Shown in pieces: positions 1 to 64,000 of a stretch of DNA of 64,000 nt (the stretch's first letter is position 1; every line of letters begins with the position of its first letter). Under the pieces are notes generated by a model that saw only the letters and a list, made by a program, of their open reading frames with translations, made no database searches and was not told the DNA's origin. The DNA is from Polytrichum commune (Eukaryota; Streptophyta; Polytrichopsida; Polytrichales; Polytrichaceae). The position numbers and the translations under genes are program-made. The DNA is taken from assembly GCA_950295325.1 (NCBI GenBank), contig OX485809.1, forward strand, positions 41,449,081 through 41,513,080, in the 5' to 3' direction.

Positions 1-1055
1 AAACTCGCTCGAATCCAACGTCCAGCCCCCTAGAATGCGCCCAAAATAGAATTGTAATCCTCGCACAGAAGGTCCATTGCCAGTGCCTCAATCGCTCTGC
101 AGGTCAGACGCGGCACGGACTCGTCCAAGCGCGCCGTCCATTAATCGCGTGCTCCAAACTTGGAAGCTGGATTATAAAATCTGTACCGATTCTGAATTCA
201 CCGCCCAAATTCTACCCTCTTGAACCAATTCTGACGTACAGATGATGCGCTCTGGAGTCTGTAGCAGGGAACAGGGAGATCCGACATCTAGTGTAAAATA
301 AGCCGAGTGAAATTGATAAATTAATGGTGTAGTTTTAGTATTCTAGGCCGTATAGCCGAAGGAAAAAATAAGTGTATAAAAATAAGTGTATAGGAAATTA
401 ACCGGTTCTGTAAAGTTGATGACAGTTTTCATCCCTTCTCATTCAAGAGCGGGCGGATATTAGCTGCCCACACCATCTCCCACCGGTTTTTGGTTGGGTC
501 GTTCAAGGGTATCTCCGGTTACAACTGGCTATCCCTCACCTTACCTTGAATCCTTCATTTGTCTCTTTCTATTGTTAAGGGTTTACATGCGCAGTGCCGC
601 GGCGGGTCTGCACAAAAGATATCATCCCCATTCCTTTTTGAGTGTTGCTATGTGTTTTGCAGCGTTTATTTGATGTTTAAGGGCGCTGATATCATATTTT
701 TTAGTGCCCATATGATGTTTTTGGTTGTTGTTTTCATGTATTATTGAGGGTGTTTCATATTTTCATACTTGAATACCTCTGATTTCTTTCAAAATATGAT
801 TTGAAATGATATTTTATCATACGTAGTAATCAAAGTTGAAATAATGTGCAAATTGCCTTAAATTGAATATGTAAACCAATTTCTTATTTTATTTGTCAGT
901 TTTGTAACCAGTTGCTTATAGAAACTTAGGGAAATGACCGGGAAGCCAAACAACCATTAGGTTTTTCACTGAATTGAGTTAATAAGCTTAGGCATCAACC
1001 GAGTGAGCATAGACAACCACCGAATGACATGCGGAAAGAGAGATAAAAATCCCAG
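1..1055. other. No gene recognised
   Basis: AT-rich flank left of the piggyBac element. Only short open frames starting at non-ATG codons are present, none resembling a known protein. No RNA gene or repeat was recognised. Confidence 0.5.
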
Positions 1056-1340
1056 TCAACTGTTCACTGGTCTGTAGGACCATGGCAGGCTCTTCACCAC
1101 GCGCTTCCGGACATTGATTGCTGCTACTGTAACTTGCAGAAACGGCTTAGAAGAAGGCATCATATACTGTAAATGGATACGTCTACTACAGTCAGGCCCT
1201 GCATAGCTGTGATCCCATTCAACACCCTTCTTAAAAGGGATCAACTCATTGTCAGAAAGGTATAATCTCCATAATCTCAACGCCACAGCTTTTGCCGTTC
1301 TAACAAGTTCTTGCTTGCCCAGAGCTTGGTTAGAATTGAT
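1056..1340 (-). CDS. Possible terminal exon of an unidentified host gene
   Basis: An open frame of about 95 codons on the minus strand ends in TGA at 1056. An acceptor-like CTTCTTAG stands just upstream, so it could be an exon starting near 1340. The product is basic, with W, R and K spread evenly (for example AKAVALRLWRLYLSDNELIP), which looks more protein-like than random translation. I do not recognise the family. It lies 36 bp from the left end of the piggyBac element; if it belongs with the minus-strand frames at 13.2-13.8 kb, the transposon sits in the intron between them. This is inference and could be chance. Confidence 0.25.
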   Translation of the reverse strand: MNSNQALGKQELVRTAKAVALRLWRLYLSDNELIPFKKGVEWDHSYAGPDCSRRIHLQYMMPSSKPFLQVTVAAINVRKRVVKSLPWSYRPVNS

Positions 1341-1379
1341 GATGCTAAGAAGCATTAGATGTAAGGCTCATAGTGTTAA

Positions 1380-1395
1380 CCCTTAAAAGAGGTTG
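1380..1395 (+). repeat. Left terminal inverted repeat of the piggyBac element
   Basis: CCCTTAAAAGAGGTTG, preceded by the target duplication TTAA at 1376-1379. Similarity to the other end stops after these 16 bases. Just inside lies a palindrome, GGCCAATTTGGCC, near 1399-1411. Confidence 0.9.
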
Positions 1396-1916
1396 AAGGC
1401 CAATTTGGCCTACGGTTAACTCTAATCACCTGCTGGTGATCTATCTTCACAGATTCGGCGGTGTCTCCGAACTACGGGTACCTCGGCACTACACGCAGGC
1501 ACCTGTAGGGATTTTCCATGTAATTTTTGGAGTCAGGTGGCGATGTCGGGGACGAGATAAGTGAGGACTTTGGTGTATTTCTATGTATACATGTAGAATA
1601 CTGTGGACGATGAAGCTTTGCGGGGACGGTCCTTCCTGCTGACGCGGCATATTTCTATGTGGCCGTTGGTGACCGCCTCATCCGGTCGGTGTCGTTGGGA
1701 GGACACTCTCGTGTGGCAAAGGAATCGCCATGGGCATTCCCCCGCTTTTGCACCTCCTACCACCTTCTCCTGCACAGGTTTAGGGTTATTGTAGATCTGT
1801 GTCTTCTGATGAGTGCCATCCGGACGTCGTGGCGCCGGCGATTTGGATGTGATAGTGTGGTGGTTACGATTGTGACCACCACGATTGTGGTACTGGGGTG
1901 AAGGGAGAGGGGGGAA

Positions 1917-2439
1917 ATGGAGTCCCTGGTTCAATACAACTTGTTTTCTTTGAGGCGGATTGTCCTTTGCCGATTTGCAATCTGTGGAGCGTCACCTGAG
2001 TTTGTAGGCGCAATTGCATTTCACCGCGTGGACCGCTTCTACATGGAGAAGAGCAACACCACACAGAGCGCTTCCCGCAGTTTCCTCGAGTCAGAATTGC
2101 GTGGGTGGTTCGCTGGGCAGGGGGTTTCAGAGGAGGGCGCAGCGCGGGCTGTGACACTCCTGGATGCGAGCACACTCCTGGCCCAACCACGCCCAAGCCG
2201 GTGGAATCGGAGAGGTGAATTTGGAGTCCAGGAGCGGTGCCGATATTTGTGGTACAGGCACGCCGCACGCATTCTTGGTTGGTGTGAGCGCAGGAGGTTC
2301 CCAGACTCTGTGACGGCCATTCTTCGTACCCACGTTTTTCCCACGCAAGGCGGGAGGCATGAAGCGCCTCGCGAGGATGGCAAGGGGAGAGCGACAGCCA
2401 CTGCACCGATCTCCATCGCCCCCGATCATCACTCCGCAG
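1917..2439 (+). CDS. Candidate first coding exon of the piggyBac transposase gene
   Basis: An open frame runs from ATG 1917 (an alternative in-frame ATG is at 2043) to a donor CCGCAG|GTCTGT after 2439, leaving phase 1. From the second ATG it encodes about 132 residues, rich in R, A and E, with stretches such as LESELRGWFAGQGVSEEG. No known domain is recognised. The phase matches the acceptors at 3395 and 4278, which supports it as an exon upstream of the transposase core. A non-homologous N-terminal extension is plausible for a large transposase, but transcript evidence is absent. Confidence 0.45.
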
Positions 2440-3394
2440 GTCTGTCATCCTGCATATTCACTCCATATGTATGGGGTTGCTTCTATTTGCTGTTGCTCGT
2501 GTTTGCATGGGTTAGGCTAGCGGTCCCGTCGTTGAGTTGTTGTGTGCGAGATGTATGGCGATGTGCAATATCCTCCTCGGTGTGAGCGGCCATGTTGGGC
2601 ATTTGGTTACAACAGATGTGGCAATTCAATCGGGATAAGGATCCCGATTTGTGTTGGCATCTGCCCGCATGAGTGAGGAGTCTCCAGCATTGTTTAGAGT
2701 GGGCTGGGAGTATCCCCCTTGGTATTAGGGGTTCGTTCCAAGGTTTCTGAGGCATTGGATGTGCACATCGTTAGGTGCGTTGCGTAATAACAACGTGTAA
2801 CTCGGATGCGCTAGAGGCCTCCAAATATGCGTTGTGGAAAAGTTTAGAGTTTGATCTACTGTGCCACCAAACTTGCTTCACGGTGAACCTCAGTCGTGTG
2901 TGAATCATGATTGGGCTTTCATCACATCGGTCTGCGGGGAAATCTCTACCTTATATGCCCGCCCGGGGTTTAGATGGTTACGGCGGTGATTCCATCTGTG
3001 GAATATATTAGGTTCACGGTTTATCTGTCTCACACTTCGTCCAAACAGAGTCTTCCACCTATCTATCAGACTAGCCAAATACTAACATAGCAAACCATGT
3101 GTGTTGGACATTGCGGAAATGTTGTAGTTTGATGTGATGTGCGTGATAATCACAGATGTTGGAAGATACTCAATATGGGAACGGACTGGCTCTCTATTGT
3201 AAACAAAGTTTTTTTTGTGTGTACCGACACTCTCATTCTGTACCCCTTCCACGCCTACGCAGTATATACAGTTCCCCGTGTTGCTAATTCTTTCGGCGAC
3301 CTCCTTGGGCTTGGTCCGCTTTGGGTTCGTTTTTGAACCTGATAGTAAAAGGGGGGGGGAGTTGACTATTCTACGTCATGTGATTGGTGTGCAG

Positions 3395-3484
3395 GAGATA
3401 GCCCAAGCGGGAGTGTGCCTTCTTGTTCCGGCACCAGAGAGCAGAAGTCCCCTCTTCAAGCGGAGAGTGACTCGGCAGACCACG
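3395..3484 (+). CDS. Duplicated 90-bp exon, copy A (piggyBac transposase gene)
   Basis: Flanked by GTGTGCAG at the acceptor and CACG|GTACTT at the donor. It is phase 1 on both sides, so it can be inserted or skipped without breaking the frame. It encodes a serine/acid-rich linker ending KSPLQAESDSADHG. Copy B at 4278-4367 has the same length, phase and splice sites and ends KSTVEAESDSAEQG. No domain is recognised; a disordered linker is likely. Confidence 0.5.
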
Positions 3485-4277
3485 GTACTTTTATTTATTC
3501 CACCTTCATTTGTCGTGCACACATCGCACACAGCCATATGCTTGTTATGCTGTCACTGGAATTTGCAGAGGGCACCCGAATCGATGTGTCACGGGGAATC
3601 ACGGTCCTATAATGAATCGGGATTTCGCTTCCTGGTGTTTGTCTGGCTGTCGAATGTTTGTCCTGGATTTCGAGGTCACGCTGTGGTCATCAATCTTTGT
3701 GGGTTCATGGAAACTCGGATCACATGGCATACTCCCCTTATGAAAGTATTGCCCACCATTTCTAACCCATAGTATGTTTTATGGTTAGGACAAGTAGACC
3801 GCCCAGAAATACTCCATGCTCCATTACATAGATTACCTTACATGATATGGAAGGGTTTTAGATGCTTACTATGGTGAGGACATATGTAGCTAATATTGGG
3901 TTCACGGTTAGTCTGTCACACACTTCGTGCTGACCGAGTCTTGCGCCTATCTATCAGACTAGCCAATTTCTGATATAGCAACCCATGTGTGTTGGGCTCT
4001 GCGGAAATGTTGTAGTTTGATGTCGGCTTGCGTGATAATCGATGATATTGGTGGGTCCTCTATACGTGGTGGGTCTTGTATCTATTGTTGCCAATGCTTC
4101 TTTCCAGTAGCCGCACTCTGATTATGTGACCTTTCCAGGCGCTCGCAGTATATACAATTTCGTCTGTTGCTAAGGCTTTGGGCGACCTCCTTGGGCTGGG
4201 TCCGCCTTGAAACTGTTTTTGGGGATGGGCGAGGGGGGGGGGAGCTGATTATTTCCTGTCGTGTGGTTACTGTCCAG

Positions 4278-4367
4278 GAGATAGGCGACGCGGAAGTATG
4301 CCTTCCTCTCCCGGCACCCATTCACAGAAGTCCACCGTTGAAGCGGAGAGTGACTCGGCAGAGCAAG
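4278..4367 (+). CDS. Duplicated 90-bp exon, copy B (piggyBac transposase gene)
   Basis: Acceptor CTGTCCAG, donor CAAG|GTACTTTC, phase 1 on both sides. The frame shared with copy A (AESDSA near the end) is the one that stays open and similar in both copies. This supports real coding use, or at least coding use before duplication. Confidence 0.5.
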
Positions 4368-4451
4368 GTACTTTCTATAAATTCCACCTGCATTTGTCGT
4401 GCACACATCGCACACAGTCTCATGCGTAGTCTGCTGCCACTGAATTTGTAG

Positions 4452-4599
4452 AGGGCACCCAAATCGGTTCAAAAGAATGTTGTCGTGGAACACCTTCCAG
4501 GGGCGGTTGGATGCGGGCGTGTTGGTCCAGGCCGGTGGGAAGGAGAACGTCAACCCAACACCGGAGTCATCACAGTCTCAGAAGGTCACATCGAAGAAA
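4452..4599 (+). CDS. Candidate transposase exon with uncertain start
   Basis: One frame stays open up to a strong donor, AAGAAA|GTAAGT, after 4599, and encodes polar residues such as KENVNPTPESSQSQKVTSKK. It leaves phase 0 and fits the acceptor at 4752. An acceptor TTTGTAG ends at 4451, but that junction does not match the phase left by the 4278-4367 exon. The true 5' edge may therefore differ, or this may be an alternative first exon with the ATG near 4485. Confidence 0.35.
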
Positions 4600-4751
4600 G
4601 TAAGTCGTCTTCTTGCCTGACCTGAGTTTATGTGTGCGCTGCAGACAGCTTGACGCTTCCTGGTTACCATGTTCCCGACGATGAAATTATTGTCGGCGTT
4701 CTGTTCTCCTATTCACCGCGTTTGTGGGTGGTTGTGCCTCCGTTGCTGCAG

Positions 4752-5049
4752 GTTCAGGAAGTGGATGCGGCGCAGGACGTCGATGTGGCCCACTGCACGC
4801 AGCCCCCCTTCCCGCATGCGCCCACAGGATTGAAACGCCTGAAGAAGGACCTGCAATGCAAGGCTCCCGCAGAGGGGGGGGGGGGTTCTACACCAAGACC
4901 TCAAATGACATCTGCATCGAAGAAGGTGACAACCTTGGGGATAGGATTGGCGGCACTGCCGACCATGCAGCAGACGCCCATGCCGGCGTGTAGTCAGGGA
5001 AACGAGCTCGGACCTCCGCCCCCTGACTCGACTCCGGCACGCCAACGTG
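4752..5049 (+). CDS. Transposase exon, disordered linker region
   Basis: Acceptor TTGCTGCAG and donor CAACGTG|GTAAGT. The 298-nt exon starts in phase 0 and ends in phase 1, exactly what the next exon at 5164 needs. It encodes a proline/serine/lysine-rich stretch (APTGLKRLKKDLQ, then LGPPPPDSTPARQRG) with no recognised domain. It contains a run of 12 G at about 4874-4885, a likely slippage spot that keeps the frame open here. Confidence 0.6.
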
Positions 5050-5163
5050 GTAAGTATTGCCTGTATGGTCTATGGTCTGGGGCTGTATTCGTTTAGGAGT
5101 GGTTGTGCACGTTGACGCAACAAGTGTAACATGCTGATTGTTGACACTCTTGGTGTTGCATAG

Positions 5164-7994
5164 GTGGGCAGCGGGCTCCAAGTGGAAGACATACAAGGGA
5201 GGAGAAAGGCAAGGTGGTGCGCTCCAAGCCTCGCAGGCCGCGTGCTTGGCTGCCACCATCACTGCAACCTAACATCACCGACGGGGTTCGCACACGGGGT
5301 CTGGCGGCCCAAGTGGCAGAGTATGAGCAACAATTGGTTAACGACGACGCTATCTGCGAGGTCCTGGCCGATTATGATGGGTGTGAGGGCCTGGAAGAAT
5401 TTTTGGCGCCTGAAGGGCAGCACTCCGTTGGCAGCATGGATACCTTAAACGTCAATCTATGGGAGTCTGTCTTCCGCGACGATGCTTGGAGGACTTCAGC
5501 GCCTATTTCAAAGCGCACGGGCTTTGGAGCTACGCATCCCGGCGGTTCGTTGGAGAGGCCAGTGCTTCTTGAGGTCGGTGTTATGCCGGACCGCTTCACC
5601 GGGACATATGTGCACTGGAGTTGCAGGCGGGTTGGCTGGGCAGTTCTTGTCCCTAATAGATTCCTCTCTGAGCTTTCATTCCACACTGGCGACACACCTT
5701 CTTGGACGCAGGGAGATGTCATTGGCGAGGGTGTGCATGCCGCGACCGGGAAGAGGATGGTATTGTGCGATCTTGGAGGATACGATACTGAGTGCCACCT
5801 GGACGAGGATAGTGTCAGAGTTGCAGATGGCCCGCATGTACGCGCCTACGGGAGCGAGGGAGGGCACGGCTATGGCTGGTGGAAGAGGCAGCATTGTTTC
5901 AGCCCTGTACCTGACTCGGTGGGAGTTTTTGGGGTGGCAGTTGAAGGACTTAGTGAAACCGAGCTTTTAGGGGGATCTACCGAGCTTTTAGGGGGGTCAG
6001 CAAGCGGTGTGGGGAGTGGGATGGGGCCAGGCCTAACGGAACATGTGTCGGAAAACACCGAAGTGCAAGCACTGCCCGGACAGCTAGGAGGGTGCCCCAT
6101 CACGGATTACGAGGCCCCATCCGATACCGAGGGGGTCGATGGCACGCAAGACTCGACAGCCAGGGATACGTTTCCGAAGGTAAGTGTTGGGCTGCTAGAA
6201 TATCTACTCTGCTCTAACACATCTGTGCACACAACCGGTGATATGGAAATGGAAATGGGGCTGATGGAGGCGGACTCTAGTGGTGACGAGTGGCTTCTAG
6301 ATTTCTGCGATACCTTAGAGAGCTCGGACTCGGACTTCGATGTTGATAATTTGGATGAAACTGATAATCCCGCACCTGGCTTGGAAAGTTGGTGCATGAC
6401 ACCGGATTCATTCACTCCCGTACACATGGAGTGTGATCAACTTGCTGCATACTACAGGAAGGAGTCCTGGAATTCCGCAAGTGTGGACTTTGTTAGAAGC
6501 CGTGACAACTTCACCGGCCCTACTCCAGGTTTGAAGGCCCCTATACCCTCAGGAATTCCAGAGCCACATGATGCTTTTTACTTGTACTGGACTGATGCTA
6601 CTGTGGATCGAATTGTGGTTGAGACCAACAGATATGCGAGGGCCATTCTGCCTCCAGTGGAGAATGAGTTGCCACGCACTAAGGGTGGACGGCTATGGAA
6701 GGATGTGAATCGAGCCGACATCCGGGGGTGGTTGGGAATTTGTATCCTCATGGGCTGCAAGCGTCTCCCAAGCGTGAGGCAATATTGGATGCGCAGTCAA
6801 CCCTTCTTGTATTGTCGACTTATCTCGTCCATCATGTCGCTCGGGAGGTGGGAACAAATCATGCGTTGTTTGCATTTAGTGGATAACAACACTATAGTGA
6901 GGGATGTGAATGACCCGCTGTTTGATAGGATTGCCAAGACAAGATGGCTGGTCGAAATGTTTGTAAACGTTTCGAAAGATATTTATAATCTGGAGAGGGA
7001 GATAACTGTGGACGAATGCGTCATCCCCTACAAAGGCCGTTATTGTTTCATCAGGCAATTCATGCCGGACAAGCCCGTGAGGTTTGGGATTAAGGTGTGG
7101 TTGTTGGCAAGCTCAAAGAGCAGGTTTGTGTGGCAGATGGAGGTGTATTTCGGGGAGGGAACAGGTGCAGGTCCGCACGGTTTGGGCTACCACGTGGTCG
7201 AGCGGATGGTGAGGGGTCTGGAACACCGGGGCCATTGTTTGGTAATCGACAATTTCTTTGCAAGTGTGAACCTCTTCCATGAGCTCATGTGCAAGGGGAT
7301 ATGGGCTACGGGTACCGTGCGCCGAACCAGTAAGAATCTGCCCGGTAGACTCTACCGGGATCCTGACAACAATGTGAGGGGATCCATGATTATCTGGAAT
7401 CACATCCATCGACAGATGGGTGTTGTGTCTTGGCAAGACAAGAAGTTGGTGACATTGCTGAGCACTGCAGCCGCACCCTGGGAGCCTAACAGCAAGGTGC
7501 TTCGAAGAATACCTGGACTTCAGGGCCAGTTGGTGGTACCTTCGTCACCCATGCACCGGCAATATGTCGAGTACATGCGCGGAGTCGATGTGATGGATCA
7601 GCTCCGTGGCAACTATTCTTCACAGCTCCGGTGCCACAAGTGGTGGGTGAAGATTTTTCACCTCATCGTGGACCAAACGATGGTGAACTCATATGTCACA
7701 TGGGTCAAGCAGATTGAGGACCTCGGATTGCCCGTGACCTCACACCTTGCCTTCAAGATCGCCGTCGGCAAGCACCTCGCTACAGAAGCAATACTGTTAC
7801 GCCAAATGCAGCAAGTCCCTCTTCAGCGTAGAGCTCGGCACCCCCACCCTGTGCACACACTACGGCGGTCCAAATTGAAACGACAATGTGTGATCTGTGG
7901 CCGTGTCCAAAAGTGGTACTGCTGTACCTGTGGCAACAAGTGGATGTGCCCGGAATCCTGTTACCAGACACACCACGAGAGGTTATATGCTTAG
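5164..7994 (+). CDS. piggyBac transposase, main exon
   Basis: The acceptor GTTGCATAG joins in phase to the previous exon; there is no ATG at the start of the open frame, so it is an internal exon. Numbering from 5214, residues 1-400 are mostly low-complexity and acidic, with a possible small Tudor-like fold near 165-205 (GDVIGEG...DEDSVRV; inference). Residues about 445-830 form the DDE_Tnp_1_7 core, which carries out TTAA-specific cut-and-paste transposition. The catalytic aspartates are D600 (ITVDECVIPYKGR), D679 (CLVIDNFFASVNLF) and D792 (GVDVMDQLRGNY). The C-terminus is a cysteine-rich zinc-binding domain (CVICG...CCTCGNKWMCPESC) ending at 926. The frame has no stops, so it is likely functional. 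An AAG|GTAAGT inside it at 6180 may mark a short optional intron. Confidence 0.92.
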
Positions 7995-10838
7995 GGATGC
8001 TTGTGGCATGCAAAACATGTCTGAGAAGTGCCATGTGTGACAGGAGGGAGCGTCGCGGCGGATTTGTGTGGAGACGCGTCTGGGTCTGGGCGTGGGCGTG
8101 GACTCCGCGAAGAGCCATTGCGGTCAGTCGTCTCCACCCCGACACCGGCGTCGATCGCTCTGAGTGTCCTCAATCTGAACCCATCTTGGCGTCCGATGCG
8201 TCGGAGTCATCAGAATGTTTGTTGGACAGTTGCATCACCCAGCAGAGGCAGGGTTAGGTTGTGTTCGAAGCAGCCTGCTCGTGGAAGCACACGCACCTGT
8301 GAACGGTTGGGAACAGACGCCCAAGTTTTTGTTGTAATATTGGCGTTTCGGGATTCCCTTAGGCAACTGGACGGCCTTGGTGACTGAACTACTGGACTCA
8401 CTGGCCTACTTTTCTCTGCAGCACGAGATACATGGGTCAGGCACAATTTTGGAACTCACCGACGGAGTCCCTAAACCTTTGTCACGACCCTGACATAGGC
8501 CGTCTTCTATGTTTGTAAATGTTAAACACTGTAAATGCTGCGTCTCGTGGTCTGTTGTTGCCGTTTCCTCTGTTTTTGGGCATCTAGAGTCTGGAGTGGG
8601 CTATATTGCATTCTGTCCATGGCATGAGCCTTGTGCTGTACTCAGGCCGTTTACCCGGTGGACTGGTGTTTGTCTGGCTCGTGAATAACTCTCTATCACT
8701 AATTTCGTGGCCCTGCAATTTCAGTGCAGGTAAAATACATGTAGCATGCCGTCTCCAGATTTCCTTCCTGGTTGCAGCGAGGATGTGCCGGGCTCTTTGG
8801 ACGGGAGTGGGTTGTGGTGAATGTGATAGACGCAGAGGATTTGTATACCAATTCAGGACGATTCAATTGGGTATTTCAGTCAGTGAAAGTTGTGCACAGG
8901 GTGCAGCCATAATTTGGGAATTCTTTGTGACAGATATGTGCAGGTGTAGATTGTCTGCGGGGAAATGTCACAATTTGAGTGGAGCTCCAATTGAGGTATT
9001 GGGGGTTTTCCAAGCAGCGCTTAGGCAAGGCTGAGCTGCATCCACTTCGACAATTCGGGCTTCCCAATATATATGGTAAATGTGTATCATCTGGATAATA
9101 ACACTCAGATACCTTTTACCTGGAATTTGCCACAATTGCCTGAGCATACTGTTAATCACAATTGGTGCGGTGGGACAGCGTCCATCCGGAAGAGGAGTGT
9201 ATGCACGAGGGGACGCTGTGAAGTGTATGTGACAGCGATGGTGAGCGCCCTGTATCCCTGGTTATAGGTTTACACTGATTACCCATTTTACAAGTCTGTG
9301 TTTCAATCGCCCATTCAATCTGCAAGACCATAATGTCGCATCTTAGATTGTCTCTGTTCATTGCTTTATCGAACCTGCGGACTGGGAGTATATCCGGGGA
9401 GGGTCATTTAGGGTTAAGGCAGATCGAAGTCTGCACCTGCAAAGAGGCCGTCTTCACCAGCGCGGAGGTTGCTTGTTACAGAGGGCTTGCGAACAGGCCA
9501 TTGCCGACTGTAAGCGAAACCCTAAACCCTAACTCGCACAGGTGACGATTCAATTGACCTGGTGTTCATCCACTCTTTGTAAACAGCTCGCGCTCCACAT
9601 ATCGCACACACCAACCGCAATCATGCTGCGAGACCGAGGCGGATGGAGATATTGCCGAAATAGGGGCAGGTCGGTGCGAAGTGGTTGTTTGCGAAGTGTA
9701 GCAGGCAAGCAATTTCCCTCAAATCGGCTGATTAGAGTTGCCCTTAGTGTAGATTTAAATTTAGAACATGTCAATGTTTGTCGAGCACTATACAGGGACG
9801 GGGTGTTTGGATGATGTGACGCGACCTGGTATTGTGGGCGGGTGTGCGTGATGATCTTACGATCGGCCGTGATCATGCGGCATTGGGTCCATTGCAGGTG
9901 TGACAGCATGTGATAGTGTGTGGAGCTCGTAGGGGCTTCAATTTAGTGCAAGGTATGTCATCCACTTCCCTGTATTACGACTTCCCGGTTTCCCATTTCG
10001 CACCTTATTAGCTCTCCATAACTTCTGATTGCCGGAGGATCTTCATGATGAGTTGACATTACATGAAGGAGGTAGTTGAAATCAAAGATGGTACCTGGAC
10101 GTTTTGCAAACAGACAGATGGCGTTGGTAGTCACGATTATGTAATTAGTGAGTCGTGAGCTTGTTGGTGACACCAAGTTCGCAGCCGGTCTTGGGTTCCA
10201 AAGGGTATTCTAGCGTTTAGTGCCAAATGGAAGAAATTTTCAGATATACTCCTGGCAAGGAAGACCCTGGTGAGAACACGAGGATGACAACTCATGTTGA
10301 AACAGAGTCACGAAGGAGAGACGGTCCTGGGCTACGCTCTATGTTGGCTTTACTATTTCAATTTGCGTAATTACTGGCTGGGCGATCCTTGCGGTAGACA
10401 AAAACGAGTGGTCGTTATCCTGCAGGGCATGTAGCTCAATTCGGCTCTCTCCAGGAGTGTGACCCTCCGAGTACCCGCAGAGAGCACTGAAGGAGTAATA
10501 ATTAGGACCCCGGCATCAACGCTCCACCATCATGGTGGCAGACCATGATGGTTGAAGTGGCCGGAAACGTATGATGGTCCCGTTTGCCGATCTGATTCTG
10601 CCATAATTCCAATCCCTAAGGGGCGTACTTCGACCACGTGCTAACCCTGGCTTATAGCTCCAGAACCTGGAGTAGCCGCACTTTGATCACTTTGAGAGCT
10701 TTGATCACACAATCCTGCATACTGTACTCTGTGTGCCTCCCGCGACGTGCAGGTGATTGCGTATCAGTTGCCTGCGGTATAGGGTCGTCGGGGACGCTCC
10801 AACCACTACGGCCATTCAACATCCACACTCATCCTTAC
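7995..10838 (+). other. Non-coding spacer inside the piggyBac element
   Basis: Lies between the transposase stop and the B3 gene. Open frames here lack homology and conserved spacing. It probably contains the transposase 3' UTR and the promoter of the B3 gene. The only recognised motif is a telomere-like AAACCCTAAACCCTAA at 9516-9533. The inverted motif CCATCATGGTGG...CCATGATGG lies near 10527-10551. Confidence 0.5.
9516..9533 (+). repeat. Short telomere-like repeat (TTTAGGG type)
   Basis: AAACCCTAAACCCTAA, two and a bit units of the plant telomere motif. As a single copy it may be a telo-box regulatory element or chance. It lies 1.3 kb upstream of the B3 gene. Confidence 0.4.
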
Positions 10839-11958
10839 ATGGTGGATCCATGGCTGGCGCTGGAGGTGGTTCGGGAGATGGACGAACTCAGAGCTCGTTT
10901 CTTCGCGCTCACTCTGCTCTCCCCGGCTTCGCGGCACTACCTGGTAAGTTCATTGTATCCGTCTCCTGGAGGTCGAGATCTCCCCCCCCCATTGTGTTCC
11001 TTCCCACTTGTGACCCACATAGTGACTGCTGTGAGGGTATTGACGTTGTTTCCTGGGCGAATTCTCACGGCTGGAAAGGGGGTGGGTTATCACAGGAGAT
11101 TCCAGCGCTGTTCACGGCGGAGACAGGCTGGCCGGGCGAGGATGATTGCGCCCTGGTGACCTCGATCACCTGCCTGAAGGAGTGGCCCCTTTCATTAAGG
11201 CGTGTACCCGATGTATCGCGGGGAATTTCCTTTGTGAGCGTCGGAGGCGGGTGGGAGCAGTTCGTCGAAGAACATAACCTCGGCTACGGAGCAGTCCTCA
11301 CCTTCGAGGTTGTGGACTCCAGGCGTCTTGTGGTCGCACAACACCACCGATGCGCTGAGGAGGATTTGGGCCAGCCACATATGACACTGATGGACACCAC
11401 TGTAGAGCGAGAGTGCCGTGACGCAGAGCCTCCCGCGGCAGACCACATTATCGCGAGACAGCCGAATTTGCTCCCCGACTGCGGGAGCGGCGATCGCCCC
11501 CACTTTCGAAAAACCCTTCGGAAGACGCATATGAAGACAAACGACTCCAGCAGAATTGTGAGTGCGAACCCAAATTGCCGCTCACTGCATGGACACTCTG
11601 TCTGGTAGGTTAGGGTATTTGGAACATGGAATTCATGCTGCTTTGGTAATAGCAAGAATACACAGTCGTCAATTTCCGTGCTTGAAAATTTGAGCTCAGC
11701 ATTTCGTGGGCGTAGGATGTACCAACGGCATTCTGGCGGGCTCACGGACAATCCGGGTTCGATGGCCGCTGGTACACCCTACACGGCCCGAAGTTGCCAT
11801 GCTCCGTGAAGACTTTGGCAAACACGTTTGGAAAGCAGACGACTTGTTCTTTCACAAAGGGATGGTGGCGATTTTGTACCGAGAACGAACTGATGCTCGG
11901 CGACACGGTGATATTCACGAAGATAGGACAGGGGGAGTTCGAGGTGAGGAAGGTATGA
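10839..11958 (+). CDS. Two-B3-domain DNA-binding protein carried by the piggyBac element
   Basis: Three exons join in phase 0: 10839-10943 (ATG; donor CTACCTG|GTAAGT), 11096-11557 (acceptor TTATCACAG; donor AGAATT|GTGAGT) and 11716-11958 (acceptor GGGCGTAG; TGA). The product has 269 residues. The first B3 domain spans about residues 34-125: EIPALF, then EWPLSLRRV, then GGGWEQFVEEHNLGYGAVLTF. A polar linker follows. The second spans about 189-269: IDVPTAFWRAHG, then GRWYTLHGPKL, then KGWWRFCTENELMLGDTVIF. B3 domains are plant-specific DNA-binding folds (ARF, RAV, REM and LAV families); two in tandem resemble the REM type. It lies on the same strand as the transposase and well inside the inverted repeats, so it is cargo. 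A role in binding the element or in altering host expression is inference. An AAG|GTATGA at the end might splice to further sequence. Confidence 0.75.
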
Positions 11959-12310
11959 CGTGTGGAGGCCGTTCATGCCGAAGTCGCGGCATCCTGTGAC
12001 GTGCACATCCTGTGTGCATTACATCTCGGCGCGAGCTCGCAGGTAGTTTTGGCGTAGGGCCGCTCGCGTGGCGACATCATATAGCCATGAGTCACAGAGT
12101 GTTGCGGAGTTGCAGACATAGGTCGAGCTCGTAGTTGCGAGGTGTAGAAATCAGTGAGGCAGGAAGACGATTGTTGTACATATATCACAGGGGGGGTGGG
12201 TTTTAGGGATTGCATAGAGATTTTGACTGCTCGAATCCCTCGGACACATGGAGGATATCAGTCTGCGGGCTATGAATGTATGAGTGTAGGGACATGTATC
12301 TTCAGTTGAG

Positions 12311-12733
12311 TTATATATGTGTAAAGTTATATGAAGAACATCTGTGAGGTAATTTCACAACCTGGTCGCATCGTTCTTGCACACTGCTTTCATCACAGTG
12401 GAACACACCGTGGCGCAATCGGCGGTTGGCTCTTACGGTTGGAAGCCACTGTCGTGGGATAGGGACCCACGTCACGCACACTTCAGATATCGCAGCCCAT
12501 TCGTCCATGTGGCACACAGTGGTTGCCCATGAGGTCACCTCATATGGTGGTTGAGACAAAAACAGGTTGACCCGGTTGCCAGAGTAACCGGGTGACCCTC
12601 TGTCGCAGTCCACATAGGACACCACGTACACACGCCGCTTGCCTCCAGCGTACGTCCACACCCCCACCACACACCGTAGACATGGAGTATGGCTACGTAT
12701 TCCAGTTCCGCAACCCTTTCCACCCCCTGGCTC
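12311..12733 (-). CDS. Unidentified open frame near the right end of the piggyBac element
   Basis: A minus-strand frame of 140 codons without stops, lacking an ATG in its first half, so if real it would be an exon. It includes RVYVVSYVDCDRGSPGYSG and, later, VTWVPIPRQWLP. No family is recognised. It is antisense to the B3 and transposase genes and about 200 bp from the right inverted repeat. It could be chance in G/C-richer DNA. Confidence 0.2.
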   Translation of the reverse strand, partial: EPGGGKGCGTGIRSHTPCLRCVVGVWTYAGGKRRVYVVSYVDCDRGSPGYSGNRVNLFLSQPPYEVTSWATTVCHMDEWAAISEVCVTWVPIPRQWLPTVRANRRLRHGVFHCDESSVQERCDQVVKLPHRCSSYNFTHI

Positions 12734-12923
12734 TTAGAAATATCAGCATAATTCTATGTGGCGCAAATTTCGATAAAGTCCAATACCGCTGTCATCGACA
12801 CTTCGGGGCCCACCCGCCCAAAAAAGTTGCAATCAAATCGGTGTAAGGAAGCGGTCCAAATTGGGTTCCAAATGCACCTCTGTGCCGAAATACCGGGTTC
12901 TACACGCACCCAGCATCACAAGG

Positions 12924-12939
12924 CAACCTCTTTTAAGGG
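12924..12939 (-). repeat. Right terminal inverted repeat of the piggyBac element
   Basis: Exact reverse complement of 1380-1395, followed by TTAA at 12940-12943. Confidence 0.9.
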
Positions 12940-13227
12940 TTAAGGTGCATCAACTCTCTACAACTTCCATAAATCAAATTAATACTGTAGTATAATTTTC
13001 ATGCATTCTTTCTGAGTGCCTTCACTATCATTTATCATTGCTTTCTCACTTTCCAATGTGAGGGTAGGTTGCATCTATATTGCTTGAAGAGTAGAGAAAA
13101 GAAGGTCCTCCCTAGCTATATCTCTGAGAGTTTTTGGATAGAAATTTTGGAATAGGAAGAGGAGACGGACACCAGTGGAAGAATGCTCCCTATATCTCCA
13201 TGCCCGGATGGTTGCCCACACTGTACC

Positions 13228-13331
13228 TGCATAATGTAGGGGTAGGGGCCTGGTACCGGTGGGACTGCTCTAAGGATTTGTTTTGTTCTGATAAAATTCT
13301 AGTTCTGGACTCGCCACTTGCTCCAACAATG
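13228..13331 (-). CDS. Possible small exon of an unidentified minus-strand gene
   Basis: Acceptor TATATCTTACAG and a donor-like TATGCAG|GTACAG bound an open stretch encoding about 35 residues (IVGASGESRTRILSEQ...). The family is not recognised. It lies between the frame at 13518-13793 and the right end of the piggyBac element. Confidence 0.2.
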
Positions 13332-13517
13332 TCTGTAAGATATATGACTCAATAGAATAATGAGTTTCTTCAAAGCATGAACTGTTCATTCACGCTCGAC
13401 TTTAATTTTTCCCCGGAGGTCAGACATTGCTGTTTCATCTTCTCGCCGAGTATTTGTTATAGTAGCTGGAGCAGGAAGGGGTGAGGTTGCACATGTGTAG
13501 GACGCAGAGCTTGAGAC

Positions 13518-13793
13518 TCAGGTGTGATGAGATGCCTTGGAAGGATCGGAGCTCCTGTTGTCTTCTCCTATCGCCGAACGTATGAGATCGGAGACCTGAA
13601 GAACGAGGTCCTTCAGTGGGGGTTTCCAGTGCGTTGCAGGGCGAGGTGCTACTGCACTGCAGTAGTCGGAATTGCAGCAGAGCAGACCGTAATTTATTCG
13701 GAGGAACAAGTCCTGAAGGTATGCATCGCTTTCAGATTGTTGCTCGTCGGTATACAGTACGATGTAATATAAATCTGTAGTGGCGTCCTCCAT
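13518..13793 (-). CDS. Hypothetical protein or first exon downstream of telo-boxes
   Basis: ATG at 13793 opens a 91-codon frame beginning MEDATTDLYYIVLYTDEQQS and ending in TGA. Immediately upstream (13807-13826) are two AAACCCTAA boxes, which in plants often lie in the 5' leader of expressed genes. Internal GT sites (CTTCAG|GTCTCC) would let it splice onward instead. No homologous family is recognised. Confidence 0.35.
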   Translation of the reverse strand: MEDATTDLYYIVLYTDEQQSESDAYLQDLFLRINYGLLCCNSDYCSAVAPRPATHWKPPLKDLVLQVSDLIRSAIGEDNRSSDPSKASHHT

Positions 13794-13806
13794 ACGTTCT
13801 TGAGCA

Positions 13807-13826
13807 GCACAAACCCTAAAAACCCT
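13807..13826 (-). promoter_or_regulatory. Paired telo-boxes
   Basis: AAACCCTAAAAACCCTAAAC on plus, 15-35 bp upstream of the ATG at 13793 on minus. Telo-boxes are known 5'-leader or promoter elements of plant housekeeping genes. Confidence 0.4.
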
Positions 13827-14834
13827 AAACGAGGTCTCTCCATTGTTCTTTCCAGCAGCGGCTTGCGCAGTTGCGACGGACCTTCCATTTCCGTCGCCTT
13901 ACGAGTTATCTCGATTCTCTTGCCTGCAGCTATTTATATGCAAAGCTTACCGGGGTTTTGTTTCTATCTTGGGGTGAGGCACGACGACTTCGTTTGGATG
14001 CCTTCTTGCTTTCTTCGGCCATCAATTTTACTTCGGTTCCGTTGTAGGTTATAGGTGAAGCTCTCCCTGGCTGCGGGTATTTAGAGTGTACTGTCCTCGA
14101 TAGCTTATTTGCATAGTTTTCTTCCCTTTTTGGTCGGGGATGGTAGCTTCCTAGGGAAGAGTACATATGGTAGTCGAGGGTGATGGTCTTAATTGGAAGC
14201 TTGAAAGCTTGCTTCTGAACCTTGGCTTACTTAGCAGTTACAAATACAGTGCATGTAGGGTACGAGAGGAGGTTCTACAGAGGATTGTGAACCTAATCTT
14301 GTAATGTCGCCTAATGAGTGCATCCTCTCGCGTGCCATTTTCTTGCAGAAATCGCTTTTTGAGGGAAGGAAACGTGAACGAGCGAGTTGTGAGATGGAAG
14401 CATCAACTACATAGAAAAAATGAGATCTTTGGAAAGTCCAACAAATGTTTTTAAAGTCCTCTTAGTTCATCACGCTTCTTGAGTACGTTGCAAGGAGGTC
14501 ATGTGTTTATTTCAAGGTGCAGCTTTCTTCCGGTACTACATTCAACTACAAGCTCAATTGGCTTGCTTGGATACTCGAATTGCCGTTGTATCCCTGTAGT
14601 CGTGTCGTTCTTCTCTTGTTTCACTTGATATAGATTATTATTGATGCCCTAAAATTCTCAATCTACGTAACGTTGAAAAAAGTTCAAGTAGAGATGTTCG
14701 CAATTGTTTCGAAGGTACCGCAAGACAAAAAAATTCAGGAATGAGGTCTCAACACCTTCAACACCATCAAGCTGGAGTAAGTACATTTGAAGGTAGTCCA
14801 CCCGGTTGAGTTAACTCAGCAGAATTCATCCAGC
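13827..14834 (+). other. Upstream region of the ankyrin-kinase gene
   Basis: Non-coding region. Short frames only, with no recognised protein. It presumably holds divergent promoters for the minus-strand frame at 13793 and the kinase at 14835. No clear TATA box was picked out. Confidence 0.4.
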
Positions 14835-17800
14835 ATGTCGAAGCGTGTATTTGATAACGATCGGAGCATGTACAATCTGAATAGTCTCCGGCTGGACGTG
14901 GTTGAGGATGAGGAGAAGTCAATCAACAATTCAATTGGCTTTGGAACTCGAAGATTCAAGGTAATCGGGTGTGGATCCTTTGGTTCCATCTGCAAGGGCA
15001 TAATTCTGAAGAGCCGTAAGTTGCAGTTCCAAGCAGACTGTGAATTCCGGATATTGGGGAATTATCATGGACACCTGTTGGCAGTTCATTCCAGCAACAA
15101 GCACCCCATCCCCCTGCAGGAAGAGGATGTCACGCTGATCATCCAAGTGGCGGTGAAACAAATGTTGAAAGAAATGATAACTGAGACGGAAAAGCACGAG
15201 CTTATAAGAGAAGCCAGTAATCTGAAAGTTTTGTGGGGCCGCCGAAACTTTGTCACGATCTACGGAGTCACAAAAAGCCATGATTTGGGTTGTCTGTGTC
15301 TTGTGATGGATTTTGTTTGTGGTTGCAACCTCAACGAGTTCCTCCGTTCACGTGGACAGAAACTGGACTTGGATGCAGAAGGTGCAAGGATGTGTGGGAT
15401 TTGGGAGTCGAGTGAGGTGTTATGGTGGATAGAGAAGTTGAAATTGTTCAGAGAGATTGTCATTGCTTTGATTGTGTGTCATAGAGAGAAATTGTACCAT
15501 GGGGACTTGAAGGGCGCAAACATTCTGCTTGATAAATCATTCGTTCCAAAGTTGGTGGACTTTGGGTTGAGCTTTCGTAGCGCAGATGTTTCTTACCTTC
15601 GCGGCGTGGGTGGGTCCTTGTTTTGGTGTGCACCGGAGGTGGCAGATCCACCCTTGGTCGGGACAATCCATGAAAGTGAAGTTGTGGCCGACCCATATCC
15701 TTCCGACGTGTACTCGTTGGGAATGGTTCTAGCTGAGATAATGCTTGATGGGAATGTTCCCAATGACTTAACAGATGAGGATCTTTTCAAAGTAGATAAG
15801 TGGGAGGGAGGGTGCCCTATCTCTTTAGAGCATGTGAATAGTCGAGATTCAATGTTCACGGAAAAGATTCTAAATGAGTTAAAAAAATTGATCGATCGAT
15901 GTTGTGAGGCTGAAAGAAAGGACAGAATTTCCCTTCACGACTGTCTCTCCAAGGTGAACCATATATTCTCGGACTTGTGCTCATGCATTGAACCTCTCAG
16001 TGAGAGCTCTGACCATACATATACAGATACCAAGGCATACAAGGAGATGGTTTTGAGATTCAATAAGAGGTTTCCTAGTGTGCCGGACTGCATGATTTTG
16101 AATCCATCCTGGAACATGGTCATGGATGACGAGGAGAATCTTTTGGTGCATTATTTCTGCAAGTTGGATTATGTTGAGGGAGTGAAGTATATTGTGGAAA
16201 GGAGGGCCTTCCAACCGGAGACAGACCTTCCATACCTGGCCTTGCTTTGTGTGACAGAAGAGAGTCTCCAGACCTTAAAATATCTTGCTACATCATGGCC
16301 AGATGGGATGAGAAGACAACTCCTCCTCCTCCACAAGGCTTGCTTCTGCAACAACCCTGAAGTGTTTCGATTTTTGCTCTTGGATGTAGGTATACACTTT
16401 GATACATGGGAGAGGAACACATTTGAAAAGGAAAGGGGCTCTCCTCTTCCTTTGAAAAAGCCAATTCATACATTAGCTGCCAAAGGCAAGACAGAATTGG
16501 TGAAAATGATACTAGACAATTGTGAAGTGGATGCTGATTATGTCAACACTTGCATTGCATTTGACACGAAAACCCCGCTACAAGCTGCAATTGAAGGAGG
16601 GGACAACCCAGAGACCATTACCTTCCTTTTGGAGCGAGGAGGTAGACTTCTTAATGAAACTGGGGATCGAGTGCTTGGTAGGAGTGAAACGCTTGGAACT
16701 CTGTTTGAACTTGCAATCCACGAGGGACATGTAAAAGTATGTATAGAGCTTTTGGAACAAGCATGCAACTCTCGTCGTGCAGGGGGCCTAATTCGAGCAG
16801 ATTATCCAAGTTGTAGTGTGCTGGAGTTGAAGAGTTGTGCCATAGATGCTCAAGAGCATCTTACGACACTTAAACAACATGTTCAAACTACAACACTTTT
16901 GACTCCAAGTATAAATCTTTTGCAAGCAGCGTGCTTGGAAGGGAATGAAGGGGCACTAAGATCTATCCTTTGGCTCATGTTCATACCCCATGCTACAAAC
17001 GACTCACTTGCACACAAGCTTCTATCATATATCGCTTGTTCTGGTAGCACGACTATGGTGGACTTAGTCAGTATGTTCATTTTTGGAACTGGTCAATTGG
17101 AGGATTATAGGGCATACAGAAATCAGATCTGTGCGCCCGATACAGATTCACACAATGCTAATCAGGCGAAGGAGATTTCTTATGCTAGTAAGGTCCTGTC
17201 TGAGATTGAGACTGGAGTTTGTCAACAATCAATCAACCTTCACTTCAGCACTGAATTTCCTTATGCGCTTGCTAGACAATGTTGTGAGAAGGGTTACTTA
17301 GGGAGTTTTCAATATCTTGAAGCCTGCGGATTGGACTTGAGTCTCCTGAAAAAGGGGCTTAAAGGTCCTGAGTGCAGATGGGATTTTCTCCTTCATATTG
17401 CAGCTTGGTTTGGTCATGTCAATGTTGCAAAGTTTCTTCTGGAGAGAGGATTCCCTGTGAATAGATGGATTCAATCTTTCTCACCTCTTCAATACGCATG
17501 TGGATCCAGCGTTTCCATGCGCAAGAAAGAAATGGTAGCTCTCCTTCTGGATGCAGGTGCTAAACTAAATAAGCTGGAAAATTGGGGCTACTCTGCATGG
17601 GGGATACCTTATACGGAGGATGCTAGACATATGCTAGACATGTTAGAGAAAGCTGGCCACGACTTTATCTCAAATTCATCTCTGGAGATTGTTTCAGCCA
17701 ATCGTCGTAAACTTGATGGGGATAGTTGCAGGGGCGCGGCGGAAACTTATGCCACTAAGGTCTTGTCTGGCTTTGAAACTGGAAATTGTGAACAAGTGAT

Positions 17801-18329
17801 CAGCCTTCACTTCAACATTGAATTTCCTATCGTGCTTGCTGCACTATGTTGTGAGAAGGGTTACTTGGGGATTCTTCAATTTCTTGAAGACTGCGGATTG
17901 GACTTGAGCCTACTGAAAAATGAGCCAGGTGTTCGCAGCAATCAAACGTCTAGTCTACTTCATATTGCAGCTCAGTACGGTCATGTGAATGTTGTGAAGC
18001 TTCTTCTAAACAGGGGATTCCCGATTGATAGCTCGGTTGATTGGTGCAAGGACTCACCTCTTCTACGCGTATTTGAATCAAGCCGTTCGATACACAAGAA
18101 AGAAATGGTGGCTTTCCTTCTCGATGAAGGAGCTGATCCAAATTATACCAATAAAATGGGCTACAAGGCCATGGACATGGTCAACAGGGCGCCTTACAAG
18201 GGTGTTAGAGATATGGTTTGGCTTTTGTTAGAGGCTGGCTTTGATATGGGGGGGAAGGACCCATGGGGCAATGATTACATGGATATTCTCACCAAAATAG
18301 GGACGAGCGAAGGAACCGTAAGACTCTAA
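14835..18329 (+). CDS. Protein kinase with C-terminal ankyrin repeats, intronless
   Basis: Start at ATG 14835: the frame is open from 14787 but upstream codons are non-ATG and a TAA lies at 14778. The product has 1164 residues. Residues about 41-380 are a kinase domain: P-loop GCGSFG (45-50), VAVK with K108, HGDLKGAN with D224, DFG at 242-244, APE at 266-268 and DVYSLGMVLAE from 291. HGD replaces HRD, so it is a non-RD kinase, a class common among plant immune kinases. Residues about 440-1164 hold ankyrin-type repeats (for example LLHIAAWFGHVNVAKFLLER). A block of about 189 residues is duplicated in tandem. No transmembrane segment or signal peptide is evident, so it is probably cytoplasmic. 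The substrate is unknown. Confidence 0.85.
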   Translation: MSKRVFDNDRSMYNLNSLRLDVVEDEEKSINNSIGFGTRRFKVIGCGSFGSICKGIILKSRKLQFQADCEFRILGNYHGHLLAVHSSNKHPIPLQEEDVTLIIQVAVKQMLKEMITETEKHELIREASNLKVLWGRRNFVTIYGVTKSHDLGCLCLVMDFVCGCNLNEFLRSRGQKLDLDAEGARMCGIWESSEVLWWIEKLKLFREIVIALIVCHREKLYHGDLKGANILLDKSFVPKLVDFGLSFRSADVSYLRGVGGSLFWCAPEVADPPLVGTIHESEVVADPYPSDVYSLGMVLAEIMLDGNVPNDLTDEDLFKVDKWEGGCPISLEHVNSRDSMFTEKILNELKKLIDRCCEAERKDRISLHDCLSKVNHIFSDLCSCIEPLSESSDHTYTDTKAYKEMVLRFNKRFPSVPDCMILNPSWNMVMDDEENLLVHYFCKLDYVEGVKYIVERRAFQPETDLPYLALLCVTEESLQTLKYLATSWPDGMRRQLLLLHKACFCNNPEVFRFLLLDVGIHFDTWERNTFEKERGSPLPLKKPIHTLAAKGKTELVKMILDNCEVDADYVNTCIAFDTKTPLQAAIEGGDNPETITFLLERGGRLLNETGDRVLGRSETLGTLFELAIHEGHVKVCIELLEQACNSRRAGGLIRADYPSCSVLELKSCAIDAQEHLTTLKQHVQTTTLLTPSINLLQAACLEGNEGALRSILWLMFIPHATNDSLAHKLLSYIACSGSTTMVDLVSMFIFGTGQLEDYRAYRNQICAPDTDSHNANQAKEISYASKVLSEIETGVCQQSINLHFSTEFPYALARQCCEKGYLGSFQYLEACGLDLSLLKKGLKGPECRWDFLLHIAAWFGHVNVAKFLLERGFPVNRWIQSFSPLQYACGSSVSMRKKEMVALLLDAGAKLNKLENWGYSAWGIPYTEDARHMLDMLEKAGHDFISNSSLEIVSANRRKLDGDSCRGAAETYATKVLSGFETGNCEQVISLHFNIEFPIVLAALCCEKGYLGILQFLEDCGLDLSLLKNEPGVRSNQTSSLLHIAAQYGHVNVVKLLLNRGFPIDSSVDWCKDSPLLRVFESSRSIHKKEMVAFLLDEGADPNYTNKMGYKAMDMVNRAPYKGVRDMVWLLLEAGFDMGGKDPWGNDYMDILTKIGTSEGTVRL

Positions 18330-18439
18330 CCTCGTAAGCCTTGGTACCCTTCACCCTATAGGTGTGGATGTATAATTGCGGTATTATACCACTGTATTAT
18401 CCAACACTCCCAAACCATACCTTGTATAATTGTATATCA

Positions 18440-18718
18440 TGCGATGTTTACAGCTTTGGAATGGTATGTTACGAGGTTTTGACAGGACAAGAACCTTTCT
18501 CAAGTCACGTGGGGGGAAGAGTTGCATTGAGACACAAAATCAAGGACAAACATCTACGGCCAGACATACCTGAAGGGTATCCCAAGGCCCTGACCTCTTT
18601 GATTCAAAATTGCTGGAATAGTGTACCCACCCAGCGTCCAAGGATTGAAGGCATTTGTAAGGAGTTGAAATTTCAAATGTGCCTTCTTGTGACAGGTCAA
18701 TTAAATATTGGCGATTGA
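18440..18718 (+). pseudogene. Orphan kinase C-lobe fragment
   Basis: The frame encodes CDVYSFGMVCYEVLTGQEPF, then LRPDIPEGYPKALTSLIQNC and WNSVPTQRPRIEGICKEL, the typical end of a plant tyrosine-kinase-like domain (alpha-F helix to the conserved RP arginine). The N-lobe and catalytic loop are absent. It begins 111 bp after the stop of the ankyrin-kinase gene and is not simply a copy of that kinase's C-lobe. It is probably a truncated relic of a neighbouring kinase gene. Confidence 0.6.
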
Positions 18719-19215
18719 TGCAGGGCTCAAACTTAAAGATGCAGAGTAGATCAACAACCAGACCTTACTTTTACATCTTTGAGTGGAACTGCTTTGTATC
18801 ATCATTCCATATCATTCCTTTTTTTATGAGGCAATAGTAAATGCTGCATTCTATCTACATTCATTCCAAAAGAGTAAAAGCGTTTTCCTCCCTTCCACCT
18901 TCCTTCCTCCTTCCCTTCAACCTCGTGCGTCTCTCTCGTCCTCCCGGCTTGGTACCCAACCTGGTACCCGGCCTATTTCAGGCCCCTGGTAACCCTAGTA
19001 CCTACTGTCCATACCCTGGGAGGCGGGCGGCATCAATCCTGGCATGTGCGGTTACCAAAATATCCGTTGGGATGCCTTCTGCCTACGTGGACTCCAGTTG
19101 GGTCTAGGCCCGGCCCCTAAAAGAACCCACGTGGCACCCCTCACATTTAGGTAACTTGGTTCCTTTCCCATTCCATCTGGAGTTCGAATCTTGGTTCCAC
19201 CATCATCGCATATTC
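18719..19215. other. No gene; pyrimidine-rich stretch
   Basis: Contains a C/T-rich tract (about 18885-18950) and repeats of GGTACCC near 18949-18968. No coding potential recognised. Confidence 0.4.
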
Positions 19216-19661
19216 TAAGGTAGAGACACCTATTCATGACAATATAAGGGGATTGGTAACTTGGGAGTGCAAAGAGCATAGAGTGAAATCATGAATGTGT
19301 TAGCAAATCCGAAAGGAAATGCTAGGCGTTGGAATCTAAATTTATGGAGGCTTGAGCAATTTTACACAAATTTTTGAAGCAAGTGTGTTGTAGACACCTA
19401 TTCTAAGCCATAGACTTATCCAAAACAAACAAAGGAACAACTGTGAAGCACCAAAAATGATGGCGAGAAAAGTTCATGTATGTATTAAAAATTGGGAGTT
19501 CCATCTATTGACACCTCCCAAATGTTAAAAATTGCCATCCTCCATCTTTAAAACCGCTCAAGTGAAGTTGCAGGCAACTTCAAGTTCATTATTAATCACT
19601 TTGTGGTGATATTATAGGGGTCATAATTAAGTCGTTGTTGTGATAAGGTGTCTCTACCTTA
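19216..19661. mobile_element. MITE with 16-bp inverted repeats (TAAGGTAGAG family)
   Basis: TAAGGTAGAGACACCT at 19216-19231 is exactly mirrored at 19646-19661. If TA is the target duplication, the element is 442 bp with ends AGGTAGAGACACCT, in the manner of Stowaway (Tc1/mariner) MITEs. There is no coding capacity. A relative with the same outermost bases lies at 56808-57124. Confidence 0.6.
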
Positions 19662-20429
19662 AGGTAGATGGGTCTTAAGTGGCTCGTTTTTCTCCATCGG
19701 ACCCCTAGATTTGGTTGGTTTGTCGTTTGGAGAGGATCAAAGAATAAACATCATAAAGATACGTGTTTAGACCAAATTGGACTCCATGTTGAAATATTAA
19801 TAACTGCTCTACACTCAATAGTGAACACAATCAAGAGGACCTACATATTCAGTTAACCCTTAACTTATGGAGAATATTGTGGTTTGATTAGATCGTCTAA
19901 AAAGTAAGTTTTCTAGAGTTCAGTTTATTGTACTTGAAAGAAAAGTTGTTGCTAATGGTTTTAAGATCATGCAATCTTTGGGTTGGCTCAAGTGTGAAGT
20001 TAGCAGAGGATATAAATTGGTGTATCTTGCTTGTACATTGCAAAGAGTATTTTCAACTGGAAGTTCTCTATTTTTTGATCATTTACTTTGCAATGGCTAA
20101 ATGTGCATGACAAGCAATTGGAGGTCATTTTTGGTGTAAGTAGATGGAAAACTTACTGCTACATCTTTCAAAAAGTAATTGTTAACCTAACAAAAAAATT
20201 AGAATATCAAAATAAACTAAAAAAGACAACCTTTGTGTGGATTGCATATTATTTGATGCTTTTATGTTGAGTGAATGAGAGGTACACTCTTATGTGACAA
20301 TTTGCTCTCGCCTTTTGTTTTTGAGCAATATGTTATTTATTTATTTATTTCTATTTCTATTTCTATGAATAATATAGTCACCAAGCATGTGTATGGCGTG
20401 GGCCATCACTAGATACTCACATGGGAGAG
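19662..20429. other. No gene recognised
   Basis: AT-rich. Contains TATT repeats near 20333-20362 and a single arm of the CTCTCATTCATCCAACAT MITE family near 20255-20313. Confidence 0.4.
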
Positions 20430-20770
20430 TAAATATATACACTCTAAACTCCGTAATATCAACCTCCTTCTCTTACATCCTCAAAACCCTAGGGAACACG
20501 TGTTCTCAGTTTAAATCTCACTCCTTGTTACCACATTTCCCTCCTATATATCATGGGTTTTGACATCAAAAGGAACAACAAAGAAATCAAACCACATGCA
20601 CACATGCATAGCATTGTCATCGTTGTCATTATTATCGATATTGCAATATGGAATTTGTGTTATTCCATAACGTCACACACTACACTAATTCTCTTTTATC
20701 ACGCATCCATGTTAACACTACAATACTCCTTATTATTACGTGCACTTTGGTTGCCACAAGCGTGTTCTAA
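20430..20770 (+). repeat. Dispersed repeat, copy 1
   Basis: About 340 bp similar to the reverse complement of 27115-27475. Shared landmarks include GTGCACTTTGGTTGCCACA, TATCACGCATCCA and AAAACCCTA followed by GGAACA. The type of element is not recognised and no open frame is conserved between the two copies. Confidence 0.7.
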
Positions 20771-22764
20771 CAAGAGTCTATATATGATACCATGTGCAAA
20801 TGTGGTTGCACGGTTAGGTGCATACCTACTAACTCAATCATGTGTTGTAGGATTATGAGCTGGAACCCTAATTTTGAGTTAACATATAAGAGATAGTTGC
20901 TTAAAAAGTAGGCTTTATAGTGCATCTATACAATTGAAATAAGGATCTTTGTCGTTGATATTCACCACAACATTCAAAAGAAACTTTCTCTTGAGAAACA
21001 ACTAAATTATCAACCATTTAAAGTTATTATATTTGTTTAATATACGAGTTTCATAACTTGGTGCAGAAAAAGAGAAAAAAATTTGCAGTATATCATTGAC
21101 CTCATTATTTTCTTCAAATAATATTTTTTGAAACAATAAGAAGCATTTTAGGGTTCTCCACTTGTAAGTTTGTGAATATATATCTATATATGTAAGTTCT
21201 ATTTGTTTAATTGATTTTATGGTCATAAATAGTTTCAATTGGTTTGTTTGAGGTGATGTTGAACTTCATTGCTTTCAAGTGTTGTTGTTGTTGTTTTCCT
21301 TCTCTCTCTTTTTTTTTGGGGGGGGGATTCCATATCATACTTGGACTTAGAACTTGGGACCTGGTGTGAAGTGGTAAGTCCCAACTTCCATCCTCTTAAC
21401 GGATGAGATTACACATATTGACCTCAAGTGACTTGGGAACCTAATATGTGAAATGCCCTTAAGGATGTGCCACAGTAGAAGGGGATTCCGAGACATGGTT
21501 GAGGACTATTTCAATGATAATTACACCCATTGTAATTGCAACCACATTTTCTCCCATGTTAAATATGGACTATAAAATCATTGTGTCCTACATTAAATAT
21601 TCCATGCAAAGTAATCAAACTATTTAGTGTAGTTACATCACACAACTATTCTAGTGAGGTCCTTACTATTTATCCTCAACCAAAACTGAGTCTTTTAGTT
21701 GCAACTAGAGAGGGTCTCATGTGACACTTGATGTTGCATAACAAAAGTCACAAACACCACTCTAACTAACATGGCAAACTCATTTTTAACGCCTCGCTAT
21801 TAAATAAAAAATTGGTATCTAGCGTGATTTGTTTTGACAGGTGCACGTCCTAGGATGTTGTGGAGGGGTTGGCTTATGACATTTGTGCAATAAAACGACC
21901 CCCCCCCCCCCAATTTACCATTTACATTGATTATCCCAATTAGTGCGCCGTGTGGTACTTAATATCCAAAACACACAGATAGATAGTAGAAACTCCGATC
22001 CCTTCTAAGGGGCCGGCATGAATGAAGTGTCTGTTCGTAATGTCAATGACCCGGTGCCCACTAGACAAGGGGACATTGGGACAATACTACTTCCCCCTTT
22101 CGGAGGTGGACTTTTATATCAGCCGACCGATCCCGAACAGGATTGGACGGACTCCAAAACACACACTATCTTATCAAGTCTCAAAATCAGTGAGGGCTAA
22201 ATTTTATACTCAATGATAATAAACTCATGAAAACATGCTCATTTATCATACATTCCAAGAAAACCAGTGTATCCCCCTAAATTGCTTGTAGAGTGATTAA
22301 AAAAAGTTATATGCAAACACATGCATGTCTGTGAATAGGTGGCATGATGCACAGTGCGAGTACTTTCAATGACTAGTATTACTATGAACAATATTTTTAG
22401 TGAATAATACCAAGATAGATAATGCGTTTTCTAGATCTTTTGACATCATCAATTTTACAACGTAAAGAAGTTTAGTATCACCTTCACTGGTTTCCCACAC
22501 TTCGCTGCTCTCTTAATCCTCCTCCACTAATTGAGATAATTATGAGCGTAGGAAGGAAGCCAGAGGTGAGGACTGGATGTAAGCGGATGAAAGTAGTAGT
22601 GGTGATTAATCAGGTGGGATGACATTCGGTGGGACTGGAGTGGGGTCTGTGTGTCAGTTGGAACGGGCTGGGCCGGGCAGGACAGGGGGCTGAGTCCCGG
22701 AAATCACGGGACCGACCTGGGCCGCAAATTCCGCAATTTGCCACCTCATCCCATCTACACTGGG
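20771..22764. other. No gene recognised
   Basis: AT-rich sequence with a C11 run at about 21900-21910. From about 22610 it becomes G/C-rich up to the Harbinger element, which might mean that the element's true left end lies further out than the repeat I chose. Confidence 0.4.
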
Positions 22765-23087
22765 TAAGGCCGTAGCCACACTGCCGGCAGGGTAATCCCG
22801 GGCAGTGGCTAGGATTGGGGAGGCTACTATGTGGGCCACGCCAGCTGCCGGGCAGGCTGGCACCCACACTGCCGGCAGCGGCACCTTGCCTATAACTGCT
22901 GCCGGAACCTTCCCAGCAGCTGACTCCAGGTGCTCTACAGGGGTCTCTGCAGAGAGGCAGACCAGGGGCCTTATTTTCACGTCCAGACTCCAGGAGCCTC
23001 TTCCTCCTTACAGCACCTGCAAGCAGAGATTATTCCCAGCTGCCATTTTGTTTCTTCTTTGTGTAAACCTTTGGGTTGGTTTAGAGA

Positions 23088-24494
23088 ATGGACCCCGATG
23101 TGAAGAAGCTTGTAATTTTGTTAATTTTCCAAATCTCCTTGTTCACTACCTTGGATTCTATATGTAGAGAGGAGGAGAGGATTGTTGTGTGGCATTGGCA
23201 ACAAATACAATGCTTGACACTTGCACTTCATGCCTTCAAGTTAAGGAGTGGGAGACATTCACGACGTTTGTGGGCTCACGATCGCGGGTTGCACAAACCT
23301 AGATTCTTTGACCAAAACCTATTGGGTTCATTTAGTGCGAGGGAGTTCAAAGGCCGTATGCGAATGGATGTTTCGACTTTCGAGTACTTGTGTAGTTCTC
23401 TCGCACCCGACTTGCAAAGACAAGACACAAGCATGCGTTTGGCCATTCCAGTGCAGGTTAAGGTTGCTGTATCAATTTCAAGGTTGGCTACAGGTAATTC
23501 AATGCAGGTCATTGTCGATTTGTACCGCATTGGGCTATCTTCTAGTCAACTCGCAGTCTCCCAATTTTGTGGTGCAATAAAAAAGAATTTGCTAAAGAAA
23601 TTCATGAATTGGCCCTCTCTTTCTACTATGGATAGATATGCACAGGAATTCCAGGATTTGCAGCAGATTCCCTACGTGGTTGGAGCAGTGGATGGGTCGC
23701 ACATACCAATTGTGGCACCCCGATTGCATGCTCCAGATTACTACAACCGCAAAGGGTTTCATTCTATCCTTTTGCAGGGCGTTGTATCGGCCAAGTGTTT
23801 ATTTTGGGATTTCGATATTGGTTGGGCGGGTTCCATGCACGATGCCAACCTTTGGAGTAGGACGGCAATTGGGCAGTATTGCGAGGCTGGCAAGCTCCAC
23901 CCTTATACTTTGGTGGGGGATGCAGCATACCCTTGTCGTCCGTGGATGCTCGCACCCTTTAAGGGTCACAAAGACGGCCTTTCGCGGGAGGAGTACCATT
24001 GGAATTTTGTCCAAAGCTCCACCCGCATGTGTGTTGAACGAGCCTTCGGGATGCTTAAAGGTAGGTGGCGAATTCTTCTCAAAAGGGTGGATGTGCACTT
24101 AAAAAATGTACCTGATTTGGTTTTAACGTGCCTCGTGTTGCACAACATGTGCATAATTTTTGGAGATGACTTTTGGAAACTAGAATGGATGCGGGAGGCC
24201 ACGGATGAAGTGCACAACGGATTGGCAATCCCGATAATTCCGGGCTCGTCTATGCGCGAGCGAATGGCGGTTGTCAATTTGGCTTTGCACAGCTTGGCCG
24301 GCATCGACGACAATTCACGAGAGACTATAGAGCACATAAAGCAAGAGGACGCTACAACCTTTGAAATTGCAATGGGTACGGCCGGTAAATCGTTCAAGGA
24401 GTTATCCGCAAGAAGAAATAGCATAGCGAAGAGTTTATGGGTAGCAAAGACTAAATCATGCATTGCACAAACTTTTATTGATGAGGAAGTGTAA
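23088..24494 (+). CDS. Harbinger transposase (DDE_Tnp_4 nuclease)
   Basis: ATG at 23088 begins a 468-residue frame with no introns or stops, a normal length for the family. An N-terminal helical region is followed by the nuclease core. The DDE residues are D202 (VGAVDGSHIPI), D252 (GWAGSMHDANLWS) and E317 (CVERAFGMLKGRWRIL). A further conserved LVGDAAYP lies at 275-282. It catalyses excision and insertion, normally at TWA sites, with its Myb-like partner supplying DNA binding. The intact frame and catalytic residues suggest a recently active copy. Confidence 0.93.
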   Translation: MDPDVKKLVILLIFQISLFTTLDSICREEERIVVWHWQQIQCLTLALHAFKLRSGRHSRRLWAHDRGLHKPRFFDQNLLGSFSAREFKGRMRMDVSTFEYLCSSLAPDLQRQDTSMRLAIPVQVKVAVSISRLATGNSMQVIVDLYRIGLSSSQLAVSQFCGAIKKNLLKKFMNWPSLSTMDRYAQEFQDLQQIPYVVGAVDGSHIPIVAPRLHAPDYYNRKGFHSILLQGVVSAKCLFWDFDIGWAGSMHDANLWSRTAIGQYCEAGKLHPYTLVGDAAYPCRPWMLAPFKGHKDGLSREEYHWNFVQSSTRMCVERAFGMLKGRWRILLKRVDVHLKNVPDLVLTCLVLHNMCIIFGDDFWKLEWMREATDEVHNGLAIPIIPGSSMRERMAVVNLALHSLAGIDDNSRETIEHIKQEDATTFEIAMGTAGKSFKELSARRNSIAKSLWVAKTKSCIAQTFIDEEV

Positions 24495-24507
24495 GGTGCA
24501 CATGTGA

Positions 24508-26408
24508 TCAAAGTTTCTCAACTAGTTTAAGCAATGTTTGTTGCATGCTTAATAATAAAGACATTTTCATGTCATCACTAGCCTTCAAACTATCCATTAG
24601 AGTCTTGGTACTATCATCCATTCGACTAATGCATCGTTCAAAAAATACGTCTTCCTTGCGCTTCGGCTCGGGAGACTTTGATGAACTCATTCCACTCTTG
24701 TGCTCTGCGGTGAAAGCGTCCAAAGGGGGAGGTGACTTTGGCCCTTCCGGATTTGTTGCACTCGCATGCGTATGTGCAACAACGTGCGCCCTATCCGACA
24801 TGAACTCATCGACTAGTTGGTACCAACGACATTTTTCGGAGCGATCGGACCCGGACCGCATGTTCATCGCTTTATCCTCCTTATAGTCGTTGTAGATCGA
24901 ACTCCACTTCTTCCTACAAGCCTCGCTATCCTTTGGGAAATCCGGACAAAGCGACACAAGTTTTGTGTGCAATCGGGACCAATTGTCCACACCTGCACAA
25001 AGTTGCAATCAATTCCATTTATATCAATACGCACATCACGAACTCGTACTTGGCGATTCGCATTTGATTTGAAAAAAAACATTTAGAGTTCGAGATTTCA
25101 GTAAACAAAGAAACAAATATGAAACTAAAGTTTGCAGCTCGGGAGCCTTGGAATTCCACTTTACAGTCTACAGCCAAACCATGTTGTTTACAAAACAGAC
25201 ATCAATTATGCGGAAAAAAAAATACTTCATAGCCTCAAAATTCTAGATTGCAGCTTCCACGCTCCTGGAGGAGAATACAGGTACAGTCTGTAGCACCAGA
25301 CTACAGAAACAGTCTGTAGCGGAAGGTTACAGTCTGCAGTGACAGATTGCAGAAACAGGGGCAGATTACAGCACCAGGGGCAGGGCAGATTACAGAATCA
25401 GGGGCATAATTCATAAACAGTTTGAGATTACAGCAAAGAAGTGCACATATCTGAAAACAGGGGCAGACTTCAGACTGCAGGGGCAGATTACAACAACAAG
25501 TGCAGATTTCATAAAACAGTGGCAGATTTCAGTCTGCAGAGGCATATTACAGAGAACTGAGGCAGATTACAAAAAGCAGTGGCTGATTTCAGAGAACAGT
25601 GGCAGATTCCAATCTGCAGAGGCATATTACAGAGAAGTGGGGCAGACTACAGAAAACAGTGGCTGATTTCAGTCTGCAGGGGCAGATTAGAGAAAACTGG
25701 GGCAGATTACAGAAAGTAGGGTTTAATTCACGCTGCAGGGGGATTACAGGGGTGAGTGAAATAAAAAGAAAAAAGAAAAACACAATTCAATAAATATGCT
25801 TGCCCCCCTGAGTTGGGCAATGTCACAAGCAGGTGGCGATTGTTGTGCCTATGCCCTAAACCATGTGCCCTTCCACAAATACGGAAAAAAAAATTAAGGA
25901 AAAAAGAAGAGAAGAGAAAAAACATACCTTGCTTTGGCGGTGCGTTGAATGTGTTTTGCATCTCCCCCCGAAGGGAGATGAGGTGAATGGCCCAGTGGTC
26001 CTTCCAATGATGACCATTTTTTAGAAGGTCCACATCGTCGTTGGCATCGTCCAATTCAACAATTTCGGGTTTCTTCCGGGTTGCTCTCCGCTTCTTGATG
26101 GGTTGGGAGTGGTCATTGACGGAACATTGGGCGCCTCGCTTTTGTGTACCTTCCGTGAGATCAATTGTGGCGCTAGGAGAGCCTTGGGAAGGAGCCTTGA
26201 ACCCAAATCCTGGAATTGGAGGCATGTAGGAATGGGGATATAGAAATGGCATTTGATTGCCTGCTCCAGGATAGCCATGAAAGAATGGTGTGGGAGGAAT
26301 GGGAGGATGTTGTGCAAAAATTGAAGGGTTGGGAACAAGATGGGGGCCACCTGTAACACCGCCAGGATTGGTCGCACCAACTTCCTTCAAATTCCCCTGC
26401 GAATCCAT
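24508..26408 (-). CDS. Myb/trihelix-like partner protein of the Harbinger element
   Basis: Two exons: 25928-26408 (ATG at 26408, donor CAAAGCAAG|GTATGT) and 24508-24992 (acceptor TTTGTGCAG), joining in phase 1 for 321 residues. The N-terminus is proline/glycine-rich, followed by a basic nuclear-localisation-like IKKRRATRKK near 110-120. The Myb_DNA-bind_4-type region spans the junction: HHWKDHWAIHLISLRGEM, then LCPDFPKDSEACRKKWSSIY, then CRWYQLVDEFM. A polar, helical C-terminus follows. In Harbinger elements this protein binds the ends and brings in the nuclease. Its stop codon lies 14 bp from that of the transposase on the other strand. Confidence 0.85.
25260..25745 (+). repeat. Minisatellite in the intron of the Harbinger Myb gene
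   Basis: Variants of GGGGCAGATTACAGAAACAG and TCTGCAGGGGCAGATT recur irregularly about every 20-45 bp throughout this stretch. It lies wholly within the intron 24993-25927. Partial palindromes such as CAGACTGCAG and CAGTCTGCAG are embedded in it. Confidence 0.8.
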
Positions 26409-26911
26409 GGCAAGCACAACAAAAATTTTAGCAAAATGAAAACAAGCTGAAATGCGAAGCAAAAAAAAACCAACAAATAAAAGAAAAAAAAGAAAAAAAA
26501 AATTGGAGTTTGGGAGGGCGGCTGAGGGCGGCCGAGGGCAGAGGGGAGTGGGAGGTAATCCCAAGCGAAGAGGGCCGGAGAGATCGTCCAGCAGCGTCCA
26601 GCACACAGCGAGGGCGTTGAGAGGCAGCCTTCTGTTGACAACAGCTGCTGGAGCTGGAGCGCCGGCCGGCAGGAGCTGGAACCCAGGCTGCTGGAGCCGT
26701 TGGAAGCCGCGGGAGAGGTGGGGTCGGGCAGCCCGTGGCCGGGGGGATAGGAGTTCCAGCCTCCGTCCCCTGGAAGTTGCGAACAGTATAGTGCCATGCC
26801 CCGTCAGCATCCCGCGCCGCGAACTGCCGCAGGTGTGGTTGGTGTCAGCTCTCCTCCACCAATGGCCGCCCACGGTTCGGGCGAACTGCCGGCCGTGTGG
26901 TGTGGGCCTTA

Positions 26912-27114
26912 GTACTGGTACAATTGCTCAGGCTACTTCCAACGTTCCAATCAATAAATGCATGACACATGGCACCCTCCTGCCACCTTAGGGTTTAGGG
27001 TTTAGACTACATACATACATACGGGGAAGAAGTGCACCGGGCGGTCAAGAATTTTTGTCCAAGACATGGTTTTGGTTGAAGTAGCGGATTAGTACTGAGA
27101 GTGCATTGTAAGCT
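26912..27114. other. No gene; short telomere-like motif
   Basis: GGGTTTAGGGTTTAG at about 26990-27004, just outside the Harbinger element. Nothing else recognised. Confidence 0.4.
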
Positions 27115-27475
27115 CTCTAATATCACATATGTATGTGGCAACCAAAGTGCACATGATATTAAGGAGGTTTACGGTGTTAGCGTGGATGCGTGATAATAGA
27201 GAATCAGTGTAGCATGTGACATTAGGGAATGCCACAAAGTCATCGTTGCAATAATGACAATATTTACAATGATGACAATGTGATGCGTTGCAAGCATGTG
27301 GTTTGAATTCTTTGGTGGATTGTTTCGATGTCGAAGTCCGTGATGTGTGGGAGGGGAATGTGACCACGAGGAGGGAGATTTGAACGGAGCACATTTGTTC
27401 CTTAGGGTTTTAGGATATTAGAGAGGCAGCGACATTCCAGATGGTGACATTACGGAGGTTGGGGTGTTTCAAATG
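27115..27475 (-). repeat. Dispersed repeat, copy 2
   Basis: Inverted copy of 20430-20770, similar over about 340 bp with scattered substitutions and small indels. With copy 1 it brackets the Harbinger transposon at a distance. See the findings. Confidence 0.7.
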
Positions 27476-29194
27476 TGTGTGGCCTCTTCTCGTGCATGCG
27501 ATAAAGAGTGCTCAAATCGGTCACCCCACTCTCACTTTCTCACTTTCTCACCTTTGGCCACACTTTGATAAGGTATCTCATGCATAGTAACCAAGCCTCT
27601 CACTTCTTCGATTGTTAGAGGAGGGAGGGGTTTTCTAGGGCCACATTCAACCATTCTAAGTGCCCTCTTTTATATATATATATATATCATAACATGCAAA
27701 TGCGTTGTTTGAATGTTGGACATGGCAAGTTGAAAGCACGTGATTATGACCTCATCACTACCTCGTCTTCTACATCTTAGTCACTATAATTGGTTAAAAT
27801 GAATACATTTCTAATAAGGCACCCGGATCTCATGATAGAGGCCGTTTACTCCATGATGAATTGTGTACCAACATAGGACTTACTTGCTTTGATCCATGAT
27901 TGATTAGGACTTGACTTTCCAAACCCATTTAGACTCGTAACAAGGACACGGGACACATCATTTGATTCAATGGTCTCATGGGTGATGGGGGAGAGACAAA
28001 TCCTTAATGGGGGGGGGGGGGGGGGGGAGATTCAATGCCTTAAGACATAAGTCACCTAATCGGGGTCCCAAGTTGCACCCATTTGAGAGGCATGGAAGTT
28101 GGGATTTGCCACTTTACACGGGGTCCCAAGTCTCAAGTCCCAAGGATGACATGGATGCTCACATGGTTACATGGCAACACTTTTTGAAGGTCAGGCTCGG
28201 GACTTGTGTTGAGAGTCAGGTTGTGTGAAAGCTAGCCCAACTTTCAACACAAAACCTGAGAATTTTTTTGCATACAATAATCCAAAGCCGACTTTTAATG
28301 ATAATTGACCATATTTTAATGGTTATTAGAGTTCAAAAGTTGGGACTTGTCGACATGAGTGGGGACTTGGGACTTGGAAATCCGTGTGAACTGGCTCTAA
28401 CACCCACTTCACCAACAACTTGGAAATTGCCTAAATTGTCATGTTGGATATATTTTTGTTATGTATATGTAATGGAACAACATAAGATTGAGACTGTTAG
28501 GAGAGAAGTGCGGCCATGGCTAGACACCCACCTCTTTGAGTTGGATTCAAAACCATTATCCCAAGGCAAAAAACGTAGTCAATTATATCATAGCTTGTAT
28601 TATAATTTTTGAAGATAATTATGAGAAATAATGACTACAGGTATGAACTGGATTTTGCTGATCATCTTGCATTGATTGCATGTTTCGTATCCTATAAGAA
28701 GGGTTACGGAGTTGAAAGTGTTTGCTTAAACCCCGTAACAAAACTATGAATTTTGTGAACATCGATATATTTTTATTTTATGTTTTGGCACAACATCGAT
28801 ACATTTTGAAAAGCTTAGGAGATGACTATAGCTTTCGCAAACACAACAAATAACGGTAACATGTCATTGAAATAGTGTTTACAAACCGTGACCATTGGAC
28901 CCTCATTTCAAATCTTTTGAGGTCTTTTGATGGGGCCAATAATGAATGTGTAGCAGCCTGCACATTTGGAGCATGACAAAGCCTAAGGTGAGCGGCCACC
29001 GTCAATGACATCCGTTAACCAAAATTTTGCTTTAAAAGTATTAAAGGAAGAGGGCTCATACAACCAACACACAACTAAAATAGATGTGAAATGAAAATTC
29101 CATCCAATCACAAGTAATAAGCACCCCAATTGGAACCCTATTAGCCAACAATATTTTGTGATTCAACATGAATGGCCCTCCTCACTAACACCTC
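27476..29194. other. No gene; simple repeats
   Basis: AT-rich. TA repeat at 27672-27686 and a run of 19 G at 28009-28027. Short frames only. Confidence 0.4.
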
Positions 29195-29231
29195 TTGACA
29201 TCGGACTTGTTGAGTTATTTCCCTAAATCGA

Positions 29232-30110
29232 GTGATATGCAAAGTCCTCAACACGTGCACCCAACTTCTTTATCGAGAGTTCATTGGAATTTGGGGAGGC
29301 GACTTGAAAAACTATCACTGGAAGGATTTCAAGAAGGGCATGAAGGCACGTATGATGTTTCACGTCAAAGTATGTTCTTCGACAACCTGTGACTATCTAT
29401 TGGTTGAATATGCAGAACTTCCCATGCAATTATATGCTTTTGAGCTAACTATGAGCTTTCAGCAACGGCTTGCCCACCTACTCTCTTTTTGATTAGTCAT
29501 TCAAGCAACATTGCTCTCTCAACACCTTGCAGAGCAAGGGGCTAATACCTTACACAAATTGACAACCATGTGGAAGGTATCATGGGGTCTATCTCACTGG
29601 GAAACCCATGTCAACCCAACATCGAAATCCACATTTGATGATATTAAGGATGTTTTTAACGGAACACTTTCCATCTCTTGGGGAAGAAACTATATTACCT
29701 CCACGTGCTTCCCACATCAAAGATTTTTTCAAATATAAATGTGAAGCAACCACTAACACCACCACCACAACGTAAGATTATTGTTGCTTGTTGCACTTCA
29801 AATCATAGACTTGCCATTGAAATTGGATGGTACTCAATTGTCCCCATCTCTAAAGATAATAAATTATGCCACTTTTGCCTCTTATGATGTAGTTAAACTA
29901 AGGCACAATTTGTGTTGGAGTGTCCCATGTATATAACTCCATTAAAGATAAGTTTCAGTCACTATTTGAGAAGGTGGTATTAAGGAGTCTGAAGTCTTAC
30001 TTTCACTTGGACCATCAAGTTAAAATTAGCCTCTACCTCACGGAGGCTATCGCACTATGCCACTCTTGGGAACTATCCGGTTGGACACCATCTTGATGTA
30101 CTTTTAGTCC
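29232..30110 (+). pseudogene. Decayed 3' end of a non-LTR (LINE-like) retrotransposon
   Basis: The frame encodes NYHWKDFKKGMKARMMFHVK, then a TGA at 29490, then QHLAEQGANTLHKLTTMWKV. After frameshifts come a CHFC pair, YNSIKDKFQSLFEKVVLRSL and ISLYLTEAIALCHSWEL. This order, a linker followed by a C-x2-C zinc-knuckle-like tail, resembles the C-terminus of LINE ORF2 proteins. Several stops and at least two frame changes make it non-functional. The family assignment is from recognised pattern, not alignment. A second copy of the tail lies at 33955-34037. Confidence 0.45.
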
Positions 30111-30931
30111 CATAAGCCCTTTGGTTTCCCGGACTCTAGAAGCAATTTTGTTTCATTGGAGAGTATTGAAACTTGGATATAGTGAAACTCCTCTAACCTT
30201 CCTTTTTCAATGCAAATAAACTTTTGGAAAACTTTTAGTATCTAAAACTAGGTCTCAATCACATGACTTTGTAGACCAAAGCTCTGATGTTTGTTAATAC
30301 CATGCCCACGCTAAGACCAACAATTGGCCCACACTAGTGGAAGAGTTTTCGGGCAATACCATTCTAAACCATGTCGATACTGGGTGACATTACCTAGGTA
30401 TGAAGATTATTGTATATTATTGTACGAATGACGTTGGAAACATAAATACTCTCAAAGACCCATATCATGCAAGTATAAAACAAAACTCAAAATCCACATC
30501 ATTGATAACCAAATAATAATAATAACGATGTTAGTCCAACATTGGTGTAAATCCATGTGCATTGTTGCGATAATACGATTGACTCAATAAGCATGATAAT
30601 CTTCACAAGATCATACGATTAGACTGTTCGCAATTAACTTAGAGCGGATGAGCACTAAAGTTTCACAAAAGGCTCACCCGAAACATGACAAAGTGTGCTC
30701 TTAATGTGCACTACTTCCGTACTTGGAGGAGGTAGTAGGTAGGTCCCCACCATGCTTGGACACATACATACATACATACATACATACATACATACACATA
30801 AAATGTGGAAGGTATCATAAGATTCTCGCATTTCCAATGCCATCAACTCCAAGCTTTTAATGTGTCGAGGAGCACATTCCCCCGGTAGGAAGGTTATTTG
30901 GAAAAGCGGTAAAAGGGTAGGGTCGAAACCA

Positions 30932-30967
<36 letters not shown>

Positions 30968-31537
30968 CGTTGTCGTTGTCATCTAACCATGTTTTATATT
31001 AGAATAGGAAAGAAATAAAAGATTATGTCATTTTAAACAACGTGGTAAACAACATGTTTGCTTGAACATGGTCATGGGTTCAGTTAGGGGGGCATGTATA
31101 TGATTCGTTGTATATGTTAGTAAGTGTGCTAGTAGTATGAATCATTTGAATAATTCATTTAATTTTTTTTTATTTGTCATTTTTTTTTGCAGCGTGAGGG
31201 TTTTTTGGTGACGCATTTGTAAATATCATTAGTGTGATCTAGAAGTGTGTGTATGTGTGTGTGCATGTACAAGTAGAAAAATGCTTCTCGTGTGAATATG
31301 TGTTTTGTATTGTATATTAAGTCCTAAAAAAACCTTGGAAGAAGTTTGAATTTTGATCCTAAATTGGATATAGATTGGACGATTCATGAATTTGGGGCCC
31401 AATATTGGGTTCGAGTTTGACAATTTAAAAACTTTCAAACCTTGAGGCTAAGTTGAATTCGAGTTAGCCTACAGGTGGATAGGGTATTTCTAAACTAGGA
31501 ACATACAAGAACTTGAGGCTAACTCAAGTTCAAGTTA
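30111..31537. other. No gene; two microsatellites
   Basis: A (CATA)n tract lies at about 30761-30794 and a (TTG)n tract at about 30934-30980, ending in TCG variants. Nothing coding recognised. Confidence 0.5.
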
Positions 31538-32047
31538 GGGCCACGTCACACACGAGCCAAGAGCCGTGACCATGAAATTGTGAGAGCCCCAAAGAAAGTG
31601 TCCAAAGGCCATCCCAAATGACCTCCAAAATCATGTAGTGTGGTCACGGGTTTTCAAGTGTAGTGTGAAGCCTTATGTGACCGGGCCCTCAACCAATTGC
31701 TATTTCAATGAAATTTCTATTCATGCGGGTCTTCACACATGATAGAATAGAATAAATCAATGGTTGTGAGCATTCTGAGTGCCATGGTCTCCTGGTTTTG
31801 TGTTAGGCCTACCTCCAAGAGGTGGTTTTCGAAAACAATCCAAGTGACCATGAAACACGATTCATTTGATGCCACGTGAGAATCCATGTAGGCTTTACAT
31901 CCATCTTGCATTCACATATACATACTCCGTTGGTCCCTCGACCGTGGGGTGAAGCGAACTTGGACCGCCTCCGCCTTTTCCACCAATGAGAGTGCTTGAA
32001 GTGTAATGGTCATGGGCTCTCAGTCTTGTGTGTGAAGTTACGGGCCC
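31538..32047. mobile_element. Tourist-like MITE, copy 1
   Basis: Starts TTA|GGGCCACGTCACAC and ends GTGTGAAGTTACGGGCCC|TTA, so it has inverted ends and a TTA duplication on both sides, the signature of PIF/Harbinger-derived MITEs. About 510 bp, non-coding. An internal stretch (ACCTCCAAGAGGTGGTTTTC) recurs at 60.4 kb. Confidence 0.7.
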
Positions 32048-32179
32048 TTAGCCTACATTGGATAGGCAATGTGCAGATTGAGAATTATTTTGAAACTTGA
32101 AGTTAAACTCAAATGTGGAGTTAGCCTATGGGTGAGTGGATAGCATAGAACTTTCAGTCGCTGATACAAAATTGACATA

Positions 32180-32734
32180 GGGCCACTTCACACTTGAGCC
32201 AAGAGCCATGACCTTGCAATGGTGAGGACCCTTGTCTCTCATCCAAAGGCCCTACCATGGGTGTTGGGAAAGCCGTTTTATGTAGTCACGGGCCCTCAAG
32301 CATAGTGTGAAGTGAGAATGGACCATGTTGCGGGACCATTGCATATTTTGTTGGCGGAAAAAGAGGGGAGGATTTGGTTTAATATAAAATGTCTTAAACT
32401 CTATCAATTTAAGAGAATCACTTGGTGGTGTTTGTCTGTCTTGGAATATGTCATGTTGGATTTTTATTTTTTTAAAGTCATGGTCTCCCGAAATTTGCGT
32501 CAAGCCCACCTCTTGGAGGTGGGCCTGACGCAAATTCCGGTAGACCATGCAACCTTATCCACAACTTGCCATGTAGGACTTCATGTAGACTTTTCATCCA
32601 CAAACTTTTCTTTGAGCCCTCAGGCCTTCACCTCCTAGTGTGAAGTGAACTTGGACGGTCTCCACCTTTTCGACCAATAAGAGCTCTTACATTGCTGTGG
32701 TCATGGGCCCTCAGCCTTGTGTGTGAAGTGGCCC
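32180..32734. mobile_element. Tourist-like MITE, copy 2
   Basis: The ends GGGCCACTTCACAC and GTGTGAAGTGGCCC are perfect 14-bp inverted repeats, flanked by ATA and TTA. About 555 bp. It shares ends and internal motifs (GAGCCAAGAGCC) with copy 1, which lies 132 bp upstream. Contains a long hairpin at 32481-32548. Confidence 0.75.
32481..32548. repeat. Long foldback hairpin inside the MITE
   Basis: Near-perfect palindrome of about 66 bp centred on CCACCTCTTGGAGGTGG; the arms read TGGTCTCCCGAAATTTGCGT on one side and its near complement on the other. A transcript would form a strong stem with almost no loop. Confidence 0.8.
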
Positions 32735-33954
32735 TTAAGCTCTGGGTGGACGGACACTGTGCGAAACTAGAAGAAATACCAAAAGTTTAGGCTAACTTTA
32801 GGACGAGGTTAGTACCCAACTTGTCTCACAGCCTTCTAGAATATAACGAAACTTGTCATTTATTGCAGGCCCAATGTTGAAATAAATTAGGAAAGGGCCT
32901 ATAAGATCATCTAAGAAGACAAAGGAATCTTCATGTTTGACTGTTGAAATACATCGCATGTTGATTCCAATCTTGAAACTTTAAATAACAATGTGTGTGA
33001 TATATTGGAGGGAATAATGAGGACCCAAAAATACGAGGCCAATTATGTTGACATGAACAGAGACAATTTACCTTTGAGCATAACTCATGTGTGAACTTGC
33101 AACAAGTTTACGGAGCATGGATATGGGACAAGTGTTCCAATCAGTTCATTTCTCCTAGGATTTTAAACATGGGGTTAGTATGAGACATGACTAGCAAATT
33201 AAAAATCAAGGCAGCCTTGACCACGTTTTCTCATACTGATAATTTAAGATCATATGAATATATGGTTCTTCGTCAAAGTGAAGACTTTGTTTTCTTTGTG
33301 AATGATCATGTAGTTTCCTTGATTGTGGTGACTATTGAACCTAAGATAGTTTGTAAAATTGGGCACATAGTCTAGTCTATTTTAAACATGAGGATGAGAC
33401 AAATTGGACCTATTGTAACTTGTGGTCTATGTCTGCAAATACCACGAAACAATTCAAAAGTTGGTTCAGATTTGTTTGAATGTTAATGCACACCAAATCG
33501 CACATGAATGAAACTTGACACAAAGAAATTACCACACACAAAATGTTTACTCATATATGCCTCAAAATTACATCAATATTTGTATCATCCACAATTAAAC
33601 ATAATCAACTATGTTGAGATGTATCACAAACCTACATGTGCTGAGAACATCAAAATTAAAATTTCAACCGAAAGCTATAGAATCTTAATTCATTAAGTTG
33701 CAAAATGAAGAAAATACTTGGCACGTGGAGTTCACTAGCTTATTTGAGAACACCAATTGCATCGATGGGATTTTCAAATGATATCAACAAGTTTGCTTCA
33801 TAAAAAATATACTTTATGGCCTTGTAACCTTCAATCTACAACACATGAAGAATGTGTCCTTCTATGTGCAAAAAGCTTTATTCATTCAAGGGTTAAAATG
33901 AGATTCTCAGTCTTGTTACGTATCACTTAACTTGGTTCTCATCATTGGCAATCT
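32735..33954. other. No gene recognised
   Basis: AT-rich. Short open frames without recognisable products. Confidence 0.4.
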
Positions 33955-34037
33955 TAGTGTTTCTCTTCCAATTGGATTGCCAAGTTAAGATTAACCTCTA
34001 TCTCATAGAAGCCATTGCCCTCTGTTACTATGGAGAA
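33955..34037 (+). pseudogene. Second LINE-tail fragment
   Basis: Encodes LDCQVKINLYLIEAIALCYY, matching LDHQVKISLYLTEAIALCHS in the tail of the LINE-like sequence at 29.9-30.1 kb. Broken off exactly where the MITE at 34038 begins. Confidence 0.5.
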
Positions 34038-34339
34038 CTACACTAAATATGATATTAGTGTTTGATTAGATTTAGTGTTTTACCACCCTACTATGCTCAA
34101 CACTAATTTTCAATTCTTTGATAATTAGTGTTAGACATAAATGCGCCGCCGCCGCCTTCCTTGTTGCCACCTCTTTCCTCCTAAACACTAAATTCGTGCA
34201 TGTAACTTTCACATATTACCATAGATGATATTTAGTGTTTGAGTTTACATTTAATGTTACTTACTTTCATAGGGTTAGCGATATTTAGTGTAGTGTTCGT
34301 ATTTAGTGTATCTAACACTAAATATCATATTTAGTGTAG
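34038..34339. mobile_element. Stowaway-like MITE with self-palindromic ends
   Basis: The ends CTACACTAAATATGATATTA and its mirror at 34316-34339 form an inverted repeat of about 23 bp. If TA is the target duplication, the element is 34041-34336. The unit CACTAAATAT...ATATTTAGTG is itself nearly palindromic, and TTTAGTGTT recurs inside. It interrupts the LINE-tail fragment. Confidence 0.65.
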
Positions 34340-36029
34340 CTAGTATTTTTGTCATTATCTTGATGTACGACTTTTTAGTTCATTAGCCTTGTTGGGTGTT
34401 TAAATCAGCATTTTCATTTCTTTGTCATTTCATTCCAATTCAGTGGAAATATATTTGATGCCTATGGTTGTTCTAGATGACATAAATAAACATGGATGAG
34501 ATAAGGATGTGGCGTGGATGGAGTTCCCGGAATGGATGCACCAATGGATGGATGAAGAAGTAAGTAAATATATTTAGACACTTGGTGTTTTAACATAAGT
34601 TATATTTTGGGAAGGACTTATGGAAGGACTAGAAAGGAAGATTAGGTGACTTGAGTTACACTTGAGGTATAAGCTTAGAAAGAAAGGCTCTTGAAAGCAT
34701 CTACAACGAGACCCACTTATTAGGATTTATTCATAAGTTGGGTGCATCAAAAGGATTTTGTTTACTCACACCTACCATCAAGGGGTGGAGTAAAAATTTG
34801 TCCCTAGAGGTATTTTGTGGAATTAATATTAAATAAATAATAATAGAGTAATTCAAAATACATCCCCGAATTAGGTGTTAATTTTTCTAAGAATAACAAT
34901 GATTGGGTTTTACATAATAATCATTGTTTTCATCCACCCTGATGGTAGGTGTTGTGAACATGTATATTGCGTCAAACTCTAGGCAAGTTGATTAAAAATT
35001 TGAGTGTAAGGGCTTATGTGTAAAGCAACCGAGGCTTTTGTCAAGGTTTCACTAACATGCTAAAGTGTGTGTTTCCTATATGAAAAAAAATGTTTTCTAG
35101 CTTATCATAAGAGAATTGGCATGCCAAACCAAGATCTCAAATAGTTGGGTGTCATAAGTCAAACCCTATTTTGGTTATGAAAGTTCTTTTGAAGCTTTTG
35201 GATTAAAAGAAGAGATCCGGGGACGTTCACCCATGTTTCAAAAATCAAGGTCCAACACCCAAAGCTCTAATGAGTTGTTAATAGAGAAGTCCTTAAAAGA
35301 GGCACTAAACTCCTTGTTTGGGGCCTCTATGAGGAAATTTGTGGGTAAGACTATTATGCTTGCAACTTTCCACCAATGTAAAGTATCTAAAAAAAACTAG
35401 TACATGTAATGGTGTGAAGCTATTATTTAAAAATTCCATATGGGAGGATGAAAGGTAAATTGTCTATGCATATTAAACTATATAAATGTTATGCTTTGAA
35501 TGTGCCTCAAGAAACCCTTGGAAATGTTACTTCATAGCACATACTAGAAAATGGTTTAAAGTAGAGGCACCTATAACCGATCACTTATGAGATTTTGCGC
35601 CACATCTGGAGAAATATAAGGTGGTGCAAATTTTTCCCGTGTAGGAAGATAGAAATTAGGAGGACTATAATTTATCATCAAAAGGCCATGAGCAATTGCT
35701 CTCAGAAGCATGAGCTCCACATTCCTCAAGTGCCTTCGCAGTTACTTACATTCCAGATATCAATGGCAAAATAATACAGAGCTAAGAGCATAATAACAGT
35801 TGCAGTCATAATAACAATTAAGATAAAAAACAGAAAAGCAAAACATCAAAATCTGCTGATTCAAGACAGTACAAGTAGCTCGTAGGTTGCCATATGTATA
35901 TTTGAAACACAATAAGCTACCTCAACTCACTTATGCATGAATCCAAATAAATGAACTCTTCTGCAAGACACTCTTATACTTGAGAACCCCATGTGGAAGT
36001 AGATTTGGAGAAAGATGACTCTAATGTTG
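34340..36029. other. No gene recognised
   Basis: AT-rich, with no long frames and no recognised repeats. Confidence 0.4.
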
Positions 36030-36390
36030 CCACCAGCACATGGATGATGGTGTTGCTTCATCTTCAAAATGGTGCAACGCTATATGTGTTCTGCTAAAAT
36101 AGGCATGACGAGAGGATTAGAGGCACCTCTGTTACCCCTGCTTCCTTGCTTCAGGTGAGCACCTTGAACATGTGCAGGTAATCTGGCCAATATCAAACTT
36201 ATATCCCCAAAAGGCAAGCCTCTGGGTTCCCACATGGTTGGTTGAAAATCCATGGATTGGAAATCTAGTGCACAAGGTCACTCATTAGAGCACTATTCTG
36301 GCCTCAGGAGGCTTCACCTTGAAAATCTCATGGGATTCAGGTTGAGGCTTGGGGTTTAGGCTACCCTGACAGTTCGAAAAATATGTATAG
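36030..36390. repeat. Diverged direct repeat downstream of the GH81 gene
   Basis: Shares ordered landmarks with 37020-37560: GGTGTTG.TTCA, GGCAT.AC.AGA.TTAGAGG, ACCTTGAAC, CCACATGGTTGGTT, and the final GGCTTCACCTTGAAAATCTC against GGCTTAAACCTCAATGTTCC. The last GH81 exon lies between the two copies. Confidence 0.55.
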
Positions 36391-36459
36391 AAAGGCTTTG
36401 ATTTTTTGTGTTGTTTGCATGTTTGTATGTACGATGGAAGAGTGTGTGAGCCTATAACG

Positions 36460-36483
36460 CCCCCCCCCCCCCCCCCCCCCCCC
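36460..36483. repeat. Run of 24 C
   Basis: Uninterrupted C tract, 149 bp downstream of the GH81 stop codon in transcript orientation (where it reads as G). The length may vary between reads. Confidence 0.9.
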
Positions 36484-36631
36484 AATGTGTCTAGTTTCAA
36501 ATTAAAGAGTTTCTCAATGCTATTCACATAGGACAATTTCTAGGCATTGTGGTTATCTCCAATCCCAACCCCATTCACATGGCACCTTTGTATGTCACAA
36601 CTTTATGAGGTTAGAGAATGTGGACTAAGTT

Positions 36632-39600
36632 TTACCGGGTGTGAATCCACCACAACAGATTGGAGTAGGAGTTGCCATCATCATGCTCATTCAGGCGCTG
36701 CGACTTCTCGAGAGCCGTGCGAGGATTGTAGATGGCTTCCAAGGCATACACAAAGCCGCGCCACGCATCAGTGACATCGGCGTTGTTGATGGACTCCATG
36801 GTCCAGTCCACCAGCTCCTTCACGTACCGTGTGCTTGAGAACATGCGCTCTGTCATTGGAGTGATAGGGAGAACCTGGATGCCTAGCCTACAGTCCCGCC
36901 GCTCGGGACCTGCACACCATCAACAATAACCACCCACCCAACGCTGAGAGCTTCTCTCCCACCACATTCATCTCAGAAAGAAGAAGAAAGCAATGAAAGA
37001 TGACCTGATGTTGCAACTGGCATGTATTGTGGTGTTGATGCTTCACCTTTGAGTTGATCTAAGTCTATATGTAATCCCGAAATGGGCATCACAAGAATTA
37101 GAGGGCCCCTGAAGACTACTGCCTCCTTTCAAAGGTAGACACCTTGAACTGGCGCAGACAAGCTGGGCTGAAGGTCTATCTCCAGATAGCCAAGCCACTG
37201 GGTTCTCATGTGGTTGGTTAAAATATCCAGTTCACTCCAATGCTGTGACTTGCATGAATTATGGAGGCTTGATTCTATATGTGATCCCAGAACGAGCATC
37301 ACAAGAATTATTAGGGGCACACCCATCTCTCCCTCAAGGGCATGGTGGTTGATTGAAAATATCTGTTTCAGCAGGATACCTCACACTATGATTGGATTGA
37401 CCATAATAATAATGTGCACTGGAAATCAAGTTCAATGAAGGTCATGCATCCTAGCAATATTCCACCCTTAGGTGGCTTAAACCTCAATGTTCCCATAGGA
37501 TCCTGGCCAAGGCCTTGGGTTCAAGGTTTAAGCCACCCTCATGTTGCAAACCTGAAATTTACATAGTACATGGCACTGGACCATCATCAGCTACGACTAT
37601 GCATCATTTACATCCTTTTGCTAAGCATGTTTGTGAAACTCTAGTAATTTCATCCTGCCTGAGAGCCAAATCCACCAAACTATAAGTGACAAATAGATAA
37701 TGGTGCTGTGAGTCAGATGACTGACCTGCAAACCAGAGCCCGCTGTCCCGCTTCGTGGACCACAAAACTGACACAACAAGATTCTCTTTCGTGAACTCAG
37801 GTTCGTACAACCTGCTCATGGTCGGCACGTGCCAGAGTAACTGCGAGGACCGGCACTCAAATGCACACAAAGTGGATGCAATGTTGACAAGGCCAAAATC
37901 TTCATATGCTAGCCCCAAAAGAGCCGCGGCATAGTAGGCATTGACAGCCTCACTCGTTGACTCTTGGTTGCGTCCATCGGCGAATTCTGTGAGTCCACTT
38001 GCCCACGAGTGAAGGGAGTAGCAATCGAAAGCTCGTAGTCTCGGAAACTCGTGTGGTGTCATGCTCATGTAGTCATGGACAAGGGTGTACAAGTGTGGCT
38101 TCCACTTGTGAGCCCAGTGGCAGTCCAGCTTTGCTAAAACAGCACCTGCACCACCAACATATAAAAGTGAAGAGTCAGTTAGTTGCTTTTGTGCAAATTT
38201 AACCTCAATGCAGCACATCGGTAAGGTAAGGTAAGCAGGCCTAATTTGGTTACTTATCTTAAATGGTGAAACACCTATATTTGAATGGTCCATGGTTAGG
38301 TGCGGATCTAAGAACAAACGAGTGATGGGTCCATGGCTGTTACCTTTGGAAATTCATATCAATTCTAGGGGTCTCCAAAGTTTAACTCATATCAAATTCA
38401 TATCAGATTCTCTGCAATTGAATGTGGCTTCCCCATCCACATTCATGGGTCAGCCAAAATTTAGAGGTCACAAATTGGAGTTGTGTTTCATAGTGAACAA
38501 GAAAAAGCAACCATTTAAGACCCATCTACCTTATGTGGGTCTTATGTGGTCACCCATCGTACTTGGATGCCTATATATGAGTGGTAAATGGCAAAACTTG
38601 TAGTTGAGAATGGACACTCAAAAGACACGTATTTTATAAGATTGAACTATGTGCTCGAATAAAGACACCAATCTATAGTTAACACAAGTGATAGATAATA
38701 AATGACCATTTAAAGAGGAAGAGAATCTTCATTTAAACCTCTTATTATGTTTGCAACTGACTTGTGTTTTTGAAACTTGAAACAACAATCTTTGTGATTC
38801 CCAATTGCTAATTGGATGGGACAATTCCTGAGCCAATCCAAAGGTCAAATATGTCTCTGGAATTGCAAGTGCACACAGTAGGGTTGCATACCTACTTTTG
38901 GAGCAAAGTGACAATGATAAGTACTTCTGGCTGAAATGAGCTAAGGTATGTGAGCCTTATGTGGCGACTCTCCTAAATCGGACACCTGTATTTGAGGGGA
39001 ATAAGGCATGGCTTGTAATTATGATGGACACCAAGAAGAACTTGTGTTGAGATGGGATTGGACCATGTGCTCATAATATAGAAGGACATTGACAAACGGA
39101 CATTTCTAGCTTTTCAAAAAAAAGGGACCAACCTTGAAACCAAGCTCCCCAAAATTAGGCACATGCCAAGGTCAAAATTCTATTACCAAACGCATTTTCA
39201 ATGTTTTCAAATTGTGTGATCCCCCAAATAATTTTCTACTACGACACTACAGCTTCGTAGTAAAAAGGTGCCATTTCAAGAAAAGTTGTGGCATAATTAC
39301 CTGCATAGACGAAGTAACCCAGATGGTAATGGTGGTCATTGTACGTTGAAAACCCAAAATCTCCAGTGGCATCTCGCAAGATTAACCCACCCCAAACATT
39401 ATCGTACAAGAACGCATTGCCAGAAAATTCACCCAAAAACCATGGGGTAATTGAACTCCGCAGAAACTCTGCAACTTTTGCAACAAGATGGGGAAGACAA
39501 AGCTCTTCAGCAATGAGCGCCATCCTTGCTGCACGGGCAAGTGCCTTGCCATGAAAATAAGAGGTGGGTGTGCTTATGGGGTTCAATTGGTGGACATCAT

Positions 39601-40597
39601 TTTCAAGAGCTTCAGTAACCTGTGCACGAGCATCGCAATCATGAATTCCCTTTGTAGAGTGCCACCGCAAATGGAACCTGTCTTCCACCAACTGCCATTT
39701 ATCCCCGACTACACCCTCAAGGAGACCATCCAAACTGTTGAAAGTAATTCCACGTAACAATTGTGTGCAACTTCTTGACATAATCTCACGATGATGTGGC
39801 AAACACAACATGAGCAAGTCACCTGATCCCTGAGTTTCCCAGTTATATACCACCTCAAAATTTTCATGAAACTCAAGCCGGCCGCCAATAGGGTAACACG
39901 CTTTGTATCTGTCGAGCAGGCTCTCGTCTTCTTCACCCTCTTCACGTCCCGAAACAACCGTCATCCTGACCACCCCTTGAAATTCTTGCTCAGATTGAAG
40001 CTCCCGGGTGAGGGGTAAAGGGTATGAAGAGTAAACCACCCATGTTTGTCCATTGTTGAGAGTGATGCGGTGCTTTGTCCGATCGTGATTCGCCCAAAAT
40101 CCCACGACTCCATGAATGGTCGAGAGTACAGGAGTGCCTTCATTGACGCAAATTGTGATGTACGGGCTCCCTTTCACTAAAGGCACTCCAAACTTGCCTG
40201 CAAAGTCGAGGGTGACGCTCAAATCATCAAACCTAGAAACCACATGGGATTTGCACCCTTTCACGATCCCAAAGGTTAGGTCAGCAACAAAAGGGTTGAA
40301 GATGAAGCCTGGCTGGACCGCTCTCGTGGGGTAACAAATACTGAGAGATTCTTCCTGTGCTTGCACGAGGAAAGGGTGGAAATTTTCATGGCAGGTACCG
40401 CTGTTTAGGACGAAATTTTGCCAGGGTGTGCAAGTCGGAAACGGTGCAGAAATCCGGCTCCCCCAAAAAGATGATGGCGATGACGCCACATGAGCTTTAG
40501 CTATGGGGAAGGGCTGTTGAATGGAATGTGGAGGGATCTGCAGTTTCGGGTTCTTGTGATGGTGGAGTGACCCAAAGAGACTTGTCAGCTTCTCCAT
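36632..40597 (-). CDS. Endo-1,3-beta-glucanase, glycoside hydrolase family 81
   Basis: Three exons join in phase: 39301-40597, 37726-38145 and 36632-36909, giving 664 residues, the normal size for plant GH81. The ATG at 40597 is supported by an in-frame TGA 21 bp upstream in the same exon, whose acceptor TTGCAG lies at 40648; so there is an intron in the 5' leader. It hydrolyses internal beta-1,3-glucosidic bonds, with callose and fungal walls as likely targets. Seen: the N-terminal FPTCTPWQNFVLNSG; the catalytic stretch FDCYSLHSWASGL (D473, H478) and NQESTSEAVNAYYAA (E494, E498); and a C-terminal CRLGIQVLPITPMTE and DDGNSYSNLLWWIH. No clear signal peptide is visible, as in many plant members. 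All key residues are present, so it is probably functional. Confidence 0.9.
37020..37560. repeat. Diverged direct repeat in intron 2 of the GH81 gene
   Basis: Counterpart of 36030-36390. Within it a sub-block (ATATGTAATCCCGAAATGGGCATCACAAGAATTA in outline, around 37068-37098) is repeated again near 37279-37311, so the copy is itself partly duplicated. Confidence 0.5.
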
Positions 40598-41164
40598 CTT
40601 ATATAGCTCAATTGAAGCTCCTTGGTGCCCTCACGAAAATACTCAGCCTGCAATAGAACAATGACAAGGTTTTTCAGTTGCTGTTGTGGTCACAAACTTT
40701 TCTAGTCATAAACTCTTCCCCATAACCACAAAATCCTGAACACACCAACACATCATATATTCAATATAGTACCTGATTTGGACAACAGCTTACTCAAATA
40801 TATCAGCTCAATGTGATGATGTATCAAAACTAGGATTGTGTTTTCTTGAACTTAACACCCTGGATACAAGAACAAAATGTTCTGCCAGCTTCAAAAGCCC
40901 ATGACAAATGCCCAATTCTGCAATGTTAAAAACAACAAAGCGCACAATGCTGCAAAGTTCTAAATGCTAGAAGAGGTCGATTCAGGTCTTCGTTGAAGAT
41001 GTATCAAAATTAGTATGTGTATTTCCTTAATCTCAGACACCCTGGGTACAAGAACAGAATCTTCTGCCAGCTTCAGAAGCTCATAAAAAAAAACTGCACA
41101 AGTCTGCAATTCCTCGGTGTACCTATTTCTGCAACAAACACCTAGATCTCTACAAAAGTTCGAT

Positions 41165-41323
41165 TCAGCTCTTAATTGGCGCTGCTGGTGCTGGTATTGA
41201 TGCTTCTGCTCCTGGTGTGGGTTGTGGTGAATTTTGTGATGCAGCAGGGGGCGGTGTATCAGTGCTTGGGTGCTGAGACCAATAATCCTCCAAAGCCGGT
41301 TTGAAGATGAAGGTACCGGACAT
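41165..41323 (-). CDS. Small hypothetical protein or last exon
   Basis: An acceptor TGTTATGCAG ends at 41334, followed by a frame with ATG at 41323 encoding 52 residues: MSGTFIFKPALEDYWSQHPS, then a proline/alanine-rich tail ending in IPAPAAPIKS and TGA. The sharp change from a folded-looking start to a proline-rich tail, and the acceptor, suggest a true terminal exon. Upstream exons could not be placed. It lies between the GH81 gene and a tandem repeat. Family not recognised. Confidence 0.35.
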   Translation of the reverse strand: MSGTFIFKPALEDYWSQHPSTDTPPPAASQNSPQPTPGAEASIPAPAAPIKS

Positions 41324-41399
41324 GACACCAATACTGCATAACACCAGATCAGTTACACATTTCAGTTATCACAGAACCCCCACCAAACAGAGCTGGAAG

Positions 41400-42120
41400 T
41401 TTCATTCATAAGTGAATCCAAGATGCGCTTAAGAATCTCGAAAGCCATATGTTATCCCGCCTCAATACTCAAAACCTCAAACAGCCCTACTTCAAGGACT
41501 TTAGTAAAATCCAACTCTAAATACGTCATCAACCCACCAATTCCCACAGGAGGATGGGCGATCGAACTACATCATCGGCGTTTGTAAGCTCAGCTCTTGC
41601 ATGCTCTGAAATACAAGATCGAGACAGAGTAGGAGTAATTTCGTGAGCGACCGAGTCCAAAATGTATTTAAGGCTGGATCCTACGTTCTCCCCCTCATCA
41701 TTATACCCTTACACAATCCAAGTTTACGGAAAAGACATTGCAACAACCCAACTCTAAAACGTCATCTACCCATCAATTCCCTCCGGAGATCCCCAAGAGG
41801 ATGGGAAATCAGAACACATCATTGAGCGTCTGAAGTTCATCCGTCACATGCGCTGAAACACAAAATCCCAACACAGTAGAGCAAATATTATTCATAAATG
41901 GGTCCAAAATGCGGTCAAACCCCCGGACCCTACGTCCTTCGCCACATCAATCAAAATCACAGACATTTCAACTTTGAGGAACAGACATTGTATAAACCAA
42001 ACTCTAAAAAGACCTTCACCTATTAATCCCAACTAGAGATCTTCAAGAGGATGGGCGATCGAACTATGTCACCAGCTTCTGAAGTCCTCCCGGGACTTAA
42101 ACCCTGGCTTCAAATGACCC
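41400..42120. repeat. Three diverged tandem copies of a 240-bp unit
   Basis: AACTCTAAA recurs at 41513, 41750 and 42000 (spacing 237 and 250). Each is followed by a block ending GAGGATGGG..ATC.GAAC, then a TCTGAAGT-like block. The upstream phrase GTCCAAAATG also recurs. The copies differ by many substitutions. Confidence 0.65.
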
Positions 42121-42944
42121 ATACACCCTAAACCATCGATCCCAATCCACAAACTCTTCCCCTTCTTGTTCAATCCGCAATCACAACATGGGACACAATA
42201 TCCAAGCTCGAGGTAAGTATACAATCCAGACATGGCCACTTTTGAGCGCAACACAAGCAATCTGAGGGTGTGCGGAAGGATTCGGAACCCACCCTACAGC
42301 GCCAGCAACGAGTGGCAAGGGGAGGCCTGGCCTGCGATACATTGCAAACTTTTAAACTGGAAGATTTTAATCTCCCACAACCACAAATGACACCCGCGAC
42401 GGTCTTCAACCGAGTCTCCGACTTTCACCGAATATCCAAGCAGCCACCTCGGGAATTTCGAGGTTGCTTCCGAGTTTCGACCTACTTACACCTGTGTCTT
42501 CCTTAGCCACCGGTGGTTGTCCCAGTCACCCCAGGATCAGATTTCGGCGTTGCGTTCAAGTCTGTTTTTGGGTTGAAAAAAATTGCATGCACACCTCAAC
42601 CATCGTTCTATGTGCAGCAATCATCAAGTGCGAATAGAGTATGATACTCAGTAAAAAATACGTATATCGTGAATTAGGGATGAAATTCTGGCATAGCTTT
42701 CCGAGCTTTTCCTGCATTTGATGTGTTTTCAACCCACAGACCCCAGGTTATGAAACCTCTGAACTGGAAGGGATCCAAGGAAGCTGCATTGTGCGATCTT
42801 CTAATTTATCACCGAGATAAGGCGGCCAAAAATAAGAGACATATTTTCTTTATAATCAAAATGTGCAATAAAGGTTAATATCAGCACACAAGATGAGAGC
42901 AACATGAAACCTTTCCAATTGGTGGTTCACAGATGTGAGGATAT
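42121..42944. other. No gene recognised
   Basis: Open frames exist on both strands near 42170-42510, but none resembles a known protein. A donor-like CACAG|GTGTAAGTAG on minus near 42490 hints at a 5' leader exon for one of the minus-strand genes downstream. Confidence 0.3.
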
Positions 42945-43564
42945 TTGAGTCATATGACATGTGCATGCTGTATGATATTGGTGAAGTGGGTCAAATCTTA
43001 TAATTCATTCTCAAAATATCATACTAAGGATCCAAGTTTGCTTGATCTTACATTTCACAAGGCTCTTATACTCTATTTGGACACTTTGAGCTTTCAACTC
43101 TTATTGCAAGGCATGTTGCTCCACTCAACTAGGTCGAAGTCACCCCTCAAGACCGACATACTTGTAGGTATGTGTCTACCACCAGTTGCTCTCGCCATGG
43201 CATCTCTAATTCAACATTATTTGGAAAGTAAAGGTAATCCAGGAGCATCAACAAATCCATCCATCTTCATAACATCTTGCTATCTTGCATTGCCAATTCC
43301 AGAGTTGGCCTGATTTTGCCAAATGATCCAGGAAATGACATCATAAATAAAAGCCTATGGTCTCCATTTGCTTGCTACGACAAAAAAATTGGTATGATTC
43401 TTCACCTCTCAACCAGGGAACCTACCTTGTTGCAACCACTACATAATATAACCACAACCTTTTTGCACACGCTAAGCCAGCTTCTTCCAGAGCTGGTTGC
43501 TATTAAGAAATGTGCTGCTGAATTACCAAAACTGTTGCCATATCTAGACATTGATTTGGACTAA
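42945..43564 (+). pseudogene. Possible decayed coding sequence
   Basis: Two plus-strand frames overlap near 43277-43313. The first encodes SPLKTDILVGMCLPPVALAM, the second THFLHTLSQLLPELVAIKKC-like helices ending LPYLDIDLD. Both look more protein-like than random and a single frameshift would connect them. No family recognised. It lies just beyond the 3' end of the TPR gene, on the opposite strand. Confidence 0.2.
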
Positions 43565-43612
43565 ACTGTATCTGTCATATTGCCTGATATGTGCAAACTC
43601 GCTTCCACTATG

Positions 43613-46122
43613 CTATCTGAACAGGGGTGGGAGAACTGCATGCGAGTCTGTGTCCAGCGGCTCCAAAATCCTGCCACAATAGACGTAGCACACCAATGCA
43701 TATATTAGATCGAACAAGGTGCAAGATGGCCCCCAACTTGCAAAGAGATTGTCAGACAATGTAGAATTCTCAGAAAAACTTGCATGTCGTCAAGAACAAA
43801 GGTAACCACCACCCAGTTGTCATCATGTGGGTCTTGAGCAATAAGATAATAGGACAATTATAGAGTGCCAAAAAGGGAATGACTCTAAACAATGGTTGGC
43901 CCTCTATGAGGCTTGGACAAAATTGATGGCTACAATGTGTACTACAGAAGGATCACAGAAACTACATAATATAAAAAAGGACCAACCTAACCCAGTCAAC
44001 CCTGACTCCGTCAATAGCCAAAATAAAAAGAGAGGAGGGAACTCAAGAACACACCTGCAGACATTACGGCCATGTTCAACAGCACTAGGCACAAACCACA
44101 ATCGGCGAAATGCAGCTGTCTCCAGCTGTATGAAGAAACCATTGCTAGTTCCATGTTTCCATTTTCTTGTCCCTGATCCTTTCCAAACCTGTCACATGAA
44201 TCTAAATCAGGAACCAGAGATGTACAGTTGTGGATACTAAAAAGCAGGCATACATCCTTTTAGGATAACATGCTCCTCATCACATACTCCCACTAGAAGT
44301 GAGCAGTACCATTACTGTTGCAGATACCAAGGCTGTATTACTCACAGTAAGCATGTACGATGCACCTAAACTGTCAGGAGCTCTATAATCACAAAGACAT
44401 CACAGGTATTAACAGTGATGGAGAACCTACTTGAGGAAAAGCAATGCTTTTCTTGGCCACAACAAGGCATGCAGCAGATGATGATGAGTCAACAATGTAT
44501 TGTCGTAAGAATGATGCACAGCTGTTTAGAGTGTCAGGAGACTCAAAGGCCTGCAAATGTTCCACAGAAATATCAAAAACTGCTCTGGCATGTAGGACAA
44601 GACAAATTAAAGTATGTAAAATTGAAAAGACACTCACCAACAAAAAGACTAGGCTACAATCACCTTCTAGAGACCAAAATGCATGGGTTTCCACCTTAAT
44701 TCATCCACTTTAGCTCAATTTAATGGTGACACACAGTACGAATCATAAAGACAAAAACCCTGCAGATCACTTGACAGAACGGCAGAACAATGAGAATCCT
44801 AAGAGGGAAGACAATGGATAGGAAGACCAACATATCTGTAGGAAGCTGTAGAAATGCACCTTTTCAACAGCAACAATAGGCAAAGTTTCCTTTGATGCTT
44901 CCTTCCCCAGGCGAAGCCGGACATTGGCATCCACCTTCCCATTGTTATCATTCCACTCTTTCATGGCTAATTCTATCACTTCTTTTGCAAACTGCTTAGT
45001 TTCCTCCAGGGTTCCTGCAGGAAGTGTTTTTTCAAGAACCTGTAACACCCACCACCACCTGTACTCTCAATGCATACCCTATACATATTCAACATATGTG
45101 AATATTACATCATTAGCCATCTTCTAACCAGCTCTTGAATACAGGTAGGTTATGCCAAGGAGGATTTTTCTCACATGAGAAGCTAGAAACCTAATATCCA
45201 TTGGGAAGATCTTCTATTATAACCCTGAGAGCAGCTAACTCGTGAATAAATACCCGCATGTTAATTTAGGAGTCAGGTGATCCCAAGTAAAGATGTTCAA
45301 GAATACAAAGAAAACCAAATCCTAAATATTCATTATCAAAATTACAAATTGTGTGCACATATTATACAGTTACAATACTGCAAAAAGATAACAAGGTGGT
45401 GGACAATGGAATTAAGGCACGTACCACATCTAGCTGTAAGGGCTCAGGATCGGGCACAGGAGTAGAGCCATTAGATTTGGGAGGTTGCTTATCCTGCTGA
45501 TTGCGCTTCTTTTCTTTCACAACTTGTGTTAACCTCTTAACTTTTGTTGCAACTTCAGCACTTTGAGGGTTTTGAGCCAAGGCCTCCCGGTAAGTAGCCA
45601 AAGCCTGCAATTGGAGGAGCCCTTTATCAGTATTACCAGACACACCTGGATATGACGTCCAACCATAAAGTCTTGCACCAAGGACAGAAGATGGTCATAG
45701 CTGACAGCACTTAAATCTGTCAAATTGATTTGATAGTTTTATTGGTAGCATGGTGACCACAAACCATTCAATCCACAGAGTACCTCTTCATAACGTTCCA
45801 TAGCTTCCAAGGCACATCCTTTCCTGAAGAAGCCCTAGCACTTACACCCAAACCCCCTGCTCCTGTTATTATTCTTTATCAAAGAAATTTCAGCTTGGTG
45901 ACAAATATGTACTGAGCGTGTTACAAAGTGCAGGATCAAAGAGAAAACTACCAAAGCAGTTGAGAGAAAAAAATTTACAAGTAATCCAGATATATAGAGC
46001 AAACTGGGCATAAGAAGAAGGGCAGAACCTTCTCCCAGGAGGGTTTAAGCTTGATTGTCATCTCAGCATCTGCAAGAGCTTTGGTCAACTTCACCAGATT
46101 CAAAAAAGCTGCTGACCGGTTG
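43613..46122 (-). CDS. TPR-domain protein, N-terminal exons not found
   Basis: Seven exons on minus fit in phase: 46029-46122, 45784-45834, 45425-45604, 44860-45039, 44431-44550, 44055-44188 and 43613-43670 (TAG). Together they encode about 271 residues. The first three give tetratricopeptide repeats: NRSAAFLNLVKLTKALADAE, then KPSWEKGFFRKGCALEAMER, then YEEALATYREALAQNPQSAE. The later part holds SSSSAACLVVAKKSIAFPQ and VWKGSGTRKWKHG. TPR repeats of this kind bind partners such as Hsp70/Hsp90 tails; the layout resembles plant co-chaperone-like TPR proteins, though the exact member is not certain. The first visible exon starts in mid-codon, so a 5' exon with the initial TPR helix and ATG must exist upstream, but none was seen in 46123-48208. 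Confidence 0.8.
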
Positions 46123-48208
46123 CTGCAACAAACTCAAACACAACACAACTGTTACTATCCAGTTTGGGCAGATGTCATTTCACTAAGTAGTACATTGAAT
46201 CTTGATATGGGTAGAGGATTTTTCAGGTTTAGTTTGGTTCTACTTAATTGCGCCTGCCTGAGATCTTTAGATAGATAATAGCTAGTGCCATATATTTCAT
46301 AAATAAAGGGGCTCCAAAGCTATCTCTGTATTAAAACATGGTGATATAAAACACATCTTCTCTTCATCCACCATCATCCAATATTGCCTGTTCCTTTGTC
46401 TTGTAAAACCAATTCATGATCTAGGTGTGTGGTGTACAAATGGAGTAAGCCCATCTATCAAGAAATGAATTGTAAGAAGGTAGGAGTGGTGTATTAGAAA
46501 GAACTCATTTGTAGCATAATATCTTGCATTGTGTAATTAAATGGGCAAGGCATTGCATGCACTATAAGCCAAATAAAAACCACAAATACATTTGACAAAA
46601 ACAAGAAAACCAAATCGCATGGGACAGATTTCCATGTATATTAAAGCTTACATTACAAACAGAAAAGAGAAAAACAGACATGTTGTCCTCCCCATTGCAC
46701 TGTTCTCAAAATGCATTGATAAAATGCTGCAGTTTCATTGAGAACATAATTATTTAAGCTCCTGAGTAAATACGTTACTGCTTTTCAAAATGACTTGTGA
46801 GAAGCCACAATAACTTCTCCAGGGAAAATATAATCTTGAAACATGAAGTTTTAGGGATACCAGCGCTGTGATGGAAATCTAACCTCAGATAGATGGTGCT
46901 AAAACCAACACCTTGGTATATGGGTGAATGCATGGTGTAAATAATTAACATCAATATTGGGTTCTTAGAATCTACCTTTCAATATCAAATCTATAATATT
47001 AGTCAAATACTCATATTTGGTGGGTCTGTCCAAGTGAGAGAATCTTTGTATACCTATCTCGTTTTTATTTGGGTCAATATCATTCCAAATCATATTGATA
47101 CTAGGGTGATATACCTAGGTACAAAGGTTCTTGCATGATATGGAGACTTAAATGGTATAGAAAATAAGAATACCATCTTACCTTAACCTTATTGGTATAA
47201 TAGAGATGAAATCCTCATTATAGATACTTGAATGGTATAAAGAAGATGACATACACCCCCCCCCCCAAGTTATTGGATGATTTTTGTTAAGGATGGTCAC
47301 ATACTACTAGTTACCGGTAATGGCTATTAGTTTCTATTGAAGTGTCTACTCCCTGCAAAGGGGGTGAAGTAGTTTTACATCTAACGCCATTACCCTAGGG
47401 TGTGGCCAAGGATGTTCTATGAACAAACACTTTATACACTCCAACCTCCTACAAGGTATGTGGCCTTATTGTGAGCATGTCCAGTTCCACATGCACTTTT
47501 GGCCGTTGCATTTGATCAAAATTGTGGACCATGAAATGTATTATTTCAAAATTAGCGTTGAGATGCAAAACTAATAGGAGGTGAAAGTGAAGACTTTAAG
47601 TGATCACATAGGCCCTGCCAATTGTGTAAACAATTGATCCTGGAATAATTACATATTTTGAGCACATAGTCAAATGTCCATTTTCGCCTACAAAGCTTGC
47701 CATGTACAATTCAAATATAGGTATTGAATCAAGAAATGACCATATAAGACTAACATAATCACGGGATCATACTACGTAGCCCATAGAGGGGACTGACACT
47801 CGCAAATGTTGAATGTTAAATGCAAAGAGACATGCAACCAATATGATAATATTTTTTCTAGAAATACAACTTGGAGCACTCTGGACTCACCTGCGAAAAT
47901 CAAATTTCCCACCCAGCCTCCCTCAAACCTCTAGAGATTCTGTAATTTGTTTTTATCTGTTTCGAAAGAACAGTCATTCAAATATTTCAAGGTGATTCAT
48001 TATGTTTATCAAGAGGCAGATACTGTGAGAATTTACAAATACAAATGCCAGGAGATTGGCAAAACTTGGAGAATAATCTTTTCTCCTCAAGAACTAGACT
48101 CTTCAACCTAACATTGTCCCCCTAACATTGTCATTTCTTAAGCTGATGGCGCTTACATCCTGTTGACACAAAGTAGTCATCAAAATGTAGAAGAATGCTA
48201 AACTATGC
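46123..48208. other. No gene recognised; expected to hold the missing TPR exon
   Basis: Searched on minus for a TPR-like frame followed by a donor; none convincing. A good donor, TTTCGCAG|GTGAGT, near 47890 on minus could end a leader exon. A run of C lies at about 47257-47266. Confidence 0.4.
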
Positions 48209-50436
48209 TCAAAAATCTCTCTCAATTTGAACGGTTACATGGGAAATCTTGAAACTGGTTTCGCAATAATCTATCACTGTCTGCAATACCTCATCGGTGT
48301 TCATGTGCGATCCAACTCGAATGTGGCATGCAAGAAGCGTCTTTCCCACCGTGATGGCCCAAATATGAAGATCATGCACTTCAACCACACCAGGAAGCTC
48401 CAACAACCCACTCTCAACTTTCTGTGCATCGATCTCCCGCGGTGTACTCTCCATCAAAATTCCAAGAATGTCGCGTATCATTTTGATCGTGGTCGCAAGA
48501 ACAAGAATCGAAAACAGAAGGGTGCAAACAGGGTCAATAAATTTCCACTTTGGGTTGTACCAAATGGCCGCGCCTCCGATCATCACACCTACACTTTGAA
48601 GAAGGTCCCCGAGAACATGTAAATATGCTCCCTGCACATTGATGTTGCGTTCCGACTTTCTCTTCGACAAATCGCGGTTCAATATCATGCTATTCGTCTT
48701 CAAAAAAGGCTCATTCAATCCAGCGTCGCCATGACTGTGCTTGTGTTCTTTGTTATGGCTGTGGTTATGGTGGTCACCCCCATTGCTGTTGTCATGAATA
48801 TGATCATGATGTTCATGCTCATGCTCAGCTGCAGGGATTATGCAAACATACTAAAGGTTAATTGGTGTACCGAGACACTCTTTGCAAACTAAATTCTAAG
48901 TTCAAAGCAAATCTTTGGGTCAAATATACCTCTTATCTTTCACCACACATTGTGCATCTACCCATGATGAGGGGAGAGCAGGATTATCGCATATGACCTA
49001 CCTCTCATCCATCCAACATAAAAACTTGACCCCCTATAGGTTAGTGGCCGATTCAATTCACATGACTTGGACTAGACTTATTCAGAGTCTTTGAAATTAA
49101 TTTTGGTGTCAGATGAACTAGACATAATAGCCTCCAAGCTGCATACTATTTCATGGCTTTTATGTTGGATGAATGAGAGGTACATTTGTATGCGACAATT
49201 CCCTCTCCATAATAAGGCTCTGATTACATTCTCATCAATTTAAGGAAGCAGATATGAGCACTTTCTTTTGAACATGAACTGTTACAACTATCCACCTAAG
49301 GCGATCAGGTTGAGCTGCGTAGGGTGACCGCTGTTACGAAAAAATCCCAAAGGTGAGGGCTTGGTCAAGCGTATGAGGATAAGAGAGAGGACAAAGAAGG
49401 GAGCAAAGGCCCACTTAACTGAATCCATGCAATGTTAAAATTACTCTCTCCTGGAAAGCTTGTCAACAAAGTTGATCAGGTTGGCTCACATTGAGCTACC
49501 AAATAAAGGTGTTCTAATTCATCTTTAGTGCCGGATTGTCGTTTCCACGTAGGATTCAAGTGGGTGTCAACCAATATAGGAGTGTCAGAATTTGCCAAAA
49601 TTTGAGGGGGGAACACTTCAACTTTGTCAGACTAGTGAGCCCTCTACGGTTGTCTCCTGATAGGTTACTTAACTTCATTCTGACTCAATCAGGAATTAAA
49701 GAAACCAAAGATCCTTGGGTGCAAATGTGCGGCAAACCAACTCACCCGTATGGACTTGATTAGTCTCCTCGTGGCTATGGTCATGACCACTGACATTATG
49801 ATCGCGGCCATGCCCATGGTCATGGTCATGACCGTGGCCGTGGTTGTGTCCCAATAAATACATCATCGCAAGGTTCACCAATAGTCCGAGAGTCGCAATA
49901 ATAAACATGAGGCGCCCATCGACCGCATTTGCGACATCCGCAAAAAAGAGCCGATGGATTGCTTCGTAAGCGAGAATGCCTGTGAGCAGCCAAATCAACA
50001 AGATGGATCCCAACGCGCCCAGAATCTCGAGGCGAGCAAACCCGAACGTCTGAGACGGCGTCGCCTCCCACCCGGAGGCCCAGATCGCAAAGAGCGAGAT
50101 GGCAAACCCTGCGACGTCGGTGAGCATGTGCGCCGCGTCCGTGAAGATCGCGAGACTGTTGGCCATCACTCCACCCGCAACTTCGATCGCCATGAATACG
50201 AGGCACACCACGACCGCCTTGCCTAGTGTCTGCGAGGATTCTGCCCTCTTGGCTACGTCTGCGGCCAAGCTTCCTGTGCTCTCCAACCCGCAACGTGTGG
50301 TTGCGCACTTCATCCGTGCGGGATCGCACCCTTCTTCAACCACTATCACGTCTAGGTCACCCGATTCCTCGTCGTGAACCTGGTTTGCGTGCGGGTGTGT
50401 GTGGCCATGGCTGTTGTTCGTCTTGGCAGTGGCCAT
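48209..50436 (-). CDS. MTP-type zinc transporter (cation diffusion facilitator)
   Basis: Two coding exons: 49746-50436 (donor CATACGG|GTGAGT) and 48209-48828 (acceptor CCCTGCAG), joining in phase 1 for 436 residues. ATG 50436 is chosen; the frame is open upstream only from a GTG. Six membrane helices are expected. The metal-site HxxxD motifs are [10 protein letters not shown] (H103, D107) and HVLGDLLQS, one in each half. A long histidine-rich loop lies between helices IV and V ([12 protein letters not shown] from the first exon, [11 protein letters not shown] from the second). A cytosolic C-terminal domain ends [10 protein letters not shown]. Zn-CDF group I proteins (plant MTP1-MTP3 type) load zinc into the vacuole by proton exchange. 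All key residues are intact. Confidence 0.92.
48971..49208. mobile_element. MITE in the zinc-transporter intron
   Basis: Inverted arms CTCTCATCCATCCAACATAA and TTATGTTGGATGAATGAGAG, extending outward through TATCGCATA and TATGCGACA to GGGGAGAG and CCCTCTCC. About 238 bp, non-coding. Relatives are at 54093-54490 and, as single ends, near 20255 and 55735. Confidence 0.65.
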
Positions 50437-51857
50437 CGGGCGGCTGTTAGTTGAGAAGGAGAAGAACCCCACCCCAATGACCTGACAACTTGCACTGGAT
50501 TTTCCCTACAGCAATCCCCTGTTCTTCAACTAAGGATCGCTCATTTCTGGCCTTTAAGTGTAGGAAAATAGATTTTGTCACAAGAAGTGACAGTCCTCTG
50601 TGCACACAAACACGAACACAGCTAAGTTATATAGCAATCAGGACTCGAAATAGAGACCACAAGTTAACAAATTCAAGTGTCTAGTTGCCATCCTCTAATG
50701 TACAACACCTCCGCAACCCTAACCTCGACTTAACTTCCACCGTTCACACAAACACAAACTCAGATGAGCAACATAACAATCAGGAATCGAGGTAGAGATT
50801 GCAAGTTCATACATTAAAGGGTGGTTGCAATCCTCTAATGTACAACACCTCCGAAACCTTAACCTCCACTCAACTTGCACTGAACTATGATAAGACTGTC
50901 ACTCTGGCCCTGATGAGTGGACGATCAAAGGTACATCTCAAGTGGCAGACTCGGATTTCGCAGTCAACGCAAGTGAAAAGCGCAAGATCAATGACAATTA
51001 CCTCCCCTCCCCTTGCTTTAGAGGTCTTAATTATCAGACACATGCACTCTGCACACCGATTGACCAGAAAGAGCCTCAGTGAGATCGAAACAGGGCATGC
51101 TTTATGCAGCCTGGGTTTGCAACAAAACCTAGGATCAACCTGCAGATTAATGGCAAGCTTCAGACTCCACAAAAAACATCAGGCTCAAGCGGCTCTTGGT
51201 AAACAAGACAATTCAAAAGGATGCACGAAGCTTATGAGATGGAAACCACTCAGACGCAATTCAGATACACCATGTTCCAATTCAAAATGTTCGAATAAAA
51301 TTGGGGTAGACTAGTTATGCCGCAGGTGCTCTATTATACACAAAATATTCAGTATCACAACTTTCAATGTTCCTAATTCTGAAACCCAGAAAAAAAATTC
51401 AAAAAAAATCAAGAGCAATGCAAAGAAAAGTCGCAACTGCCACCTCTCTGGAACAGGAGTAGCTCGAAACTCTCAACCACAAAAGAAAAGTGTTCCAAAC
51501 AGCGAGAGATCAAGGGTTTAACCACACACCGACCTTCCGATTGTCTTCAAGCTATGTATGTATTCAATCTGCAACTTTGAAATACGATTCTGAGGGACTG
51601 AAGAAACAAAACAACGAATGGTATCAAAGGTGTAATAGCTTAAAATAACAGCAATAAGCGGCTACAAGTTCCTCGACTATCACCGACTAATATTTCTCCC
51701 GCAACTTATACTTCTCTCTTAAGAAAAAAAGAACATTATTCCAATTACGGAGCTCACCTTGTGACTCAACACCTTCGAACAGCTACACATCCGTAACAAA
51801 GCCACAAACCTGACCAACCAGAAACTCGTTTTGAGGGAACCCATCCAAGAGAGCCCC
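50437..51857 (-). other. 5' leader of the zinc-transporter gene
   Basis: With the TATA box at 51858, a leader exon would run from about 51830 to a strong donor GTCACAAG|GTGAGC at 51758. A likely acceptor is GCTGTAG (ending near 50509) or CTAACAG (ending near 50444). The rest would be a leader intron. A diverged direct repeat of about 100 bp (CCTCTAATGTACAACACCTC at about 50692 and 50833) lies within it. Confidence 0.45.
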
Positions 51858-51864
51858 CTTTATA
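51858..51864 (-). promoter_or_regulatory. TATA box, probable promoter of the zinc-transporter gene
   Basis: On minus the sequence reads GGTCGGTATAAAGGGGGCTC, an excellent TATA context, 1.4 kb upstream of the ATG and 100 bp upstream of a strong splice donor. No competing gene on minus lies between. Confidence 0.5.
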
Positions 51865-54092
51865 CCGACCCACCCACATCATCATCGAGTCACACATAAC
51901 TTGGTAGCTATTTCTTCAACAAACTATCGTGTTGAACAATTTCAACTCCAGAAGTTAACGATCACACCGACTTAGTACGGCTAATCAAAGAAAAGAAACA
52001 AACGCTACGCAGTACTTATCACCTTCGCATCACTAGGTCTCACTTGCAGGAACCCCCGAAACTACGAACCCTAAAGAAAGTGACAATTGCGGAGGAGAAG
52101 AATCACAGGCTAAAAAGTAAGAGGCCCGTGTGGGACCCGTATACCTTGGCAATGCGACTGCTGCGAGAAGGATAGGATGGTGGGGTTTGAATTCAGCTTC
52201 AGTGAATGATGAGTGCTTTGTGACGTTTTTAAAGTGATTTGATGAGGTTCAAGAATTTGAGGAAGATAAAGGAATGTGGAGAGGCGACGGAGGGTTGATC
52301 GTCACGCGACTGATGGACCCACCTGCTGCCGTCTGTTCTGATGCGTCTCAACGATGTCATGTGTGCAGCAACAACGATGACAAGACGCACATTCCGCCGC
52401 CGTCGTCGTCGTCATCTCCGTCCCATCGAGTCCGATTCTTTTCGCAAATCCCCTTCTGTCGTCGCCGAACGAAACAAGAATCTAATATTCTTCCTCCACA
52501 TACCAATATGAAGCAGTGTGCGTTCGTTCGTGTGGGCCTTGAGAAGATAACCATGTTCCTTCATGCACTAGGTTGGGCATCCCATGGTTATATTTTCATG
52601 TCCATATGAATGAATGTACACTCCTTGATTATGTTATGTACGGATGGAGGCAACTTTCGAAACAAAACAACAACGAGTCTGACTAAGTCATTACAGTTTT
52701 TTGTAAAGTAAAGCAAATGAAACCATGAACGTAGTCCCAAATCCTAAGTTTATGAGAGTCAACACAAAGTCATCCAAGTTTTCTAAATGCTTAAATCTAT
52801 AAACAACAGGAATTGGTGGTGGCGATGGCGGCGGTCTACATAAGATGGAGAACAACGAATTCCAAAACTCCAATTGAGTCATTAGAGTTATTCGTGATGA
52901 AAAGCAGTCAAAACCATGGGTTTCGTCCCAAACCTTGAGTTCATGAGAATTAACACAAAGTCATCCAAGTTTCCTTAACGTTTAGATCATCATACACAAA
53001 AGTGGTGTCGTGCTATTAAAATCGGCATTCTAGGTTGTCCTACCAAGATGGGTGGGCCAAACTAGTCTTGCATAAGCCAGTCCAAGATTTAGAACAAAAG
53101 TGGAAAGAGGATGTCCCAAAAGTTTCACCCAACTTTCCAACTGATACACGACAAACTAATAGAAAGTTTTCTCAAAGAAGGATCAAACCCATGGTGTCAT
53201 CTCTCTTTGATGGACTTTATAGATAACTTTATTCTTCCTCCAACAGACGGAGGCAACTTCCTTAGCAAAAACAACCACGAATTCCTAGAGTCCAACTAAA
53301 TGAGTCTTTAGGCAACCCTGAACCCTTAATGTTTTCCGAGGCCACATTGTGGTTGCCACACCATTCCTCCATCCCTTAGAAGTGAGCACTCCTTAGCGCC
53401 GGTTGGAGATCATTTTTGAAGAAGAATTTTTATTTGGATGGAGTACTCAAGGTTTACTTCATGATGATATTTTGCATATAGTAAACCTTCATGATGAAGG
53501 TATTTAATATCATTAAATTGGTTAATTTTATATAGAAATTTTCATAATAAAGAAAATTTTCAAACCTTTCAACATAAAATTTGCATTGTAAAACGTTGGA
53601 TCACATGCTTAGCTAGAGAGATGACCATCTTTCTGTAAGAAACTTGCGCACCCCCCATTCCCACATTGGGATGACCATGAGTTGGTGAACATACATTGCA
53701 CATTGGTGTGCGGTAAGAACATTGAAGTTTCAAATTTAGGGTGTAGGAAACTTGAGTGATAGCCCTTGAAAAAAGAAAAAGAAAAATGGACAAATCCATA
53801 ACAAGTAGGAGTTAAGGTATAAAGTTTATTAAATACATTCACGTGGCAACATTCAGAATGGGTAAGTGTGCAGATGACCACATTCTAGCTTAAGTAAGCA
53901 ATACAACATACTTGGGGGGGGGGGGGGGGGAAGAAGAAAGAAAGAAGAAGATTTCTCTACTTTCTTATATGTTAGAAGTGCTCACCACCCAACATGATGT
54001 ATGAAGATACTAACAAAAAGCTTTTTTGATGTTGGAGAACTCCGTTATGCTTTGTTGGAATGACATGCCCTAAATTAGTGCTTGTTTGAAGA
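51865..54092. other. No gene recognised
   Basis: The frame at 52274-52609 has a (CGTCGT) serine stretch but no homology. A direct repeat of about 100 bp (GAGTCATTA...CACAAAGTCATCCAAGTTTTC) occurs near 52680-52790 and 52876-52975. A run of 17 G lies at 53914-53930. Confidence 0.4.
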
Positions 54093-54490
54093 GAGAGGTA
54101 AAGTAACTCTCATTCATCCAACATATAAACTTTGAAATAGTATGCAACCCAACTGTTTCTATTTATAAAAAAATTGGCACCAAATTTAGTCAAATAAACC
54201 CCAAATAAATATAAGTAATTTGGAAAAAGCGAGCACAAGCCTAAGGTTGTGGGTGTTATTTGGTTAACTTTATTAGTCGGACATTTTATTCGAAATCCAA
54301 TTTTATGCCGATGCTTCATCATAGACTTGCTAATGCTACACAAGGTTTTGCTGTGTAAATTTAATTGGTAGGAAGTTGGAGAAGATAAAAAAACGAATTA
54401 AAAACCACGCACATACCTTACAAAAAGTCAAGTTTTCATGTTGGATGGATGAGGGGTATGCTACTACGCAATACATAATGCCCTCTCTCC
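54093..54490. mobile_element. MITE, second full copy of the family in the transporter intron
   Basis: The arms CTCTCATTCATCCAACATAT (about 54112-54131) and CATGTTGGATGGATGAGGGG (about 54437-54456) extend outward to GAGAGAGG and CCCTCTCTCC. Like the other copies it includes ATAGTATGCA next to one arm. Confidence 0.6.
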
Positions 54491-56264
54491 ATATATTGAG
54501 TTCCACCTATGCAACGTCGAGGCTCAATGAACGGAGAGAACGGAAGGCTAGTTATAGATGAACCGGTTGAGTTAAAAAAAAAAACCGGTTCAAATTCAAG
54601 ACTTCAGGAAAACTAGCGATCCATTTAGAGAAATTTGTGGAACATTCTTCAATTCAATAAAGAAAAGTGAAACATGTCAACAGTGAACGGGGAGAACCAG
54701 CTGGTAGGTAGAGATGACCTGGTTGGGTTTGAAGAATGAGTGGCTGAAGTTCAAGGAATATTACTGACCATTTTAGAGGAATATGTGGAACATACCCCAT
54801 TTTACCAAGCGAAAGTGAAACATGTCATCATAGATCCCGTTGGAAACTCCATACATACATGGATGGAGACAAGGATGACGACACAAGACTACAGTACTTG
54901 TTATCCGAGTGCCCACCTATTGTGCCTGTTCAGGTCTACCTCCCATATACCTTGTCCCATTGTTATATTTAGCTCCTAAATATGTGTAAATTATCAATTG
55001 AAAAAGTGGCACATGCATAATGGGCTCACCATGTGGTCATCTAGCTCCAAAAAGATCGTTAATTACTTACATCACTCTAGCTTTCGGTTGCCTCGCAAGG
55101 GAATTCTTGTGTACGATGTACCTCTCAGGGCGGCTTTATATTAGGGGCCATTTGGCGGCCAGCCCATTTGGAGTAGAGTCCACTTGGACTTGAAGTGGGT
55201 CTTACTTTACTCTAACTTTAGCCCTACTTTACAAAGTGGGCCGTTGAGTGGACCTTGCAATATAAAGTCCATAGGACCACTTGTAGGGTCCAAATTGGAC
55301 ATTCCGCTTTAAAGTGGGCCTTCCAAATGGGCCTAGGGACTTTATATTGTAAGGCCCAATCCACGGCCCACTTTGTCTTAAATGAATTATGCCCTTTCTT
55401 GAACTAAAGTCATAAAGTCATAAAACCATAAAGTCATAAAGTCATAAAGTCATAAATGACTATATGGCGGAAGTTGGGTGAAGTGGCCCGTAGATGCGAA
55501 GTGGGTCTCCATAAACCCTCGACCCATTTTTTTGCCGGCGGCCCACTTTTTTCCCTCCATAACGCCGCCCTCAGTCATCCACATATGAAAGTCCTAGAAA
55601 AAGCATGCAGCCCAGAGGGTTTTTTATTTTATTTTATTTTATTTTGACACTAGAATTAACATTAAAGACTTCGAATTAGTGTACTCAAGGACATTTGAGA
55701 TGAATCAGCAACAAGTCTATAGGAGGTTAAGTTTTAAGTTGGATGGCAGACATGTATGTTCATGTACAATAATTGCCCTCTCTCCTCTCATAAGGCATAG
55801 GTAATCATACTAACAATACATTTACTACATGATCACCTGATTTAGGGCCACTTTACACTAGAGCTTTGAGAGCCCTTGGTCCGTGATATACAAATGATGT
55901 GATTGGTCAAGAAGTTGGGGACAATCCACATTCACTTTACACTAGTCTTTGAAGGCATGAGGGGCCAAAGAAATTCGAATTGATGGAAAAATCTACATGG
56001 TGATCCTACATGATAGCAAGTGCATCATTTCTCATGGTCTATTGGATATTGCGTTAGGCCCATCAAAAAGCAGCAAGTCCAACACAATATTAGGGGTTGT
56101 GGCAAGCAATCAAATTGCCATTGGCTCCTACAAATATTATATTGCCATGGTGGGTCCCTGACTACCTACTATTTTGGATTGTCCATAAAAGTGGTCATTC
56201 ATCATCATCCAACTTTCACTTTACATAGCTTGGAGCCTGGAGGGCCTGTCTGTTGCAAATTTGG
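54491..56264. other. No gene; short tandem repeats
   Basis: An 11-bp unit AGTCATAAAGT-like tandem lies at 55407-55457, and ATTTT repeats at 55627-55645. Around 55134-55360 the phrases GGCCATTTGG, AAGTGGG and TTTATATT recur in both orientations, perhaps a decayed MITE. A solo MITE arm lies near 55735-55795. Confidence 0.4.
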
Positions 56265-56368
56265 ATTTCTATTTGTCATGTTCCAAAATTGAATTTCTAT
56301 TTGTTATGTTGCAAAATTGGATTTCTATTTGTCATGTTGCAAAATTTGATTTCTATTTGTCATGATAT
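56265..56368. repeat. Four tandem copies of a 28-bp unit
   Basis: Unit ATTTCTATTTGTCATGTTGC plus AAAATTGG, repeated about 3.8 times with few differences. Confidence 0.85.
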
Positions 56369-56807
56369 GGCCTTTCGATGATTATCAAGGACGCTTAGAT
56401 TTTCACGGTCATGGCTCTCATGTCCATGGGTAAAATGACCCTTAGCGTGACAATAAAATTGGTGTGTGACGTTAATCGAAATTAGCTTCATGACTTGTCA
56501 TATAGCACCAAATGTCATCCTCTCTAGTTACCACCTAGTGATGATTTGGTAGTGTGGACTACAGTAAAAAAAATATAGTGTAGTCACATATGCCCTTTAT
56601 TTAATTTTACACATATAAGTGGTGGCCCCATCGCATTTGTTACAGAAAAACCTAGGGCTACACACATGTAGTGCCGTGCACAACCACTGATGAAAGTACA
56701 TGAAATATCTTGATGTTTTATGCATTTTTATAAAAATTAAAATTTGACTCTGAAAAATAAAATGAAGTTGTATTGTTTTTAGTAACGTCAATCTTTCTTG
56801 TTTTATG

Positions 56808-57124
56808 TAAGGTAGAGGGGCCCTTTCCCACTCGAATTTCAGATTGGCATGTTCATTGGGGAGTTATTAAGGGGGAATCAATCTTGGAAGATGTGCAAAG
56901 TACATTGGAAATTGGACCAATTGGAATAATTAATTTTGGATTAATATTGAATTAGTTATGAATTTTGGAAGGAGAACTCATAGGGGCACCCAAAACCACT
57001 CACCCCAAAAATGTACACCATGATTACATAGAAATTTGAGGTTGGAAGCTATAATGTACCTCTTGTTTGGATAGGTCTAGTGAGCGGTTTAAGGACCCGA
57101 GTGGGAAAGGGCCCCTCTACCTTA
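56808..57124. mobile_element. MITE with perfect 27-bp inverted ends (TAAGGTAGAG family)
   Basis: TAAGGTAGAGGGGCCCTTTC... at 56808-56834 is exactly mirrored at 57098-57124. With TA as target duplication it is 313 bp. Exact ends suggest a young insertion. The outer bases match the MITE at 19216-19661. Confidence 0.75.
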
Positions 57125-57714
57125 GTAGTAAGACACACTTTATGTTCGTTCTCATGCACTCAATGTGCTCCAAGTGCGCTTCTCAAACCATATATATTTT
57201 GTGGGACTACTTTGAGTTTCTGTATTGCATTGCTAGTTAGAGAGTCTAAGAAACATAGATTCTATGGAATTACTTTAAGTTTCTCTTGAATGAAGGACAC
57301 CGGTAGCATGAAAAATTTGAATGGAAAGGGATGGAAAATTGAGGTTCGAGGATTCATTTTCATTTGTAGTTCATGGATGGTGACCCAAAGGTTTTGGTAC
57401 ACATTGTGTCCATGACCATATAACGTACATGGGTGCTATTTGGTTTGTTTTTCATGTTGTCCAACGTCTATTGATTAGATGTACACAACAAAACTTGTGT
57501 TGCATCAGCAAACTCTACGATGAAACATATGCAAAAACTGGATTGAAAACCGGACCTCCTTTCATTTAGTTATGGTTATCAGAAGTGCGTGTTTCAATTG
57601 TATTGTGATCACTATTGAGTGTAGAACAATTAACAATATTTGAGGAAATAGCCTAATCTCTTTCAAGCACGTATCTTTACGATGTTTGCTCTTTGATCCT
57701 CATCGAACCACATA
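57125..57714. other. No gene recognised
   Basis: AT-rich. Nothing recognised on either strand. Confidence 0.4.
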
Positions 57715-57998
57715 CCACTCAAATATAGGAGTCCGATTTAAGAAAACAGGCCACTGAAGACCCATTTGCCGTAGTATAGAAGCGAGTTTTCCTTCCTAAA
57801 TCAGCCAAAGGCGTGAGAAAGGTGCAAAGCTTGTTATGCGCACCACCTAACTTGCTAAGGCCCAGCCCTCCCTCCACAAGAGAGTTCTGGTACTTGTAAA
57901 CCAGTGACAAGGCTAAGCCGATCCTCAGACACTTGCAAAGGCAGCAAAGGTGGATTCGCATTCCCAATCAGATCAAATTGCATGTGCCAGCTCTGTAA
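57715..57998 (-). pseudogene. Decayed exon of an unidentified conserved-looking protein
   Basis: Directly after a CTTACAG acceptor on minus, the frame encodes WHMQFDLIGNANPPLLPLQV, SEDRLSLVTGLQVPELSCGG, then continues through TAG, TAA, TGA and TAA with coding-like sequence between them (QVRWCA, QALHLSHAFG, ENSLLYYGKWVFSGLFS), ending near a donor-like GTATGT. The persistence of sensible sequence across four stops, with no frame change, suggests point-mutation decay of a real exon. I do not know the family. Confidence 0.4.
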
Positions 57999-58599
57999 GA
58001 ATCAGGCAACCTTTTGTGACAAGGGAGCGACAATCACATACAATTATAACAATTGAAGGAAGTGATGCACGAGGAGATTGTTATGATGTAAACCCTACCT
58101 CTCCTTAGTCCAACTTAAGCCTTAACTTTCCAAGCCCATGAAAGGGGTTTGTTGATCCTTGTTTGCACACACTATTGACCAAGATGACAGACCAAGGGGT
58201 GCGTATGACCAGTGCATACAACATGGTGATGACATTGTGACACGAGTATACTTAGGGCCACTTCACACATGAGACTGAGAGCCCATGACCAGTACACGTC
58301 AAGCACTCTCATTAGTGGAAAAGGCGGAGCCCGTCCAAATTCGCTTCACACTACTGTAGTTAGCTTTTGCTCTCATTTAAATAACCCAAAACCCATGGTA
58401 CAGACTCTCAAGGAAGGCTTTACTAGTGTTTATTACATGCATTTGTCACTTCATAGTTCATCAATTAGACCAAAGGGTTGCTACATTTACTCTATAACAT
58501 GACTAGTATGTCTTTTGCTCTCCTTTTCTCTCTTGATTTTCCTCTCAATATTTCTTAGTCAGTGGGGTATGTGTGTCAGTAAGTTGTAGTTTCCATCTC
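57999..58599. other. No gene; MITE end fragment
   Basis: TTAGGGCCACTTCACACATGAGAC near 58256 is one end of the Tourist-like family. The sequence after it matches the region around 31950-32000 in inverted orientation. Confidence 0.45.
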
Positions 58600-60330
58600 G
58601 CCATGAGATTTTGCATAACAATAGTCAAGAGAGAACAATAGTCTTTGAGTATCACAATTGTCTTTGGTAATCATTGGCCAATGCATTTTCAAATCACAAC
58701 AATTCCTTCATTACTTGGTCCATGTTAATTCCAATACAAGACAAATTGTTTATTTCTTAATTTGCATATTTAATTATTACTCACAACTTATCCAACTAAC
58801 AACGAACATCAAGGTCAAGCTATAATCTTGGTCACCCTGGACAACCTACAACAACAACAACCAGGGTAACACACAAGACAATAGTTGATCGTGTTAATTC
58901 ACATTTCATACTCAAAGATCAAATCTCTTGACTAAGTATCAATTTATAACTCAACTTAAGACTAGGATAACTTATGCCTAAATCTCATTGCTATTCCAAA
59001 GTTCATCCTATCTTAGACTTACTCTCAATAACCCTAACATCTCAAATCCCCGCTAATCAACTGATCAAAATTGGTTTCTCATCACTTCAGTTGATTGGGA
59101 TCCTCTCATTAACTTCACTTTCCGAATTATAATCATATCAACCTAAAGTTATCATTTTAATTATATTCACATTTGGTTGACTATTTGCTCTTTACTCTTC
59201 AACCGCCTCTCACAGGCTCAACTATAATCAATTATTCCACTTTGTGGTATGGCCTTACACCTTCCTCGCCCTGCTCATCTCAGGCCTCTACTAGAGCCAA
59301 TAGTTTAACTCTTAGCCTGACACTTGGCCTTCTGGCTTTACTCTCTCTCTCTCTCTCTAGTCGCTCTTGGCTCACCCTCTCCCAGGGAAACAATAGTTTT
59401 TTCTTCACTTCATCCTTTAACTACCGCCTTCTTCAGCCAAGGATTTTGCATATGCGCCAAATTCAATGGGTTCTGACCACTCAATGTTTGTCTCTTAGAC
59501 TGGTTATGCTTCTCACTCTGACAATAGTTTGCTTGTATCACAATCTTTGCACCCTCCTTATTCACTATTCCGGTAGGCTCAACTATGTGCACGGGTTCAC
59601 CCTCAAACAATAGTTACACAATGTTCAGTTTAGTCCGTCAATAGTTTCCACTCATGCTTTCTCCTCTCAGTTCTCTCTCCCTTATTCGTATCTTCTCTCA
59701 CTCCGAGCTTGATGCTTTCTCACTTAATCTCTCAATATTTCTCACAATTTGAACTCACTCAATTTCTCTCTCAATTTCACCATTCACAATTCACTCCCAG
59801 ATTGTTTAATAATCCGCTCACATTGCTTCATCCTCATCGGTTCACACGCACTCACTCTGGCAATCCTAGTCTCAATCAATTGTAATTATCATAACAATAT
59901 ATAGTTATCCCACATTGCATTCATGCTATCTCAACAAACAAATAGTTCGACACTGCTCCGGCCATTCGATGCCAACAACAATCGAAAACACAATAAACTT
60001 AAACAGAGTCTGGCAATCCTGCAATCACTGCAGCGATTACTCAGTTTCTCATAAAATAGTTTAACTATTATCCTCGCATAGTCTGTGTCGAGGGAGACAA
60101 GACTATCAGTTAAACAATGCGCTCAAAAACTATCAGAGTAATGTATGGTCGCCTCTCCCTCGCCAACCCTCTTAGCTAGGCGGGGAAGACGATAGTTGTT
60201 GTAACCAACTATGGGCACCTAAGCCCACGCTAATAGTTATAACCACCCTTCTAGCCTATGGTTTAACTATTTTCATCTCATGGATACTATTTCATCCAAT
60301 TACTATCTATTTGTCTATAGTTTAACCATT
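58600..60330. repeat. Region dense in the motif AATAGTT
   Basis: AATAGT(T) or its complement occurs more than fifteen times in about 1.7 kb, often as ACAATAGTTT or AATAGTTTAACTATT, at irregular spacing. Between them the sequence is rich in CTC and TCTC, with a (CT)n run near 59340-59358. No open frame with recognisable homology. The nature is unknown; an old degenerate satellite or part of an LTR element are possible. Confidence 0.5.
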
Positions 60331-60359
60331 TGGCCAAAAATTTGGCTCACAACTACACT

Positions 60360-60480
60360 TGAGGGACCAACGTAGTATGTGCATGCAAAATGGATGTAAG
60401 GTCTACATGGATTCCTACATGGCATCGAATGGATCATGTTTTAGGGTCACTTGGATTATTTTCAAAAACCACCTCTTGGA
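60360..60480. mobile_element. Fragment of the Tourist-like MITE family
   Basis: ATGGATGTAAGGTCTACATGG through AAACCACCTCTTGGAGGTA matches the reverse complement of about 31810-31920 in MITE copy 1. Confidence 0.55.
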
Positions 60481-61099
60481 GGTATTGTTCTCCCTCTTTA
60501 GTTTGACACATTTGGGAAACACAAAAAATGTCATATTATTAAGGTGTCGTCTTCTCGTTGATATGACAAATGGCGTAAAATTGTCGTACTATCAAGGGAA
60601 TACAAAAACATAAGCAATATGAGCTTAAAAATATATACAACGAGTTTAAGCAATATAGATTGTATGTAAATAACAACTTATAACTCCAAACAAATACAAA
60701 TACTCTCAAGAACTCTTGAAACATGAGTTCAAAGATCTATGTTGTTGCCTACCCAAGTTAGTAATTGTCATCTTATCTAAATTCCCTGCTAGCTTTTGAA
60801 AACTAGTAATTTCATTAACATGAAAATGTAAAGAGTTGTGTAATAAGAAATTAGACAACAATGATGCATGATGTTTAGCATCACTAAGCTTTAATATAGG
60901 TGGAGCAACATCATACACATCTACTAAATGTAAATCAATATTAAGATCAAATTAAGCCTTGTGCATAATCGATTCCTAAAGCAACATCCACCAACTCATT
61001 AGTACTCAATTCTAGCTTAGTAATCTCTTCCCCTTCCATCTAAATGTAAGTCTCATTTGACATCTCATCATATCCAATCGCAACTTTGAAATTTGAGCA
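60481..61099. other. No gene recognised
   Basis: AT-rich. Possibly the 3' part of the pogo-like element, but nothing could be matched. Confidence 0.35.
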
Positions 61100-61958
61100 T
61101 CAAGTTCATATGACTCTTCTTTCATTTTACTCTTCTCCCTTCATCAACTAGGGAAAAATAGCATTCCATGTTGCAAGTAATATACACGCCTTTCTCCAAC
61201 AATTCATGATTATATGTGCATCCAACTCACTCCATACTTCATAACTCGACATGATAGCATGTCTGATGTTGGGCACTACCTTCCTTAAGTCCTTTAATGT
61301 AGCATCATCATACTATGATAAAACCCACTGCAAAAGTTTTCTTCAAAGACTAAATTTTGAAAGACGCTATTATACCTTGATCCAAAGGTTGAACTACGCT
61401 TGCAACATTGGGAGGAAGGAATACCAAAGTCATGTTGCTCAATTCCAAGATTGAATAACCACGAGACTTACCAATTTTGGCAAAGCTTACAACATGCGAA
61501 GATGCATTATCCAAAATCATAATCACCTTTTGATTTTGGCTTTTGAACTGATTGTTGAGTTGCAAAATCCAAGCTTCAAATATACCCCCCTTCATCCAAG
61601 CCGTTTTATTTGAGTGCCACCAAACATACTAATGAGGCTGCCACCTTCCAAAACATTGCGGTTGCCCACACGTATAAATCACAAGCAACTTCAACTTATC
61701 AGTCCCAGTTGAATTAACAAGAAGAGCAAGTGTTACACGCTCCTTTTGTAACTTCCGACCCTTCACCTTCCTTTGTGTTAATGTTTTATTGGGATGTTCT
61801 CTAAAATACAATCCAATCTCATTCATGTTATAAACATCTTCATGCTCATAATTTGACACAAAAAAATAGGAAGGAGGCCACTCTAACCCTAACCATGTCC
61901 ATTCTACACTAGTAACCCTAATTATCATTAAGCTCCCAATGATAAGTGAAGTTCCCAA
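61100..61958 (-). pseudogene. Dead pogo/Tigger-like transposase (DDE_1 superfamily)
   Basis: Reading on minus: DVYNMNEIGLYFREHPNKTL, then KVKGRKLQKERVTLALLVNS, then VIMILDNASSH, LVFLPPNVASVVQPLDQGII and, after a stop and frame changes, NCWRKACILLAT. These are the ordered landmarks of the pogo DDE domain. The first catalytic aspartate, normally in NxDETG, is asparagine here (NMNEIG); the second (LDNASSH) and third (PLDQG) remain. Stops and shifts confirm it is inactive. The DNA-binding N-terminus was not found upstream. Confidence 0.8.
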
Positions 61959-62941
61959 GTGAAAATGGATGTATTTTAGATGTACATAACATAGATGAAA
62001 GGAATTTTAGCATTAACTACCTCTTTAATATGACAAAATGGAGATTCTAAATGTCGTATTATCAAGTGACGTAGTCGTATAAAAGAGGGAGTTTTGAACT
62101 AAAAAGTTTGGTCGCGCAAAAATGTGTCATAATATCTAGGGTGTCGTGTTAACAAGGTTAGACTATAGGCCTAACACAAAACCGGGAGACCTCCCTTATA
62201 ACCAATCATTGACAAAATTGATGGGAGAAAAGAGGCATAGAGCTAACCACGCTGATGCATCTTCCCTTCTACTTTGGTCAAACGGGGCGACAAGCTCAAC
62301 TGCTATTGCAAGATCTGCATACCCACTTGCTTGTTGAGGGCATGAATGCAGTAAGTGTGAATAGGGGTGCTGTGCCTTTCTGCTAGTAGTGATACGATGG
62401 TGATATTGTTTGGCTTGTACCTTTCCAATACCTGAAGTCCACTTATCAAATTCCACTCTCGTGTTGAACCAAACATAATAGGAACTCTATCTAGCTACAT
62501 CTGTAGTTACATCTTTCTATGTTGATCAAACTATAAGTTCAAGAAAGAAGGATTCAAGTCGAAGAGCACAAAATGCATGCTCAGCCATGATTATCTATTC
62601 ATATCAGTGAATGGAGACTCCACAAATATTTCTAAATATCAGGAAGAACCAGATAAACACCCCAATGTACTGTGGGACGTCAAACTTGCAAATTCGATTC
62701 CATGTGTAAGGTGTATTGGAGCCTCAACATACAAGTCTATACAAGCTAAACCAAACTGGGAAAAACCTTACTTGGTAATTACAGGTTGATCATTGTAACC
62801 CCCCATAATATGCTCCCTAGCCTAGTGTTGAATAATGCCTTGGAGCTGAGGCATGGACACGGGCCTGCGGGACACGGCAGTCCGCTCCCCCATTTTTTCA
62901 GCGGGCAGGCCCCCAAGCTTGTCCGGCACGATGTCCCAGGT
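61959..62941. other. No certain gene
   Basis: Around 62146-62345 a frame on plus ends near a donor ATGCA|GTAAGTG, and a frame at 62577-62789 is open, but neither shows a known family. The G/C content rises from about 62850. Confidence 0.3.
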
Positions 62942-63298
62942 TCACTTGCAGTGGCCGGTCTTGCCGATGCACTGCACTTGCAATGGCCGGTTACCGTCCG
63001 TCAAACCGTACTTGGTCCATTCTGGATGTTGCAGCAGTGAGCGCCATGTTGCAACAACGAGCACGACGGTGCGGCCACGAGCTCCAGGCTGCGGCAACGA
63101 CTGCAACTGAGCCAGGGTGCTAATGGGGGTGTGTGCGGGGCCTACAAAGCCAGGCAACCGTGCATATTGGCTTCCATATGCGGGGCCTCCATAGCCAAGT
63201 TGTTGTGCATATTGGCTTCCATATGTGGGGCCTCCATAGCCAGGCTGCCGTGCATATAGTATTCCATAGACATGACACTTTATGAAGGTGACCGGCAA
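62942..63298 (-). pseudogene. Degenerate frame with 15-residue repeats, possibly a gag remnant
   Basis: The minus-strand frame contains GYGGPTYGSQYAQQL, GYGGPAYGSQYARLP and a third, weaker copy, coded by a 45-bp tandem unit (63150-63285). It ends with QVQCIGKTGHCK, which resembles a broken C-x2-C-GKTGH zinc knuckle such as copia gag proteins carry. The retroelement assignment is tentative; no reverse transcriptase or LTR was seen. Confidence 0.35.
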
Positions 63299-64000
63299 TG
63301 AAGGTCATCATCAAAAGAAAGGACTTCAAGAACAAAGTGGCCTTTAGTACCCAAGGTGACCAGCCTATCCGGTCACCGAAGCTTTCTAACCGGCACATGT
63401 CGTTCTTGTGACCATTAGCACCGCCGGTCCTTGCACAACATACAATGTGGGACACCCATCCATGGGGGGTCCCGGTCCTTGGGTGAGAGGGATGGGCACA
63501 TGGCACCACCCTTTTTTCACTGACCCACCCATTTATTTAAAAAAACGGACCGGGACCGGTACATGGAACCTTGCCCTTAAGCCCTCAATCTGGCCCAATT
63601 TTATTGATTTTTTGCAAGTCCGATCTTGTTACATGTAAAGTGATGAGGTCTGATTTTAGGTCATGATGTTCTTGAGAGGAAAGCGTAGTGAAGAAAATTA
63701 ACTTTTTATGAACCAACATTAGAGATGTTCATCATCCAAACGGATGAGTCCAATCCAGCTCATGTTGAGAGTTCGGGAAAAGGAAAAGCGCATCCTGATT
63801 TCTTCAAGCCAACCCGAAGGTTTGGTGTCAAAATTGTGCCACCTAGAATGCCACATGGGATGATGGAGTGTTTGGACCCAACCCTAGTATGAAGCCCTTG
63901 AGCCGGAGTTGATGAAATCGAGTGATCTTATTGGGCCAAATTTTGAGAGTTCAGGCCAACCCTCAATCTGGCCCCAAGTATAAAATGGGCCTTTATTATA
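63299..64000. other. No gene recognised
   Basis: Short frames only. Phrases such as CTCAATCTGGCCC near 63585 and 63964 recur, hinting at another dispersed repeat running off the window. Confidence 0.35.

Follow-up and report, generated by a model that had tools for sequence, protein, structure and literature searches.

The piggyBac element and its surroundings

The window, a 64-kb stretch of Polytrichum commune DNA, contains an apparently complete piggyBac element of 11,568 bp (the TTAA being counted at both ends) at positions 1376-12943 of the forward strand. The 20-nt sequence TTAACCCTTAAAAGAGGTTG at 1376-1395 is found again, inverted, at 12924-12943, with 20 of 20 positions complementary. 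When up to three mismatches were allowed, these two were the only matches to it in the 64-kb window, where shuffled sequences lead to an expectation of 0.00. The TTAA target-site duplication (1376-1379 and 12940-12943) is outermost at either end, in agreement with a statement in part of a preprint that TTAA always flanks piggyBac elements (PMC13405395), and the terminal inverted repeats inside it are 16 bp long with zero mismatches. No further copy or remnant of the element was found within the 64-kb window. The features of the element are as follows.

1376-12943 (+): whole piggyBac element, with inverted ends and TTAA
1376-1395 (+): left end, TTAA followed by the 16-bp terminal inverted repeat CCCTTAAAAGAGGTTG
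2965-4447 (+): two tandem copies upstream of the transposase, spacing 883-889 bp, pieces 77-82% alike (families D1 to D4)
4752-5049 (+): possible upstream transposase exon, read by eye, with CAG before and GTAAGT after
5145-7994 (+): piggyBac transposase open frame, 949 codons, with a DDE_Tnp_1_7 match
10839-10943 (+): B3 gene exon 1, start of the first B3 domain (B3-1), 35 codons
10944-11095 (+): B3 gene intron 1, GTAAGT...CAG, phase 0
11096-11557 (+): B3 gene exon 2, rest of B3-1, linker and start of the second B3 domain (B3-2), 154 codons
11558-11715 (+): B3 gene intron 2, GTGAGT...TAG, phase 0
11716-11958 (+): B3 gene exon 3, rest of B3-2, 80 codons and the stop
12924-12943 (-): right end, the same terminal repeat inverted, and TTAA

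The transposase frame matched DDE_Tnp_1_7 over residues 474-850 with 240.6 bits (E 3.9e-71; cut-off 22.4). By eye, it has what we take to be the three aspartate motifs and the cysteine-rich C-terminus of piggyBac transposases, and inspection of the same kind puts the possible start of its main exon at 5164. Among 5.8 billion proteins searched there were 29 relatives at E <= 1e-5, twelve of which cover at least 99% of the query, nine at 79-84% identity and the others at 68, 64, and 53%. The N-terminal half of the transposase is also conserved, as judged from a 17-row alignment. Within it, at about 5590-5850 (+), lies a conserved stretch, GTYVxWS...GWAVLVPNRFL...GDVIGEG..., which has no Pfam match and is possibly a chromatin- or DNA-reading domain.

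Two further observations concern the left part of the element. An open frame of 227 codons at 1902-2585 (+), with an ATG at 1917 and no Pfam match, may belong as an exon to a third gene of the element or may be due to chance. Within the tandem duplication at 2965-4447, one short 5' exon seems, by eye, to be present twice (3351-3491 and 4234-4374).

Outside the element the window carries both host-like and transposon-like genes. Starting 1.8 kb past the right end of the element, at 14781-18329 (+), is a 1182-codon open frame encoding a protein kinase domain followed by ankyrin repeats, and at 23085-24494 (+) is a 469-codon open frame matching DDE_Tnp_4, a Harbinger-type transposase; the Pfam search of the window gave a Plant_tran match together with the Harbinger-type one. 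Two host-like genes lie on the minus strand, one for a glycoside hydrolase of family 81 (37604-40630) and one for cation efflux, of the zinc transporter type (48209-50505). These genes, the B3 domains described below, and the Plant_tran and Harbinger-type match suggest a plant-like genome. When exon 3 of the B3 gene was searched against the window, a single weak match was obtained elsewhere (49368-49475, minus strand, E 0.012); it falls short of the HMMER inclusion threshold, lies inside the cation efflux region, and was taken as chance.

The two-B3 gene, its exon borders and its probable source

Between the transposase and the right end of the element, on the transposase strand, three exons can be joined in frame from an ATG at 10839 to a TGA stop ending at 11958 (+). 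The sequence-only reading had proposed that this is a complete three-exon gene with consistent phases encoding two B3 domains, and that it is situated wholly inside a piggyBac element on the strand of the transposase. Our analyses bear out both proposals: both predicted introns are GT-AG and of phase 0, the 269-aa product of the modelled splicing matched the Pfam B3 family (PF02362) in two stretches with 55.3 bits (E 6.6e-15; curated cut-off 30.1), and 10839-11958 falls within 1376-12943 on the plus strand.

Searched separately against PF02362, exon 2 scored 26.1 bits, exon 3 scored 28.4 bits, and the 35-aa exon 1 gave nothing, while the joined exons 1 and 2 (B3-1) scored 27.2 bits and B3-2 with its N-terminal part scored 31.7 bits. 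Splicing as modelled, therefore, slightly raises both B3 matches (27.2 versus 26.1 and 31.7 versus 28.4 bits), and each domain singly is at about the cut-off while the pair is well above it. Sequence matches in the PDB were weak (E 0.035 to 0.65), the best in each search being to the B3 proteins VRN1, RAV1, TEM1, NGA1, and At1g16640; the search with exon 3 placed B3 proteins first and then non-B3 chains (a DUF724 protein and albumins), at E 0.68 to 1.5. Exon 2 ends in a basic stretch, FRKTLRKTH, in which F, L, R, K, and H are invariant in 19 aligned rows and which would form the start of B3-2.

A search with the spliced protein returned 25 proteins at E <= 1, and a search with a 19-member alignment of exon 2 returned at least 97 relatives at E <= 0.001 among the best 8,000 candidates scored, including those 25. 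The source labels of these relatives are lgn, ena, and jgi, and we infer that most of the sources are metagenomes; viral and prokaryote contigs gave no confirmed match. The called proteins of several relatives run on into the introns, and for this reason the exon borders could be tested. In 69 relatives the match extends to the first residue of exon 2 and is preceded by a residue, which is Q in 67 of them, as expected of a CAG acceptor (K and H occur once each). At the other border, 84 relatives match up to the last residue of exon 2, and they continue with VS (75), VR (8) or AS (1), VS or VR being the translation of a GTGAG donor. Beyond these borders there is little conservation in a 26-row alignment.

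The outer exons were recognised less often. The exon 1 peptide was recognisable in nine of the 97 relatives, four in frame (P0069, P0005, P0056, and P0084) and five in another frame (P0002, P0073, P0016, P0061, and P0090). Exon 3 was recognisable in six of the 97, in frame in P0091 and in another frame in P0002, P0020, P0100, P0079, and P0114; the exon 3 matches of P0111 and P0081 were left out of this count, both being on the first B3 domain. These low counts are not evidence of absence, since most of the called proteins end before the outer exons. We consider that the conservation of exons and borders in relatives, which is not what chance would give, supports the predicted three-exon model.

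The same data bear on the explanation that the gene is inert, a fragment that was captured and whose frame has by chance stayed open. That each B3 domain alone scores only about the Pfam cut-off is consistent with such a fragment; however, the exon 2 borders and the invariant positions are kept across relatives in which 40-55% of the residues differ, and we regard this explanation as very improbable.

The two domains are split in the same way. In a pairwise alignment of B3-1 with B3-2, intron 1 falls exactly on intron 2, both in phase 0, and both introns are near positions 16/17 of PF02362 (in profile coordinates, with the alignment starts taken as ungapped). The score of this alignment was reached by 51 of 500 shuffles, so the sequence does not show that one domain was copied from the other. 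Excerpts of one paper (PMC2688026) give the exon structures of plant B3 families: REM proteins have multiple B3 domains, and those of moss REM II and III are split in two exons while those of moss REM I are unsplit; the B3 domains of ARF and ABI3/HSI genes are split; and in both Arabidopsis and moss those of RAV genes lack introns. REM genes are further described there as numerous and as diversifying by lineage, with classes in moss alone.

The window gene has the REM-type arrangement of several B3 domains each split by an intron, with two domains and introns at the same place. The splitting by itself is suggestive only, because in the same excerpts ARF and ABI3/HSI B3 domains are also split and those of moss REM I are not (PMC2688026); it is the pair of domains, rather than the splitting, that points to REM. 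The intronless B3 domain typical of RAV was not found, both window domains being split, and we therefore set a RAV origin lower (PMC2688026, in part). The likeness to the REM family (for example VRN1) thus lies in having more than one B3 domain per protein and intron-split B3 domains (PMC2688026, in part), and the difference is that the window gene is inside a DNA transposon and that its sequence match to VRN1 is weak (E 0.035 to 0.19). The simplest reading, although not proven, would be that the gene comes from a REM-type source and was acquired as DNA together with its introns.

Probable linkage to the transposase and age of the association

If the B3 gene belongs to the element, it is expected to travel with the transposase in other copies. 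We compared the sizes of the longest contig for each protein cluster among 97 B3 and 29 transposase relatives. Two sizes were common to both sets: 12,629 bases (B3 relative P0067 and transposase relative P0048) and 9,952 bases (P0080 and P0034, respectively), all four proteins being labelled ena. When the transposase contig sizes were shifted at random by up to 10%, at least two coincidences of any size occurred in 2.3% of 200,000 trials, and at least two above 9,000 bases occurred in five of 200,000, the limit of 9,000 having been chosen after the matches were seen. Equal sizes also occur among the B3 matches themselves (1,032, 1,323, and 4,544). The last of these is shared by two different B3 relatives with differently labelled sources, P0100 and P0101, which represent either one contig with two B3 genes or chance.

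The exact agreement in length between the contigs of two B3 relatives and those of transposase relatives favours linkage in other copies. On the evidence of the equal contig sizes, which we regard as fair but not final, such linkage is likely. The gene order on the 12,629-base contig is uncertain because P0048 is only 627 aa long. The B3 gene looks like a long-standing passenger of the element rather than an accident, its relatives being so frequent in public sequence data.

The explanation opposed to this is a one-off capture, in which a single copy of the element acquired a host REM-type gene, or encloses one by chance, and the 97 relatives belong to a large but ordinary family of host genes. 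It draws on the number of REM genes and their diversification by lineage, with classes in moss alone (PMC2688026, in part), and on the fact that most B3 relatives have no transposase on a contig of equal size, including those on the five longest B3 contigs (34,678; 27,499; 20,743; 20,622; and 16,249). Similarly, ten of the 12 transposase relatives on contigs over 8 kb are without a B3 contig of equal size. Against it are the two large B3 contigs exactly as long as those of transposase relatives, the position of the window gene wholly between the element ends and on the transposase strand, and a tree of exon 2 that, when midpoint-rooted, places the window gene in the same family as P0067 and P0080. 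In this tree (94 sequences, four of 98 rows having been dropped because they covered under half of the columns) the window gene is situated among other relatives, at distances of 1.59 from P0067 and 1.80 from P0080, with a median of 1.26. On balance we consider a one-off capture unlikely.

The two presumed pairs also allow the rates of change to be compared. The window transposase is 80.3 and 77.3% identical to P0034 and P0048, and the window B3 exon is 50.3 and 52.3% identical to P0080 and P0067, respectively. Compared with one another, the two pairs are 82.0% identical in the transposase and 66.5% in B3. If both links are right, the B3 cargo was present before these elements split and is diverging more rapidly than the transposase.

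This difference in rate is relevant to another explanation, according to which the B3 factor multiplied by piggyBac would regulate the genes of the host and not the element. The open frames of both B3 domains and their conservation among relatives speak for this explanation. However, no host role is known, and a divergence faster than that of the transposase, should the two links be right, would better suit a conflict with the host. We judge a host-acting cargo to be distinctly unlikely, somewhat more so than a one-off capture.

A possible regulatory role and comparison with known transposons

It is probable, in our estimation, that the B3 gene serves the element. Our best reading, which we are a little more inclined to believe than to doubt, is that it encodes an old, fast-changing, REM-like B3 accessory protein that regulates the element carrying it. 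The sequence of events would be that a host REM-type two-B3 gene, introns included, was acquired by a piggyBac lineage of a plant genome (or, as an alternative start, that the two-B3 pair grew from one domain), that the gene was retained as a second element gene, and that it now travels with the transposase in other copies. Its protein would enter the nucleus and bind element DNA, at the ends or the promoter, through its two B3 domains, and once bound it would regulate the transcription or chromatin of the element, like the helpers of other plant DNA transposons. Candidate modes of action are control of the transposase gene, anti-silencing, and help in synapsis. We would first consider that the protein controls the transposase gene or silencing, on account of the helper DNA-binding proteins of other plant DNA transposons and of the behaviour reported for VANC in an excerpt of PMC5735166.

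According to that excerpt, VANC proteins bind to short motifs within the non-coding DNA of the VANDAL elements that encode them, and change with those motifs (PMC5735166). A more specific and more doubtful form of our reading, which we put forward tentatively, would have the captured REM-type factor work for the element itself, in sequence-specific control or against silencing. Retained while the family spread and evolving rapidly along with its targets, it would be an independent counterpart of VANC in another transposon superfamily and a dedicated piggyBac helper. In a search for an array of repeated words, no 6- to 9-mer count in the 6,306 non-coding bases of this one copy was above the largest of 60 simulations (bases 3853-5144, coding frames and introns having been omitted), which weakens a strict VANC-like parallel. 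Single words, for example AGGGTTA, were above their own expectation before correction for many tests. Among known B3 core motifs, nothing symmetrical was seen near the ends, CACCTG being present three times in the left 500 bases and 0 times in the right 500. The window element is therefore like the VANDAL elements of Arabidopsis in idea only, in that a second transposon protein would bind the transposon's own non-coding DNA (PMC5735166, in part), and it is unlike them in belonging to another transposon superfamily; the search described above found no word array in it.

piggyBac sequences have already been recorded in plants: the consulted portions of two papers include them in a fern repeat table (PMC6890710) and list piggyBac among plant MITE superfamilies (PMC10004981). 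No piggyBac with a B3 gene was named in the titles or abstracts of the matches listed in our search of the open-access literature, subscription papers lying outside it. In the available part of a 2026 review on how plant transposons capture genes there are 0 mentions of piggyBac and 0 of "B3 domain" (PMC13317346).

The window element is like other members of the piggyBac superfamily in its TTAA at both ends, its inverted repeats starting CCC, and its DDE_Tnp_1_7 transposase. It is unlike them in its length, 11.6 kb as against the usual few kb, and in its second, spliced two-B3 gene. piggyBac elements are treated as one-gene transposons and are not known to have a helper protein; a copy that is complete in structure and carries a spliced two-B3 gene would represent a piggyBac form with two genes. 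If this is true, a DNA transposon would have retained a host transcription-factor domain over a long time, and it would become testable whether transposon-encoded DNA-binding helpers arise repeatedly against plant silencing. There may also be a bearing on why REM genes change so fast. Two-gene plant DNA transposons include PIF/Harbinger, with its Myb-like protein, En/Spm, and MuDR. These are like the window element in combining a transposase with a separate helper protein, and unlike it in both the superfamily and the domain of the helper.
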